From Loxodes magnus (taxonomy: Eukaryota > Ciliophora > Karyorelictea > Loxodida > Loxodidae): a DNA stretch of 64,000 nt. A program made the translations under genes and the position numbers. Of this stretch, positions 1 to 64,000 are shown piece by piece (position 1 is the stretch's first letter; each line of letters starts with the position of its first letter). The notes under the pieces were generated by a model, which saw only the letters and a program-made list of their open reading frames with translations, made no database searches and had not been told where the DNA came from. The DNA is taken from contig CAMPDV010001786.1 in the NCBI GenBank assembly GCA_946699065.1, positions 39,871-103,870 on the forward strand. The letters run 5' to 3'.

Positions 1-1725
1 ACTGAATTTATAAAATGGATGAATTTCATAAAAATTTTATTATTTTATGACTAGTGAGGCAAAAATAGGCTACTTATCAAAATCCAAGTAAAGCAATACT
101 GAAAACTAGAATGATATCATTATGAACATAATCAGCTATAATAATAAAAAAGATAATAGAAAATAGACTAAAATTTGATGAGCAAGTCAAAGTAAGTCTT
201 TTGTATTTAGCTGATTAAAGATTGTTTTTGATCAATTGGAACTAAAAGCACATTTTAAATAAAAATTTATTAAACCTTAAAAATAAGAGTGTAAAATGTG
301 AATGATCCTCAGATTTATAATAAAGTAATGAAGAATATAATAAAGGCACTTTAGGAGATAAAATTTGCAAATAATTGCTAATATTGAAGAAAAAATACTT
401 GAATATGAAAGAAAAGTAAATTTATTAAATCTAACTAAACCTAAATTTAAGAAAAGCCTTTATTCCATAAAAAAGTTTTAAGAGAGTATGCTACATTCAT
501 AAATCTGGTAGTTATTCAGTTGAAAATAGAAACTTTTTAAGAATCTCTTAAATGCTTATTTAATCAACTTTAAAAAAGCATACTATATGTGTTTATATAT
601 TCTCATAAAACAAAAATTACTAAATAGAATATAGATAAAACAATAGAAAGAATTATAAAAACTAAAGATTTGCGAAACTTAATCGAAATTATAGCTGAAC
701 AATGTTAATGTTAGAATTTATAAAAAAATAAAGATTTTTATTTTTTAAATCACCAGAAGTTATCTCTGAGTGTTAAATTTAGCTCATAATTCTATAAAAA
801 ATAACCATAGAATAATGAAGCTATTATTTATTTATATCTTAAGCTTTTTGTTTATTTCAGTATTATTTTATTTACAAAATCAAGTTATTTATAACTATCT
901 TAAGAGTTATAAATTCACGAAAATAGCCTAGCTTATATTTATTTCTTTTATATTAATAATTAAATTTTTAATACTATTGCAAGTTAAAATAATAAATAGT
1001 TAAGAGTGATATTAGATATAGATTTTTAATAAAGGAATATTAAAGTTATTATAAAGGCAATCAACTCAAGTCAATCTATATTCTATCTGTAAATAAAACT
1101 TTTACCACTAAGGATTATCAGAGACATTAGAAAATAATCAGTCTGAAAGTTTATCCAGCAGAAAAGAAACTCAAGCAATGCGTAATGAATGCTAATAGAC
1201 ACAATAAAGCAAGATCATTAGCTTATCATCAAAAGAAGGTTAAAAATAAACTGCAAATGAAGGTAAGAATATTAGTTAAATAAGAAATCCAAAGCTAGTT
1301 AAAGTTTAATATATGGACTAATAGCAGTATTTAATGCTTGATTCAAGAATTTCTCAAAAATATGGACATTTGTAAATTGTATAAAGTTAATAAATACTTG
1401 ATCCAATTTAATTTCTATTTAACTTGCTAAAAATAGAGAAAACCTGAAAGTTTGAAAATTAATGAATATAAAATAAAATAAACTGAGCTTTAAGATATAT
1501 TACTAATAATAGAGTTGGTTTAGAAATATATTCAGAAGGTTTATCTTAAAATATATAACATCTAATTAGAAAATATTTAAACAATTGCTTCCAAATAAAA
1601 AATAAAATCAGTGTAATAGAAACTTAAATAAACTAGAACATCTATAACTACAAAATTAGCATATTTAAGAAATAAAATTACCTTTACTATATCTAATAAT
1701 TTGATTTCTTTAGATAAATTTAAAT
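1..1725. other. AT-rich stretch, no gene recognised
   Basis: More than three quarters A+T by eye, with many TGA, TAA and TAG triplets in all frames. I could not find a conserved motif, tRNA or repeat shared with the rest of the window. Confidence 0.5.
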
Positions 1726-2015
1726 TGAAAAGATGGTGGGAGCTGAAAATGACCTTCGTGACTAATCTTTCTGGTTTTATGGCTAGGAACAAGTTCCATT
1801 CCTGTCGCTGAGAAAGTCCCTGGTCAGAGTCATTTTCTGAAGGGAACGCTGTCTTTGAGATTATCTTCTCTTGGTAGGAGCTTGAAGCCTGGATGCTCAT
1901 AGCGATGGAGCTCCCTAGCAGCTGTGCCTGGAGCACAACAGGATATCCCCGTTATTCCATAAAAAGAGAGCGTCGGGTCGTGCAATCAAAAAGAAGTTTC
2001 CGGTCCAAAGACTTT
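1726..2015. repeat. GC-rich island, possible SINE-like or ncRNA sequence
   Basis: About 290 bases close to 50% GC, with sharp edges against an AT-rich background. A short shared phrase (CTTGGTAGGAGCT) also occurs in the SINE-like element near 24.12 kb, so this may be a member or relative of that class. It lacks the stem-loop tail seen in those elements. An open frame on the minus strand here is probably only a by-product of the GC content. No tRNA fold or known ncRNA motif was recognised. Confidence 0.4.
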
Positions 2016-4430
2016 TTGAGTTGAAATTAATTAACTAGATAAATTTAATTATTTATTCAATTTTTTTAAGTTCTGTTACTGTTATAATCACAAACGATTA
2101 AGTGGTCTAAACAAATGTTTCTCACTAAATTTACTTATACATTTTGCTAAATAATTCTTAAAATAGTAACTGAAATACATATAAGTGATAAGCTTATTTA
2201 ATTACTTACATATCGTAAATAATACTTAAATAAATGTTCTAATCTTAATGAAATTTCATATCTGAGTCCTAATATTTTACCTAGAAGATAAGAAAATTTC
2301 GTATTAGTGACTAATTAAACTTATCTAATTTAACTAGTTAAAGTACTTATATCTCTAAAGAATAATTTATTAAATTTAAAAACAATAGCAAAACAGTAAT
2401 TTTCAACATTAAACTGGATATTAAAACTTAAAAATAGCATCTATTTATAAATAAAACCTAAAATTACTAAGGTATATCTTAAGAAATCTATTATTTAGAC
2501 TAAAAATAATTAATAGAACTAAAAAAAGGAAAAGGAAAATAATTTTATTCAAGCTGAGGAATATGAAATAGAACTTAAAAATAATTTAAAAGTTTGATAC
2601 TAAGTTTAAAATTTAGTATCTAGAATAAAGATAATATATAAGATAAAATGAGGAAAAGAAATAATGTCTTGTAATTTGAGCATTTAAATGTAGTGAGAAA
2701 ATTAAAGATTAAATATATGAATATGGAGCTTAAAATTTTAAAGATTGAAGAAGATTTAAAAGATAATAGATAGAGGAAAAAAGGGCTAAACAATTCTGTC
2801 AATAAAAATTTTTAAATAAAAGAGATTTTTTTATTTTAAATTTAGCATTATTAATTTAATAGGATAAAGTCCTGGTAAATAATCGCTATCAATTACATAA
2901 TAACTCTAACAAGTTTTAGCATTCTTATTAATTTCTATACATTTAATTCTAAGAAATATCTATATATAAAACCTCAAACTATTAGAAGCTTAAAAAAGTA
3001 ATTTAATAATAAGAATAGTATAATGAAATAATAGCAACAAATAAGGTAATGTAGTTAATTAAAGGTAAATAGCAAATACTAGCAAGTTTAGTATTTTAAA
3101 TAGAAACTTATAAATAAATTAAATATTCCTTTCTATAATTGATCTAAACAAAAGCGAAATCTACTTTTATTACTATAAATTTTATAGGCATATCATTAAT
3201 ATTTTATTAACTACATTTACACTAAAATAATTAAATTAGCTACTTCTAGTTTAAAATAGTTTTCAAATATAAAGGCTTGAAATAGTCCTTAATATATCAA
3301 AGAATAGTAAAATGATCCGAATCTAGAAAATAAGATGATAGTAGAGTTATTAGAATGAAGAAGCTAAGAGTTGATTAATTAAATAGTTAAATAAGAACAA
3401 CTAAAACATAAGAAAATTTGAAAGACAAAACTTAAAGTGTTATTATTCTTTTTATAAATAAAGCTTTATTTAGTCTTTTAAGATTCTAAATAATTAAAAT
3501 TGCAGCTCCTAAGTATCTTTATTCATGAGGCTGTTTATTCTCTCTATATCACATCTTTCTACTATATAATTTTTCCCTTTACTTTCTACTCAAAACTAGG
3601 CTCATATTATTACTAACCCAGGATTCTCTCTTAATTAGTAAATAGTTAGCGTTATCTAATTGTGCTTTTTTTTGAGTTTTATCTTTGTAATAATACCTTA
3701 TAAAATACATACTAAACTAAGTACAAAAGCAAGGTAGAATGATACGAATTAAAAAAGGGTAAGTAACAAGGTTTAATATAAGAACTAGATTAAGGAATAA
3801 AGATTTATAGCAGCTTAGAAATAGCCATACAAGTGAATATTTAAATTACATATCTTAAAGATAAGAAAAAACTAATCATATAGTAAAAATAGGAAGCAGC
3901 AGCTATAATGAATTAACGTATTCTTTGCAACTAAATGGTTTTATTCTGATAGTATTCGACTCTAGGTCTTGCTTAATGCTTATTTTTCATTGATGCATTA
4001 AAGAAGCATTAGTACGTTTAACAAAGAAATTTTAATATCTTACGGAAAATGATTAGAAGATGAAGATAAAAGCCAAAAATTAAAATATTCTAATAAATAA
4101 CTAATAAAAAGGATTATCTAATTTAAATTATTTATCCTTATAGAGTTTAAAAAAAGGCCTTTGCTTATTGAAATATAATACTAATGGAATGTATAATTTT
4201 CAAATTTAAAATGCTTCTTTTAATCTATTAAAATAATATCTTTCTATATTAATCTTAATTATTATCTTACCTATATTAATTAAGTAATATGAACTATAAT
4301 AATAATCATATAGATAACCTTAAAGCTTAATTATATAAAATTAAAATCAGTTACAAGAGGCTTTATTATGTAATTTTTTTTAATTAAACTATTGAATTAA
4401 TATAGTGCATAATCAAAAATTTATTCAGCT
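2016..4430. other. AT-rich stretch, no gene recognised
   Basis: Low-complexity AT-rich DNA with scattered open frames that contain no recognisable motif. Nothing could be supported. Confidence 0.5.
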
Positions 4431-5335
4431 CAATTGACTCTTAATAATATTATTTGATTTCTCAGATAAGTCAAATTCAATTTCTTGAATATCACTAAGA
4501 ACTTTTTATTTTTTCTACTTCTTTGCCTTTTATTCCCTTTTTAAATGTTTAAAACTTTCTTAAGAACTCTTTTACAAAGCTTTGAACTTTGAAGACTGAT
4601 TTTTTTATTTATTTATTGAAGGAAATTTAAGACCTTGATTTTCCTTTTCGACTATATTTTAAGGAATTAACAAAGAATGCTAATCTGATTATTAGCTTGC
4701 CAATATTTATTGTAATAGTGATGATTGATTCTCTTTTTCTCGATTGTACTATCAAAAGCATTATCTTAAGATTATTAGTTTTTTACTTTTGATACAGTTT
4801 GCTCTTCAAAAAACGAAAAGTCATTTAATTTCTTACAAGCTTAAACTTCTTCTTTCTTTATATTTTCTCCTTTAGACTGTTTTAAAATATTTTCTTTAAA
4901 AATTCTTCGTCTCACTTCTTACAAAAGTATTTTAAAGCCTCTTTACCTATTTTAGATTTTAAGCAGGTGCGTTAAATGCGTTAAATGTAATCTTTAGCCT
5001 TTTTAAACTTCTTCATCTTCTTCATTAAATTTCTAAAATATCTAATCATTTTTCCTTTTATTTAAATTAGGTTCTTTTTATGATTTTAATAGTTAAAGGT
5101 CAAAATTTTATTGCTCTTATTTTAAAATGATATCTTCTACTTCCTATCCCAGGTTTTATAAATAAAAGTCCATTACTTGATCATTCTCATCATTTATATC
5201 TTACCGCCCTTCCATCCTAGTAGAAATTAAAAAATTTCCATCCTGCTTTTGCCTATAATTTGAATAACTAGCGCTAATTTTTTTTTCCTGATATATTTCC
5301 TTGAACATTACTACTTTTTTCCTCTCTAGATTCTT
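4431..5335 (-). other. Possible coding remnant, lysine-rich
   Basis: With TAA/TAG read as Gln the minus strand has a long Lys/Glu/Phe-rich open frame, and the strand is pyrimidine-skewed like other minus-strand coding relics in this window. No domain was recognised. With TGA as the only stop, frames of this length are expected fairly often by chance at this base composition, so this is only a hint. It lies just downstream of the surface-protein relic and could be an unrelated decayed gene. Confidence 0.2.
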
Positions 5336-5339
5336 TTTA

Positions 5340-7560
5340 AGGATTCTCTTTTATTTTCTTATCTAATTTTTATCTAGTTCTTAGATAAAGTCATCAATCT
5401 TTCCTTTATGTTTACACAAGGACATTAAAACTGTAGAACTAATGTGAAGCCATCATTATCATTTCGGAATTTACTAGAATTTCTCAGATAATCAGTATAG
5501 AAAGAAATGAAAGTTATAATAAAAATCACTAAAGCAAAGCCGTATTTTAGAATCTATGATTCACTAAAAGAAACGTTTTATGAGAGAAGTCCGCAGTAGA
5601 TAGTTAAGGTGGATACTAGAATGCTTCATTTCTAACAGTTATTTAAAGAGATGTTAGCAAAGGCTAATATCTTAACTATAAATTAAAACTTATTTCTAAG
5701 ATTAGCATAACTAACAGACTTTACAGTTATCCTTCATTTATATAAAAAACCCTGAAACTAGTGAAATTGAAAGCTTTCTATAAATATGACAAACTCCCAG
5801 TATCAAGCTTCCTTTCTATATCCTAATTATAAGAACCCAAACTTGCTTTTTAGAGGAAAAATATGAAGCTTTTATTTTTGCTTTCGTATATAGATGAGTA
5901 TTGTAAGTGGAACCATTGAACCTCATATAATAATCCCAGGTATTCGCATAAAATAAGTATTTTTTTATATTCCTTAGTCCAATATTAAATAGTCGTGTCT
6001 TAGGAAACAAATGACTCTTCATCTATATCGATATCAGAGAGCAGACCAAACGGATTCTTTTATTTCAGAGAATTAATCGTGAAGAAAAGAACTGTGATAG
6101 TGGTGATGTATTAGTTTCTCATGGGAGTCAAAGTTCTTTAACAAAACTAACGATCAATCAAAGCATAGATGAAGCTGCTAATACAATGCAAGGTAAAAAA
6201 ACCATAAAGACGAGTTTTATGTAGTATATATCGTTATCTCTCCTATCTGATTACACAAAGCAATCGAAACTAAAAATCGAACTATTCATGCTTTCCACAT
6301 TTTCTTAAAAGGCAAATATTTAATGAAGCTCTTTGGGCCAATTTAAATCAAAGTTAGAAGTTAGAACAGATAATTAAATATAATTTATAAAATCTTGAAA
6401 TAGATTGAATGATACTTCTCTAACTTTTCCGATCTTTAAATAGTTGATTTTATTAAGAATCAGGATATTAATAGAATCAAAGCGCACAAACTTACAAGAA
6501 TTAATGTATTATCAATTTAATTAGGACACATTGAACATTTATTTTTACTTTTTCTTTCATATCCAACTAAGCAAGAATTACACAGATTTCTTATGTAGAC
6601 TTCTTGACATACCCTTTCCAGTTGATTTATTTCCTTTATAACTCATCAGATAAGTAACTTATGTTTGATATTTAAGTACCAAAACACGATTTTTTTCTAA
6701 AGTATTCTATAAAATTAGCTGAAGTATAATTAGTTCGTCAATATCCTTATAAAGGAAGCATGTCTGCTCCATAGCATATAGCCCCAAAAGGCATCCTTTG
6801 CATACAGTTCCATTAAGTTCTAAGGAATATTATTTTTGCTTCACAAATTTTACATTTTCCTGACAGTTCCTAAGCTTCTCCTTATATAAAATTTCTTAGT
6901 CTTATGTCAATAAATAGCGAAGAGCTTACATCAGAGATAGCATCGTTTATAACGATAGCATTAGTAATTAAATTAAGTTGCCTATGAGTTCCAGGAGTAG
7001 AAGTGACTACTATTCAATCAACAGTGAAAATACCATTAACTTTTACATACTTGCTATTTATAATAGAAACCTATTGGTCTTTTGCAGGTTCAATGGTCAG
7101 TTCAGATGTTTAATCATTTTATACTATTTAACTTAATTTATCCTTCAAAAAAATATAGTGCTATTGATTCATTTGCTGACTTGACACTAACTCTATTTCA
7201 ATTAAAAAAAAGCACTCTAAACCTATCTTTGTGGCTAAAATAGTGAATTACAGTCAATAGTTAAGCTATAAAAGCCTATACTTTGATTGCTAATAAATTG
7301 CATCTTAAAAGCTCTTGAAGCAAAATCTGGACCATATTAGTAGAATTATACACGAAGAGTTAGCAAATTTCTATTTAGTTATAGTTAGGAGTTAGTACTG
7401 GCTCAAAATTATCGTTTGATATAGCTCCACCTTATCCCTTCCCATTCAAAGCTCTGCTATAGATGAAATAATTTGAATCAAACACAGGAATTTCCCTTTA
7501 TCAGCATATTTGAATTGAACAGTTTCTCCTTAGAATTCAGTTCAGTTTAATTAAAGCCAA
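5340..7560 (-). pseudogene. C-terminal part of a ciliate multipass surface protein (GGA-repeat / GYWR type), decayed
   Basis: Read on the minus strand, segments appear in the order expected of the large ciliate cell-surface family: a polymorphic-membrane-protein-like GGAIS near 7.41 kb; Cys-rich CKICEAK, then FGAICYGAD, then LQGYWRTNY, where the Trp is TGA at 6738-6740; CNSCLVGYERKSKNKC followed by CPN (about 6.5-6.6 kb); a hydrophobic segment ending FLIKST; then FGFLQLGYRKEAWYWEFV (about 5.8 kb) and further hydrophobic segments. The family is a membrane protein with an extracellular Cys-rich region and multiple C-terminal helices; its function is not established. Several frame changes are needed, for example between GYWR and CNSC, so this is a broken copy. 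Its N-terminal side is cut by kelch copy K1. Family recognised from memory of its motifs, not a search. Confidence 0.75.
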
Positions 7561-7784
7561 TTATTAGCAAAATATGAAATCTGGTCTAATCTACACTAAT
7601 ATAAAATTGCAAATATAATTACTTTCAAATATAAGAAAGATCTATAACATTAAAGTCTAATAATTTTAAGAAGAAGAAATTAACATTTAGAGCATGTGTT
7701 ATCATATCACTTCAATAGAATAAATAACTTCAAACGATTTAGTTATATCAGGATCAAAAAATATTGAATAAAATAATTTTATTA

Positions 7785-8548
7785 TATATATAAAAAATGG
7801 TATCTAAGAAAGCAAAGACCTCTCCAACAAAATTTACCAATTAACCTGACCTTTCTAACGACTTCTATTTACTGCAATTGGATAATCAGAAGCTAGCAAA
7901 AGAAGTGTAAGATCTTAAATAAATAACTTAATCTCTAATGCTAACAATCAACAGATTGTTAAATGAATAAAATCCTAAAGAAAAATTTAAATAATAGACA
8001 TCTTCTTAAAAGATGTAAAGATAAATTACCTAAATCGAATGGAATCTAAGACTAAACTTCGACCAAAGAATTAGTTAATTAGAGCAAATCAAGATTAACT
8101 AATGTTCTAATCCAAAATCAAGAGGAGTGCAGAACAAGTCACTTTCCTATCAGAAAATAGAAAAAAGATGTTGATATTGTAAAAAATATGGTCACAAGGT
8201 AAATCAATGCTATAGATTCAAGAGTAAATAATATGAAGAAACGAAGAGAGGAATTTAAAATTTATTTAAGATTTATTGTACACCAAACGGAATTTTATAC
8301 TAGAAAAAAAGATTTTAACCTTACTAAGAAGCTCCAAAGATTACAGATGCACTAAGACGATATAAGAGATGACAAGTAGGATTTGATTTCCAAGCACAAA
8401 ATAGAGGATAAAATAAACAATTTATAAGAATTTATGATCCGGAAAAACCAGATGAATATGACATTGAAGAATTTTGATTTGGATAAACTTTTACAAACTC
8501 TAATTTCCTGACTAACCAAATAAAGGTGAAGTCACTTTAATAAATTAT
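7785..8548 (+). mobile_element. ZK1 element inserted in kelch K1
   Basis: About 760 bases that are absent from the matching point of K4, K5, K7 and K9. Both flanks carry a TTATATAT-like sequence, present once in the uninterrupted copies, consistent with a short target duplication. The exact edges are blurred by AT-rich flanks. Confidence 0.7.
7797..8540 (+). CDS. ZK1: intact coiled-coil/CCHC zinc-knuckle ORF of a gag-only mobile element
   Basis: An uninterrupted 247-codon frame, MVSKKAKTSPTK onward, if TAA/TAG are Gln and TGA is Trp. The N-terminal half is Gln/Lys/Leu-rich and coiled-coil-like. A perfect CX2CX4HX4C zinc knuckle follows (RCWYCKKYGHKVNQC, about residues 124-138), then a conserved tail motif YCTPNGILY. 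The three in-frame TGA codons are at 8172-8174 (second residue of the knuckle), 8370-8372 and 8475-8477, each in a context that suits Trp. The frame runs to tandem TAA TAA at 8538-8543, at the element's end; whether these terminate is unknown. No polymerase or integrase is encoded. The protein probably binds nucleic acid like a retroelement Gag/ORF1p (inference). The element sits inside kelch copy K1. Confidence 0.75.
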
Positions 8549-9132
8549 GTTATGTTATATATTCTAAAGATAAAGTTGAGAATTATTAGATATAATTTCA
8601 AAGGTACTTCCACAAAACTAAATCCAACAAGAGAAACTTAATTTATATATTATCTGGGAAATATGACGATTGTATATTTGAGTGTGAAGTTTTCGATATA
8701 AACAATAAAAGTTTTAGAAACATTTAGACTATACGAAATCAAGTAAATCTTTTTGGTTGCGATTACAGTTATTAAAAATTTATATTTTTGGAAGTTGAAA
8801 CTAAAAAAAAGGAGGCTAAGATACAATATAGATATTCGATTATAGAAGAAACGAATGAAATATACGTGACTAAGTAATAATAAAAAAAGGTAGAAACTTC
8901 TGCTATTTTCATTCCTTAAATATAGTCTTATTTTATTTTCTCTAATCTAAATTCTATAGATACTTAGATATTCGATTTTAAAATAATATAAGTTAAAGGT
9001 TAAAAATATCCATTAAATTGATTAAGTGATTATATTTAGCCAATATGAAGTGGGAATCTAGTTTATTAATACAGAAGTGATGATTAACTATTAAGTTACG
9101 ATTTAAGAAGTGAAAAGTGGACTAAACTTTGA

Positions 9133-9640
9133 GAGTATTAAGTACATTTAGAGATTTTAATAGAGAATAGATTTACTCTAAATATTTTAAGTATAAGTTT
9201 TATCAAAATTATTTATATAAAAAGAGTAATTATTTCAAATTTGTTTGAATCTTCAATGTCTTTAGTATTGATGAAATTAAGATTAATTTTCTTGATTTAT
9301 TTCTTTAGGTCAAATCCCAACCATTTTCTATTGAACTCATTATTAACTTATTAGAAATAGGGAAATTCTTTGTTTTACTTGGCTTAGTTTTTTCCTTAAA
9401 GTAAACTTTCACTTATGCAGCATATTAAAATATATCTTACTATTACTTTTATATTATTCTCTTTTATTTTTATTAAAATTGCTAGCAACTTAATACTTTA
9501 TACCTTATCCACTTATAGCACCGTTATATATTATTCTTCGATCGGGAATTTTTCATGTTGGAGAATATTACTCTATATTAATTGGATTATTGAGCTATTA
9601 GATTCAATAGCTAGTCATTTATAGCATAAAAGAGATAAGG
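9133..9640 (+). repeat. Kelch 3' flank repeat (copy also at 40.22-40.63 kb)
   Basis: The sequence after the K1 stop is closely similar to that after K7 for about 500 bases: a common 3' flank ending near TTATTTATATAAAAAGAGT, then an additional shared stretch containing GAAATAGGGAAATTCTTTG. A more distant match lies around 53.60-53.76 kb. The open frame at 9415-9624 lies within this repeat and has no support as a gene. Confidence 0.7.
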
Positions 9641-9811
9641 ATAAACATTTAATTTAACTTAGGCTTAATAAGGTTTTTTCTTTCTTAGTAGCGATAATAA
9701 ATAAAATAAGCTTTAGCTTAAAAAGGGAAATTCTTATATCAGCAAAGTTTATCCTCTTTAATATTTTTATAATGCTTATATATTTAAACAGCTTTCAATA
9801 GTAAAATATAA

Positions 9812-9882
9812 ACCTCTATGGCACAGTTGGCAGAGCATTCGCATTGTAAGAGAAAAGACAAGGTTCGAGCCCGCGTGGAGCT
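9812..9882 (+). pseudogene. tRNA-Thr-like pseudogene
   Basis: Clearly related to the intact tRNA-Thr at 43.56 kb: it keeps the D-arm sequence around CAGTTGGCAGAGCATTCGC and the T-arm GGTTCGAGCCC. The acceptor stem no longer pairs (ACCTCTA against TGGAGCT) and the anticodon stem is disrupted. The anticodon position would read TGT instead of AGT. It is probably non-functional. Confidence 0.8.
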
Positions 9883-9899
9883 TTTTTAAAAAGAATAAA

Positions 9900-11560
9900 T
9901 TTTATTTAAATAAAAGCATAATAAGATGAAAATTATATTAAGAAATAGAAATTAAACTAGGAAAGGCTTTAAGTAGTCAATTCAAATACTCTTCATACTA
10001 TCCAAATAACTATACAATATACTAAACTTTGAGTTAAAAAACAATTGGTGATTATATTTTAAAGCATATATTTAGCTGAAATATTTTAACAAAGGATAAT
10101 AAAATAGAAGGAATAATAACTTATAATAATGCTGATGCTTTAGAAGAATATTTTATTTAGCTTAAAGAATTAAAATAAAAACTAATATCCAAATTAAAAA
10201 TGCTAAGAATAAATCTATATCTTGGATATTTAATTCTTGCTATAGACTAATATTTTTAAAATAATTGTAAGTAATTAGATCTCATAGTTATCTTGACCTA
10301 TTAAATAGTTATTTTAATTCTAATTTTAGGCTTTTAATGGAAAATAAAGAGCCAACTAAATATTAGATCCCATCAAATATAAGAGCAAATGATTCTTAGT
10401 GATTCTTACCTCTGCAAGTCACATTAATGACTATTCAATATAAATCCTTGGAGATTTTCTTTTTGGTAATATTTTATATGCCTGAAGCAATAGCAATGGC
10501 TTTATTTATGTTCATTTCTTACTTTTTCTCTTAGAAAGTGAAAGTAAAAATAATTGAAGTTTGTCTAATTTTGCTTTATCTCTAGTATATTACAAGTTCC
10601 TCACTTTAAACTTAAATCTATGAGAAATAATATATAACTGTGCTTAAAAACTCTTAAATTGAGATAAATTTTGAAAGTATTTGATTATAAAAGTTTCTGA
10701 GTAACAAGTATGAAATTAAAATCCTAGACAAAGAGAAAAAATCTTTAATAAAACTCAAGAGTGAAAATAAAAAATAGCTATCTATAAAAATAGGTTAATA
10801 GATAGAAAATTATAGCTAATAATCATTATGTGTTATTAACTGGAAATAACAAACTTAAGAGCATTTTCTATGAACTATATTTAAGAGCTTCCTTTCATAA
10901 TAATTTATTTATAAAATCTTAATAATTTAAGTTATTTTTTAATAGAACCAGAGACATTTAGATGATGAGGCTATAATAAGAAAATAACAATCAGATTAGA
11001 TGAACCTTGTAAATAAAAGTTAAAAACTAATAAATTTATTTTCCACATTAGAACATTAAGAAAGCATAGTATCTTCTTAGATAAGGGTTTTAATCCATAC
11101 CAAGCATATTTGAAGAATTAGAATATTAATTAGAATATTTCTTTATTATTTCAAGATAATGATCTAAGATAGTTAAATTTAGCTTAAATAATTAAAACTA
11201 ATAGTTATATTTCAAATAGATAAACTCATTATTTCAAAATTTAAATAGTCTAATAAAGCTTTATTAAACTAAAGAAATAAACTAGTTATAGATAATTAAA
11301 GTATTAGCTAGTAAAGGATATTAATGTTCTTATTCTTAAGCATATTTTTCCTCAATCCAATTTAAAATAAAAATAATAATGTTTTAAGCTTTAAGACAGC
11401 AACTACTCATATAATACAAATCACATACTAGTATTAGCATTTATATGTTTTATAATTTAGTAGGAAATATATAGTTAGAATAATAAAGCATATTATAAAT
11501 CTTTTCTATTATTTAAAATATAAATCTCTCACTTTAAATATCTAAATTAATTTCAATTTC
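9900..11560. other. AT-rich stretch, no gene recognised
   Basis: Long AT-rich DNA. A plus-strand open segment near 10.47-10.56 kb is hydrophobic but could not be tied to a family. No tRNA or recognised repeat. Confidence 0.45.
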
Positions 11561-11592
11561 CTTTAAAATTGTAGAATCAACGATAATTATAA

Positions 11593-12517
11593 ATGTACCA
11601 ATAGTAATAAAACTAGAGTGTTAAGATTATGTATCTCAGGAAAATCATAAGAAGATTATAAACGTTTGATAGAAATTTAATTTTTGGTAGATTTGGTTTA
11701 GGAGTCGTTAAATAAGAAATTTGTGCAGGTATTAGAGAAATTCCATAATACCATAATGTATCCACTATATATAAAAATACGAGTAAAAGGTAAACTTATT
11801 CGATAACCTCTTAGAAGATTAAAAGTAAAAAGCTAAATATAGAAAAGATTGATTATCATTTCCCTTGGATAGAATAAATTTATGAAGATACTTTGCTAAT
11901 TTCAGGTGCTAAGAATATCAATCAAGATAAATTTACTGTTTATTCTGATTAAAAAGTAGATAATTTTTAAATGCTGTTTAAGAGGTATTTTCATAGAACT
12001 AACTACAATAGAAAAATAAGATTAACATTATTTCAGGATAAAGTCGAGAGGAAATAGATATACCAAGCTGTGAAGTTTTCAATATAAATACCAAAACTTT
12101 CCAAAGCATATAATAAATTCTAACTCCAGTACATGTATTTGGATGTGATTCATATGATTAGAAAGTTTATGTATTTGGAGGTTGGAATCTTGAAAAAAGT
12201 GGCTAAAATAGTATATAGATAATGATAACAACAGTGATGTATGAGTGAAAAGTATTTAGATAATAACTAAAAAAGTATAAAATACAGCTATCTACATTCC
12301 TTACCAACATTTTTTTCTTATTTATGCAAATCTTAACGCAATAGAAACTCAAATATTTGACTTGAAGCAAATAAACATCAGAGGTTAATAATATCCATAT
12401 ATTCTTGGAAGCGACTTTACCAAACCAGTTTTAAGCAAAAATGTAGTATATTAATTTAGGAGTGATAATTAATTACTCTTCTACGAATTGAAAAACGAAA
12501 AGTGGACCAAAGTTTGA
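11593..12517 (+). pseudogene. Kelch-family copy K2, divergent paralogue with frameshifts
   Basis: Starts MYQQQQNQSVKIMYLRK and runs through blocks that align with K4/K5: FGRFGLGVVKQEIC, LISGAKNINQDK, KRYFHRTNYN, CEVFNINTKTF, FGCDSYDQKVYVFGGW, YRSDN/QFRSDN and NEKWTKV, ending at TGA 12515-12517. Here the kelch GGW Trp is TGG (12183-12185), whereas most sister copies have TGA. At least two indels break the frame, around 12.03 kb and 12.2 kb. It is far more diverged than the other copies and may represent an older duplication. Confidence 0.75.
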
Positions 12518-13029
12518 AAAACTCCTTAAATTATTTATTTTTTTAATAAAGTAAACAAAAAATTTTTTTTAATTCAAAGAATTTCATAAAATAAAAAATC
12601 ACAATATCACTAGTACAATAGTATGAAGCTTACTAGTAAAAAGGGTTATAGTTTAAATAAGTTTGATACTCTTATAGTTATATTTTTGTTGTATTTTATT
12701 TACTATGCTATTTCATATTATAATTAATGTACTAATACTAAAAAGTTTTTGATGAGCCTTCTAAATCATTATTTAGCATACCTTTTTAAGATCACAACTA
12801 ATTAATAAAAGAAAACTTTATCAATCAAAATTGTTATGCCTCACTTGCTAAACTATTTCTATGAGTTTTGGATCGCTGAGTTCTTAATTGATTCTGACTT
12901 ATTAAATACAATACTATTAATAGATTTTGATTTCTATTACTTTCAATGTGCTAGCAACCTATTTTTTTCAATCTCTTAAGAAAAAATTAATAAAAACATG
13001 AATTTTGTCTAAATTAAGCAAGCATAAAA

Positions 13030-14367
13030 ATGCAAGCAGAAAGCAATTTAATAAGTATTCTTTATCTTAGAAAGATCTTAAGGTAACTTCCATTTACTAA
13101 AGAAAGCTAAATTTTAGCAAAGCTTGGTATAGGAAATTTAAATATGAAATATGTTATAATCTTTGATATTAAATGGATCTATTAAGTATAATTACAATGT
13201 GATTGAATACTAATGTCAAAAAGAATTATAGCGTTAATAATTAAAATTTACAGAAGAGTTAACTAATATCAAAGAGATTGATATTTATAATATTTTTATA
13301 GAGCAAACTTCAGAAGATGCTTTAATAATACCAGGAGCTTAGAATATTCAATAATAAAGGCTTATTATTCACTCCAGTAATAATAATAAGATAAAAAAGT
13401 TTCAATACTTTGATTATTGGGACATTACTGCACTACTTATAATTATATTTCATGCGAATTATGTTAAGTATAAGAGTTTATGTAGGTTTATAGTCAACCT
13501 CTAGTTAATTCTTCCTGCTCCTGTTCTTTTGTTTCTTCTATGTTAGTTATAATATGTGTTGATGAAAATTTTTAAAGTATTTGCCAATCTTAGGGATTTT
13601 ACTTTTTATAAAGTTTGAATTAATATAATTTTAGTAATACATAATTAGTTTTTTATAATCTTTTTCATAAAGTGTTTTTCGATTAGATAATTCCTAGCAG
13701 ACATTTTTATAGAAAGTACATTCAAATATATGATTAAGTTCGTCATAGCTAAACCACATGCCCAATCAATCCCATTTTATGTGTTTATTGACGCGTACCC
13801 TCTAGTAATAAAATTGGAAATTATGAGATGTAACATAAAAAATATTTTTCATAAGACTAGATTCAATAAAAGTTGCTTATATTTTATCAAAAGCATATTA
13901 ATTAAGCAATAGAGAAGAGTGTAAGATCTTCAATACAAGTACTAAAATTTTAGAAACATCGAGAAGATTAAAGAACCAGTGTTTATTTTTGGATGTAACT
14001 AAGCTAATAAATATTTATACTTTCGGAGGATGAAATTTTGAAAAAATATGATTAAAATTTAATTTAAATGTATGATTAATTAAGAAAAGAGTGAAATATA
14101 AGTAACTAAGTAATAACTAAAAAGGTTTAAACTTCTGCTATTTTTATTCCTAAACTATGATCCTTTCTCATATACTCTAATAACAATTCTATTGATACTC
14201 AGATATTTGATTTTAAGGAAATAAAAATTAAAGAAGAGAATTATTCAGTAAGTAGATATGTTGATTATACTTAGCCATTATTAAGTAGAAGTATAGTTTT
14301 CTAATATAAAAGTGATAATGGATTATTTGGCTGCTATATAAGTAGTGAAAGATGGATTGAACTTTGA
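13030..14367 (+). pseudogene. Kelch-family copy K3, broken and interrupted
   Basis: Begins MQAESNLISILYLRKILR and ends WIEL followed by TGA at 14365-14367. A 416-base LINE2 fragment lies inside (13,384-13,799). Outside that insertion there are several indels, for example just after ILAKLGIGNLN. The kelch GG followed by TGA is recognisable near 14.02-14.03 kb. Its mirror copy K6 in the right arm lacks the insertion. Confidence 0.75.
13384..13799 (-). mobile_element. 5'-truncated LINE2 copy
   Basis: Absent from the matching place in the right arm (about 30.63 kb). It is flanked by a near-perfect 12-base duplication, CTCCAGTAATAA at 13372-13383 and CTCTAGTAATAA at 13800-13811. The left end is a (TTA)n tract followed by sequence matching the 3' end of LINE2 at 61.01-61.13 kb (shared phrase TTTCAATA.TTT.ATATTG.GACATTA). 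This is the pattern of a minus-strand, 5'-truncated non-LTR insertion. Confidence 0.8.
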
Positions 14368-14745
14368 GAGCTTTATATCAAATAACTCTTATATTCCTAT
14401 TAATTAATTAATTCTGAAATAGATATAGTTTCATATGAAGGTATATATATTAAAGCATCTCTTTATAATTTACAAAGCTAACTTTTTAGTTTGATTAGCT
14501 AAGTTTTGCTAATGTAAACTTATTTTGCGTGATTAAGCAATTATTTGCATATGGAAGAAGTTTAAAAGCTAAGCACTGATAATCTTTATTTTATTAATCT
14601 TGCAAAGCCTTGAAAGTCATTTGAAGGATTTTAAATTTATATAGTGATCGTCTAGAATTAATTGGATCATAAGAAGATAGAAAAAGGTTATTTAAACTGG
14701 ATCTATTAGATATTAGAATAAGAGTTAAATTATTGAGAGAGGAGT

Positions 14746-15595
14746 AAAAAAAAAAAAAAGATGGAGCAGAACATTAGATTAAATAAAAATCAAATAAGAA
14801 ATGCTCGGAAAAAGGCTGCTTAAGTTCTTCGATAAAAAGCAAAACAATAAGAAGAATCAAGCTCCGACTCATAAGGTAAAATAATGATCGGAACTTTGCA
14901 AGCTGAGGAATTTAAATCAGATATTTCAGAGGAACTACGACAAAAGATCGAACAAATGTAAAAAATTATATCCCGATACGAAGAAACAATATATAATTAA
15001 GACTTATTAATACGGGAACTTACAACAAACATTGACGTGCAAAATAATGAAATGGAAATCCTTAAGAATCAGCTAATAGAAAACAAGGTAATAACGGAAG
15101 AACAACTTTGAATGTAATCGCAATAAAAATCTTAACGTACATCAAAGATGGAAATCGAAAAAACTTTCACTCCATTATAAAGTGTTTAAGAACAGAAAGA
15201 AATTAGATATGATAATAACTTAATTAAAAGACTAGAAAATATTGAAAATAAGCTATTTAAAAAACATATTAGTCAAAAGAAGATTAAAAAATAATGTTGA
15301 TATTGCCAATCCAATTACCACTTATTAAGAAGATGCTGAGAATGAAAAAAATTAAATGAAAAGGTATAATAAAGAACATGAAGAGCATTGAATTTTCTAT
15401 GGATAACTCCAACAGGAATATACAAATAAAAACTGCCTATGCGCTCTTTTGAAAGCAATCAGTGGTAACCATCCACATAAAAAAAATGGTCGCGGTATCC
15501 ATCCGAGTCAAAAAAATGGCGGCAGGAACTGGTTGAAAGTCCAGAATATGCCAAAACATTTTTTTAACATTTAGTTTACTATTATTATTATTATT
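14746..15595 (+). mobile_element. ZK2 element, with target-site duplication and (TTA)n tail
   Basis: Flanked by a perfect 14-base repeat, ATTGAGAGAGGAGT (14732-14745 and 15596-15609). The right arm of the palindrome has the empty site with a single copy at about 29,684-29,697. The element starts with an A-tract before ATGGAGCAG and ends in (ATT)n. This is the cleanest insertion in the window. Confidence 0.92.
14760..15590 (+). CDS. ZK2 ORF: coiled coil plus CCHC zinc knuckle, five or more in-frame TGA
   Basis: Reads MEQNIRLNKNQ, then EESSSDSQGK, a long Glu/Lys/Gln coiled coil, then CWYCQSNYHLLRRC (CX2CX4HX4C), QRTWRALN, LWITPTGIYK and a C-terminus around LVESPEYAK. Trp in CWYC, in the residues after the knuckle and in RTWR (15379-15381) is TGA; that in LWIT is TGG. 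Aligned codon by codon with ZK6, the differences in this part fall mainly at synonymous third positions (and CAA/TAA, TTA/CTC), which shows the frame was under selection. Function is inferred to be Gag/ORF1p-like RNA binding. I see no frameshift, but did not check each codon exhaustively. Confidence 0.7.
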
Positions 15596-16524
15596 ATTGA
15601 GAGAGGAGTTTGAATATAGTAGATAGAAAGTGCATATAAAATAAAACTTAAAATACTTATTAAAGATGTAACTAATCAAATTAGTGAAAAGTATAAGGAA
15701 GAATAAAGGATTCATCTATCTTCAAAGAAATAGGATTAAATGGAATAATTAATTATTAACAACAAAAGCATCTTTACATAGGCATATTCTACCTCAGAAG
15801 AAAACTTCGAAAATAGGTAAAGTCAGATTTCCATTAGCAAGCATTTGAGATCTTTACAAATGAAAAATTAAACTTTAAGCAGATAATAAAATTAATATTA
15901 AAATTGCAAGAAGAGATCAAGAATTTAAAGGAAAATGTAAGATATATGGAATACTTTAGCAAATAGAAAGAAATAAATATATGTCTTAGGAAGATATTTA
16001 AAAGTCTTATGAAGTGAGCAATAAAACAAAATAGTCAATCTATATCCAACCTTAGAAGATAGAATTACAAATTTTATAAATAAATAGAAAATTAAACATT
16101 AAAAAGAAATATCTTACTAATTGAAGGACAAGTCAATCTAATATATATAGAAGGTAATTAATTTCTAAATTAGAAAAGGAGGAAGAAATAATTCTAAAAA
16201 TGTAATTTAGCGAAAATATCTATATAGGAGATGCAAAATGTTTTTGACATCCAATGAAAAAAAATAAAAAGCGACTAGAAAAAGTAAAAAACATTAAAAT
16301 ATAATAATGAAGAAGAACAAGGAGAGAATAAGAACAGCTTTACTTCAATAATCTAGGAGAAGTTTATAGAAATAAAACATTTACTTAAAAATAAAAATAA
16401 TAAAGATTAAAAGAATAATATAATATATAAGTAAGTATAATAAGATTAACAAAGGAAAGCTAATTATCAAGAGAACTAAATAAGATTTTAAAATATTGGA
16501 AAAAGACTTTTTAAATATTTATTT

Positions 16525-16604
16525 TGCCTCCAGACAATGGAATTTAGTTTAAACGAAGTAGAAATTCCTTCAAACAGAAATACTAGCCACTATACTACCT
16601 CGGA
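16525..16604 (-). pseudogene. tRNA-Asp/Glu-like relic (left arm)
   Basis: Minus strand carries TAGTATAGTGGCTAGTAT, a very good D-arm/A-box for tRNA-Asp or tRNA-Glu. The anticodon arm, T arm and acceptor 3' side do not fold properly. The mirror copy in the right arm (28690-28768) has almost the same sequence, including the defects, so the decay predates the duplication or has been homogenised. Confidence 0.6.
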
Positions 16605-16707
16605 TCTTATAATATATTCTATAAAAAGTTTAAATATAACTTAAGTTTATAAAATGTAATAAAAAAGTTTATAAGATATAAATAATAATTTAATATATAT
16701 ATTATAA

Positions 16708-16781
16708 GCCTCCGTAGCTCAATAGGTTAGAGCGTTTGGCTGTTAACCAAAAGGTCGGTGGTTCAAGTCCACCCGGTGGCG
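16708..16781 (+). tRNA. tRNA-Asn (anticodon GTT)
   Basis: Full cloverleaf: acceptor GCCTCCG / CGGTGGC with one T-T mismatch at 4-69, D-arm AGCTCAATAGGTTAGAGC, anticodon stem TTTGG/CCAAA with loop CTGTTAA (GTT at 742-744 of the 16 kb block), T-arm GGTGGTTCAAGTCCACC. A run of T immediately downstream can act as a Pol III terminator. The identical gene is in the right arm. Confidence 0.97.
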
Positions 16782-17185
16782 TTTTTTAGATATCATTTAA
16801 AAGTTTTGATGTAAAAATATTTATTTTAGATAAAGAAATATGTGAGTAATAAGGTTGATGTAGAAAAGTTTCATAAATATTTTTGCAATAATGACTTAAG
16901 ATTTTTGTATTGTTTAAATATCGGAAAAATAAAAGAAAAATTCAGAGGCCGGGGATTGAAACTGGGTCGTCTGCGAGACAGGCAAGTTCTAGTTGTTCAA
17001 TTTCCATCATTATTGGTGCTTATTATTGATTCGCTTCTTTTCGATCTTATTATTTATGAACAAAAATGCATTTTTCATTTTAAAAACTTCCTTCTTTTGT
17101 TGTTCTCCTAGGATTTCTATATCCCCATTGATCTTTAAAGTTACTCTTGTTTAATCTATAATCCTTTATGGGGAAAATCAACTTC

Positions 17186-17790
17186 GAAATGATCCTAAAA
17201 CTTTCTGCCCTTATAGGCTTTAGTCGCCCATTCTTTATATGCTTTTCCTTTCATCTTGTAAGTAACCAAGTGAGCGCAGGAATTACTCTCGCCATATCTT
17301 CCCTAGTCATTCCTAAAATCAGTTCCTTGATGAGATCCCCAAGATATATGTAAGAATTTAATGTTGTGATTCTTGGCTGTCACTATCCTTCTTCTTTTAT
17401 AGCAGGTTCTCAGCTGATGCAGTTGCATGTTAATCTTCTTAGATTATCTAGGAGTGATTATTTGTAATTACTCTTATGTGACTTTAATTGAAGAATCTAT
17501 TTTAAAAGAAGACATGAATAAGAAAGTTGTGGTATTTTTCTTCATTTTTTCTTCCTCATCTTTTTCTTAGAGGTTATGTAAAAGCACTTTTTGAAAATTC
17601 TATCATTAAAAAGATTAAGCCTAATTATAAAATAATTATAAAACTACTTTAATTTTAAATTATTAAATCATTTTATATTAAATTATCACATATAAACCTA
17701 TTTATTGAACCATTTTTAATGATATTCTCCCTTTAAACATTTTAACTATTTCTTCCATAAAAATGTTTATAATATTTAAATTTAAAATTT
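17186..17790 (-). other. Left-only segment with a coding-like remnant
   Basis: Lies between the inner palindrome block and K4 and has no counterpart on the right side, where K5 and the inner block are only about 110 bases apart. On the minus strand about 17.19-17.34 kb reads as a coherent frame (KELILGMTREDMARVIPAL, then a TGA in Trp context, then KEKHIKNGRLKPIRAES). I do not recognise the family. It could be the remains of another inserted element. Confidence 0.35.
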
Positions 17791-17836
17791 TAGATTAGTA
17801 ATGTACTTTATTAAAGTCTAAATGTATTTATCTTTC

Positions 17837-18751
17837 TCAAAGTTTAGTCCACATTTCACTTCTTAAATCGTAACTTAACAGTGAATCATCACTTCTGTAT
17901 TAGTAAACTAGATTCCCACTTCATATTGGCTAAGTAAAATCACTTGAGCTATGTACTGGATATTTTTAACCTTTAACCTATATTGTTTTAAAATCGAATA
18001 TCTAAGTATCTATAGGATTAAGATTAGAATAAATAAGATAAGATTTTATTTAAGGAATGAAAATAGCAGAAGTTTGTACTTTTCTTGTTATTACTTAATC
18101 ACATATATTTCATTCGTTTCTTCTTTAATCGAACACCTATATTGTATCTTGGCCTCCTTTTTTATTATTTCAACCTCCGAAAATATAAATTTTTTAATAA
18201 CTGTAATCGCATCCAAAAAGATTTACTGGGTTTTTAATTGGCTAAATGATTCTAAAACTTTTGCTTTTTATATCGAAAACTTCACACTCAAATATATCTC
18301 TTTTTTATCTCCCAGATAATATATAAATTAAGTTTCTTTTATTAAATTTAGTTTTGTGGAAGTATCTTTGGAATTACATCTAATAATTCTAAATTTTATC
18401 TTTGGAGTTTATATCGAATCTCTTTCATTCTATACTATGTGAGCCAGATATTACTAAAGTATTCGAAGTTATTTATTCTATTGAAGTAGCATGATAATAA
18501 AGGCTTTGTGCATCAATTTTCTCTTCTTAAAATTGTTTGGCTTTAATGTTATAGTTCTTTCTTATATTTGAATTATATTTAAAAGTAACTATATCTGTAA
18601 AGTTTTTTAGATAGCTTAGATTTGAGCAGACTTCATATTTAACAATTCCTATTCCAAATTTAGATAGAATTTAGATATCTTGATTACATTAGATTGATCT
18701 TAAAAGTTTTCTAAGGTAAAGGATTTTAATGCATTAGTTTTCACTTAGCAT
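17837..18751 (-). CDS. Kelch-family gene K4, intact
   Basis: An unbroken 304-codon frame plus TGA stop (17837-17839) when TAA/TAG are Gln and internal TGA is Trp. It starts MLSENQCIKILYLRKLLRS. A conserved N-terminal part is followed by kelch-type repeats: IYIFGGWNNKKGGQDTIQVF, then a DQRRNEW strand, a FIPQIKSYLIY strand and a final SYDLRSEMWTKL. TGA encodes the Trp of GGW (18170-18172), of NEW (18110-18112), and those in SIEWKRF and PIWSGN; the last Trp is TGG. Kelch blades form beta-propellers used for protein binding; the partner is unknown. The upstream conserved element lies at 18752-18806, and the 3' end of LINE1 abuts it. The mirror partner is K5. Confidence 0.85.
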
Positions 18752-18812
18752 TTTATTTATAATTTTAAAAGTTAATAATCATTTAAATAAAATCCACGTA
18801 ATAAATAAAAAA
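18752..18812 (-). promoter_or_regulatory. Conserved kelch upstream element (K4)
   Basis: The stretch before the K4 ATG matches that before K5, K7, K8 and K9, centred on TTACGTGGATTTTATTTAA. Conservation of non-coding sequence immediately 5' of the start suggests a promoter or 5' leader, though it may simply be part of the duplicated unit. In K4 the outermost bases are replaced by the LINE1 3' end. Confidence 0.45.
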
Positions 18813-18819
18813 ACTTAAT

Positions 18820-18858
18820 TATAGAGTGTGTAGCACCTCGTTGATGAGTAGCTCTTTC
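18820..18858 (-). promoter_or_regulatory. LINE1 3' stem-loop tail
   Basis: Minus strand reads AAAGAGCTACTCATC then AACGAGGTGCTACACACTC. The same hairpin-forming tail ends the SINE-like elements. It is a likely recognition structure for the LINE1 reverse transcriptase (inference from known LINE/SINE pairs). Confidence 0.7.
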
Positions 18859-19299
18859 CATATCTCAATATATTACTGTTTTTTCAAGTAAGCCTTCAGG
18901 TAATAAAAATTATTTCCTTATTAGTTACATATCTTCCTCATTTTCCTCAACATTATCTCTTATTCTTCTTTCTTCTATCTATTAAGCTTTATTATATCTT
19001 TATTGCAAGCTTAATTTATTTTTTCTTACATATCTTACTAATTTTCATTTCTAATTCTTTTCTTCTTTATCAAGCTTTTATACATTCATAATAATTATCC
19101 TTTTCCTGCTCTATAGTCTTTTACTATTTCTTTATTCATTCAATTTTCTTTCTATTTATCCTTTTTTCTAATATATTTTTTATATAATCTTTTATTATCA
19201 AGTCAGCTGAACTCTTTTTAGGTTCTAATGAATTTTTTGAATTTGGCCGTACCTCATATTATATCAAATAGTTCCATTCCTTATCTCTCTACTCCTATA

Positions 19300-22200
19300 G
19301 CTCTTAGATTTCAAAACATATTTATCTTCCTTCTTTGTATTCTGCACATTTTTCTATGATATGCCTTTCATTTTCTCTTGCCTCATTACAGAAAGGGCAT
19401 TGACTTGCCACACAAGATGTTTTTCTTTAAGGAATCCTATCTTCTATTACATCTCGTTCTTATTCTAAATATGTAACTTATTTCTTCTTCTCTATTTTTA
19501 TTCTATCTTGGATAGTAGGGTGGTCCTACTACATATTCATCAAAATATATTTTTCTATATTGTAATGTTGCTATCATTTACTCCATTCTTTCTCTATCTT
19601 CTACGTATACTCTATATTCTCATATTACACGATTAGTGTTTTTCTTTCCTTTTTAATTGCTGCATCATCTATAAATATTTCTTTGTCTTCAACTTTTAAT
19701 TCTAATTTTATTGCTGTGCAATATTTTTCATATATAAAATTCTCTTCTTTACTTAGGTCGATCATTATTCCGTCTACTTTTTTCTTTAGTTTCCTATTAA
19801 TTTGCCTCTTAATCTCAGCATTTTTTGTCATAGATAATGCTTAAATTTCATAAACTGCAATTCATGTTCTAACATCTCATTTTGCACTTAAAAAGGGGTA
19901 TCTATGATTATTCGTAAAGACCTTCTCTATAATATTTCTAATTTCTCCATTATTTATTTTCCTACAAATTATTCGCAATATGAGATCACTTCTGTCCCAT
20001 AACTGAAAACTGAGCTTACGAAGGATTTTATCATTATTCTTCATTATATGGTGTTAATCCCTTATTCATTGCTATTTTTTCCAATATTCATGCATTTTTA
20101 TGCTGCTTCTAGTCTAGCTCCATGTGTTTTTCAAAACTGATGTTCTCTTCTATTATATGACCTAGGTACTAAAAGGTCGTAACTCTTTCGATCCATAAAT
20201 TTCCCATCTCAATAGTATTTCCAATACTTTCTCAGTTACTATTTTCTGCTGATTTTCACACTATTCATTTTGCTTTATCTGCAATTTCCAATTTATCTTT
20301 TCTGCCCATTAGGTTAAATTTTCTATTACTTCCTCTAATTATTCCCATTCACTTATTAAGGGTAGGTTATCTGCATATGCAAAACATCCTACATATATTT
20401 CTTATGTTCATCCCTCTTCATTTTTATAGTCTATCGTAATTCCTAGCTTTTAATCTTCCAAGCTATGGAAAAGTTTGCTATTATCAAGCTAAATAATCTC
20501 ATCGACGCTATGCTTCCCTGTTTTAGCCCTTTATTTGTCGCGAATGATTTTGCTATTTAATCATTAAATTTCAGTTTAATTTCTTCTTCGCTGAAGAAGT
20601 TTTCTAGAAGTTTAATTATCTATTCCTGTACTTTTAGATTGTTTAGGATTTCTCATATATCTTCTTTACACTGATTCATAATCTTTCTTAATATTAACAA
20701 GCATTACAAAAACATCTTTTTTGTTCCGCATTGATTATTCCTATACTGTTCTTAGATTGAAGATTCATAGTCCCATGACTTATCTTTTTTGAAACCATAT
20801 TAATATTCGCTTTCATCATTATGTAGATATCCTTACAATTGACTAGAAAATTCGAGTGTCTACAATTTTTAAAGCATGATTCAATAAAGAGATTGGTCTA
20901 TAGTTTATCGGGTTCGTCTATCCTCCTTTTTTTTATATTAGTTTTATGTATTATTATTTCATCTCCTAAGGTATTACTCCCTCTTAAATCTTCTTAGCTA
21001 TTATTTTTCGAGTTACTTCAATTGATTTTTTCCCGCTTATTAAAATTGCTCCTACTTATATTTCATCAGGTCCTGGTGCTTTTATTTCTCCAATTAGTTA
21101 ATGTTTTCTCAAATTTCATATTCATTTATCATTATTTGTCTCTTGCTTTATAATTTATTTAGTATCATATTATCGCCATCTTCATATAACTGCTATCATT
21201 CGTCCCTGAAAGTCTTAACATCTTCTTTTGATAAGGGTACTCACTAATTATTTTTTCTATTAAGCAGGCTTTTTAGTTTCTTCCACATTTCTTTCAGGAT
21301 TCCTTTATTTACGTTGTCCATAAATAGGTTAAGTTAATTTTTTTATCTTTTTTTCTTGATTAAATTATTTTTGTCTTACTCTTTGATATTCTCTATATTT
21401 CTAGCTTTATTGATTTTCATTTATTTCTTCGTTGTTCTTTATCCTTTATTTTATTTGTTTGCTACGTTTTCTGAATTTTTTATTACATTATTTTGTTGCT
21501 TCTGAGTATTTAAATATCCTAAATTTTATATTTTAACTGTTGTACATACCATTTAAACTCCTTCTTATATGTTATATCTTATGTCTTTTTCTTTCATCAT
21601 TTATAAGTATATGTACCGTTTAGTAGTTATCGATTTCTTCTTCTATGATATTTCTTGCATAAATCTTTCAAATTTTTTGTAGATCTCTTTTTCTTTAATA
21701 GTAGGTAATTTATTTTTGTTATTTTTAATGGTTTTCTAACTTCTTTAGCAATCTTTTCCTTTATTATACCGGGTCTATAATCTCCTATTACGTATGAATA
21801 ATAAAAATCACTTTTTATCACAATTTTTCTCATTATATCTTCATTTAAAAAGTAATCTATTCTATATTCATTGTTTTAGTGTACAAAAGTACCTATTTCA
21901 ATGGGTCTAGGCACATTAAATTATTCTGTTCCATGAACTGTAGCATTCTCTTACCAGCTGAGTTTGTTTTCTTCGGTAACCATTACTCTATATGCACATT
22001 TTAATCTCCTATGATCATTACATTAAGTCTTTTTTCTGTTGCTTATAGTTTGAATTCGTTCACTAAGTTATAGAATGTCTCATATTATTAGCTGTCTCTT
22101 GCCACAGGTGTATATATATTTATTACTGTCAGTTTTTTCATTATTTCAATGACCATCACTCTCGCTCCTCTAAAAAGCGTCATTTGGTTGATTTCATTCT

Positions 22201-22340
22201 ACATTTCTCTAATCTCCTTAAATATGTCGTTTCTAATATAGAATATATTTATTTCTATATCCTGCTATATTACACATATCTTTTAATCTTTAATCTAAAT
22301 CTCTTAAATTGCCATTATACGATGATTTTTTGAATCAATG
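19300..22340 (-). pseudogene. LINE1 ORF2: endonuclease-reverse transcriptase
   Basis: In order from the N-terminus: exonuclease-endonuclease-phosphatase domain with NIYTPVARD, VMIIGDQNVHI (about 21.99-22.02 kb); reverse transcriptase with EIKAPGPD (21064-21085), GLKQGSIAS (about 20.5 kb) and the catalytic FAYADN (20367-20384; YADN instead of the usual YADD); thumb-like YLGHIIEENISFEKHM, SYGTEV and LQRRSLRIII; and a terminal CPFCNEARENERHIIEKC (CX2CX8HX4C) near 19.35-19.40 kb. These are the parts needed for target-primed reverse transcription. One frameshift is needed near 20.48 kb and another near 20.2 kb. An in-frame TGA at 20408-20410 lies between GITIDYKNEEG and TQEIYV, and another before ILEKIAM. 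Confidence 0.88.
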
Positions 22341-23099
22341 AATTTGATATGTGCCCCTTTTGCACTTCTAACTCCCCTAACATTTACTGTCCCTATTTTT
22401 ATGACTTATTCTTATTCTTCTTTTTTCACTCATCTCCTCTGCTTCTTCATCACCACTTTCTTCATTTTATTCATCTTCCTTCTCCACCTTTCTTTCATCC
22501 TATCTATCATTCTCTGCTTCTATATTATTTTCATTATTAATTCTTTCCCCTTTTTTATCTTTTTCCACTTATTATCTATCTTTTCCTTCTTCTTATTTAT
22601 TCTAGTCTTCTTCTTTTGCCTTTTCCTATTAATTAATTGTTGTTGGATAATTGTTTATTTTCTTTTCTTTTCTTAGTATAGTAAATTCTAATTAAAGTTT
22701 GTTTCGGTTTTCTTCTTACTTCTCAATTTTATCTTGTATTTTATTATTTTTCTTCTTAAACTTGTTCTATTTCTTTATACTTTTTTTCTTTATTTAAGCT
22801 TTTCCTTACATACTCCATTACGCTATTTTTTTGTTTCTTATTTCTTCTATTAGGGTTTAGCGTTTTTACCATCACTTATCCTATCCTTTTCTCTGATTTT
22901 TATATTATATCTTATTATATAGTTGATTGCTTTCTATTTCGTTTAGTTTTTGAATATTTCTCTATTCTTCTACCTTACATATATCCAATTCCATTTTTGA
23001 TGAAAAATAATTATTATTTATTCATTTAACATGAAAATTTTTATTATTTGATTGTTTAGTTGTTTTAATAATTTTTCTATTCTCCTCAAATTATTTTCT

Positions 23100-23960
23100 T
23101 CTCTTCTTCTCTTCTTCCCTTGCTTCCTCTATAATCATTTATTCTCCTTCTTCAATTATCCTCTTATTTGCTTTTAAATCTGGCTTTTTTATTGTTAATT
23201 TTATCTTTCATGCATCTCTAATTCTCTTGCATGTAGTATTTTCGTTTTTGCAGCTTCCACCCTTCTACATTGTTGGTCGGTGTGCCTTTTCAATTTGCAT
23301 AGATAGCAGATAAAATTTACTGGGTGCTGTATCATTTTGTTTCCATTCAGGTCTATTACTTCTGATATCCTCTTTACTTCATCTATATCCTGTAAATCTA
23401 AGTACACTACACTATTACCTGTTAGCATTTTTGTGCTTGGATATGTATGCTATACCTCTAGGTTTTTCATATTACCTCATTTTCTCCATTAATTCCTTCG
23501 TGCTTAAATATTCGTTTATTTTGAAGTAAACTGGGTAGTTATGAATGCCAAAGTTTTCTAATTAGTTTCTTGCTTGAATAGGAAAAATCTAACACCTTTG
23601 AATGTTCATTTCCTGAATTAAACGAATTGCTAGTGTCTTTTTCATCATTGAAGTCCAAATATACTATTCCGTTTTTTGTAGCAATTAATTTGGCCATGCT
23701 TGTCCATACTCGCTCCATATTTGATTCCTAAGTCACTTCTTCGTCTTTGACTTTTTTCTCTACTAAATCAGTATATTCCAGATAGTGGTTAAAATAAACT
23801 ACGGTCGTCATATCTGATAGATCATCATATTCATTTTAGTAGATTCTTACCATTTAGTCTTCAGGTACGTTAGCTGAAATAGTTTGTTCACTTTTTGTTA
23901 AATTATTGCTTAGGTTGTGATTTTTTTTACCATTTCATTCTTTTCTTATTTTATGCTCTT
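23100..23960 (-). CDS. LINE1 ORF1: zinc-knuckle nucleic-acid-binding protein
   Basis: Minus-strand frame with ERVWTSMAKLIATKNGIVYL (about 23.66-23.72 kb) and, further on, VQHTYPSTKMLTGNSVVYL, followed by a zinc knuckle CYLCKLKRHTDQQC (CX2CX4HX4C, about 23.27-23.31 kb) and a Gln/Lys-rich end. ORF1 proteins of non-LTR elements coat the RNA and act as chaperones. The start codon is not clear and at least one frame change may be present between the two blocks. The shared zinc-knuckle design links it loosely to the ZK elements. Confidence 0.7.
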
Positions 23961-24039
23961 CCTTTTATTGAAGTCTATCCAATTATAGATAAAATGATAT
24001 CCTTTTCCCGTTGAGTGTATTATTATATATAAATAAATA

Positions 24040-24352
24040 GGGAGGAGCTGCTTCCAACTGAGCTGACTTATACTCTAGCACCAGGAAGTACCCATGGACG
24101 AAGAACCAATCAAAAATCTTGGTAGGAGCTAGAGAAGACAAGCCAAGATTGAAGAGGCATCAAATAGCATTCATGATAAAAGATGCCAGATACTAAGGTC
24201 TCTTAGGGTAGCATTACGATCGTGGCCCTATAGAAGACAAAACTCACAAGGGAATGCTAGCACTGTAGAAGATTTCAGCAAAGAATTTTTTTAACTTTAA
24301 AATTTTTTATTAAAGAGCTGGGCGTGATTGAGGTGCTACGCCCTCAATAATC
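24040..24352 (+). repeat. SINE-like element S1
   Basis: About 310 bases of raised GC ending in the LINE1-type stem-loop tail (24312-24352, AAAGAGCTGGGCG ... GAGGTGCTACGCC). Internal blocks align with S3 and S5: GATGCCAGATACTAAGG, a TTAGGGTA block and GGGAATGCTAGCAC. No coding potential. It lies head to head with LINE1. The minus strand near 24.05 kb has an A-box-like CAGCTCAGTTGG, in the wrong orientation for a promoter of this element. Confidence 0.7.
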
Positions 24353-24484
24353 TCATTATTTATTTATATCATGTTCATTCATCTGTGAATTTGGTTCTGT
24401 GTAGTCTGAGTGCTTGTGTTATGAGTCTAATTTCCATTCGTAATAAAGAAGCTTGGACTAATTAAAATTAAGAAGTGGTAGAAG

Positions 24485-24555
24485 AAAGTGCTTCAGATTT
24501 TTTCATCTACTTTGAGGAGGTGTTATAAAGCCTTTCTTGAAGTTAATCATTTTTT
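24485..24555 (-). repeat. 5' fragment of a ZK-type ORF
   Basis: Minus strand reads MINFKKGFITPPQS, matching the start of ZK4 (MAGFKKGFLNTS) and of ZK11 (GFKSGFYNTSS). The similarity fades after about 25 codons. Confidence 0.5.
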
Positions 24556-24865
24556 ATTTTTTTATAGCAATAATTAATTATTGCTATTCCGCCTTTAAAA
24601 AGATATCACTGCATTGAAGTTTAATTGTTTTGACAGATTTTTAATTTCAAGTCTTTGTCTTAATCGCTTTCCTTAAAGTAATATCTATTCGTTCTTATTT
24701 AACATTTTTTTATTATTGGGATCTTGCTTCAGTCAAGTTCACTGTCTAGCATTTATTCATTCCTACTTTATTATGCAAATGCTATGTTTTTCAAAATTTA
24801 ATCCCTTCTACACGCTTTCTTTCTAATAATATTCCGCTTGGAGTACAATAATAACTAATTGATTA

Positions 24866-25600
24866 AAAAATGGAATTTAATATTAGATAACATCATACCA
24901 AAGGATAAATCAAGAAGGTTAGAAGAAAAACCCTTAAGATCTAAAAATAAAAACTGTAGGCTATTGATTAATCAAGATCTGCATCTTCTTCTTAAGGCAA
25001 GTAAACTAGCAAACATCGAACCTGATAATCTAGAAAAGGAAAAAATTGAAAACTTTAAATAAGTAATATTTAAACAAGAGGAAACAATCTTTAATCTTTC
25101 CAATTAGACAAGAGAAATTTTAGCCAATTATGTTCAACTAAACATTGAAATTGATTAAATTAAAGATTTATTAATAAAATGAAATCGTATTGCGAGAATA
25201 AATCTGATTTCAGACTTAACTTCCACCATCTTAATATGTAAAAATGGAAATAGAAGCTAATTTAAATTAATTATCACACATACTAGCTCTTTAATATCAA
25301 GATTTATAAGAGATCAATTTAGATTAGATACCCTTATTACAATAATAAAAATAGGAGGAAGCAAAAACATTAAAAGAAATAATAAGAATATACCTTACAA
25401 AATAAGAAGTGTATAAAAGAAAATTTTTTTAATGAATCTCATACGAAAATAAGTTTCTAGATAGTCTTCCTCATCAAAAAGACTGTGGAAATCAACCATG
25501 TATAAATCTGGGCTGCTTCAAACAGTTTGAAAATTCTGGGGAAATCAAAACGCTTTTTTAAAGCTTTAAGTAAAATATTATATTATATATTATTACTAAT
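24866..25600 (+). mobile_element. ZK3 element
   Basis: Starts at ATG 24870 with MEFNIRQHHTKG, matching ZK2 (MEQNIRLNK), then SASSSQGK. After a frame change there is a coiled coil beginning DNLEKEKIENFKQVIF. The end QFENSGEIKTLFQ matches the conserved ZK C-terminus, followed by an ATT-rich tail. The zinc knuckle is not recognisable, so this is a degraded copy. Confidence 0.6.
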
Positions 25601-25780
25601 TGATTGTATAAATTTAATTTTCTTGTTATTATCTTTTTTAAAACTATTTTTAGTATAACCAAATTTTTTACAATATCAGTGTTACTTTTTTCTGATATTA
25701 ATAAAATATTTAGGCTTATTTTTAAGTTAATAAAATTAAAAATTTAAATGCTTAGATTTATATTAAAAAATTATATTTAA

Positions 25781-26045
25781 GGGTGCGTAGCCCTATAATA
25801 GGACACATCTCTTTAAAAAAGTCAATTTATAAGTCTCTTCAGTCTCCAATATTCCCAAAGCATTCTCTCTTCTAATTGTGGGCAAGGTTGCAGCTCAAAA
25901 TCACCAAAGTACGGGCGATTACAGGAAATTTCCAACCCATGATGAAGAAATTAGTCAGGTCCAACATTTAGAACAGATTGGTTCTCAGTCAGTTCAACTC
26001 TGGGGAATTCTTCTCTCGACCTTAAAAGATAAGGTGCACCCTATT
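25781..26045 (-). repeat. SINE-like element S2
   Basis: Raised-GC block whose left end on the minus strand has the stem-loop tail (GGGCTACGCACCC next to AAAGAGATGTG). The body differs from S1/S3/S5, so it is probably a second SINE subfamily sharing the tail. Confidence 0.55.
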
Positions 26046-27020
26046 TAAATTATAAATAAAGTTAAATTACTGTTTATTAAAATGTTTAATGGTATTATAT
26101 TAATTTCCAAAAGGATTATAAAAGTAAAATAAATAATTATAATTTTGTAATCTCTTTTATTAAAAATTAAATTAGATATATATTATAATTAAGATACTAA
26201 TCTAAAATTAATTTCTTTATTTAAACCTTTAAATATTATTTATATATTAGAGAATTTAGAAATTAAACTAAAAGTAAATAAATAAAAGTTAAAATAAACT
26301 AACAAAATAAGTAAACCTAACTTCATCTAGTTTTACATATTTAAATAAACTTTATTTATTAATATAACTATATTGCTTATGCAAAAACATAGGGTTTATT
26401 TAGTAATTTACTTAACTGAATAAGCAATAACAAAATAGTAAAACTATTTTAAAGTTCTAAATACTTAAAGATTTATGCATATTTAGGAAATACTTAATCT
26501 TATAATTATAACTTGAATATAACTTTTCTATATTAGAGTGAATAGAAATAAATTAATTTCTACTTATGAAATATATAAAAAATAAATAAATAATGTATAA
26601 AATAAAAAGTTATAAGATAATAATAATTACTTACTATTATTATAATATATTATCTATATTATATAATTACTAAAAGCAGTTATGTTTATAATAGCTAAAT
26701 AGTCATTTTAAAGACAATTAGATTAAATTAAAATACTTAGATAATAATTATTTTATTTATTATTATTTAAAAGGTTTAAAATTTAAGAGTAGTAAAAAGA
26801 TTTAATGAGCTTTAAAAGAATATATAAATATTCAATTTTAAGCTTTATTAATTAGTTTTTATTATATTTAATTTGGCACTATATTACAGAAAAATTATAC
26901 TGTTCTTTTAAAATAAAGCTAGAAAAGTGTTAAAAATTAAAAAGAAAGTAAATGTTTATATTAGAAAAAAAAGTAAATTAAACTAAGTTTAATTTACTAT
27001 TTCTAATTATTCTGAACTAT
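26046..27020. other. AT-rich spacer
   Basis: Very AT-rich DNA between S2 and K5. No motif, tRNA or repeat recognised. Confidence 0.5.
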
Positions 27021-27083
27021 AAATGATGTATTATTACGTGGATTTTATTTAAGTGATTATTAAGTTTTAAAATTATAAATAAA
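27021..27083 (+). promoter_or_regulatory. Conserved kelch upstream element (K5)
   Basis: Begins AAATGATGTATTATTACGTG and continues to the ATG. It is the complete form of the block found before K7 (39243-39305), K8 (47368-47429, minus) and K9 (57697-57758). Likely promoter plus leader, or the 5' end of the dispersed unit. Confidence 0.5.
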
Positions 27084-27995
27084 ATGCTAAGCGAAAACTA
27101 ATGCATTAAAATTCTTTACCTTAGAAAACTTTTAAGATCAATCTAATGCAGTCAAGATAGCTAAATTCTATCTAAGTTTGGAATAGGAATTGTTAAATAT
27201 GAAATTTGCTCTAATCTACATTAATAAAACTTTGCAAATATAGTTACTTTTAAATATAATTCAAATATAAGAAAGAATTATAACATTAAAGCCTAACAAT
27301 TTTCAGAAGAATAGACTGATATTTAGAGCCTTTATTATCATACCACTTCAATAGAATAAATAACCTCTAATAATTTATTAATATCAGGATCATAATAAAT
27401 AGACTAAAAGAGATTTGATATATACTCCAAAGATAAAATTGAGAATTATTAGATGTAATTCTAAAGATACTTCCACAAAACTAAATTCAATAAAAGAAAC
27501 TTAATTTACATTCTATCTGGAACATATGACGATGACATAATTGAGTGCGAAGTTTTCGATATAAGCAGTAAAAATTTTAGAAACATTTAGCCAATTAAAA
27601 ACCCAGTAAATCTATTTGGATGTGATTAAAGTTATTTAAAAATTTGTATTTTTGGAGGTTGAAATAATAAAAAAGGAGGCCAAGATACAATATAGGTGTT
27701 CGATTAAAGAAGAAATGAATGAAATATATGTGATTAAGTAATAACAAGAAAAGTACAAACTTCAGCTATTTTTATTCCTTAAATAAAATCTTATCTTATT
27801 TATTCTAATCTAAATCCTATAGATACTTAGATATTCGATTTTAAAACAATATAGGTTAAAGGTTAAAAATATCCAGTGAGTACTCATAGTGATAATACTT
27901 AGCCAATAAGAAGTTTAAATCTAGTTTATTAATACAGAAGTGATGATTCACTGTTAAGTTACGATTTAAGAAGCGAAAATTGGACTAAGCTTTGA
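27084..27995 (+). CDS. Kelch-family gene K5, intact
   Basis: An unbroken 303-codon frame and TGA stop (27993-27995). It begins MLSENQCIKILYLRKLLRS and is very similar to K4 throughout. Kelch signature CIFGGWNNKKGGQDTI, where W193 is TGA (27660-27662), is followed by VFDQRRNEW, where W213 is TGA (27720-27722). The final strand is SYDLRSENWTKL, with Trp as TGG. The first part, about residues 1-130, is conserved across the family but has no motif I know. The predicted product is a soluble beta-propeller-type protein; no signal peptide or membrane segment is evident. Its position mirrors K4 across the palindrome spacer. Together K4 and K5 are the best candidates for working genes in the window. 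Confidence 0.85.
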
Positions 27996-28512
27996 GAAAG
28001 CTAAGTACATTTAGACTTTAATAAAGAACATATTTACTCTAAATATTTTAAATATAAATTTTATCAAAATTATTTATATAGAAAGAGTTAAAATTTTTCA
28101 AGGGATAAATGTTGACTATCCCCATAAAGAATCATAGATTAAACAAGAGTAACTTTTAAAGATCAATGGGGATATAGAAATCCTAGGAGAACAACAAAAG
28201 AAGGAAGTTTTTAAAATGAAAAATGCATTTTTGTTCATAAATAACAAGATCGAAAAGAAGCGAATCAATAATAAGCACCAATAATGATGGAAATTGAACG
28301 ACTAGAACTTGCCTGTCTCGCAGACGACCCAGTTTCAATCCCCGGCCTCTGAATTTTTCTTTTATTTTTCCGATATTTAAACAATACAAAACTCTTAAGT
28401 CATTATTGCAAAAATATTTATGAAACTTTTCTACATCAACCTTATTACTCACATATTTCTTTATCTAAAATAAATATTTTTACGTCAAAACTTTTAAATG
28501 ATATCTAAAAGA

Positions 28513-28586
28513 CGCCACCGGGTGGACTTGAACCACCGACCTTTTGGTTAACAGCCAAACGCTCTAACCTATTGAGCTACGGAGGC
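28513..28586 (-). tRNA. tRNA-Asn (anticodon GTT), right-arm copy
   Basis: Same sequence as 16708-16781 on the opposite strand, including the 4-69 T-T mismatch in the acceptor stem. The downstream T-tract is shorter here, interrupted by a C. Two identical copies of a working-looking tRNA are consistent with recent duplication or gene conversion. Confidence 0.97.
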
Positions 28587-28689
28587 TTATAATATATATA
28601 TTAAATTATTATTTATATCTTATAAACTTTTTTATTACATTTTATAAACTTAAGTTATATTTAAACTTTTTATAGAATATATTATAAGA

Positions 28690-28768
28690 TCCGAGGTAGT
28701 ATAGTGGCTAGTATTTCTGTTTGAAGGAATTTCCACTTCGTTTAAACCAAACTCCATTGTCTGGAGGC
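28690..28768 (+). pseudogene. tRNA-Asp/Glu-like relic (right arm)
   Basis: Plus-strand mirror of 16525-16604. TCCGAGG plus TAGTATAGTGGCTAGTAT look like the 5' half of tRNA-Asp/Glu, but the rest does not fold. Confidence 0.6.
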
Positions 28769-30059
28769 AAAATAAATATTTAAAAAGTCTTTTTCCAATA
28801 TTTTAAAATCTTATTTAGTTCTCTTGATAATTAGCTTTCCTTTGTTAATCTTATTATACTTACTTATATATTATATTATTCTTTTAATCTTTATTATTTT
28901 TATTTTTAAGTAAATGTTTTATTTCTATAAACTTCTCCTAGATTATTGCAGTAAAGCTGTTTTTATTCTCTTCTTGTTCTTCTTCATTATTATCTTTTAA
29001 TGTTTTTTACTTTTTCTAGTCGTTTTTTATTATTTTTCATTGGATGTCAAAAACTTTTTGTATCTCCTATATAGATATTTTCGCTAAATTACATTTTTAG
29101 AATTATTTCTTCCTCCTTTTCTAATTTAGAAATTAATTACCTTCTATATATATTAGATTGACTTGTCCTTCAATTAATAAGATATTTCTTTTTAATGTTT
29201 AATTTTCTATTTATTTATAAAATTTGTAATTCTATCTTCTAAGGTTGGATATAAATTGACTATTTTGTTTTATTGCTTACTTCATAAGACTTTTAAATAT
29301 CTTCCTAAGACATATATTTATTTCTTTCTATTTGCTAAAATATTCCATATATCTTACATTTTCCTTTAAATTCTTGATCTCTTCTTTCAATTTTAATATT
29401 AAATTTATTATCTGCTTAAAGTTCAATTTTTCATTTGTAAAGATCTCAAAAGCTTGCTAATGGAAATCTGACTTTACCTATTTTGAGGTTTTCTTCAGAA
29501 ATAGGAGATGCCTATATAAGGATTATTTTTTTGTTGATATTTAACTATTCCATTTAATCCTATTTCTTTGAAGCTAGATGAATCCTTTATTCATTCTTAT
29601 ACTTTTCACTAATTTGATTAGTTACATCTTTAATAAGTATTTTAAGTTTTATTTTATATGCACTTTCTATCTACTGTATTCAAACTCCTCTCTCAATAAT
29701 TTAACTCTTATTCTAATCTCTAATAAATCCAGTTTAAATAACCTTTTTCTATCTTCCTATGATCCAATTAATTCTAGACGATCACTATATAAATTTAAAA
29801 TCCTTCAAATAACTTTCAAGGCTTTGCAAGATTAATAAAATAAAGATTATCAGTGCTTAGCTTTTAAACTTTTTCCATATGCAAATAATTGCTTAATCAC
29901 GCAAAATAAGTTTACATTAGCAAAACTTAGCTAATCAAACTAAAAAATTAGCTTTGTAAATTATAAAGAGATGCTTTAATATAATACCTTCATATGAAAC
30001 TATATCTATTTCAGAATTAATTAATTAATAGGAATATAAGAGTTATTGATATAAAGCTC

Positions 30060-30961
30060 TCAAAATTCAATCCATCTTTCACTACTTATATAGCAGCCTA
30101 ATAATCCATTATCACTTTTATATTAGAAAACTATATTTCTACTTAATAATGGCTAAGTATAATCAGCAATCTACTTACTGAACAATTCTCTCCTTTAATT
30201 TTAATTTCCTTAAAATCAAATATAGTAGTATCAATAGCATTGTTATTAGAGTATATAAGAAAGGATTATAGTTTAGGAATAAAAATAGCAGAAGTCTAAA
30301 CCTTTCTAGTTATTACATAGTTACTTATATTTCACTCATCTCTTAATTAGTCATACATTTAAATTAAATTTCAATCATATTTTTCAAAATTTCATCCTCC
30401 AAAAGTAAAAATATTTTAATTAGCTTAGTCTCATCTAAAAATAAACACTGGCTCTTTAATCTTCTAAATATTTCTAAAAGATTTAGTACTTGTGTTGAAG
30501 ATCTCACATTCTTCTCTATTACTTAATTAATATGTTTTTGATAAAATATAAGCAACTTTTATTGAATCTAGTCTTATGAAAAATATCTTTTATGTTACAT
30601 CTCATAATTTCCAATTTTATTATTAGAGTGAATAATAAACCTTTATTATTGTACATTCTAAACTCCTCATATTATTAAAGTATCTTCTGAAGTTTGCTCT
30701 ATAAAAATATTATAAATACCAATCTCCTTGATATCGATTGGCTCTTCTGTAAATTTTTACTTATTATCACTATATTTGTTTTTACCTTAGTATTTAAGCA
30801 CATTGTAGTTAAACTTGCTAAATTAATTTAATTACTAAGATTATAACATATTTCATATTTATCAATTCCAATACCAAGCTTTGCCAAAATTTAATAAATG
30901 GAAGTTACCTTAAGATCTTTCTAAGATAAAGAGAACTTATTAAATTATTTTCTGCTTGCAT
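30060..30961 (-). pseudogene. Kelch-family copy K6, broken
   Basis: Mirror of K3 without its LINE2 insertion. Starts at ATG 30959-30961 and ends in the conserved last strand near 30.06 kb. Indels break the frame, and the final ...TTTGA is altered. Confidence 0.7.
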
Positions 30962-31539
30962 TTTTTATGCTGAATTTAGACAAAATTCATGCTTTTAATT
31001 AATTTTTTCTTAAGAGATGAAAAAATAGGTTTTCGACACTTTGAGACTAATAGAAAGTTAAAACCTATTTACAGTATTGTATTTAATAAATCAGAGTCAA
31101 TTAAGAACTCAGTGACCCAAAACTCATAGAAATAGTTTAAAAGTGAGGCCTAGCAATTCTTAAATATATTTAAGGTGTAATTTTGATTGATAAAGTTTAT
31201 TTTTATTAATTAGTTTTGTATCTTAAAAAGTATGCTAAATAAATTAGTAATTTTTCTACTACATATAATACATTCAGTAAAGATATTTATTATAAATACT
31301 ATAAATAATAAATTATCTTATTTTAGGATTAATTTTAATTTATACTATTTTTATTACATTTTATTTATAATTTTGTTTCTTTTGTTTATTTTTGATAATT
31401 ATCTAGTCAGAACCACTTCTTTCCGAAGCGTCATCGAAACCTCCTGCTGGGAAAAGGGCGTTAATCATCTTCCTAGATTGGAGCAAAGGAGTAGAATCTG
31501 CTATAGAAGTGATACTTTACGAGTGCATTCTTACTATTT

Positions 31540-33080
31540 TCTTTCTTTACTCCTTTTATTATATTTTCTTTGTATTTCTTTAGGGTTTTTTGATTATATT
31601 AAAAGTATATATAAAAGCATAAAATAATAAGATAAGTTTTAATATAATTAAAGTATGTTTTATTTTAAAATATAGATAAGAGATTTAATGTATGTTTAAT
31701 ATTTTGTATTATATAATATTAGAATAGTTTAATTAGATATATATTTAGTATATTAAAATAGTATTTACTCTATTTAATATAGATATGGTAGAAGATATTT
31801 AAAGCTATTATTTAAATTATTTTATACTTATTTCCTTAGTACTAAAGATTATCAGAGTTTGGAAATTCAATGTTCTTTAGAGAGAAAATTAATAAAGTTC
31901 TAATCCTTTTAATTTAGCTATTATATGAAATTTATTATTAATTATTACCTTTCAATCTTTTATGATAACTAAGCTCTCGCCGTGCTGCTTTCTCTAAATG
32001 GTCTCTTGTAAACTTGACGGGGATATTAATGATCAATTCTACAACAGGGATTATCAATAATAATGAATATATACTTCAAAATCGAAGATTTAAAATTTCT
32101 ACCGAGTCGGCCTTCAAGATCTTAGATCCAACCAGTGGACTCTCTTAGATTAGAGATATAATCAGACAATTAAAAATCTTGCTGCCACCATTCTTTTGGT
32201 GATTACAAATATGATTTTTTTGAGTAAATTAAGATTAACTAGGAAATTCATAATATTTATTTTATCATAGCATTTCTTAGAAATAAATAAATAAATTGAT
32301 TTAAAAGTACAAAGAGATTATCTTTTGTAATAATTTTTAATAGAAACTGCCTTAATAAATATATATATTAAATATTTTAAGATTGACAAGGTTTTTTAAT
32401 TTAATTAGATTTCTCAAAAAATATTAGTTATAATTTTAGAGCTAGTGAAGAAAATATCATAATTATAAAATATAAGCTATTTTAGTTTTCATCTATTAGA
32501 ACATTATGGAAATGTTCTTGCGAAAAGTTTCTTCTAAATTCTATTTATTTAACCAAACTAAAATTAGCAAACTATACTTCGAGAACTTAAGAATATACAA
32601 GAGAAAATTTTAAACTTTAAAAATATGAACAAGAACTCGAAGGAAAAATACATACCTGATTTCTAACGCTTAAGGATAAAAAATGAAAATGAATATTCAG
32701 AAGTAAGAGAATAAAGCAATTAGAAACTAAATTTAATTAATTCACGGAGTTGAGGGAAAATTTCTTACAAATATGTGAATGAAAGACTCTATGAACGTAG
32801 AGCAAAAACCTATTAAATTATATTCACTATCGTAAAACAATGATATGATGATATTGTAAGTGACCAGACCATAAAGGGAAAATTTGCTGCACATTCGAAA
32901 AGAGATACTGATCCTAATATAGATGAGATATTATTAGGGCTTTAGTTCTGATATCATAAACTTCACATTAACCTGTTTGATAAGTTTCATGCCAAGATAA
33001 AATATTAAATTATTAAAACATTAAAATAAATGTTCGCCTTCCGACTTAATTGAAGTTTTAAATATATATGATCTCCTTTC
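31540..33080 (+). repeat. Family-B repeat, copy B1
   Basis: Matches B2 (53.82-55.0 kb, inverted), B3 (59.99-61.0 kb, inverted) and in part B4 (46.0-46.33 kb). It has a GC-richer core of about 230 bases near 32.0-32.22 kb (GTCTCTTGTAAACTTGACGG ... CCACCATTCTTTTGGTGATT) and a coding-like right half. There, the frame MNVEQK..KLYSLS..N...ILQ.TRP shows mostly synonymous differences between B1 and B2 (for example GAG/GAA, TTA/CTA, TAA/CAA). The family is not recognised. It could be an unknown transposon carrying an ORF. Confidence 0.6.
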
Positions 33081-34055
33081 CTGCATGTTCGTTCCTTGCA
33101 TTGTTCCTTTTCCTTAATTTCTCTCTTTTGAATAATCGGAGTTGAGAATTTTTTTTCAGATTTTACCATTTCCCGATGGGAAGAATTTCATCGCTCGCTA
33201 CTTCAGTTGCTATTATTTAATATTTCTCCAGATATTCATTCTTATCTTTTTCAATTGGGGACATTTCCTCCATAAATGTCAAGTGCTGTTGCAAATATAA
33301 CATCTTTTTCTTACTCTCGGAAATGTCTTTTCTTGTTTCTCTATTTCCATTGGAGTTCCTTATGAAGGCTTCTACAGGTTTTCTTCATTAATTTGAGTCT
33401 AGAATCTAATTTTACTCAGTTTTCTCGTCTTGCTCTTGCATTACTCAGATATCATTCTTTAAACTTGTCATTTGCTCATAAACTCCGGCTTTAGCTCTTC
33501 AGTCTACCATATGGGCTTCATCATCATCTTCATGATTTATTTAATCTTGACTTAATACAAACATCTCTTCCTTCTGGGAATTTATTTCCTCTTCAAGTTT
33601 TTTTATGTTTCTAATAAATTGATGAATCAGCTGTTTCATCTACTCAGAGTCCATTTGTTCTATTTCGGTATTGTCTAAATAAAAGGTAATAGGATCTATA
33701 TTGAATTATCGTACTTTACCTTCTTCGTTTATTTTTTATTTTTTCGTTATTATTTTTATCGATTCAGTTGAATGGTCTCTTTTTTCAGTTTTCAATGGAG
33801 GTGTTGAGAGTTGTGTTAATTTTTCTGTTCTGAATTTTTATCTCAGTTCTTATTTGTCTTTTGATGGAAGGGATCCGCTTTATTTTAATTGTAGGAGTTA
33901 GTATTTTTTATAAGTTCTTCTAATCTAATAGAAAGTTCCGGTTATTTTTATTAAGAAGAGCGTTAAGTTGAAGAAGACGTGGTGAGAGTATGTGCTTCTG
34001 GTTTTCTCTCCTGTTCTAAGGAGGTGTTAAGAAAACCCTTCTTGAAGCCAGCCAT
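33080..34055 (-). pseudogene. ZK4: zinc-knuckle element ORF
   Basis: Starts MAGFKKGFLNTSLEQERK at 34055, with a Ser/Gln-rich N-terminus and a coiled coil (KQLIHQFIRNIKKLEEEI), then TPMEIEKQEKTFPRV and a zinc knuckle RCYICNSTWHLWRKC (33260-33302) whose Trp before the His is TGA (33279-33281). A tail FPSGNGKIW matches YCTPNGILY in ZK1. The coiled-coil segment and the knuckle lie in different frames, so at least one or two indels are present. Same design as ZK11. Confidence 0.65.
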
Positions 34056-34099
34056 TTTTTCAAGATAAAATATAAATAAAATTTAATCTATTAAATTTT

Positions 34100-35160
34100 G
34101 TTCTATGAAAGAATCTTTTTTCTTTAATTTTATAATTTTCTATTTTATTTCCTTAAATTAAATATTTTTTAATCTTTATTATAGCTCCTGAAATTATTAA
34201 ACTTTCATCATCTATTTATTCTATAGAAGTAAAATGTTCATCAATCTAATTCATATTTGAAAGTTCTTCTTTTTGCTTTTTAATGGTAGTATTATAAATC
34301 CTTGTAATATTTTAGTTTTTTCTTAAAGGTAAGTATTCTTGAAAATTATGGCGGATGGGGAAGGTTAGAAAAATTTAATATTACACAATTCCTATGCAAA
34401 ATTTCTTAAAAATTTAGTTTGAATTAGTTATCTAGAGCGACTTTAATAACTACTTATAAAAGAATTTATATGATTGAAGTATTTTTCCCCTTTTTATATC
34501 ATTTAACTTATAAACTAAAACCCCAAATAGTTACATTTTTCATAAAGAAATTTAAAATTTAATTTAATTAAAAATAATATTTAAAAGTAGAATAAAAAAG
34601 ATTCTTAGTTTTAAAAATAGATTAATAATCTTGCTTTTTCTTTCTTAATATTTACTAAATATTAGAAAAATTTTATATATTTAGTTATTGTTGGAACCTA
34701 AATTATTTAATTTTTCATATAGGAACTTTATTTTTATTTATTTATAAAATGTAACTTAATTAGAAAATATTCTATGTTAGATTATACTTAATAATGCTAA
34801 TTTCTATTTAAATAGATAATTTTTAATAATTTTATTTTAATGATAAAAGAAAATTAAAATTATCTCATTTTATTTTATAAAAATAATTGGCTTATGAACT
34901 AGATTTAATTCTTTTAAAACTTAAGTTATAAACATTTTCTACTTTATATTTTTAATAAAATTAAATAAATAATTTTAAAATTTAGATTTTATAAATACCT
35001 ACACTTTTATAGTAATCTAAAATATTTATATTATTATTTTTATTTTAAATATTCTAAAGTATTATCAAATAAATTGTATTTTATTTATTTTTTAAAAACA
35101 ATTAACAGAGATAGTAAGTACTAAAGTTTTATTTTAATATATTATTAAGTTTTATAAATA
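34100..35160. other. AT-rich stretch, no gene recognised
   Basis: AT-rich DNA with no recognised motif. Confidence 0.5.
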
Positions 35161-35164
35161 TATA

Positions 35165-35605
35165 ATTGAAATTAAAGAGGGTGTAAATGGGACCTGAGAT
35201 GCACAAGGGACCTTCAGCAGGTTTAAAGGGACTTGCGATGAAGATGCAATCCTCCGTGCTGAGAAATAAACCGCAGAAAGGCTTAGATACCTTCCCTCAA
35301 CAACTTGTGCATTTATCCTTGGACTTCCCAACTAAGGGACTCAATTACACCTCCTACTAACTCAGACCGAGGTGCCGCCTTGGAGTGATCTCTCCACCTC
35401 TTAGGAGCTACCTAGGCAGATCGGCGGTTTCTGCCAGTTGAAGACGGACTGGATGGCGATATTCGCCTATAAAGCCGAGAAATGGGTCCAGGCGAGACGA
35501 TAGGAAAGTCCAAAAAGACATACATAAGAAGAAAAGATTAGTGATGATGTGCACTTAACACACATCAGGTAGGCGTCTATTAAGATAACAGTCCCATCCT
35601 TAACA
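35165..35605. ncRNA. GC-rich island, candidate structured RNA or SINE
   Basis: About 440 bases near 50% GC in DNA that is otherwise more than 75% AT. Local inverted repeats are visible, for example GATGTG/CACATC near 35.55 kb. The start (CAAGGGAC...TCAGCAGGT...GATGCAAT) loosely resembles S4 at 41.5 kb, favouring a SINE-like origin. Both strands lack a convincing ORF. No RNase P, SRP or snRNA signature could be confirmed. Strand unknown. Confidence 0.35.
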
Positions 35606-36770
35606 CTTAATTTACATTTACAAGTTTTATAAATATCTTACCATTTTAAACATTTGCTTAAAAATAAAAATAATAAATATTAAAAAAATAATTTAATCTT
35701 TAAGTAAGTAAATAGTGCATATATATTACTTTAATCTTTAACTAATTATTTTACTTTTATTATTTAAAATACTTGAGTTAATGTTTAAATTTTTTGTTTT
35801 TGAAATTGAAAACGAATCAAATTTATTATTTTGATAACTTAAATCTGGAATTAATAAATTTTTAAGTAAAAAGTAAAACTAAGTTTTAAATTTTATTAAA
35901 AAAGCTAAATTAAAACTGAAAAATAATAAAATAAATATTTATTTAGTAGTATCAATCTTATTACAATATTTTATTTTTAATTTAAGATTTTCTAAAATTT
36001 TATCTTTATTTTAGCAATCAAAGTATTAAGTTATTACATCTTTCACTTGATCTATGTATAACTATATTTTTAAGGTTTATATCATTAAAAATTTATATTT
36101 AAAGCAATCATACCAAAAAATAATTACCCAAGTTTAAAATCTGTTTAATTAATTCGCTTTATAAAGATTAAAATATTCTATAAATTAAAAAATTATATTT
36201 ATTTTGCATTTTTTGCTCTAGTGACAATAAGTTAATTTAAAGATAAATTTTATATTAATATTTACTTTTTTAAATATTTAAATATTTAAATTCTACTATA
36301 TACCTAAAATGAAACTATGTAATTTTTTCTAAATTCTAACACATTAAAATAAATTATAAAAAAAATAAATATTAAATAAAAATTATATACTTTATAACAA
36401 TTATTTTAAGATTAAATAATTATAGAAGTAATCTTAATGTTTTAAATTAATTTTATTTTATAAATAATTTCATTATTTTTCAATAATAAGAGTTTAAATG
36501 CTTTAAACTTTAATTTTTAATTTATTATAGAACTATAAATAGTTATTTCCTTATTCTTATTTATAACTTATAGTTATTTTTTATTTTTTACTTTTCTTTA
36601 TTTTAATTAAAGTTTAGAATTATTAAACTCTGCATTTTATTATTTAGATTTTTTCAAAATAATAAGAGATTAATTAGTTTCTTCTGAGTTAGCTGTTTAT
36701 AAAATAAATATGCTAAGTCTAAGACTAAATGTCAATTAAAATATAATTAAAAACTTAGATAATTCTCACA
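35606..36770. other. AT-rich stretch, no gene recognised
   Basis: Very AT-rich; nothing recognised. Confidence 0.5.
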
Positions 36771-36774
36771 CTAA

Positions 36775-37058
36775 AATAGACAAGAACTTTGATACCAGTA
36801 AGTACCTTGTGGTGCGAAGAACCGCTTAATATCTTGGCAGGTGTCAAAAATTAGTTTAAGAATAACGCATCAAGTAACAATAGTTGAAAGATGTTCAGAT
36901 TCTAAGATATCTGGGGCAAATATTCCTATTACACTCTTTGAAGATATGGTAATTAAAGGGAACGTTAGCACACAGGAGATTTTCGAAGGGCATTTAATAA
37001 TTTAAAAACGTTTTTTAAAGAATTATGCTTTAATGAAGTGCAACACGCTCTATAATAT
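36775..37058 (+). repeat. SINE-like element S3
   Basis: Shares ordered blocks with S1 and S5 (GTACC...GCGAAGAACCGC; CAGATTCTAAG; GGGAACGTTAGCACA) and ends in a diverged stem-loop tail at 37014-37058 (GAAGTGCAACACGCTCTATA). Confidence 0.65.
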
Positions 37059-38080
37059 AAGTTTTGGTTATAAAAGTTTGATATAATATATTTTGTTTAT
37101 TTATATACTTTATAAAAGTTGATCTACTAAAGAAAAATGTAAATATAATAATTTGATTATTTAACTTATAAAGAATTTAAATATATTCGTAATTTTAAAT
37201 TTTTAAGTATTTGATTATATAGAAAATAGTTATAGGTTATATTGATAATAAATTTTAAGCATATATTAATAAAATAAATCCATACCAAAACTAATATAAT
37301 TATTAGGATCTGTATATTTATTAAAATTAATAAAGTATCTATGTATATATATTTAGTATACTACCATAAAGAAGAATAATTATTAGTTAGACTAAATAAA
37401 ATAAAATTTTAAACTTTCATATTATTATAAAGTTATAATCACACATTTTTATATATATTATTTTAAATTATATTATAATCAGATATTGCGTATAAATAAA
37501 ATGAGATTCTAGTAGAATATTTATTTATATTTTAAATATTTAAATAAATGTTAAAAAAAGATGATCAAGTGAACAGTGTTTGATAAAAGATTTCTTTTAA
37601 AAATCAACTCCCATTACAGAGGAAAGGACATAAATAGGTTAAAAAGGTTCTGCAAAAGAATTAACGTGGGTTATTACATAAAGTAAAATAATAATAATTG
37701 ATTCAAATAACAATTTAATATGATTAGTGATTACACTTAGGAAAATTAATTAATAGCTAAATTATTATAGAGAAAATTTAAAAGAGAGTAAATAAAATAA
37801 AATCTTGAATTAAAAAAATATTATCTTAAGGATTAGAAATATAAATAAATATTAATAATAAAATAAAATATCAAATTAAAAGATAATAAAAAATAAGATT
37901 GATTAAATTTTATGAATTTACTAAAAGTATAGAAATATAAAAGATACTATAATTAAGAACAAGAAATAGATATTTCTAGCATAAAGATTTATATCATTTT
38001 TTCCTTAAAGCAGAAATTTTTTATAAAAAAGGATAATATTTAAAATTTTTATAAGTTAAGGTTTTAATGATATTTTTTCA
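37059..38080. other. AT-rich stretch, no gene recognised
   Basis: Low-complexity AT-rich DNA; nothing recognised. Confidence 0.5.
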
Positions 38081-38084
38081 ATGC

Positions 38085-38441
38085 AATGCATAAAGAAGAA
38101 AAACTTTGCCTTATTCGTTTCTTTTTTATTTCTTATTCATTTTTTGCAATAATACAGTTGAGAGGTCTCTTTTTTCAGTTTTAAATGGAGGCGTTGAGAA
38201 CTTTGCTAACTTTTTAGTTCGGAATTTTATCTTATATTTTACTTTTTGATGGGGGAGAACCTCTTTATTCTAATTTTTATAGATATACATTATTCTTGAA
38301 TTATTCGTTTTATCGGAATGTTAAATTTAAATTTGTTAAGAAGAATTTTAACTCGAAGAAGAAAACTGACATTGTAGTGTTGCTTCTGGTTTTCTCTTAC
38401 TATAAAGAAATACTAAAAAAGCCCTTTAAAAAGCCAGCCAT
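38085..38441 (-). pseudogene. ZK5: 5' part of a ZK-type ORF
   Basis: Starts MAGFLKGFFSIS at 38441 and aligns with the first part of ZK4 (33.69-34.06 kb), including the stretch read as HLHLKLKKET/HLHWKLKKET. The rest of the element is missing. Confidence 0.6.
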
Positions 38442-38459
38442 TTTATATTTATTTATAAA

Positions 38460-39240
38460 TAAATAGAATAATAAAATATATAAAGTTCAATACTTTTCTC
38501 TAATTATTTAAAATGGAATTATCATAAAATAAAGCTTTTAAATATATAGATTTACAAATAAAGTTAGATAATTAACATTTAAATTTTTAATATTATTATA
38601 TTAATTTTTGAAAGACTGCTAAATCTAAAATTAATAAATAATTATAATTTTTAAAGTTTTATACTGAGAACTAAATTATATCTCTATTATAAATTAAAGA
38701 AATAAATTTCTTAATTTAAGCTTTAGAAAATATTACTTAATTTACATTTATAAAATTTAATATAAATTAAGTAATTTTAAGTATCAATTAAGTTTAAAAT
38801 ATATTTAATAGAATATCTTTTAGTAAATTAAATCATTTATTTTTATGAATGGAAGATGAATCGCAATACAAATAGTAAATAGTTTATATTACACATATTT
38901 TATTTCCTTATAACAAATAAATCCTCCTCAATAATATAAATTTTTGTTAAGATTCAATAAAAAGTTTGTTTTATTTTTTATTTAATATTTCTATTATATT
39001 TATAAAAATGAAAAAAGAATTAAGATTATAGTTTTTAAATGTAATATTCTAGCAATATAAGCAAAATGTTTATAATAATCTAATTTATTTATTTTTGTAT
39101 TTATTTATTTTAATCCAAAAGAATTGCACTCTATTTTTCTATTTTGCAAGGATTAAAAAATAAGAAAGTATTTACAGGAGAATTAAAAATCATATTTTTT
39201 AACCAAAATTTAAATTACTATTTCTATTTTACTTAGCATT
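38460..39240. other. AT-rich stretch, no gene recognised
   Basis: Nothing recognised between ZK5 and the K7 upstream element at 39243-39305. Confidence 0.5.
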
Positions 39241-39305
39241 TTAAATGATGTTTTATTACGTGGATTTTATTTAAATTATTATTAACTTTTAAAATTATAA
39301 ATAAA

Positions 39306-40215
39306 ATGCTTAGTCACAACTAGTGCATTAAAATCCTTTACCTTAGAAAACTTTTAAGATCAATCTAATGCAAACAAGATAACTAAGTTCTATCTAAGTT
39401 TGGAATAGGAGTTGTTAAATATGAAATCTGCTCTAATCTACATTAATATAACTTTGCAAATATAATTACTTTTAAATATAATTCAAATATAAGAAAGAGC
39501 TATAACATTAAAGCCAAATAATTTTAAGAAGAATAAACTGATATTTAGAGACTTTTTTATAATACCACTTCGATAGAATAAATGACTTCAAACGATTTAG
39601 TTATATCAGGATCAAAAAATATTGAATAAAGAGATTTATTATATATTCTAAAGATAAATTGAGAATTATTAGATGTAATTTCAAAGATACTTTCATAAAA
39701 CAAAATTCAATAAAAGAAACTTAATTTATATATTATCTGGGAGATACGACGATGACATAATTTAATGTGAAGTTTTTGATATAAGCAGTAAAAGTTTTAA
39801 AAACATCCAACTTATTAAAAATCCAATTAATCTATTTGGATGCGATTAATGTAATTAAAAAATTTATATTTTTGGAGGTTGAAGTATTTAAAAAGGAGGC
39901 CAAAATACAATATAGGTGTTCGATTAAAGAAGAAACGAATGAAAATTATGTAATTAAGTAATAACAAAAAAGGTAGAAACTTCAGCTATTTTCATTCCTT
40001 AAATAAAATCTTATCTTATTTATTCTAATCTAAATTCTATAGATACTTAGATATTCGATTTTAAAACAATATAGGTTAAAGGTTAAAAATATCCAGTGAG
40101 TACTTATAGTGATTTTACTTAGCCAATATGAAATGGAAATCAAGTTTATTAATACAGAAGTGATGATTAACTATTAAGTTATGATTTAAGAAGTGAAAAA
40201 TGGACTAAACTTTGA
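39306..40215 (+). pseudogene. Kelch-family copy K7, frameshifted
   Basis: ATG at 39306, TGA stop at 40213-40215. It follows K5 closely but has single-base losses around 39.63 and 39.66 kb, so the frame is broken twice. Downstream it is in frame again through FGGW (TGA), NEW (TGA) and SEKWTKL (TGG). It has the full upstream element and the same 3' flank as K1. Confidence 0.8.
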
Positions 40216-40636
40216 GAATGTTAAGTAAATTTAGAGATTTTAATAAAGAATATATTTACTCTAAATATTTAAGAATAGTTTTATCAAAATTATTTATATA
40301 AAAAGAGTAATTACTTCAAACTTGTTTGAATCTTCAATGTCTTTAGTTTAGTATTGATGAAATTAAGATTACTTTTCTTGATTTATTTATTTAAGTCAAA
40401 TCCCAACTATTTTCCATTGAACTCATTATTAACTTATTAGAAATAGGGAAATTCTTTGTTTTACTTGGCTATTTTTTTCTTTAGAGTAAACTTTTACTTT
40501 TGTATTATATTAAAATATATCTTACTATTACTTTTATATTATTCTCTTTTATTTTTATTAAAATTGGTAGCAACTTAATACTTTATACTTATCCACTTGT
40601 AGCCCGTCATATATTATTCTTCGATAGGAGCTAAAA

Positions 40637-41480
40637 ATGGAGAAGAATATTGTCTTTCTAAGAAATAACAAAGAAAAACAAGAAAAGAAGTGACGAACGA
40701 GGAGCTAACAAAGCAAAAACAGGATAGAGAATCTAGCTCGTCTTCAGAGGGAAAAGTAATGATTGATCCGAATGAACAATAAACCCTGAAACCAAAAATA
40801 ACAATTTACTCCAAAGCTAAATCGAAAAAATGAAAGAAAAAATTGCAAAATATGAATAGATATTTTTTAATCAAGGAGAAAAAATCCGGGAGCTAATGAA
40901 TTACATAGAAGACTAAAATAACGAACTGCTAATTCTCAAAAGTTAACGGATTAAAAACTCAGTAGTAACAGAAAATAAACTTTATGAAATGTCGTAAACT
41001 AACTTCAATTAATCACAAAGAATGATAATAGAAGAAGATTAGCACAAAATACAACATTAAGAAAAGTAAATTAAGAAAAAAATGATACAAAACATAAACA
41101 AAAGAATTGGGATGCTGGAGAAAAAAGTTTTTTTAAAATAGAAATTAGAAAAACGATATAAAAATTGTTGGTACCTGCTAAACTGGATATGATTTACTAA
41201 GACATTGTAAGAATTGAAGATAACTCAAATACAATGAAGAATAAAGGACCTGAAGAAACTTAAACAAACTTTGGATTACTAAGTAAGGAATATATAAATA
41301 GAAACTATGAACAAGAAGCTAAGAGAATCCTTCGTGGTAGCCTTCCACTTTAAAAAAAGGTCGTGGAAAACAACTACGGAAAAAAACTTGTCAGCAGAAA
41401 CCTGGTTGAAAAACCCAGGATATGCAAACTTTAATTTTACATTTAGTTAAAATAATAATAATAATATATATTATTATTAA
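40637..41480 (+). mobile_element. ZK6 element
   Basis: Inserted in the repeat that follows K7. ATG at 40637, then ESSSSSEGKVMIDPNEQ, a coiled coil (KEKIAKYEQIFFNQGEKIREL), CWY with TGG, one extra base, then CQTGYDLLRHC, RTWR with TGA (41251-41253), LWITKQGIYK, and a C-terminus around LKNPGYAN. It ends in a (TAA/ATT)n tract at 41450-41480. The coiled coil aligns with ZK2 over more than 100 residues. A frame change is present in the N-terminal part, another at the knuckle and another near 41.35 kb. Confidence 0.75.
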
Positions 41481-41483
41481 ATC

Positions 41484-41812
41484 GACATAATTGTTCGAAG
41501 GTGAACAACAAGGGACAGCTTCATCAGAGGTGGGGAATTTAAGTACCCATAATTGACACATGTCATCTTCTGCTTTGGTGATGCAATGAGACGCAACCCT
41601 GCATGTCCTTGAACCTCCAACAAGTATTAAAGATTACGAGTATTCTGAAATTATATCATTATTGAACATTTTTATCATTACTGAATAATTATACCAGTAT
41701 TGAACAAGGTTTATCAGTATCTGATAATTTTATCAGTAATAAACATTCTTGTCAGTATGAAACATTTTTTAAAGAGCTGCGCACCAACTAGAGTGGTACG
41801 CGCTTTATAATC
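41484..41812 (+). repeat. SINE-like element S4
   Basis: GC-raised head (AGCTTCATCAGAGGTGGGGA) followed by AT-rich direct repeats of the type TTATCAGTAT.GAACA at 41.66-41.76 kb, and the best-preserved stem-loop tail (41768-41812: AAAGAGCTGCGCACC, loop, GGTACGCGCTTTATAAT). The head matches 45.64-45.79 kb on the minus strand. Confidence 0.7.
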
Positions 41813-42299
41813 TAAGTTTTTTTTATAATAAGGATATAAATTCTTCATTGTAAAACTTTTGATATAATAATTTATACTTTGATTTAAAAATAAAAGATAT
41901 AAAATAATTAAATTATAAAAGCTTGTACACTGTACTATTTAAAATTAGTTTTATTTCTGTCTTGTTTTAAGAAAAAAATTGAACTTTCAAATCAATGTTT
42001 TAGAAATAAGATATTTATAAGTATACTTAATAAATAATTTGATTGTTTAATTGTATCTAAATTAAGTAAGGGAAATTATTAAGTGGAGTTATTTTAATTA
42101 AATAGTGAATTGAAGTAAGTTATAAAAATAAAAATGTAGAAAAAAGAAAAGTAATGTACTAAAAGTATTTTTTTAAGAAAACTTCTTAGAGCAAAAAACC
42201 ACATCCTAGGGAAAATATCTCTTCTTCATTTTAAGTATGAAATTCTGACCAATTTATGTTACTAAAAACTTATAAATTAGATCAGTTATGACCAAAGTG

Positions 42300-42960
42300 A
42301 AGGTATTTCTTTAATACTTTTAGATTAAGTCATCACTGGTCACGCCTCAGATGCTTTATCGATAGTTATATCAAGTAACCTGAATTGAATTGTATCAGGT
42401 TCAGGATATTCTGAATATTTGATAAAGATCTGAAATTTCCACAATGGTTCTCTCTAAAGAACCTTAATGAGACATATTTCTTCAATTTACTCGGTAGTAA
42501 TCTCCCCGGACTCTAGCTATATTGTATCAGCATCTGTTGACGAAACCATAAAGATCTGAAATTCCAAACTGGTCAACTTGTGCGAACTCTTTCTGGACAT
42601 TCAAACAATGTTTTGCCGGTAATAGTATTTAAGAATAATAGATATATCATATCATGTTATTGTGACAATTCAGTTAAGATATGGGACTTCTCAACTGGTT
42701 AGTGTATTCGTACTCTATAAGATCATACAGATATTGTACGTAGTATTTAGTTAAGTGCTGATTCAAGTGTTTTATTTTCTGGTTCATATGACAGAACAAT
42801 CAAGATATGGAACTTTGATAAGGGCGAGTGTATACAAACTTTATAAGGGCATACAGAAGCAATATCTTCCATAGTATTGAGTGTTGACAATAGATAGTGG
42901 TATCGAGAGGACTTGACAATACTGTGAGAAAGTGAAGGATTTCGAGATGAAGTAGAATAA
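42300..42960 (+). pseudogene. WD40-repeat protein pseudogene
   Basis: Four to five WD repeats can be read: TGHASDALSIVISS then SEYLIKIW (TGA, 42431-42433); SSIYSVVISPDSSYIVSAS with VDETIKIW (TGA, 42557-42559); SGHSNNVLPVIVF with CDNSVKIW (TGG, 42682-42684); DHTDIVRSIQLS with YDRTIKIW (TGG, 42808-42810); GHTEAISSIVLS with LDNTVRKW (TGA). WD propellers are protein-interaction scaffolds. A single T is missing after the second IKIW (compare ATCTGAAATTTCC with ATCTGAAATTCC), and a second shift lies near 42.89 kb. The N-terminal start is unclear. Confidence 0.85.
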
Positions 42961-42964
42961 CTTT

Positions 42965-43550
42965 ATTTAAACTTAATTTAATTTAATTTTAAAGATTATT
43001 GGTAAGTAAAAGTCATTTAAATGAATACCTTAGGTGAGTTAACTATTTGCTGGTTTATAAAGTGTTTACTAAATGTATATGATTTTTAGTAATTAAAAGT
43101 AATATATTCTTTAAAGTAAAGATTATTATGTAGGTTATATTTAAAGGCTTTAAAAATTTGTGAAATGTGCACGTGATTTAAGATTGTAATGTCTAACTTA
43201 ATTATTAGTATTTAAAAATACATAATAAAAGGAATTTTCTTTTATTTCATCAAAATTTTTCGATTGATTAAATTTAATGTTTCGTAAAAATTCAAATTAA
43301 ATAAAAGTTTTTAAATTCCGTTAAAATTTTCAATTTTTTTGCGAAGTAGCTAAAATTTATTTACTACTATTTATAATTCTTTGATAAATTATTAAGATAA
43401 ATTAAAAATTTAAAATAATATTGACAATAAGCTTTTAATATTAAACTAAATATATAGTTAAAGTTATTTTATAGTATTTTAGTTTACTATTTAAAAGCTT
43501 TTACTGCTTTAATTTCTAATTTTTTTATTTAATTAAAATCAAGTTTTTTA
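42965..43550. other. AT-rich stretch, no gene recognised
   Basis: Nothing recognised between the WD pseudogene and the tRNA. Confidence 0.5.
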
Positions 43551-43556
43551 TAAAAA

Positions 43557-43629
43557 AGCCTCCACGCGGGCTCGAACCACGGACCTTTCGCTTACTAAGC
43601 GAATGCTCTGCCAACTGAGCCATAGAGGC
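43557..43629 (-). tRNA. tRNA-Thr (anticodon AGT)
   Basis: Minus-strand cloverleaf: acceptor GCCTCTA/TGGAGGC (one G-T pair), D-arm GGCTCAGTTGGCAGAGC, anticodon stem TTCGC/GCGAA with loop TTAGTAA, T-arm CGTGGTTCGAGCCCGCG. A T-tract follows the 3' end. A degraded relative is at 9812-9882. Confidence 0.95.
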
Positions 43630-43639
43630 TTACAATTAT

Positions 43640-44920
43640 AGTATTGAAATCTGATTAAATATATAAAATTACTAAAGCTATTAAAATAGACTAAATTTGG
43701 ATAATATAAGAGTTCTCTCTTTTTATGTTAAATCTTATTTTCTTAATTAAAATTACTATGAAAGAAAAAACTTATTTAGTCTAAATTAAAATAAATGCTT
43801 TTCCTTATTTTTTTGCTATACATGACTAACTATTTAATATTTTAACTAATAAATAAAAATAGACTTTCAATATATCTTAACTTTATAAAAATCAACCAAA
43901 TTAGCAAATTTAAGTATTCTATAGCTTCCCATATTAAGCATTAAACTTAATAATTTCTAATTACTTATATTTTTTAGAATCTTTTAGCTTATAGTTATTT
44001 TCTACTAAGTATTAATTTAAGATCTATTACTTAATATATTTTTCTATTTTTAGTTAATGGATTTAAGTATATATCTATTCCTTAAAATATTATAATATTG
44101 TCTATCTTCTAGGATGATTCTTACTTTTCATAACTTTAACTTAGTATAAAAGTAAACATATTTGATAACCTTTTATGGCTTAACTTGTTTATTTTATTTA
44201 TTATATTCTCATAGTAAATTAACTTCATAGCTAATGCTCTAATATCTATATTTTGATATAGCAAATATATAAACTTACTTGATTAAATAGATAGATCTTT
44301 ATAATTCCTTTATTTATAATTAAGTTTAGACAATGCTTTATTTAACTAATTACTCTTATTTTATTTTTAGCACTTTTTATAAGATATTTATGTGATTTTT
44401 ACCTATTAAGATAGTAGATATTATAACTAGAAATTTTGATAGCTGAATTTCTTATTTTTCTTACCTTGATCTTAAGTTAATTGTGGTCTTTTTGAAATTG
44501 AACATATCGAGTATACCTAATTTTCAGCTGTGTTTTAATTTAGCATTATATATTAAAAGGTTAGTTTTAGCCTTTATAGTTTGTAGTTTGTTGAGAGATG
44601 ATTTTCTAGATTAGGAGACTTAAATAATTTGAATATAAAGGATCTAGTAGGAATGACTTAAGTTTTAGTAAATAGGATGGTAAAATGATGTAAATATGTA
44701 GTAATATGTTAGTAAAGAAGTAAATAAATAGATATAGTATTATAAATATTTGATTTATAGTATTCTAATAATTAAGAGTATAATATAATAGTTCTTATTT
44801 CTTTAGAATATATTTGTAATATAGCTATATTACTTATTATCATCCTTTATTATTCAAACTAACTACTATCTATACTTTTACCTTCCAACTATTTCTTATT
44901 AGATATCACTATTACACACT
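43640..44920. other. AT-rich stretch, no gene recognised
   Basis: No recognisable feature. Confidence 0.5.
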
Positions 44921-44924
44921 AAAA

Positions 44925-45475
44925 TATGAAGGAACAATAATTCAAATCAACAGATTCTAAACCAGTAAAACGAATAATTACTAAATCAATTAAAATTAGT
45001 GAAACAAGAGATTTAATATCAATAATTAAAACTAACGGATTATACACAAATAATTAGTATGATGCATAAATAGATTGAACATTGAATCATTAGGAATATT
45101 GAAAGGAGAAGAACAAATTAAAAGAAACTATAAACTGCTACAATTAAAAGAAAATAACATATTAAAAAATTTAAATTAATTGAAACAAATCTTATCACTA
45201 AAACTAAACCTACCATTATGTTAAGATGCAATATAATTGGATGAAGAACGATAACAATATTATATTAAAATAGTGAATATCTATTTATAAAATCCTTATA
45301 TCTTGTTATGCATCTTTCAGAATGCTGGATGAAAAGCAGTAAAAAATTATTTAGGAGCAGGTGTAAATAAATTAATTAGCGTGGTTCCTCCATTATTGGG
45401 TTCATCAAAATAAAAGCTATTAAATTCTCTTTTTTTCCGTTTTTAAATCAAAAAATTGATTTCCTTTTTATTTCT
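44925..45475 (+). pseudogene. ZK7: possible ZK-type ORF, unrecognised
   Basis: Frame starting MKEQQFKSTDSKPVKRIITK, then after a shift a Leu/Lys-rich coiled-coil-like stretch, GEEQIKRNYKLLQLKEN, and FQNAGW (TGA) KAVKNYLGAGV. Size and layout resemble ZK elements, but no zinc knuckle is clear. It may be a diverged relative or an unrelated ORF. Confidence 0.35.
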
Positions 45476-45639
45476 TATGTCTTGTAATTCTTTCTGAAGG
45501 TTGAGTGAGTGAATAACAGAGGAGTCCCAAATATTGAAGTAAATACAGCAGCTGATTTAAATCCTTCTGAGATAAAAAAAATTAAGATTTTAATTAATTT
45601 TAGCCACCAAAAGTCATTTTGTTCCAGGTTTCGTGAATA

Positions 45640-45790
45640 ACCAAAACAGTGGAAAAAATAGCCGATTATGGGTACCTAACTTCCCAACCTCTGATGAAGC
45701 TATTCCTTCCTTCATCCTCGACTAATTACCTAAGTTCCTGCGGAGGTTATCAACTAAGCAAGCTTAAACTAGGGAACCTCTATTAATAAT
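45640..45790 (-). repeat. SINE-like head fragment S7
   Basis: Minus strand shares AGCTTCATCAGAGGTTGGGA and GTACCCATAAT with the head of S4. No stem-loop tail seen here. Confidence 0.55.
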
Positions 45791-46004
45791 TAATATGTAA
45801 TATAAAAAGGAGAAAATGAGAGCTTTCAATGATTTGTTAGCTTAATTATTTAATTTTCTTATTAATTGCTTAGCAATAATTTTTAGCATATTGTTTAAAT
45901 TAAAAATATATCTTATAAAGCTTAATTATTATATTTTGTATTGCTTGCTTTTAATTAAATAGAGCTATATTAAAAATATAATTAATCAATTAAATTTGAA
46001 TGTT

Positions 46005-46330
46005 TGGGGAATAACTAAGATCTTGCTATATTGCTTATTCTTAAAAGACTTTTAATGGCTACAGTTTGGAGATATTCTGCTGATTATTTTCTGCAATCGT
46101 TGCCAAATATGAGTAATCAATGAATACTTCAAATCGTAGAATTCAAGTCCTAACAAAGCCAGAAAATTATCCAGATCGTTCCATCCATGATTTTAGATCT
46201 AGCTAAGGATTTCATTAAGCTTTAGAAATATAATTATAAAATTCAAAATCTTACTTCTGCCTTTCTTTTGGTTATTTATTAAATCATGTTGGATTAAGTT
46301 AACACATATAAATTTATTTATCATTCCAAT
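46005..46330 (+). repeat. Family-B repeat, partial copy B4
   Basis: Diverged match to the GC-richer core of B1, with AATACTTCAAATCGTAGAAT and CTTTCTTTTGGTTATT-type blocks in the same order. Confidence 0.5.
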
Positions 46331-46455
46331 TTATTAGCTATTAGTTTCCTTAATAATATTTAACTCTTTCTATATAAATAATTTTAATAAAACTTATATT
46401 TAAAATATTTAGAGTAAATATGTTCTTTATTAAAGTCTAAATGTACTTAACATTC

Positions 46456-47367
46456 TCAAAGTTTTAGTCCATTTTTCACTTCTTAAATCATAACTTAATA
46501 GTTAATCATCACTTCTGTATTAGTAAACTAGATTCCCACTTCATATTGGCTAAGTAAAATCACTTGAGCTACGTACTGGATATTTTTAACCTTTAACCTA
46601 TATAATTTTAAAATCGAATATTTAAGTATCTATAGGATTAAGATTAGAATAAATAAGATAAGATTTTATTTAAGGAATGAAAATAGCTGAAGTTTGTACT
46701 TTTTCTTGTTATTACTTAATCACGTATATTTCATTCGTTTCTTCTTTAATCGAATATCTATATTGTATCTTGACCTCCTTTTCTATTATTTCAACCTCCA
46801 AAATATAAATTTTTTAATAACTTTAATCGCATCCAAAAAGATTTACTGGGTTTTTGATTGGTTAAATGTTTCTAAAAATTTTACTACTTATATCGAAAAC
46901 TTCACATCAATTATGTCATCGTTGTATCTCCCAGATAATATATAAATTAAGTTTCTTTTATTGAATTTAGTTTTGTGGAAGTATCTTTGGAATTACATCT
47001 AATATTTCTAAATTTTATCTATGGAGTATATATCAAATCTCTTTTAGTCTATTTATTATGATCCTGATATTACTAAATTATTAGAAGTTATTTATTCTAT
47101 TGAAGTGGTATGATTATAAAGGCTCTAAATATCAGTTTATTCTTCTGAAAATTGTTAGGCTTTAATGTTATAATTCTTTCTTATATTTGAATTACATTTA
47201 AAAGTAACTATATTTGCAAAGTTTTATTAATGTAGATTAGAGCAAATTTCATACTTAACAACTCCTATTCCAAACTTAGATAGAATTTAGCTATCTTGAC
47301 TGCATTAGAATGATCTTAAAAGTTTTCTAAGGTAAAGGATTTTAATGCACTAGTTGTGACTAAGCAT
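46456..47367 (-). pseudogene. Kelch-family copy K8, frameshifted
   Basis: Starts at ATG 47367 (MLSHNQCIKILYLRKLLRS) with the conserved upstream element at 47368-47429. A base is lost near 46.91 kb (GATGTGAAG for GAGTGTGAAG), another near 46.8 kb before GGW, and an extra T just before the end puts the usual TGA out of frame. Otherwise it is close to K4 and K5. Confidence 0.8.
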
Positions 47368-47429
47368 TTTATTTATAATTTTAAAAGTAAATAATAATTT
47401 AAATAAAATCCACGTAATAAAACATGATT

Positions 47430-48945
47430 TAAATGAAAAAACTTAGAAATAGAAACTTAAAGATTGGTTTAATGATTTTATTTTTTAATCTAATATGAAT
47501 ATTTTTAACTTCTTTGACGTTTAAAACTTTTCTATTTTAATTTGATAAATAAAATAACATAGATTTAATTAATTTTTTTCCTAACTTAAAATATAATAAA
47601 AATTGATAAGGAAAAGTTATTCTTAAGTATTTTTGTATTTCTTTAAAGCCTATTTAATCTTAATATCATACTCTAAATTATAGCTCTTTAAATTAATAAT
47701 AGTCAAATAATCTTGATCCATATATTATTTTAAGTTTTAATAACTCTTTAATTTATATAAACATTCTATTAAAATAGCTGCTTTTAATATAATTTGATTG
47801 CAAATTATAAATTCTTAGTATAGACAGGTGAAAAGAACATTGCTTGATACATTATAATATAACATAAAAGTGAAGAAAACTTGGAGTTTTCTGTAAGGAA
47901 ATGATTGTTAATAATGTTAAGCATTTATCCAGTGATAGCCTAATTGAAAGTTCATCACTATAATTAGATATTATTATTATATAGGTTATCATTTTATACA
48001 TTATTCATTTATATATAATTAGCAGAAATTAACTTAATATTCAATATACTAAGGTAATAATGGACTAATGAAGTATTTCCTAATAAGTATAAATATTAAG
48101 CCTTTATTTAAATTAAATACTTTAGTTATTTGTTTATTACTTATTCAGTTAAGTAACTTAATAGATAAACCCTATTTTTTGAAGAAACATTAGATTTAGG
48201 TTAATAAATAAATTTATTATTAAACATTTAAAATTAGAATAAGCTAAACTTCTTCATTATGTTTATTTACTTCATCTTAAGATTTCTTATACTTTTAGCG
48301 TTATTTTTAAATTCTCTATTGTGCTAAGAATAATAAAATATGAAGTACTATTAATTATAAGCTTTCACTAATTAATTAAAAAGCAGTACTTAAATATTTA
48401 AATTATTTGTCTATAACAAAAGATTCAAAATGGATAGAAATCAATCTTGCTTTAATAAACACTTTTATTTATTAAAAAATTAGCAAATATATAAAATATT
48501 ATCTTAGATTTATAGTCATCAATCTTTTTTATAATTTATATACAATTTATTCCCCAACATTTTTAGATATCAAATTTTAAATACCCCAATATCTATAATC
48601 TCCTTTTATCATAAAATGATCTAAAATAATATAATGTTCATTTATAAAATTAAAACTAATGTATATTTTAAATATTTTAATAGATGCTTTTAATAAATAA
48701 AATAGAAATCTTTTACATTCTTTTTGTTTATAAAAACCATTCTAAATTATAAAACAATAAATTCATATATTTCTTCTTTTAAATTTTATTATGTCTCAAT
48801 GTCAAATTTTATCAAAAATGTAATATCAAATATTACAAATTTTGATTTATTAATATATTTTAGTATTACTGTCAAATTATATTTACTATCTTTTAGAAAA
48901 ATTAAACCTAATATTTATTATATTTTATCATCTTTTATTTTAGGA
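47430..48945. other. AT-rich stretch, no gene recognised
   Basis: Nothing recognised. An open frame at 48724-48993 runs into S5 and has no supporting motif. Confidence 0.5.
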
Positions 48946-48949
48946 ACAC

Positions 48950-49240
48950 CAATCCTCCAACTTATTTACTTCAATTCTACAACCAGGCCTTAGTGCAAGA
49001 ACCGAGAAAGATTCTTCGCAGAAGCCAAAAGAGACAAGAGTGAAGGTATAAAGTAGAGTTATTGTTGAAAGATACCAGATTCTAAGTCTTTTAGGGTATT
49101 ACTCAATCATAAACTTATAGAAATCAAAACTAACAGGAAAATGCTAGTATTGGGGAAGACTTCAATGATGAACTTTTAAAACTTTAAGAACATTTTTTCA
49201 AGAAAGCTGTTCGCCTTTGAAGAGCAACTTGTTCTATAAT
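48950..49240 (+). repeat. SINE-like element S5
   Basis: Blocks shared with S1 and S3 (GATACCAGATTCTAAG, TTTTAGGGTATTAC, AAAATGCTAGTATTGG) and a diverged tail at 49200-49240. Confidence 0.65.
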
Positions 49241-49530
49241 CAAGATTTTTTTATAGTAAAATATTTTTAATAAAGTACCTATGCATATATAATAAGCAAG
49301 TTAGCATATAAAAAAATTAATTAGTTAAATTAAAATAAAGGAATTAATCCTTAATTTATGGATATTACTTAAATTTTAGCTTCTTATTTATATTTATAAT
49401 ATATTATTATTAATAGTAGTTAAAAGTTAAAGTTAAAAAGCTTTGTTAAAGTCTTAGTAGTCAGCCATCTGACCTATTCTATCAGCTTGTCTCCATTAGT
49501 TTGTCTTGAATTCCTACTAGACTTAGTTAG

Positions 49531-50270
49531 GAGATGTAGCACTTCATTAGTGAGCCATCCTTTAATATTCTGAATAGTTTTGATCTTGCAAGTAGCGTTC
49601 CTAGTTATTTATCAGAGGATTAAGATTTTAATTAAAGAATATTTTCTATAAATGTTTCCGCTTTATGTTGGATATATCCTAAATAGTTTTCTAAAAATAT
49701 CTTATTTATTCTTTCTTTAAATTTCGCTTAGTTAGTAGCAGTATTTTCATTGGTGTTATTTATTGCACACGTAGCATTTTATTCTTCTTTTAAACTATTA
49801 TTCCTGTAACACTTATTTAATTTAAATTTACTACTTATTTTAAATAAACGTTTACTGTTTATTTTAATTTGAGACTTCATTTTCTATTTCCATAGAATCT
49901 GATTAATTCTGTTAAATCGAAAATGGCGTTACCTGAGTTTATTATTAAATTTAAAGAATTCTTTGTTCCAGTTTGTCTTCTATTTCTTATGATGATTAAT
50001 ATTGTTTCTCAAGTAAAGACGTTATTAGTTTTTCTACTTTATCAATGAGGTATCTATTTTTGAACATAAACTCAATTAATGACTTAGACAATATTTCTAT
50101 TGAGTTTGTGTTGAGAAGTATTTTTAATTTTGGATTTCCAAGTGGTTAATGTTCGTCATATCAATTATATTTCTCACTTTCACTCATTGTATTATTTCGC
50201 TTTTTTATTTTTTAGAGAATTTTCCTGTTTAAATGTTTTGTTCAAAGTTCTGTTATTTCTAAGAAGCCAT
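49531..50270 (-). mobile_element. ZK8: coiled-coil ORF with LINE1-type tail
   Basis: Minus frame begins MASQKQQNFEQN near 50.27 kb. After a shift a coiled coil follows (NSIEILSKSLIEFMF, KVEKLITSLLEKQ, EIEDKLEQRI), then a TPFSI...DSMEIENE segment resembling TPMEIEKQE in ZK4. No zinc knuckle is seen. The left end carries a stem-loop-like sequence (49531-49562, GAAGTGCTACATC) of the LINE1/SINE type instead of (TTA)n. Confidence 0.5.
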
Positions 50271-50684
50271 TTTATATCTATTATTGTTAATAAAATTTAT
50301 ATAAATAAAAGATAAAATTACATTAAAAGATTTTATTTACTAATAAATATTTAAACTAATGCTAAATAAATAAAAAAGCAAACAATTAAATTATAATAAA
50401 ACATTTATTTTTTTAAATAAAATCCCATTACAAAGAAAAATAATATTAATTTATTAAGAAAATTATACGAAGAAAGTGACATAAAATTAATATATAGTAA
50501 CTATCACTAATAATTATAAATCTATTAAAATAAGTGATTTATTTTAAGAAAATAAATTAAAAGTTAAAATATTTAAGATATATCTAAAATACGATTAATT
50601 AAAAATAAAATATAGAAGTACAAAAGAGTAATTTTGTTATCTAAAAGTATATGAAATAAAAAAAATTAGATTATAAATATAAAT

Positions 50685-51500
50685 AAATATTATTATTATT
50701 ATCAACTAAAAGTTTAAGAAATGCTGTTTTTATTTTGGATTTTCAATCAGTTCTATCTATTCACTTTTTATCGAAGCTTGATTACTTACCCATTTTTTGA
50801 TTGGATGTTTACCACTTCCCTTCCATCTGAATAAGGTCTATCCCGTATCCAATCTATTTTATTATAGACTTAAGTACTATTTATTAAAAATCTTGCTAGC
50901 TCTCTTCAGGTTCTTTAGTCCTATTATCTTTTAAATTTTTTATAGCTAGATAATTGCTTTATTAGATGTGAGAAAATTGCAATTCAGTATAACTCCATTT
51001 TCAATCATTTTTTATTTTGGAATAATAAAGCTCTTAAGTTTTTTCTATGCTTGTTATCTAGTTTTTTCAAATTCTTTTTAATCATTTAATTGATTAATCA
51101 CGATGATAATCTTAGTTTCTACAGTAGTTATTGGAACTTCTTTATTTATTTGGTTCAAGATTAGCACCACAATTTTTAATTTGTTGAGATTTATTTAAAG
51201 CAAGCTACTTAAATAATTATGTTGCTTCTAAAAACAGTTGTTCAATATCCATCATAAATTTTCTTATTCTATCTAAAAGAAAATAAACTACCTTATCCTG
51301 ATTTTGAGATTTTTATTCATTTCGTCATATATTAGTTACGGATTTATTTTCCTGTTCTATTATTTAAGAGTACCTAGTTTTCTTATAACCATTTACCTTG
51401 ATACAATGATGAAGGTTCAGATGACTGATTTTTTTCTCTCCTAGCCTGGATTATCTCCTAAATTTCATTGTTAAGTTTTAATAATTTTTTGTTCTCCGTT
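50685..51500 (-). mobile_element. ZK9 element
   Basis: Minus-strand copy with NQSSEPSSLYQGK (compare ESSSDSQGK), a degraded coiled coil and knuckle region, QRTWREL with TGA (50906-50908), a LINST/QVYN tail, C-terminal ELIENPKQK and an (ATT)n tail at 50685-50701. It is broken by several frame changes. It is the third copy to keep the RTWR TGA. Confidence 0.65.
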
Positions 51501-52619
51501 TTTCTTTTTTTAAATTAATGAAGGAAATATAAATTATCAATTAAATAATATAAGTTGAAGAAGAAAATAAAAAAAGCCTAGTGAATAGAAAGAGTAGAAG
51601 ATAAATATATCTATCTATCATTAACTTTACTAAAAGCAGAAATTATTATTTAATTAGGCAAATATGAATAAAAGCTTTAAAAATTATAATCTTAACATAA
51701 AACTCTTTCTTAAGAATTATTCCCTGATAAATTAAACTAATAATCTTCTTCAAATTTTTGTATGAAATAATCTTTTAACTACATTTTGAACCTTTATAAT
51801 TTACTTTTGAAACTTAAATCAACTTTCTTTAATTTTATTTGGCGTTTTACTATATTGAAGTTTCTTTATTTATTGAAAAAAAGTAAATTTTAATTATTTC
51901 TTTTTAAGTTTAGTCATTCTTAAGTATTAGTATTGTAAATAGATTACAATTGCCAAATAAAATTAAAGTCATTAATAAAAAAGGTGAAAAATAAGGAAAA
52001 AATCATTTTGCACTTATTTCCTCTGCTTTGAGAAACTTTGGTTAATTTAGGTATTTAGAGCATAAATAGGATATTTATAAGATAAAGAAATTAAGAGGTT
52101 AGGTATTATAATTAGTTAAAATTTTTCTTCTAAACTAAAAAATGAAAATAATAATAGACTAAACATTTTAAGTATATAGACTAATAAAATATTTAAATCC
52201 TATTAATTTAATATTTATAATATTAACATTTTAATTTTATATAAGCTTTTTAAATTTAAAACTAATTAAATAATTATATTTTTTAATATATAAATAAATT
52301 AATTAATAAAACATAATCTAAGAAATAATTCACCTAAAATAAATTTCCTAACTATCAATAATATAAATTGCCTGAATTTTCTTTTTTATAAACTTATAAT
52401 AAAAAACTATAGAATGCAGTGCATCAATTAATTCAGTAGATAAATAGTCTGGATAAAAATTAACTTAATATAAAATGATAATAAAATTTTGAATACAGAA
52501 TTGAGTCTAAAAGCTTTTACACATCTATTTAACACGAAATTAAAAGAGTTGAAGATAAAATATAAGAAATTAGAAATCTCATTTAAATAAACTGCGATCA
52601 AGTTAGAACTAAAGCTATA

Positions 52620-53425
52620 TACGATCCAACAGATATTCTACATTCATTTTTGCGATTTCTGGTTCGGTTTTATTTGCTCCATTTCTTCTCGTATCCTCCT
52701 CCAGTTGTAATATCTTTTGCGTTTAGATACTGTCTTTATTTTAAAATAAATCTAATTTTCAGTTATTCTTTAGTCTATAGATTTCCTTCTTGATTACATC
52801 AGATCTAATTTTTGATTTTTTAGTCCTGAAAAATTTTATGTTTATTCCTTAAATTTCTAGAAGGCAGTACATTTCTTCCACAAATTTTGCTTGCTATTGT
52901 AGTAAATAGCATAATTTTTTATTTCTTTGTGTTTGTGTTTATCTTCAAAATTTAGAGATTTTCTATTTCCATTTTATCTACTTTGCAGTTTACTTTTATT
53001 CCTGTTTCCAATGCCTTTTTCAAATTATTTTTCATTTTTTGAAATATATTCTAGAGTTTATCATATTTCTACCTCTGTTCTTTCTGGTTATTCCGTAGAA
53101 TTTTATTTTTCTTTAATAATTAAGGATTTTGAATTCATCCCTTTTGTTAGTGAAGTTAATATTTCAGATTAACTTTCTCTTTCTTTCACTTTCTTTCTTC
53201 TTCTTATTGTTAGATACCATTATTGTAAGTTATTGTATCCTAACCTATTCCTTCTTCAAGTTAAATTTTTCACTTCTTAACTTATTATTTTTTTATCTGT
53301 TCTTTGCATCTATTATTTTGTTTGCATTTTAGAAGTGTAAAATAAATTTCTTCTCAGTTTATTTTTCTTATTACAAAATGCCTGGTTCTAATTTTTAGGA
53401 AGAAAGTAGAAGTCTTTGCACTTTT
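52620..53425 (-). pseudogene. ZK10: degraded ZK-type ORF
   Basis: Minus strand has IYYNSKQNLWKKC near 52.87-52.91 kb, which aligns codon for codon with the ZK4 zinc knuckle CYICNSTWHLWRKC but has lost two Cys and the His. The plus-strand open frames at 52927-53332 are shadows of this copy. Confidence 0.5.
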
Positions 53426-53819
53426 CTTCCTTTATTTAAAAATTAAATGGAAAAAATAAATATATTAATAAGTGTTAACATAATCAAAAATGATATTAAT
53501 AATAATTGATTAACTCGTTAACTCCATTAATAAGATCACCACGGTTAAAAAATTAATGTTTGGGATAGTATGCACTTCAACTTGCTAGGATCTCCAATGT
53601 CATGAGTCTTGATTATTTTCCGTTTATTTTTTTATTTTTTCATATAAGTAAAATCCCAGCTGACTTCTGTTGAAGACATTATTTCTTAATAGATAAGGGA
53701 ATTTTTTGTTTAATTGGAATATTTTTTTCCTGTAAAGCTTACCTTCTTAATAGTAATAAATCCTGAATAAATTTTCCTATTAATTTTCTAAAATTCTCTT
53801 TTCTTTTCGTTTAAATTAG

Positions 53820-55000
53820 TTGTAACTTTGCCATTTATGGTCTGGTCGCTTGCAATATCAGCATACAATTATTTTCCGATAGGGAATATAGTTTCATAGA
53901 TTTTTGTTCTACATTCATAGGATCGATCATCGTCCTATTTGTAAGAAATACGTTTTTCCTTCAACTCTGCGAATTAATTAAATTTAGTTTCTAACTGTTT
54001 TATTCTCTTACTTATGAATATTAATTTTCATTTTTTTATCCTTAAGTGTTAGAAATCAGGTATGTATTTTTCCTTCGAGTTCTTGTTCATATCTTTAAAG
54101 TCTAAAATTTTCTCTTGCATATTCTTAAGTTCTTTAAGTATATTTTGCTAATTGAAGTTTAGTTAAATAAATCCAATTTAGAAGAAACTTTTTGCAAGAA
54201 GTTTGCATAATATTCTAATAAATTAAAAATAAAATAGCTTAATATTTTATAATTATGATATTTTCTTCACTAGCTCTAAAATTATAACTAATATTTTTGA
54301 GAAATCTAATTTAAATAAAAAACCTTGTCAATCTAAACATTTTTAATATATATATTTATTAAGGCAGTTTCTATTAAAATTATTACAAAAGATAATCTCT
54401 TTGTACTTTTAAATCAATTTATTTATTTATTTCTAAGAATGCTATGATAAAATAAATATTATGAATTTCCTACTTAATCTTAATTTTATTAAATAAATTC
54501 ATATTTGTATCACCAGAAGAATGGCGGTAGCAAGATCTTAATTGTCTGATTATACCTCTAATCTAAGAGAAATCCACTAGTTGGATCTAAGATCTTGAAG
54601 CCAAATTCGGTAGGAATTTGAGGCCTACGATTTTGAAGTATATATTCATTATTAATGATAGCCCCTTGTTGCAAAACTTGATGTTCAAAATATCCCCGTC
54701 AAGTTTACAAGAGACCATTTAGAGAAAGCAGCACGGCGAGAGCTTAGTTATCATAAAAGATTGAAAGGTAATAATTAATAATAAATTTCATATAATAGCT
54801 AAATTAAAAGGATTAGAACTTTATTAATTTTCTCTCTAAAGAACATTGAATTTCCAAACTCTGATAATCTTTAGTACTAAGGAAATAAGTAAAAAATAAT
54901 TTAAATAATAGCTTTAAATATCTTCTACCATATCTATATTAAATAGAGTAAATACTATTTTAATATATTTTTACCTTATTTTATATAGATAATAAATATT
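53820..55000 (-). repeat. Family-B repeat, copy B2
   Basis: Reverse-complement match to B1, including the core near 54.50-54.72 kb (TGTATCACCAGAAGAATGGC, TCCCCGTCAAGTTTACAAGA) and the coding-like block MNVEQKSMKLYSLSENN at about 53.85-53.93 kb. B1 and B2 form an inverted pair about 20 kb apart. Confidence 0.65.
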
Positions 55001-56690
55001 TTATTATATCTTACAGCTTGATTTTAGAATTACAAATATCTTATAATAGCTACTCTTGTAGTTAATTTAATTATTTACTTTTAATTAAGAAAATTCATTC
55101 ATTACAAACTAATTTTCTTTAATTCAATTCATTTAACTCTATAGAAATACAAAGCAATTTTTGAGAAATCTATTTCGTTTTAAAAAGGATCAAGTTCTTT
55201 TAACCAATAAACAGACACCACCATAACGATTAATGGCATTTTAATAATAAGTGAATTATTGTTCTATAATTAAAAGAGTATCATTCTAAATTACTAAAAA
55301 AGCGTATTGAAATGTTTGAACTACAAGATAAGCTTTTAGAAGAGTTTCTAGAAGGAAAAAAGACAATATTCATCAAGACAATAAATAAAAATATATGATA
55401 GAGAAAGAACAAGAAGAAGCTTGATTGACATTTACAAACTTTTATCTTTCAACATATTTGTAATATTTATAGTCTAAGTTATATTTATTGCAAATATGTC
55501 TCAATATCCTTAAATATTGAAACTATTATATTTTAATTAATTAATTAAAAGAGTATATGTTAATTAATTCCAGAATTAATTTATTTAAAAATATCTAAAT
55601 AATTTAAAATTAAAGCAAAAATGAAAAGTTTATAATCCAAATTGTATTATTAGTATTAAAATTTTGTAGAGCTTTACATTAAAATTTAAATAAGATAATA
55701 ATATTTTTTATACCCCTTTTTAAATAGGTTTTAAATTTTGTTCTATATTTCTCTAATTATTTTGATTTAAATAAGCCTTCTTTGATTTTATTAGGGATTT
55801 TGAAATAAGAATACTTTTGTATTAATAAAAATATAGAAGTAGGTTTGAATTAACTACTATTTAATGATGATTACTCTTTTATTTAAGGATTATTGATTTA
55901 GATAATTTTAAATATTAAATTAAATTAGTAAAATAAATTAGATAATCATTAAATAATTTGTTAACTTATTATTCTTCTATATTTAAATAATTTTTAGCAC
56001 TCTGAACTAAATTAGGGTATTTATATGTAAATAAATGGTTAGATTATCTTTAGTTCTAAAGATTAATAATGTAAATTAAAAAGTTAATATTTAGATATTT
56101 AGATTTATAAAGCTAAAGTTTATTTAAACATAGTTATATTAATTACGAAAGGCTTTTTAAGTTTAAAGCTAAATATTCTAATTTAATAGTACTTTATTTA
56201 TAATTTAAATAGTTCTCTATTATATATTAAAGATATAAATCTTATACAATCTTAAAAATTTAAACCTTAAACTTTTTAGTTAATTTCTATTAATTAAATT
56301 TATAAAGAATAAATAAAGCATACATAAAATAGAAGCTATGGACTAATAAGTAGTTTAATATAATATTATTAATATGAATAAATTATAGATATTTATATAA
56401 AATACTTAAAAGTAGTGTCAAATATTAAACCATTTAATATAAACTACTTTATTTTAAGATATTTTAATTTCTTCTTAATAATAGAAACTAATATATTTCA
56501 AATATTTATATAAGACTAACCTTTATTATAATATACTAAGATTTAAAGGAAATTACAGAAAATTTATGTCAAATTATTTATGTCAATCAAACTAGAAAAG
56601 GGCTAAAACTTAAGAGAAAGAATACATTCATATTACAATAAACAGAATCTTAATCTAATTTAACCAAATCTTAACTTATTTTTTAGCAAT
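55000..56690. other. AT-rich stretch, no gene recognised
   Basis: Very AT-rich. No feature recognised. Confidence 0.5.
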
Positions 56691-56734
56691 ATAAATGATG
56701 TCTAATAATTATAATAATATTAATTTTAAGTTTT

Positions 56735-57665
56735 CCGTTTTAGGGATTTCCAACCCCGTCAGGAATACAGCAGTTCTTGCTCCTTGCTGTTAAATATAAA
56801 AATTCGGGTCGCCCAATTTTAGCGAGATTGGGAAGTTGGATTTTTCCAGGTTTCCCTCCTTTAACTTGCCTTGGTTCCATCTTAATCTTGCATATTGAGC
56901 CATCCGGGTTGCAATACATTCTTTTAATCCTTGCTTCTTCTTTTTTCTTCTTTTGTTGTTCTTTTTTCCAATAGTTTCTTTATTTCTATTAGAATCTCTA
57001 ACACTTCCGATAAAAATATCATACGCTTCCACAGCAGAAACATTTCTTTTTTATTTTGATTTATTTTTCTTGATTTGTTTGCTCTTTCTAGGCTTTGATT
57101 TCCATTTGTATAGCTCCAGTTTCGCTTTAATCTTTCTTAAAAGTTTACAATTTCTCTTCTACTTTTCCGAGTCTGTTATCCAGTTCAGTCTGTTTCTAAA
57201 GCTAATTTTAGGATTCGTTGGTCTGATTTTGTGAGATATTCCAAAAGGCGTTAAGATCTCTTTCCTAGGCCATAAGTCTTGACTCAATTCCTTCTGCTAG
57301 GTCTAGCTTTGCCATCAGCATATCATTGTCCTTCTTCAATCTCTTGACCTCTTCCTGGAAGTTCAGTACCACTTTGATGAGCTACTCCATGCTCATCTGG
57401 CCAGAAGGGTTGAACTCTGATACCCTCCTGGTGGAGAACAGACTTCATCTGTTTCCTCGGTTTCTCGCTTGAGGTTGGAGTTTCCGTGTGTATATTCTTC
57501 AAGATTGGCTTTCGTTCGTTTTGTTAGAGTCCAAGTTGTTAGTTCAGTGTTGGTTAAGGTTATGATAGGGAAGATTGTTAAGATTATTAAGACTATGCTT
57601 CTTGCTTGCTCCCTTCCTTTTCGGCTTAGGAAGAGGTGTTATAGAAGCCTGACTTGAAACCTTCA
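56735..57665 (-). pseudogene. ZK11: long zinc-knuckle element ORF
   Basis: N-terminus GFKSGFYNTSSQAEKEGSKQ without an ATG in the expected place, then Gln/Ser-rich sequence, a coiled coil (EQLIKVVLNFQEEVKRLKKD ... DNRLGKVEEKL), KKCFCCGSVWYFYRKC (knuckle with Tyr in place of the His; Trp is TGA at 57019-57021), RMYCNPDGSICK and a C-terminus KNCCIPDGVGNPQNGK. One frame carries nearly everything from the coiled coil to the end. It is higher in GC than its neighbours, so perhaps a younger copy. Confidence 0.7.
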
Positions 57666-57758
57666 ACCTTTTTTTTATATATCTAATAATTATTATAAAT
57701 GATGTATTATTACGTGGATTTTATTTAAATTATTATTAACTTTTAAATTATAAATAAA

Positions 57759-58667
57759 ATGCTTAGTGACAACTAGTGCATTAAAATTCTTTACCTTAGA
57801 AAACTTTAAGATCAATCTAATGCAATAAAGATATCTAAATTTTATCTAAGTTTGGAATAGGAGTTGTTAAATATGAAATCTGCTCTAATCTACATTAATA
57901 AAACTTTGCAAATATAATTACTTTTAAATATAATTCAAATATAAGAAAGAATTATAACATTAAAGCCTAACAATTTTCAGAAGAGAAAATTGATGTACAA
58001 AGCATTTATTTTCATTCCACTTCAATTGAATAAATAACTTCTAATACTATAATCTTATCAGGATCATAAAAAATAGACTAAGAGAGATTTGATATATACT
58101 CCAAAGATAAAATTGAGAAATATTAGATGTAGTATCAAAGATACTTCCACAAAACTAAATTCAATAAAAGAAACTTAATTTACATTCTATCTGGAACATA
58201 CGTTGAAGATATAATTGAATGTGAAGTTTTTTATATAAGTAGTAAAAATTTTAGAAACATTTAACCTATATTAAATCCAGTAAATAGATTTGGATGCGAT
58301 TACAGTTATTAAAAAATTTATACTTTGGAGGTTGAAATAATAAAAAAGGAGGCTAAGATACAATATAAATATTCGATTAAAGAAGAAACGAATGGAATAT
58401 ATGTGATTAAGTAATAACAAGAAAGATATAAACTTCAGCTATTTTTATTCCTTAAATAAAGTCTTATATTATCTATTCTAATCTTAACTCTATAGATACT
58501 TAAATATTCGATTTTAAACAATATAAGTTAAAGGTTAAGGCTATCCAACGAGTACCTATAGTGATTATACTTAGCCATTATGAAGTGGAAATCTAGTTTA
58601 TTAATACAGAAGTGATGATTAACTATTAAGTTACGACTTAAGAAGTGAAAAGTGGATTAAACTTTGA
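57759..58667 (+). pseudogene. Kelch-family copy K9, frameshifted
   Basis: ATG at 57759 behind the conserved upstream element; TGA stop at 58665-58667. A T is lost early (AAAACTTTAAGATC) and another before GGAGGTTGA. Key point: the NEW Trp is TGG here (58393-58395), where K4, K5 and K7 have TGA. Confidence 0.8.
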
Positions 58668-58859
58668 GAATGCTAAGTACATTTAGAATTTTAATTAAGA
58701 AAATTATTAATCTAAATTTTAAATTTAATTTTTATCAAATTAATTTATATTAGAAAGAGTAAAATTAATTAAGGGGACTTTTTAACTAATAAAATGGCAA
58801 TAACAGAATAGTAATTAAAGAATTCATGATGCCATTATGTAACCGTTTAAAAAAGGTTT

Positions 58860-59580
58860 TTAAGTTTGTAGATCTCCGTTTTTTTGTGAACTCTGGCAGT
58901 CTTGTTTCTTACTCTTTTTTCTACTTGTATCCCTACTCACTGTTGTGACATCTCTTGTATTTAGATTCCATTTTATATTTTAAAATCAGTTAAATTATCA
59001 GTTATTCTTTAATTTATAGATTTTACCTTCTGACTACATCAGATCTAATTTAAAACCATTTATTAAACTAGATTTTCCCTATTTATTCTTTAATTCTCAT
59101 ATAGAAATCAAATTTCTTCCAAAAATATTGCTTGTTATTCATAATAGCATAATTTTTGCGTTTCTCTGTGTTAGTATTTATCTATTTAAAATTTCTAGAT
59201 TCTCTATTTCCATTTTAACTACTTAGAAGTTTATTTTTATTTCTGTTTCCATTGCTTAATTAAATGTTTTGCATTTATTGAAATATAATCTAGAATTACT
59301 CAGATTGCTATTCTGTTCGTTTTGGATATTTCCTTAGACTTGAATTTTTATTACATAATATAGCATTCTATAATCATTATTTTTGAAGTCATTCTATTAT
59401 TTCAGTTTTCATTTTTGTATTGGCATATTTACTTTGTCTTATAGGCTAGTTACTATCATTGCAAGTTGCTATAATCTAACCTATTTCAGGAGTTAGGATT
59501 GCTTACTTCCAATCATTTCTCTTGTTGCTAAATGACCTGATTCAATTTTTAGATTAAAGTAGAAGCATATTTCTTTCATT
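58860..59580 (-). pseudogene. ZK12: degraded ZK-type ORF
   Basis: Minus strand parallels ZK10, with MNNKQYFWKKF at the knuckle site and shared flanking blocks. No intact knuckle. Confidence 0.4.
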
Positions 59581-59662
59581 ATTTTTTATATAAAAAGGAT
59601 ATAAGAAAACAAATTTATTTATATTATCTTAATTATATAAATATACTATAAATCAATATTAT

Positions 59663-59965
59663 TATACAGCGCGTAGCACCTCGTTGGCGTGTATCTCTTT
59701 CATTATTAATATTAAAATTAAAAAAAAGTTCTTGTACTTCTTGTTAAAATTCTAGTCGGTCAATGAGTCACACCTGCTTCTCTAAATGGGTAATCGGCTT
59801 AATATAAATTATTATTGAATCTTGAAAAAATACTTCAGTCTTCTTGAACAAGATCCAAATAAGAATTAGCAAGTCAAAGTAGACCCATCAGTCAAACTTT
59901 TATACTTCTAGCGAGAATCCTCAGGCAAGTTAAGTTTGTCTCTTCTGAGCTACCACTCTTTTTTG
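59663..59965 (-). repeat. SINE-like element S6
   Basis: Begins at the left with the stem-loop tail (minus: AAAGAGATACACGCC, AACGAGGTGCTACGCGC). The other end has GTGGTAGCTCAGAAGAG, an A-box-like sequence in the correct orientation, so a tRNA-derived head is possible. No B-box was confirmed. Confidence 0.6.
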
Positions 59966-59984
59966 TGGTGGCATTTAGTAAGAG

Positions 59985-61004
59985 ATTACTCACAATGCAG
60001 TATATAACTCATCAGATAACTTATTAGTTCTCCTGACCACTGATGACATCCATATTTAAAAAGTATAATAAATTAAAATAGCTTAATAAATATTTATTAT
60101 TATGATTAATATTTTCTATCACTAGCTCTTTAATAACTAATAGTTTTTGAGAAATCTAATTTAATATAAATAAATACTATGAGTCTAAAGCTTTTTAATA
60201 TATATTTTAGTAATTAAAATATAATTTATAAGAAAATAGCTAAATACTTTTAAATAGCTTAAATATTTATATTTCTAATAACCTTTACAAAAGCAAATAT
60301 AAATAGATTCTTAATTAATATATGCTATAATTAAATAAATCATATTTAAAATCATCTAAGAATTATTACTACTATATATAATTGTCTCATTATACCTCTA
60401 ATCTAAGAGAGACCTCTTTTTATCTTAGATCTTGAAGGAACATACTGAAAGATTATTCTACGTTGATAGAATTTTGATTCTAGGATTTGGAGTATGCATT
60501 CATTACTCATAGTGCTCCCTGCTTGTAGAAACTTATTATTAGAATGTCTCCATCAAAACCACAAGAGGCTGTCAAAAGATTTCATAACGGAGAGAGTTTA
60601 ATTATCACAAACATTGAAACTTAGTAATTAGTTTCTTATTTTGATATACTAACTAAATGAAATTAATTATAACTTTATTAATCTTTTTTATAAAACCTCT
60701 CATCTATTAATATAAAGTATTAGGGGAATAACTATCTAACTATTTAAGTATTAACTTTAAATATCTTCTACTATATCTATAAATAGAGTAAATGATAGTT
60801 TATTATATTAAACTATCTATCTAATTAAACTCTTCTAATATGATATAATACAAAATATTAAACAACTATTTAATCAATTATTTAGACTTTAAAATTTAAC
60901 AGACTTTAATTATATTAAGTTCTAACTGAATTTTTATGCTTTTATATATATTTTAGTTAAATGAAAAACCTTAAAGAAATACAAAGAAAATGTAATAAAA
61001 GAAG
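59985..61004 (-). repeat. Family-B repeat, copy B3 (interrupted by LINE2)
   Basis: Diverged match to B2, with core at 60.38-60.62 kb. At its right edge the match to B1 stops where the LINE2 (TTA)n tail begins, so LINE2 appears to have inserted into this copy. Confidence 0.6.
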
Positions 61005-63600
61005 TAATAATAATAATAAAAAACTATAAGAATTTCAATATTTTAAATATTGAGACATTATTGCATAATTATTGGTAAATAACCATGCAAATTACGTTAA
61101 ATTTAAAAGTTTCTGCATTTTCAATCACGACTGTCTTTCATTTTCAACTTTATAAGGACTTGGTTAGATAATTAAATCTACTTATTGGTTTCTTTTAATA
61201 TGAACTGGTTCTTCACTCTAATCTTTAAAATTCTTTAATCTTGCTCTAAATGATTGTAGATGGAATATTTTTATGTGCTTATCTACTTTAATCATCTTAT
61301 TTTTGTAAATTATTGATTTATATAGTTCTAGTCATATAAAATTAGTCTTTTACAATCTTTTCCAGTTATTAATTTGTTTTTATTAAAATTCTTTAAAATA
61401 TTTGAATAAAGATTACATTGGAAAATTTAAATGTATCAAATTCCTATCTCCGAAAACAAAGTTAGATGAATTATGTTTTGATATATCGCTGATTCATTTC
61501 ATATTAAGAACTATAAGTATAAGTCCTTAGTTTATAGATTGAAATAGTTTCTTGGATTATATTTCTATTGTAGTGTATGTTATTAAAGGGAAAACATTCT
61601 AATTATTTTATATTTTATCAACAAATCTTTTTGCTGTTGACATTATTACATTCCTTCAAAGGCATTCTTAGAAGCATTTTTTTTAGATTTAAATAGTGAG
61701 AAGATTATTAAATTCTTTGAAATTATAAGTTATTTAAATATCTAAACCATATTTTTCAATGCTTTTATCTATATATTTCTTGAAGGGAAGGTTGAATTTA
61801 TTGCACTTTTGAAATAAAAAGGCTATATCTGAATTAGGATTTTCCAAGCTGAATATAGTTAATTTTCAGTAAAAAAGCATTAATTTTTATGCCAAAGAGG
61901 AAATAAATGTAAGTTATTTTAGATCAATAAAGCAAGATTCATTAAAGGAAGATTAAGAAGATTTGAAAGCTAATTTTGATATAGGTTTTTGTTATCTAGT
62001 AATTTATCTAATTATTCCTTAAATTCTGACATAGCCTCTCGAGGTGTTATATTTCTTTCATATTCTTTTTTCGGTAATATACGAAAGTTCTACGAAGGTT
62101 CTTATAACTAATTGGAGATAAAAATTCCATATTTTGGAACTACAGCCGTCATTTTCAAAATTTCTCTCCTGTTTAAAGATACCTTTTCTTCACAATTCTT
62201 TTTATAATTTTACTTGTCAACCAATTTGCAGCATAGATAAGTGATTGAGTCTTTCTATGAGATTGGAATTCCATTAATGTTTAAGTTAATTTTAGTTTCT
62301 TTCTCATTTTTATCAGAAATTAAATAATTTCATATTGCATTTATAATAAGTCTTTCTCAAGTAAAAATATTGCCTGAGCTTTTAATATTTTCTGGGAATT
62401 TTTTTAGGAATCTACAATCTCCATTAAATCAAGCAATTTAAGCACAACGAAAAATCTGAAACAAATATTAAATTCTAGTTTCTTTCCATTATTAATCTTT
62501 ATTGTTCTAGTAAGATATCTATCAATAGTAAACTTAGCATCAATATGATACTAGAGCAAGAATTAAGTTTAATAGAAATCTCAATCTTCTTAAATGATCA
62601 AAAAATAATTTCCTATGTATATTATCAAACATATTTTCTACATCAATTAAAGTAATTATTAGTTATTTTTTTGTAATAATCTACGATGTAAATTAAGGAT
62701 TTATTAAACAGTTCAAATTTATTGAGTAGTCAAATGTTTGTGGACAAACCCAAATTAAGCAAAGCGTAAATTACTCCCTTCTTATATATAATTATAAAGT
62801 TTTAAGTAATTGCCTTATCATAAATTTATAGCAAACAGTTTAGAAAAGTAATAGATAGCAATTACTTCAAATATTTTTGCTTCCTTATTTGAAAATAGGA
62901 AGAATATTAACTTTTTTCAAGTCTTTTTGTATATTAAATGTTCTAAACATATTATTAATAAAGCAACCAATTATTTTATATAATTCTTACTATCAAGATT
63001 TTAAGTTCAGCTTTAAGACTATCATATCCTTAGAGTTTTTTTTTTGCTAATTAAGAGAATTATTTTTTTAATTCCAATCTCCAGAAAAAGAATTAATTTT
63101 TAAAGATGACTCAACTCCTATCTTTTGATAAAAGATTCATTTTTTCCATATTCCATTCATTCTATTATTGAAAAATTCTATTTCTTCTTAACTAAGATTT
63201 GAATGCTTATTAAAACTTGAACTTCTAAACTGTTAATAAATAGTTACTGCTAGTATTAATTATAATTTATTTAATTACAAATTTTTTGGTTTATTATATA
63301 CTTTTTCTTAGCTTTTTATTGTTTTCATTTTCAAATTAGTATAAATAATGCCTATAGGATTTATTTTTAATTAGAATAGCTTGCTAACCTTTTAATTATC
63401 CTTCCATACAAAAACAAGCTATTCTAATATGAAATATTGTCTTTTTTAACTTAGATGAATAATTAAGTTTTATAGCTTGGAAATTTATAATAATTACTTT
63501 TTTAATTTTGCAATCCAATAGCAATCTCAGTATATAAGTAATTAAGTCTTTAATAAAATTATACTAACTCTCAAAATAATCTTGATAATCAATTAAAACT
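61005..63600 (-). mobile_element. LINE2: second non-LTR retrotransposon, partial
   Basis: Minus-strand reverse transcriptase with ILPIFKQGSKNIWSNCYLL (62.87-62.91 kb), TLIDVENMFDNIHRKLFFDH (motif A, 62.60-62.68 kb) and NINGIPISQKDSITYLCCKL (thumb-like, 62.20-62.30 kb), then a long C-terminal region. Several Trp positions are TGA (for example KNIW, VSYW, IFTW). No clear YADD block was found, and frame breaks occur. The 3' end is a (TTA)n tract at 61.00-61.02 kb. The endonuclease, if present, would lie near or beyond the window end. Confidence 0.75.
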
Positions 63601-64000
63601 ACTAATATTATCCTATAAATAGACTTTAGTAGTATTTTTTTGTATTTAGATCCTAAAATTTTAAATTTTAAACAGCAATTGCTGCTCCTATTATTAATCA
63701 AATGTTTTTAAATCTAATTTCATAGTAATACTTGAAGGAAGATGATCAGAGTGTAGACATTAATCTAGCATAGCCTAAAATAAGTGAGGTCATCAAATTT
63801 TAAATGTTATGCTACTAAGAAATAGTAATTACAATATTTTTAATTATTTACCCTATGAATAAAAATATTGGCTTACTAATCATTAAAAACTAATAATCAT
63901 TTGCTTCTATCAAATACATTAGCCTTTAGGTATTATCATTGATTCGTAATTAATTATTGACATAATTAGGAATTAAAGCATTAAATTCGCCACAGAGAAT
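63600..64000. other. Window end, unresolved
   Basis: AT-rich. May be the upstream part of LINE2, but no motif was recognised. Confidence 0.3.

Follow-up and report, generated by a model that had tools for sequence, protein, structure and literature searches.

Kelch copies and their surroundings

The window (the whole stretch of DNA analysed, 64,000 nt, corresponding to positions 39871-103870 of contig C1786) contains nine copies of a kelch gene, designated K1 to K9, together with a WD40-repeat gene and a decayed LINE-type element. In the list below, GGW and NEW denote the codons at the two kelch-diagnostic Trp sites, and stop denotes the terminal codon.

8542..9132, plus strand: 3' part of kelch copy K1; TGA at 8796 (GGW), 8856 (NEW) and 9130 (stop)
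11608..12517, plus strand: kelch copy K2, the most diverged of the window; TGG at 12183 (GGW), TGA at 12242 (NEW) and 12515 (stop)
13930..14367, plus strand: truncated kelch copy K3; TGA at 14031 (GGW), 14092 (NEW) and 14365 (stop)
17837..18751, minus strand: intact kelch gene K4, 304 codons, ATG at 18751, TGA stop at 17839-17837; in-frame TGA at 18427 (private), 18172 (GGW), 18112 (NEW) and 17923
18829..24000, minus strand: decayed LINE-type element between K4 and K5 (endonuclease domain Exo_endo_phos_2, E 3.1e-7)
27084..27995, plus strand: intact kelch gene K5, 303 codons, ATG at 27084, TGA stop at 27993-27995; in-frame TGA at 27660 (GGW) and 27720 (NEW)
30060..30600, minus strand: truncated kelch copy K8; TGA at 30394 (GGW), 30334 (NEW) and 30062 (stop)
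39306..40215, plus strand: kelch copy K6, two single-base indels; TGA at 39880 (GGW), 39940 (NEW) and 40213 (stop)
about 42134..42960, plus strand: WD40-repeat gene (Pfam WD40, E 1.2e-21), read in three frames in turn, broken in frame
46456..47367, minus strand: kelch copy K7, four single-base indels; TGA at 46793 (GGW), 46733 (NEW) and 46458 (stop)
57759..58667, plus strand: kelch copy K9, three single-base indels; TGA at 58333 (GGW), TGG at 58393 (NEW), TGA at 58665 (stop)

The 5' part of K1 lies at about 7570-7780 and is separated from the 3' part by retroelement ORF1-like sequence. Pfam recognizes K4 through both Kelch_1 (E 1.9e-7, 30.9 bits against a cut-off of 20.1) and Kelch_6 (30.7 bits against 25.3), while K5 stays below the kelch cut-offs (Kelch_6, 24.3 versus 25.3). 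There are no frame-breaking indels in K5 relative to K4; the other seven of the nine copies all carry such indels, so that K4 and K5 are the only intact copies within this window. A protein search with K4 returned no relatives at E ≤ 0.001, a megablast search of positions 17000-20000 against plasmids found nothing, and under table 11 the 64,000-nt window contains no closed open reading frame of 200 or more amino acids.

Reverse-transcriptase-like stretches are visible by eye in the decayed LINE-type element. Training a gene finder on the codon usage of the kelch genes brought up mostly retroelement-like stretches. When the six-frame translations of the window were compared with themselves, most of the output came from repeats matching in all frames; an internal repeat of the WD40 gene was the useful pair. 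Pfam searches of six other stretches of the window gave no match (one at a limit of 0.05, five at 0.001), and four weak matches that accompanied the WD40 result, all under their cut-offs, were taken as chance.

TGA codons inside genes and at gene ends

The nine kelch copies were aligned and their codons numbered in the frame of K4. As the preliminary description had claimed, the frames of K4 (304 codons) and K5 (303 codons) stay open only when TGA is read as sense; with TAA, TAG and TGA all taken as sense, both frames reach a TGA after the residues WTKL. The internal TGA codons were indeed found at the kelch-diagnostic Trp sites, with TGA at GGW in eight of the nine copies and at NEW in eight of nine, and the exceptions are the two paralogues already named as carrying TGG, K2 at GGW (12183) and K9 at NEW (58393). 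Codon 301, which encodes the final Trp of the protein (in RSEKW), is TGG in every copy (9/9). After the last conserved strand the terminal codon is TGA in all nine; the conserved terminal TGA described earlier therefore stands, whereas the exclusion of K6 and K8 from it does not, TGA being present at 40213 in K6 and at 30062 in K8 as well. Sense TGA is absent from the last 20 codons (0/180, against 27/2163 of the earlier codons, in nine window copies of one gene family). At non-Trp positions, TGA occurs in single copies at codons 104, 109, 181, 201, 236 and 268, and codon 277 is mixed, with TGA in five copies, AGA in one and TTA in three.

The genome search, covering 705,730,643 bases on 7843 contigs, gave 3049 candidate matches to K4, of which 130 were scored. 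Among these 130 listed matches, which include several near-identical duplicate rows, 129 contain in-frame TGA and 112 are near full length (query start at or before 8, end at or beyond 301), four of the latter being listed with an open frame of just 205 or 276 amino acids. Sixteen distant copies were chosen and five of them read (38-49% identical to K4), and these were compared together with K4 and K5. Within this set of seven, NEW is TGA and the last Trp is TGG in every member (7/7 each), and GGW reads TGA in three, TGG in two, Tyr in one and Leu in one. TGA occupies the aligned end position in six of the seven; L081 has its TGA three codons later, and L083 carries an additional TGA two codons ahead of the aligned end.

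The Codetta-type count of codons against conserved residues that had been proposed as a check was run on kinases, with codons read in the best 30 of 136 matches. Columns were treated as conserved if they held at least ten sense residues and a majority residue, and in such columns 13 of 14 TGA codons align to Trp and one to Ile, a 72-fold enrichment of Trp. The invariant Trp of subdomain IX, located by its motif, reads TGG in 22 of the 30 loci, TGA in seven and Tyr in one (an extra match to the motif in L037, which read Glu, lay outside the kinase match and was dropped). TGA is the minority Trp codon in these best 30 of 136 kinases (21 TGA versus 61 TGG), a ratio that may understate its use, since the top-scoring kinases may favour TGG.

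The same count bears out the reading of TAA and TAG as Gln, which is the most enriched residue at kinase columns with either codon (6.3-fold for TAA, 7.5-fold for TAG), although the most frequent majority residue is Glu at TAA columns (11, with Gln at 7) and Glu and Lys at TAG columns (6 apiece, with Gln at 5). In the kelch set of the window, Lys outnumbers Gln at TAA and TAG columns, which makes these copies uninformative for the two codons, and the kinase count was therefore used instead.

In the WD40-repeat gene, the WD Trp of five repeats is encoded by TGA at 42431, TGA at 42557, TGG at 42682, TGG at 42808 and TGA at 42933, and self-alignment of the internal repeats pairs TGA with TGG twice. 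Outside the kelch family, then, in the kinases as in the WD40 gene, TGA aligns to a specific residue; the contrary outcome, foreseen as the one that would speak against a sense TGA, did not occur.

As a separate observation, the WD40 TGA at 42933 lies near the apparent end of the gene, and it may be a counter-case to the depletion of TGA ahead of stops.

Genetic code

Overall, the window is almost certainly macronuclear DNA of the karyorelict ciliate Loxodes magnus, translated with NCBI table 27, in which TAA and TAG encode Gln and TGA is read as Trp internally and as a stop at the end of the gene. The initial proposal that TGA is both sense and stop has held up in the kelch copies, both those of the window and those elsewhere in the genome, in the WD40 gene and in the 30 kinases. 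According to the available text of PMC11441545, karyorelicts, Loxodes among them, follow table 27, in which UGA is the sole stop codon and also Trp, coding UGA and UAA are depleted over about 20 codons ahead of the stop, and the L. magnus MAC assembly measures 706 Mbp; set against this account of Loxodes magnus, insofar as it is accessible, the codon meanings found here are the same, sense TGA is likewise scarce before the stop, and we found no difference. The same principle is reported in the accessible part of PMC4967479 for Condylostoma and Parduczia, together with mass-spectrometric data on UGA being read as Trp. The context-dependent code of this group is thus already known and published, and since both papers describe it, the TGA finding is a correct rediscovery. 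As proposed in the available portions of these two sources (PMC4967479, PMC11441545), eRF1 would win near the 3' end of the mRNA and termination would follow, so that sense TGA would be kept out of the last codons. In our analysis both the meanings of the codons and the tRNA genes come from sequence, and the competition at mRNA ends is adopted from the literature. A context-dependent genetic code is recoverable from raw sequence, and one fixed stop set cannot serve gene calling here.

Other codes share parts of this pattern. In table 6 (Tetrahymena, Paramecium) TAA and TAG encode Gln and TGA is terminal, as here, but there TGA is a stop only. Table 28 (Condylostoma magnum) shares both roles of TGA, Trp within genes and stop at the gene end, as well as TAA and TAG as Gln, and differs in that TAA and TAG are also possible stops. 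The preliminary description had offered both tables 27 and 28; the former fits better and the latter is unsupported, because TGA alone stands at the gene ends examined, a small sample made up of all nine window kelch copies, five more kelch genes and eRF1. We consider it very unlikely that TAA and TAG are also able to terminate here. Near the ends of the window kelch copies TAA is indeed rarer (5/180 over the final 20 codons, against 127/2163 earlier), as such a code might lead one to expect, but UAA depletion is also described, in the available text of PMC11441545, for L. magnus with UGA as its only stop, and the kelch and eRF1 ends examined are TGA.

Even less probable is a reading in which TGA is a stop only, and K4 and K5 are pseudogenes whose TGG-to-TGA mutations descend from one dead ancestor. 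The frame-breaking indels in seven of the nine window copies and their setting among retroelement debris would suit such an origin; the pattern of substitution argues against it. From NG86 counts under table 27, dN/dS lies between 0.19 and 0.43 in all 36 pairs of the nine window copies, including the K2 pairs with dS above 1.1, and in codons 215-304, downstream of NEW, it lies between 0.22 and 0.81 in the 36 pairs, the top value coming from K3-K8, a pair with few differences. After GGW, position 3 accounts for 50/108 of the differences when four disjoint close pairs are taken (p = 0.003), and for 80/198 in two deep pairs (p = 0.022). Purifying selection on the kelch protein continues beyond the internal TGA codons.

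Past the terminal TGA, position 3 holds 20/69 differences in the close pairs, compared with 38/85 in codons 215-304 (p = 0.065), a weak change in codon-position bias that can count as no more than a hint; the deep pairs differ little between the two sides (65/159 before, 35/96 after). Changes per site at positions 1 and 2, compared between codons 266-304 and the 40 codons past the stop, rise both in the close pairs (0.081 to 0.167) and in the deep ones (0.305 to 0.462), and dN/dS past the stop is scattered (0.23 to 1.85). The distant copies tell further against dead genes: in the 20 pairs other than K4-K5, dN is 0.36-0.59 versus a dS of at least 1.09, and the TGA at NEW is kept in 7/7 despite this divergence. 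So do the near full length of 112 of the 130 listed genome copies and the identical TGA reading given by the kinases and the WD40 gene.

Recoding of TGA does occur in eukaryotes, but the idea that in-frame TGA here represents selenocysteine or chance read-through rather than Trp has a practically negligible probability, given the interchange of TGA and TGG at two kelch sites, in the WD40 repeats and at the invariant Trp of the kinases, and the fact that kelch TGA is aligned with Cys in just a single column (codon 181, in K8).

eRF1 and tRNA-Trp genes

An eRF1 domain search of the genome pointed to three places, two of which are near-identical eRF1 genes (L041 and L042). Their motifs read RAQNIKS and FLCENTF, at positions where the eRF1 of other eukaryotes has TASNIKS and YxCxxxF. 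Both genes end in TGA, the end having been placed by comparison with typical eRF1 C-termini.

A eukaryotic tRNA-Trp sequence had no match in the genome when used as a DNA query; a degenerate tRNA pattern later succeeded, with 134 places in the genome versus 4 for the reversed control. Among them are two tandem arrays. The one on C67 has 49 anticodon arms in the stretches read, in units of about 187 nt, and the one on C148 has 66 on the minus strand, in units of 241 nt; C148 also carries one plus-strand copy. ARAGORN called 47 (C67) and 67 (C148) tRNA-Trp(CCA) genes, and the two separate arrays together comprise at least 113 such genes in tandem (at least 47 and at least 66). The tRNA part is identical in 46/49 copies on C67 and 65/66 on C148, at least one of the odd ones in each array being cut by the end of the stretch. 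A T run of the pol III terminator type follows within 12 nt downstream in 49/49 and 65/66 copies, respectively, the sole miss being a cut copy.

Close inspection of the anticodon stem shows that the 27:43 pair is A.C in 47 copies on C67 and U.C in 67 on C148, which leaves a stem of 4 bp in every one of the 114 array copies read; three single tRNA-Trp copies on C110 (L044, L045 and L078) have U:A at this position. A pattern for tRNA-Trp(UCA) allowing up to one mismatch hit 182 places, and the 100 listed all carry one mismatch and fall mostly in the CCA arrays; in five near-match UCA stretches among those listed (two of five places on C140, the others on C10, C89 and C105) neither ARAGORN nor Rfam recognized a tRNA.

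In its accessible part, PMC13092985 states that a tRNA-Trp(CCA) with a 4-bp stem raises read-through of UGA, and, with reference to Swart et al. eLife 2024, it reports a 4-bp-stem tRNA-Trp in Loxodes. The tRNA-Trp(CCA) of Blastocrithidia, Condylostoma, Blepharisma and Loxodes described there likewise combines a CCA anticodon with a broken 27:43 pair; what differs here is the tandem arrays (49 and 66 anticodon arms), arrays being unmentioned in the available portion of that paper. The amplification of tRNA-Trp(CCA) may be new to the literature. Tentatively, and with the odds in our view rather against it, gene dosage and tRNA shape could together keep UGA readable as Trp, near-cognate reading beating eRF1 except at mRNA ends. 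The arrays provide a handle for testing how a single codon can carry both meanings within one cell, and amplified tRNA genes may be widespread in the Loxodes magnus genome rather than peculiar to tRNA-Trp.

Tryptophan codon choice in kelch and kinase genes

At the conserved kelch Trp site NEW, TGA is used in all seven diverged kelch sequences of the assembly (G000), unlike the kinases read, in which TGG is favoured over TGA for Trp. A manual count of interior Trp codons in the same kelch sequences, leaving out the last Trp, gave 17 TGA versus 5 TGG.

tRNA-Trp(CCA) arrays and eRF1

Two tandem tRNA-Trp(CCA) arrays (loci L074-L077) lie outside the window:

G000:C67, 482.3-491.4 kb
G000:C148, 155.4-173.0 kb

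The stretches fetched contain 49 (C67) and 66 (C148) anticodon arms, and the 27:43 anticodon-stem pair is broken in the copies read from both arrays. Within each array the tRNA parts are nearly identical; the C67 units vary, with 25 forms among 42. Two eRF1 genes (L041 and L042, G000:C196) carry the stop-recognition motifs RAQNIKS and FLCENTF, which depart from the eukaryotic consensus.

Retroelement-like stretches and the kelch neighbourhood

The window holds one LINE-like stretch and, identified by eye, four ORF1-like stretches with zinc-knuckle-like cysteines:

18829-24000 (-), LINE-like endonuclease/RT
7881-8471 (+), ORF1-like
14716-15432 (+), ORF1-like
40624-41427 (+), ORF1-like
56836-57375 (-), ORF1-like

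TGA codons occur in these stretches too, and one such stretch interrupts kelch copy K1 internally. The stretch K4-LINE-K5 is bounded on both sides by an inverted repeat, each arm of which carries a tRNA-Asn gene, the two identical:

15810-17139 and 28155-29484, inverted repeat of 1330 nt, arms 98% complementary

By eye, the WD40 gene resembles the kelch genes in its N-terminal region (42150-42330 against 18751-18600), sharing LRKLLR ... F.KYE; one N-terminal module may be common to the two propeller types.
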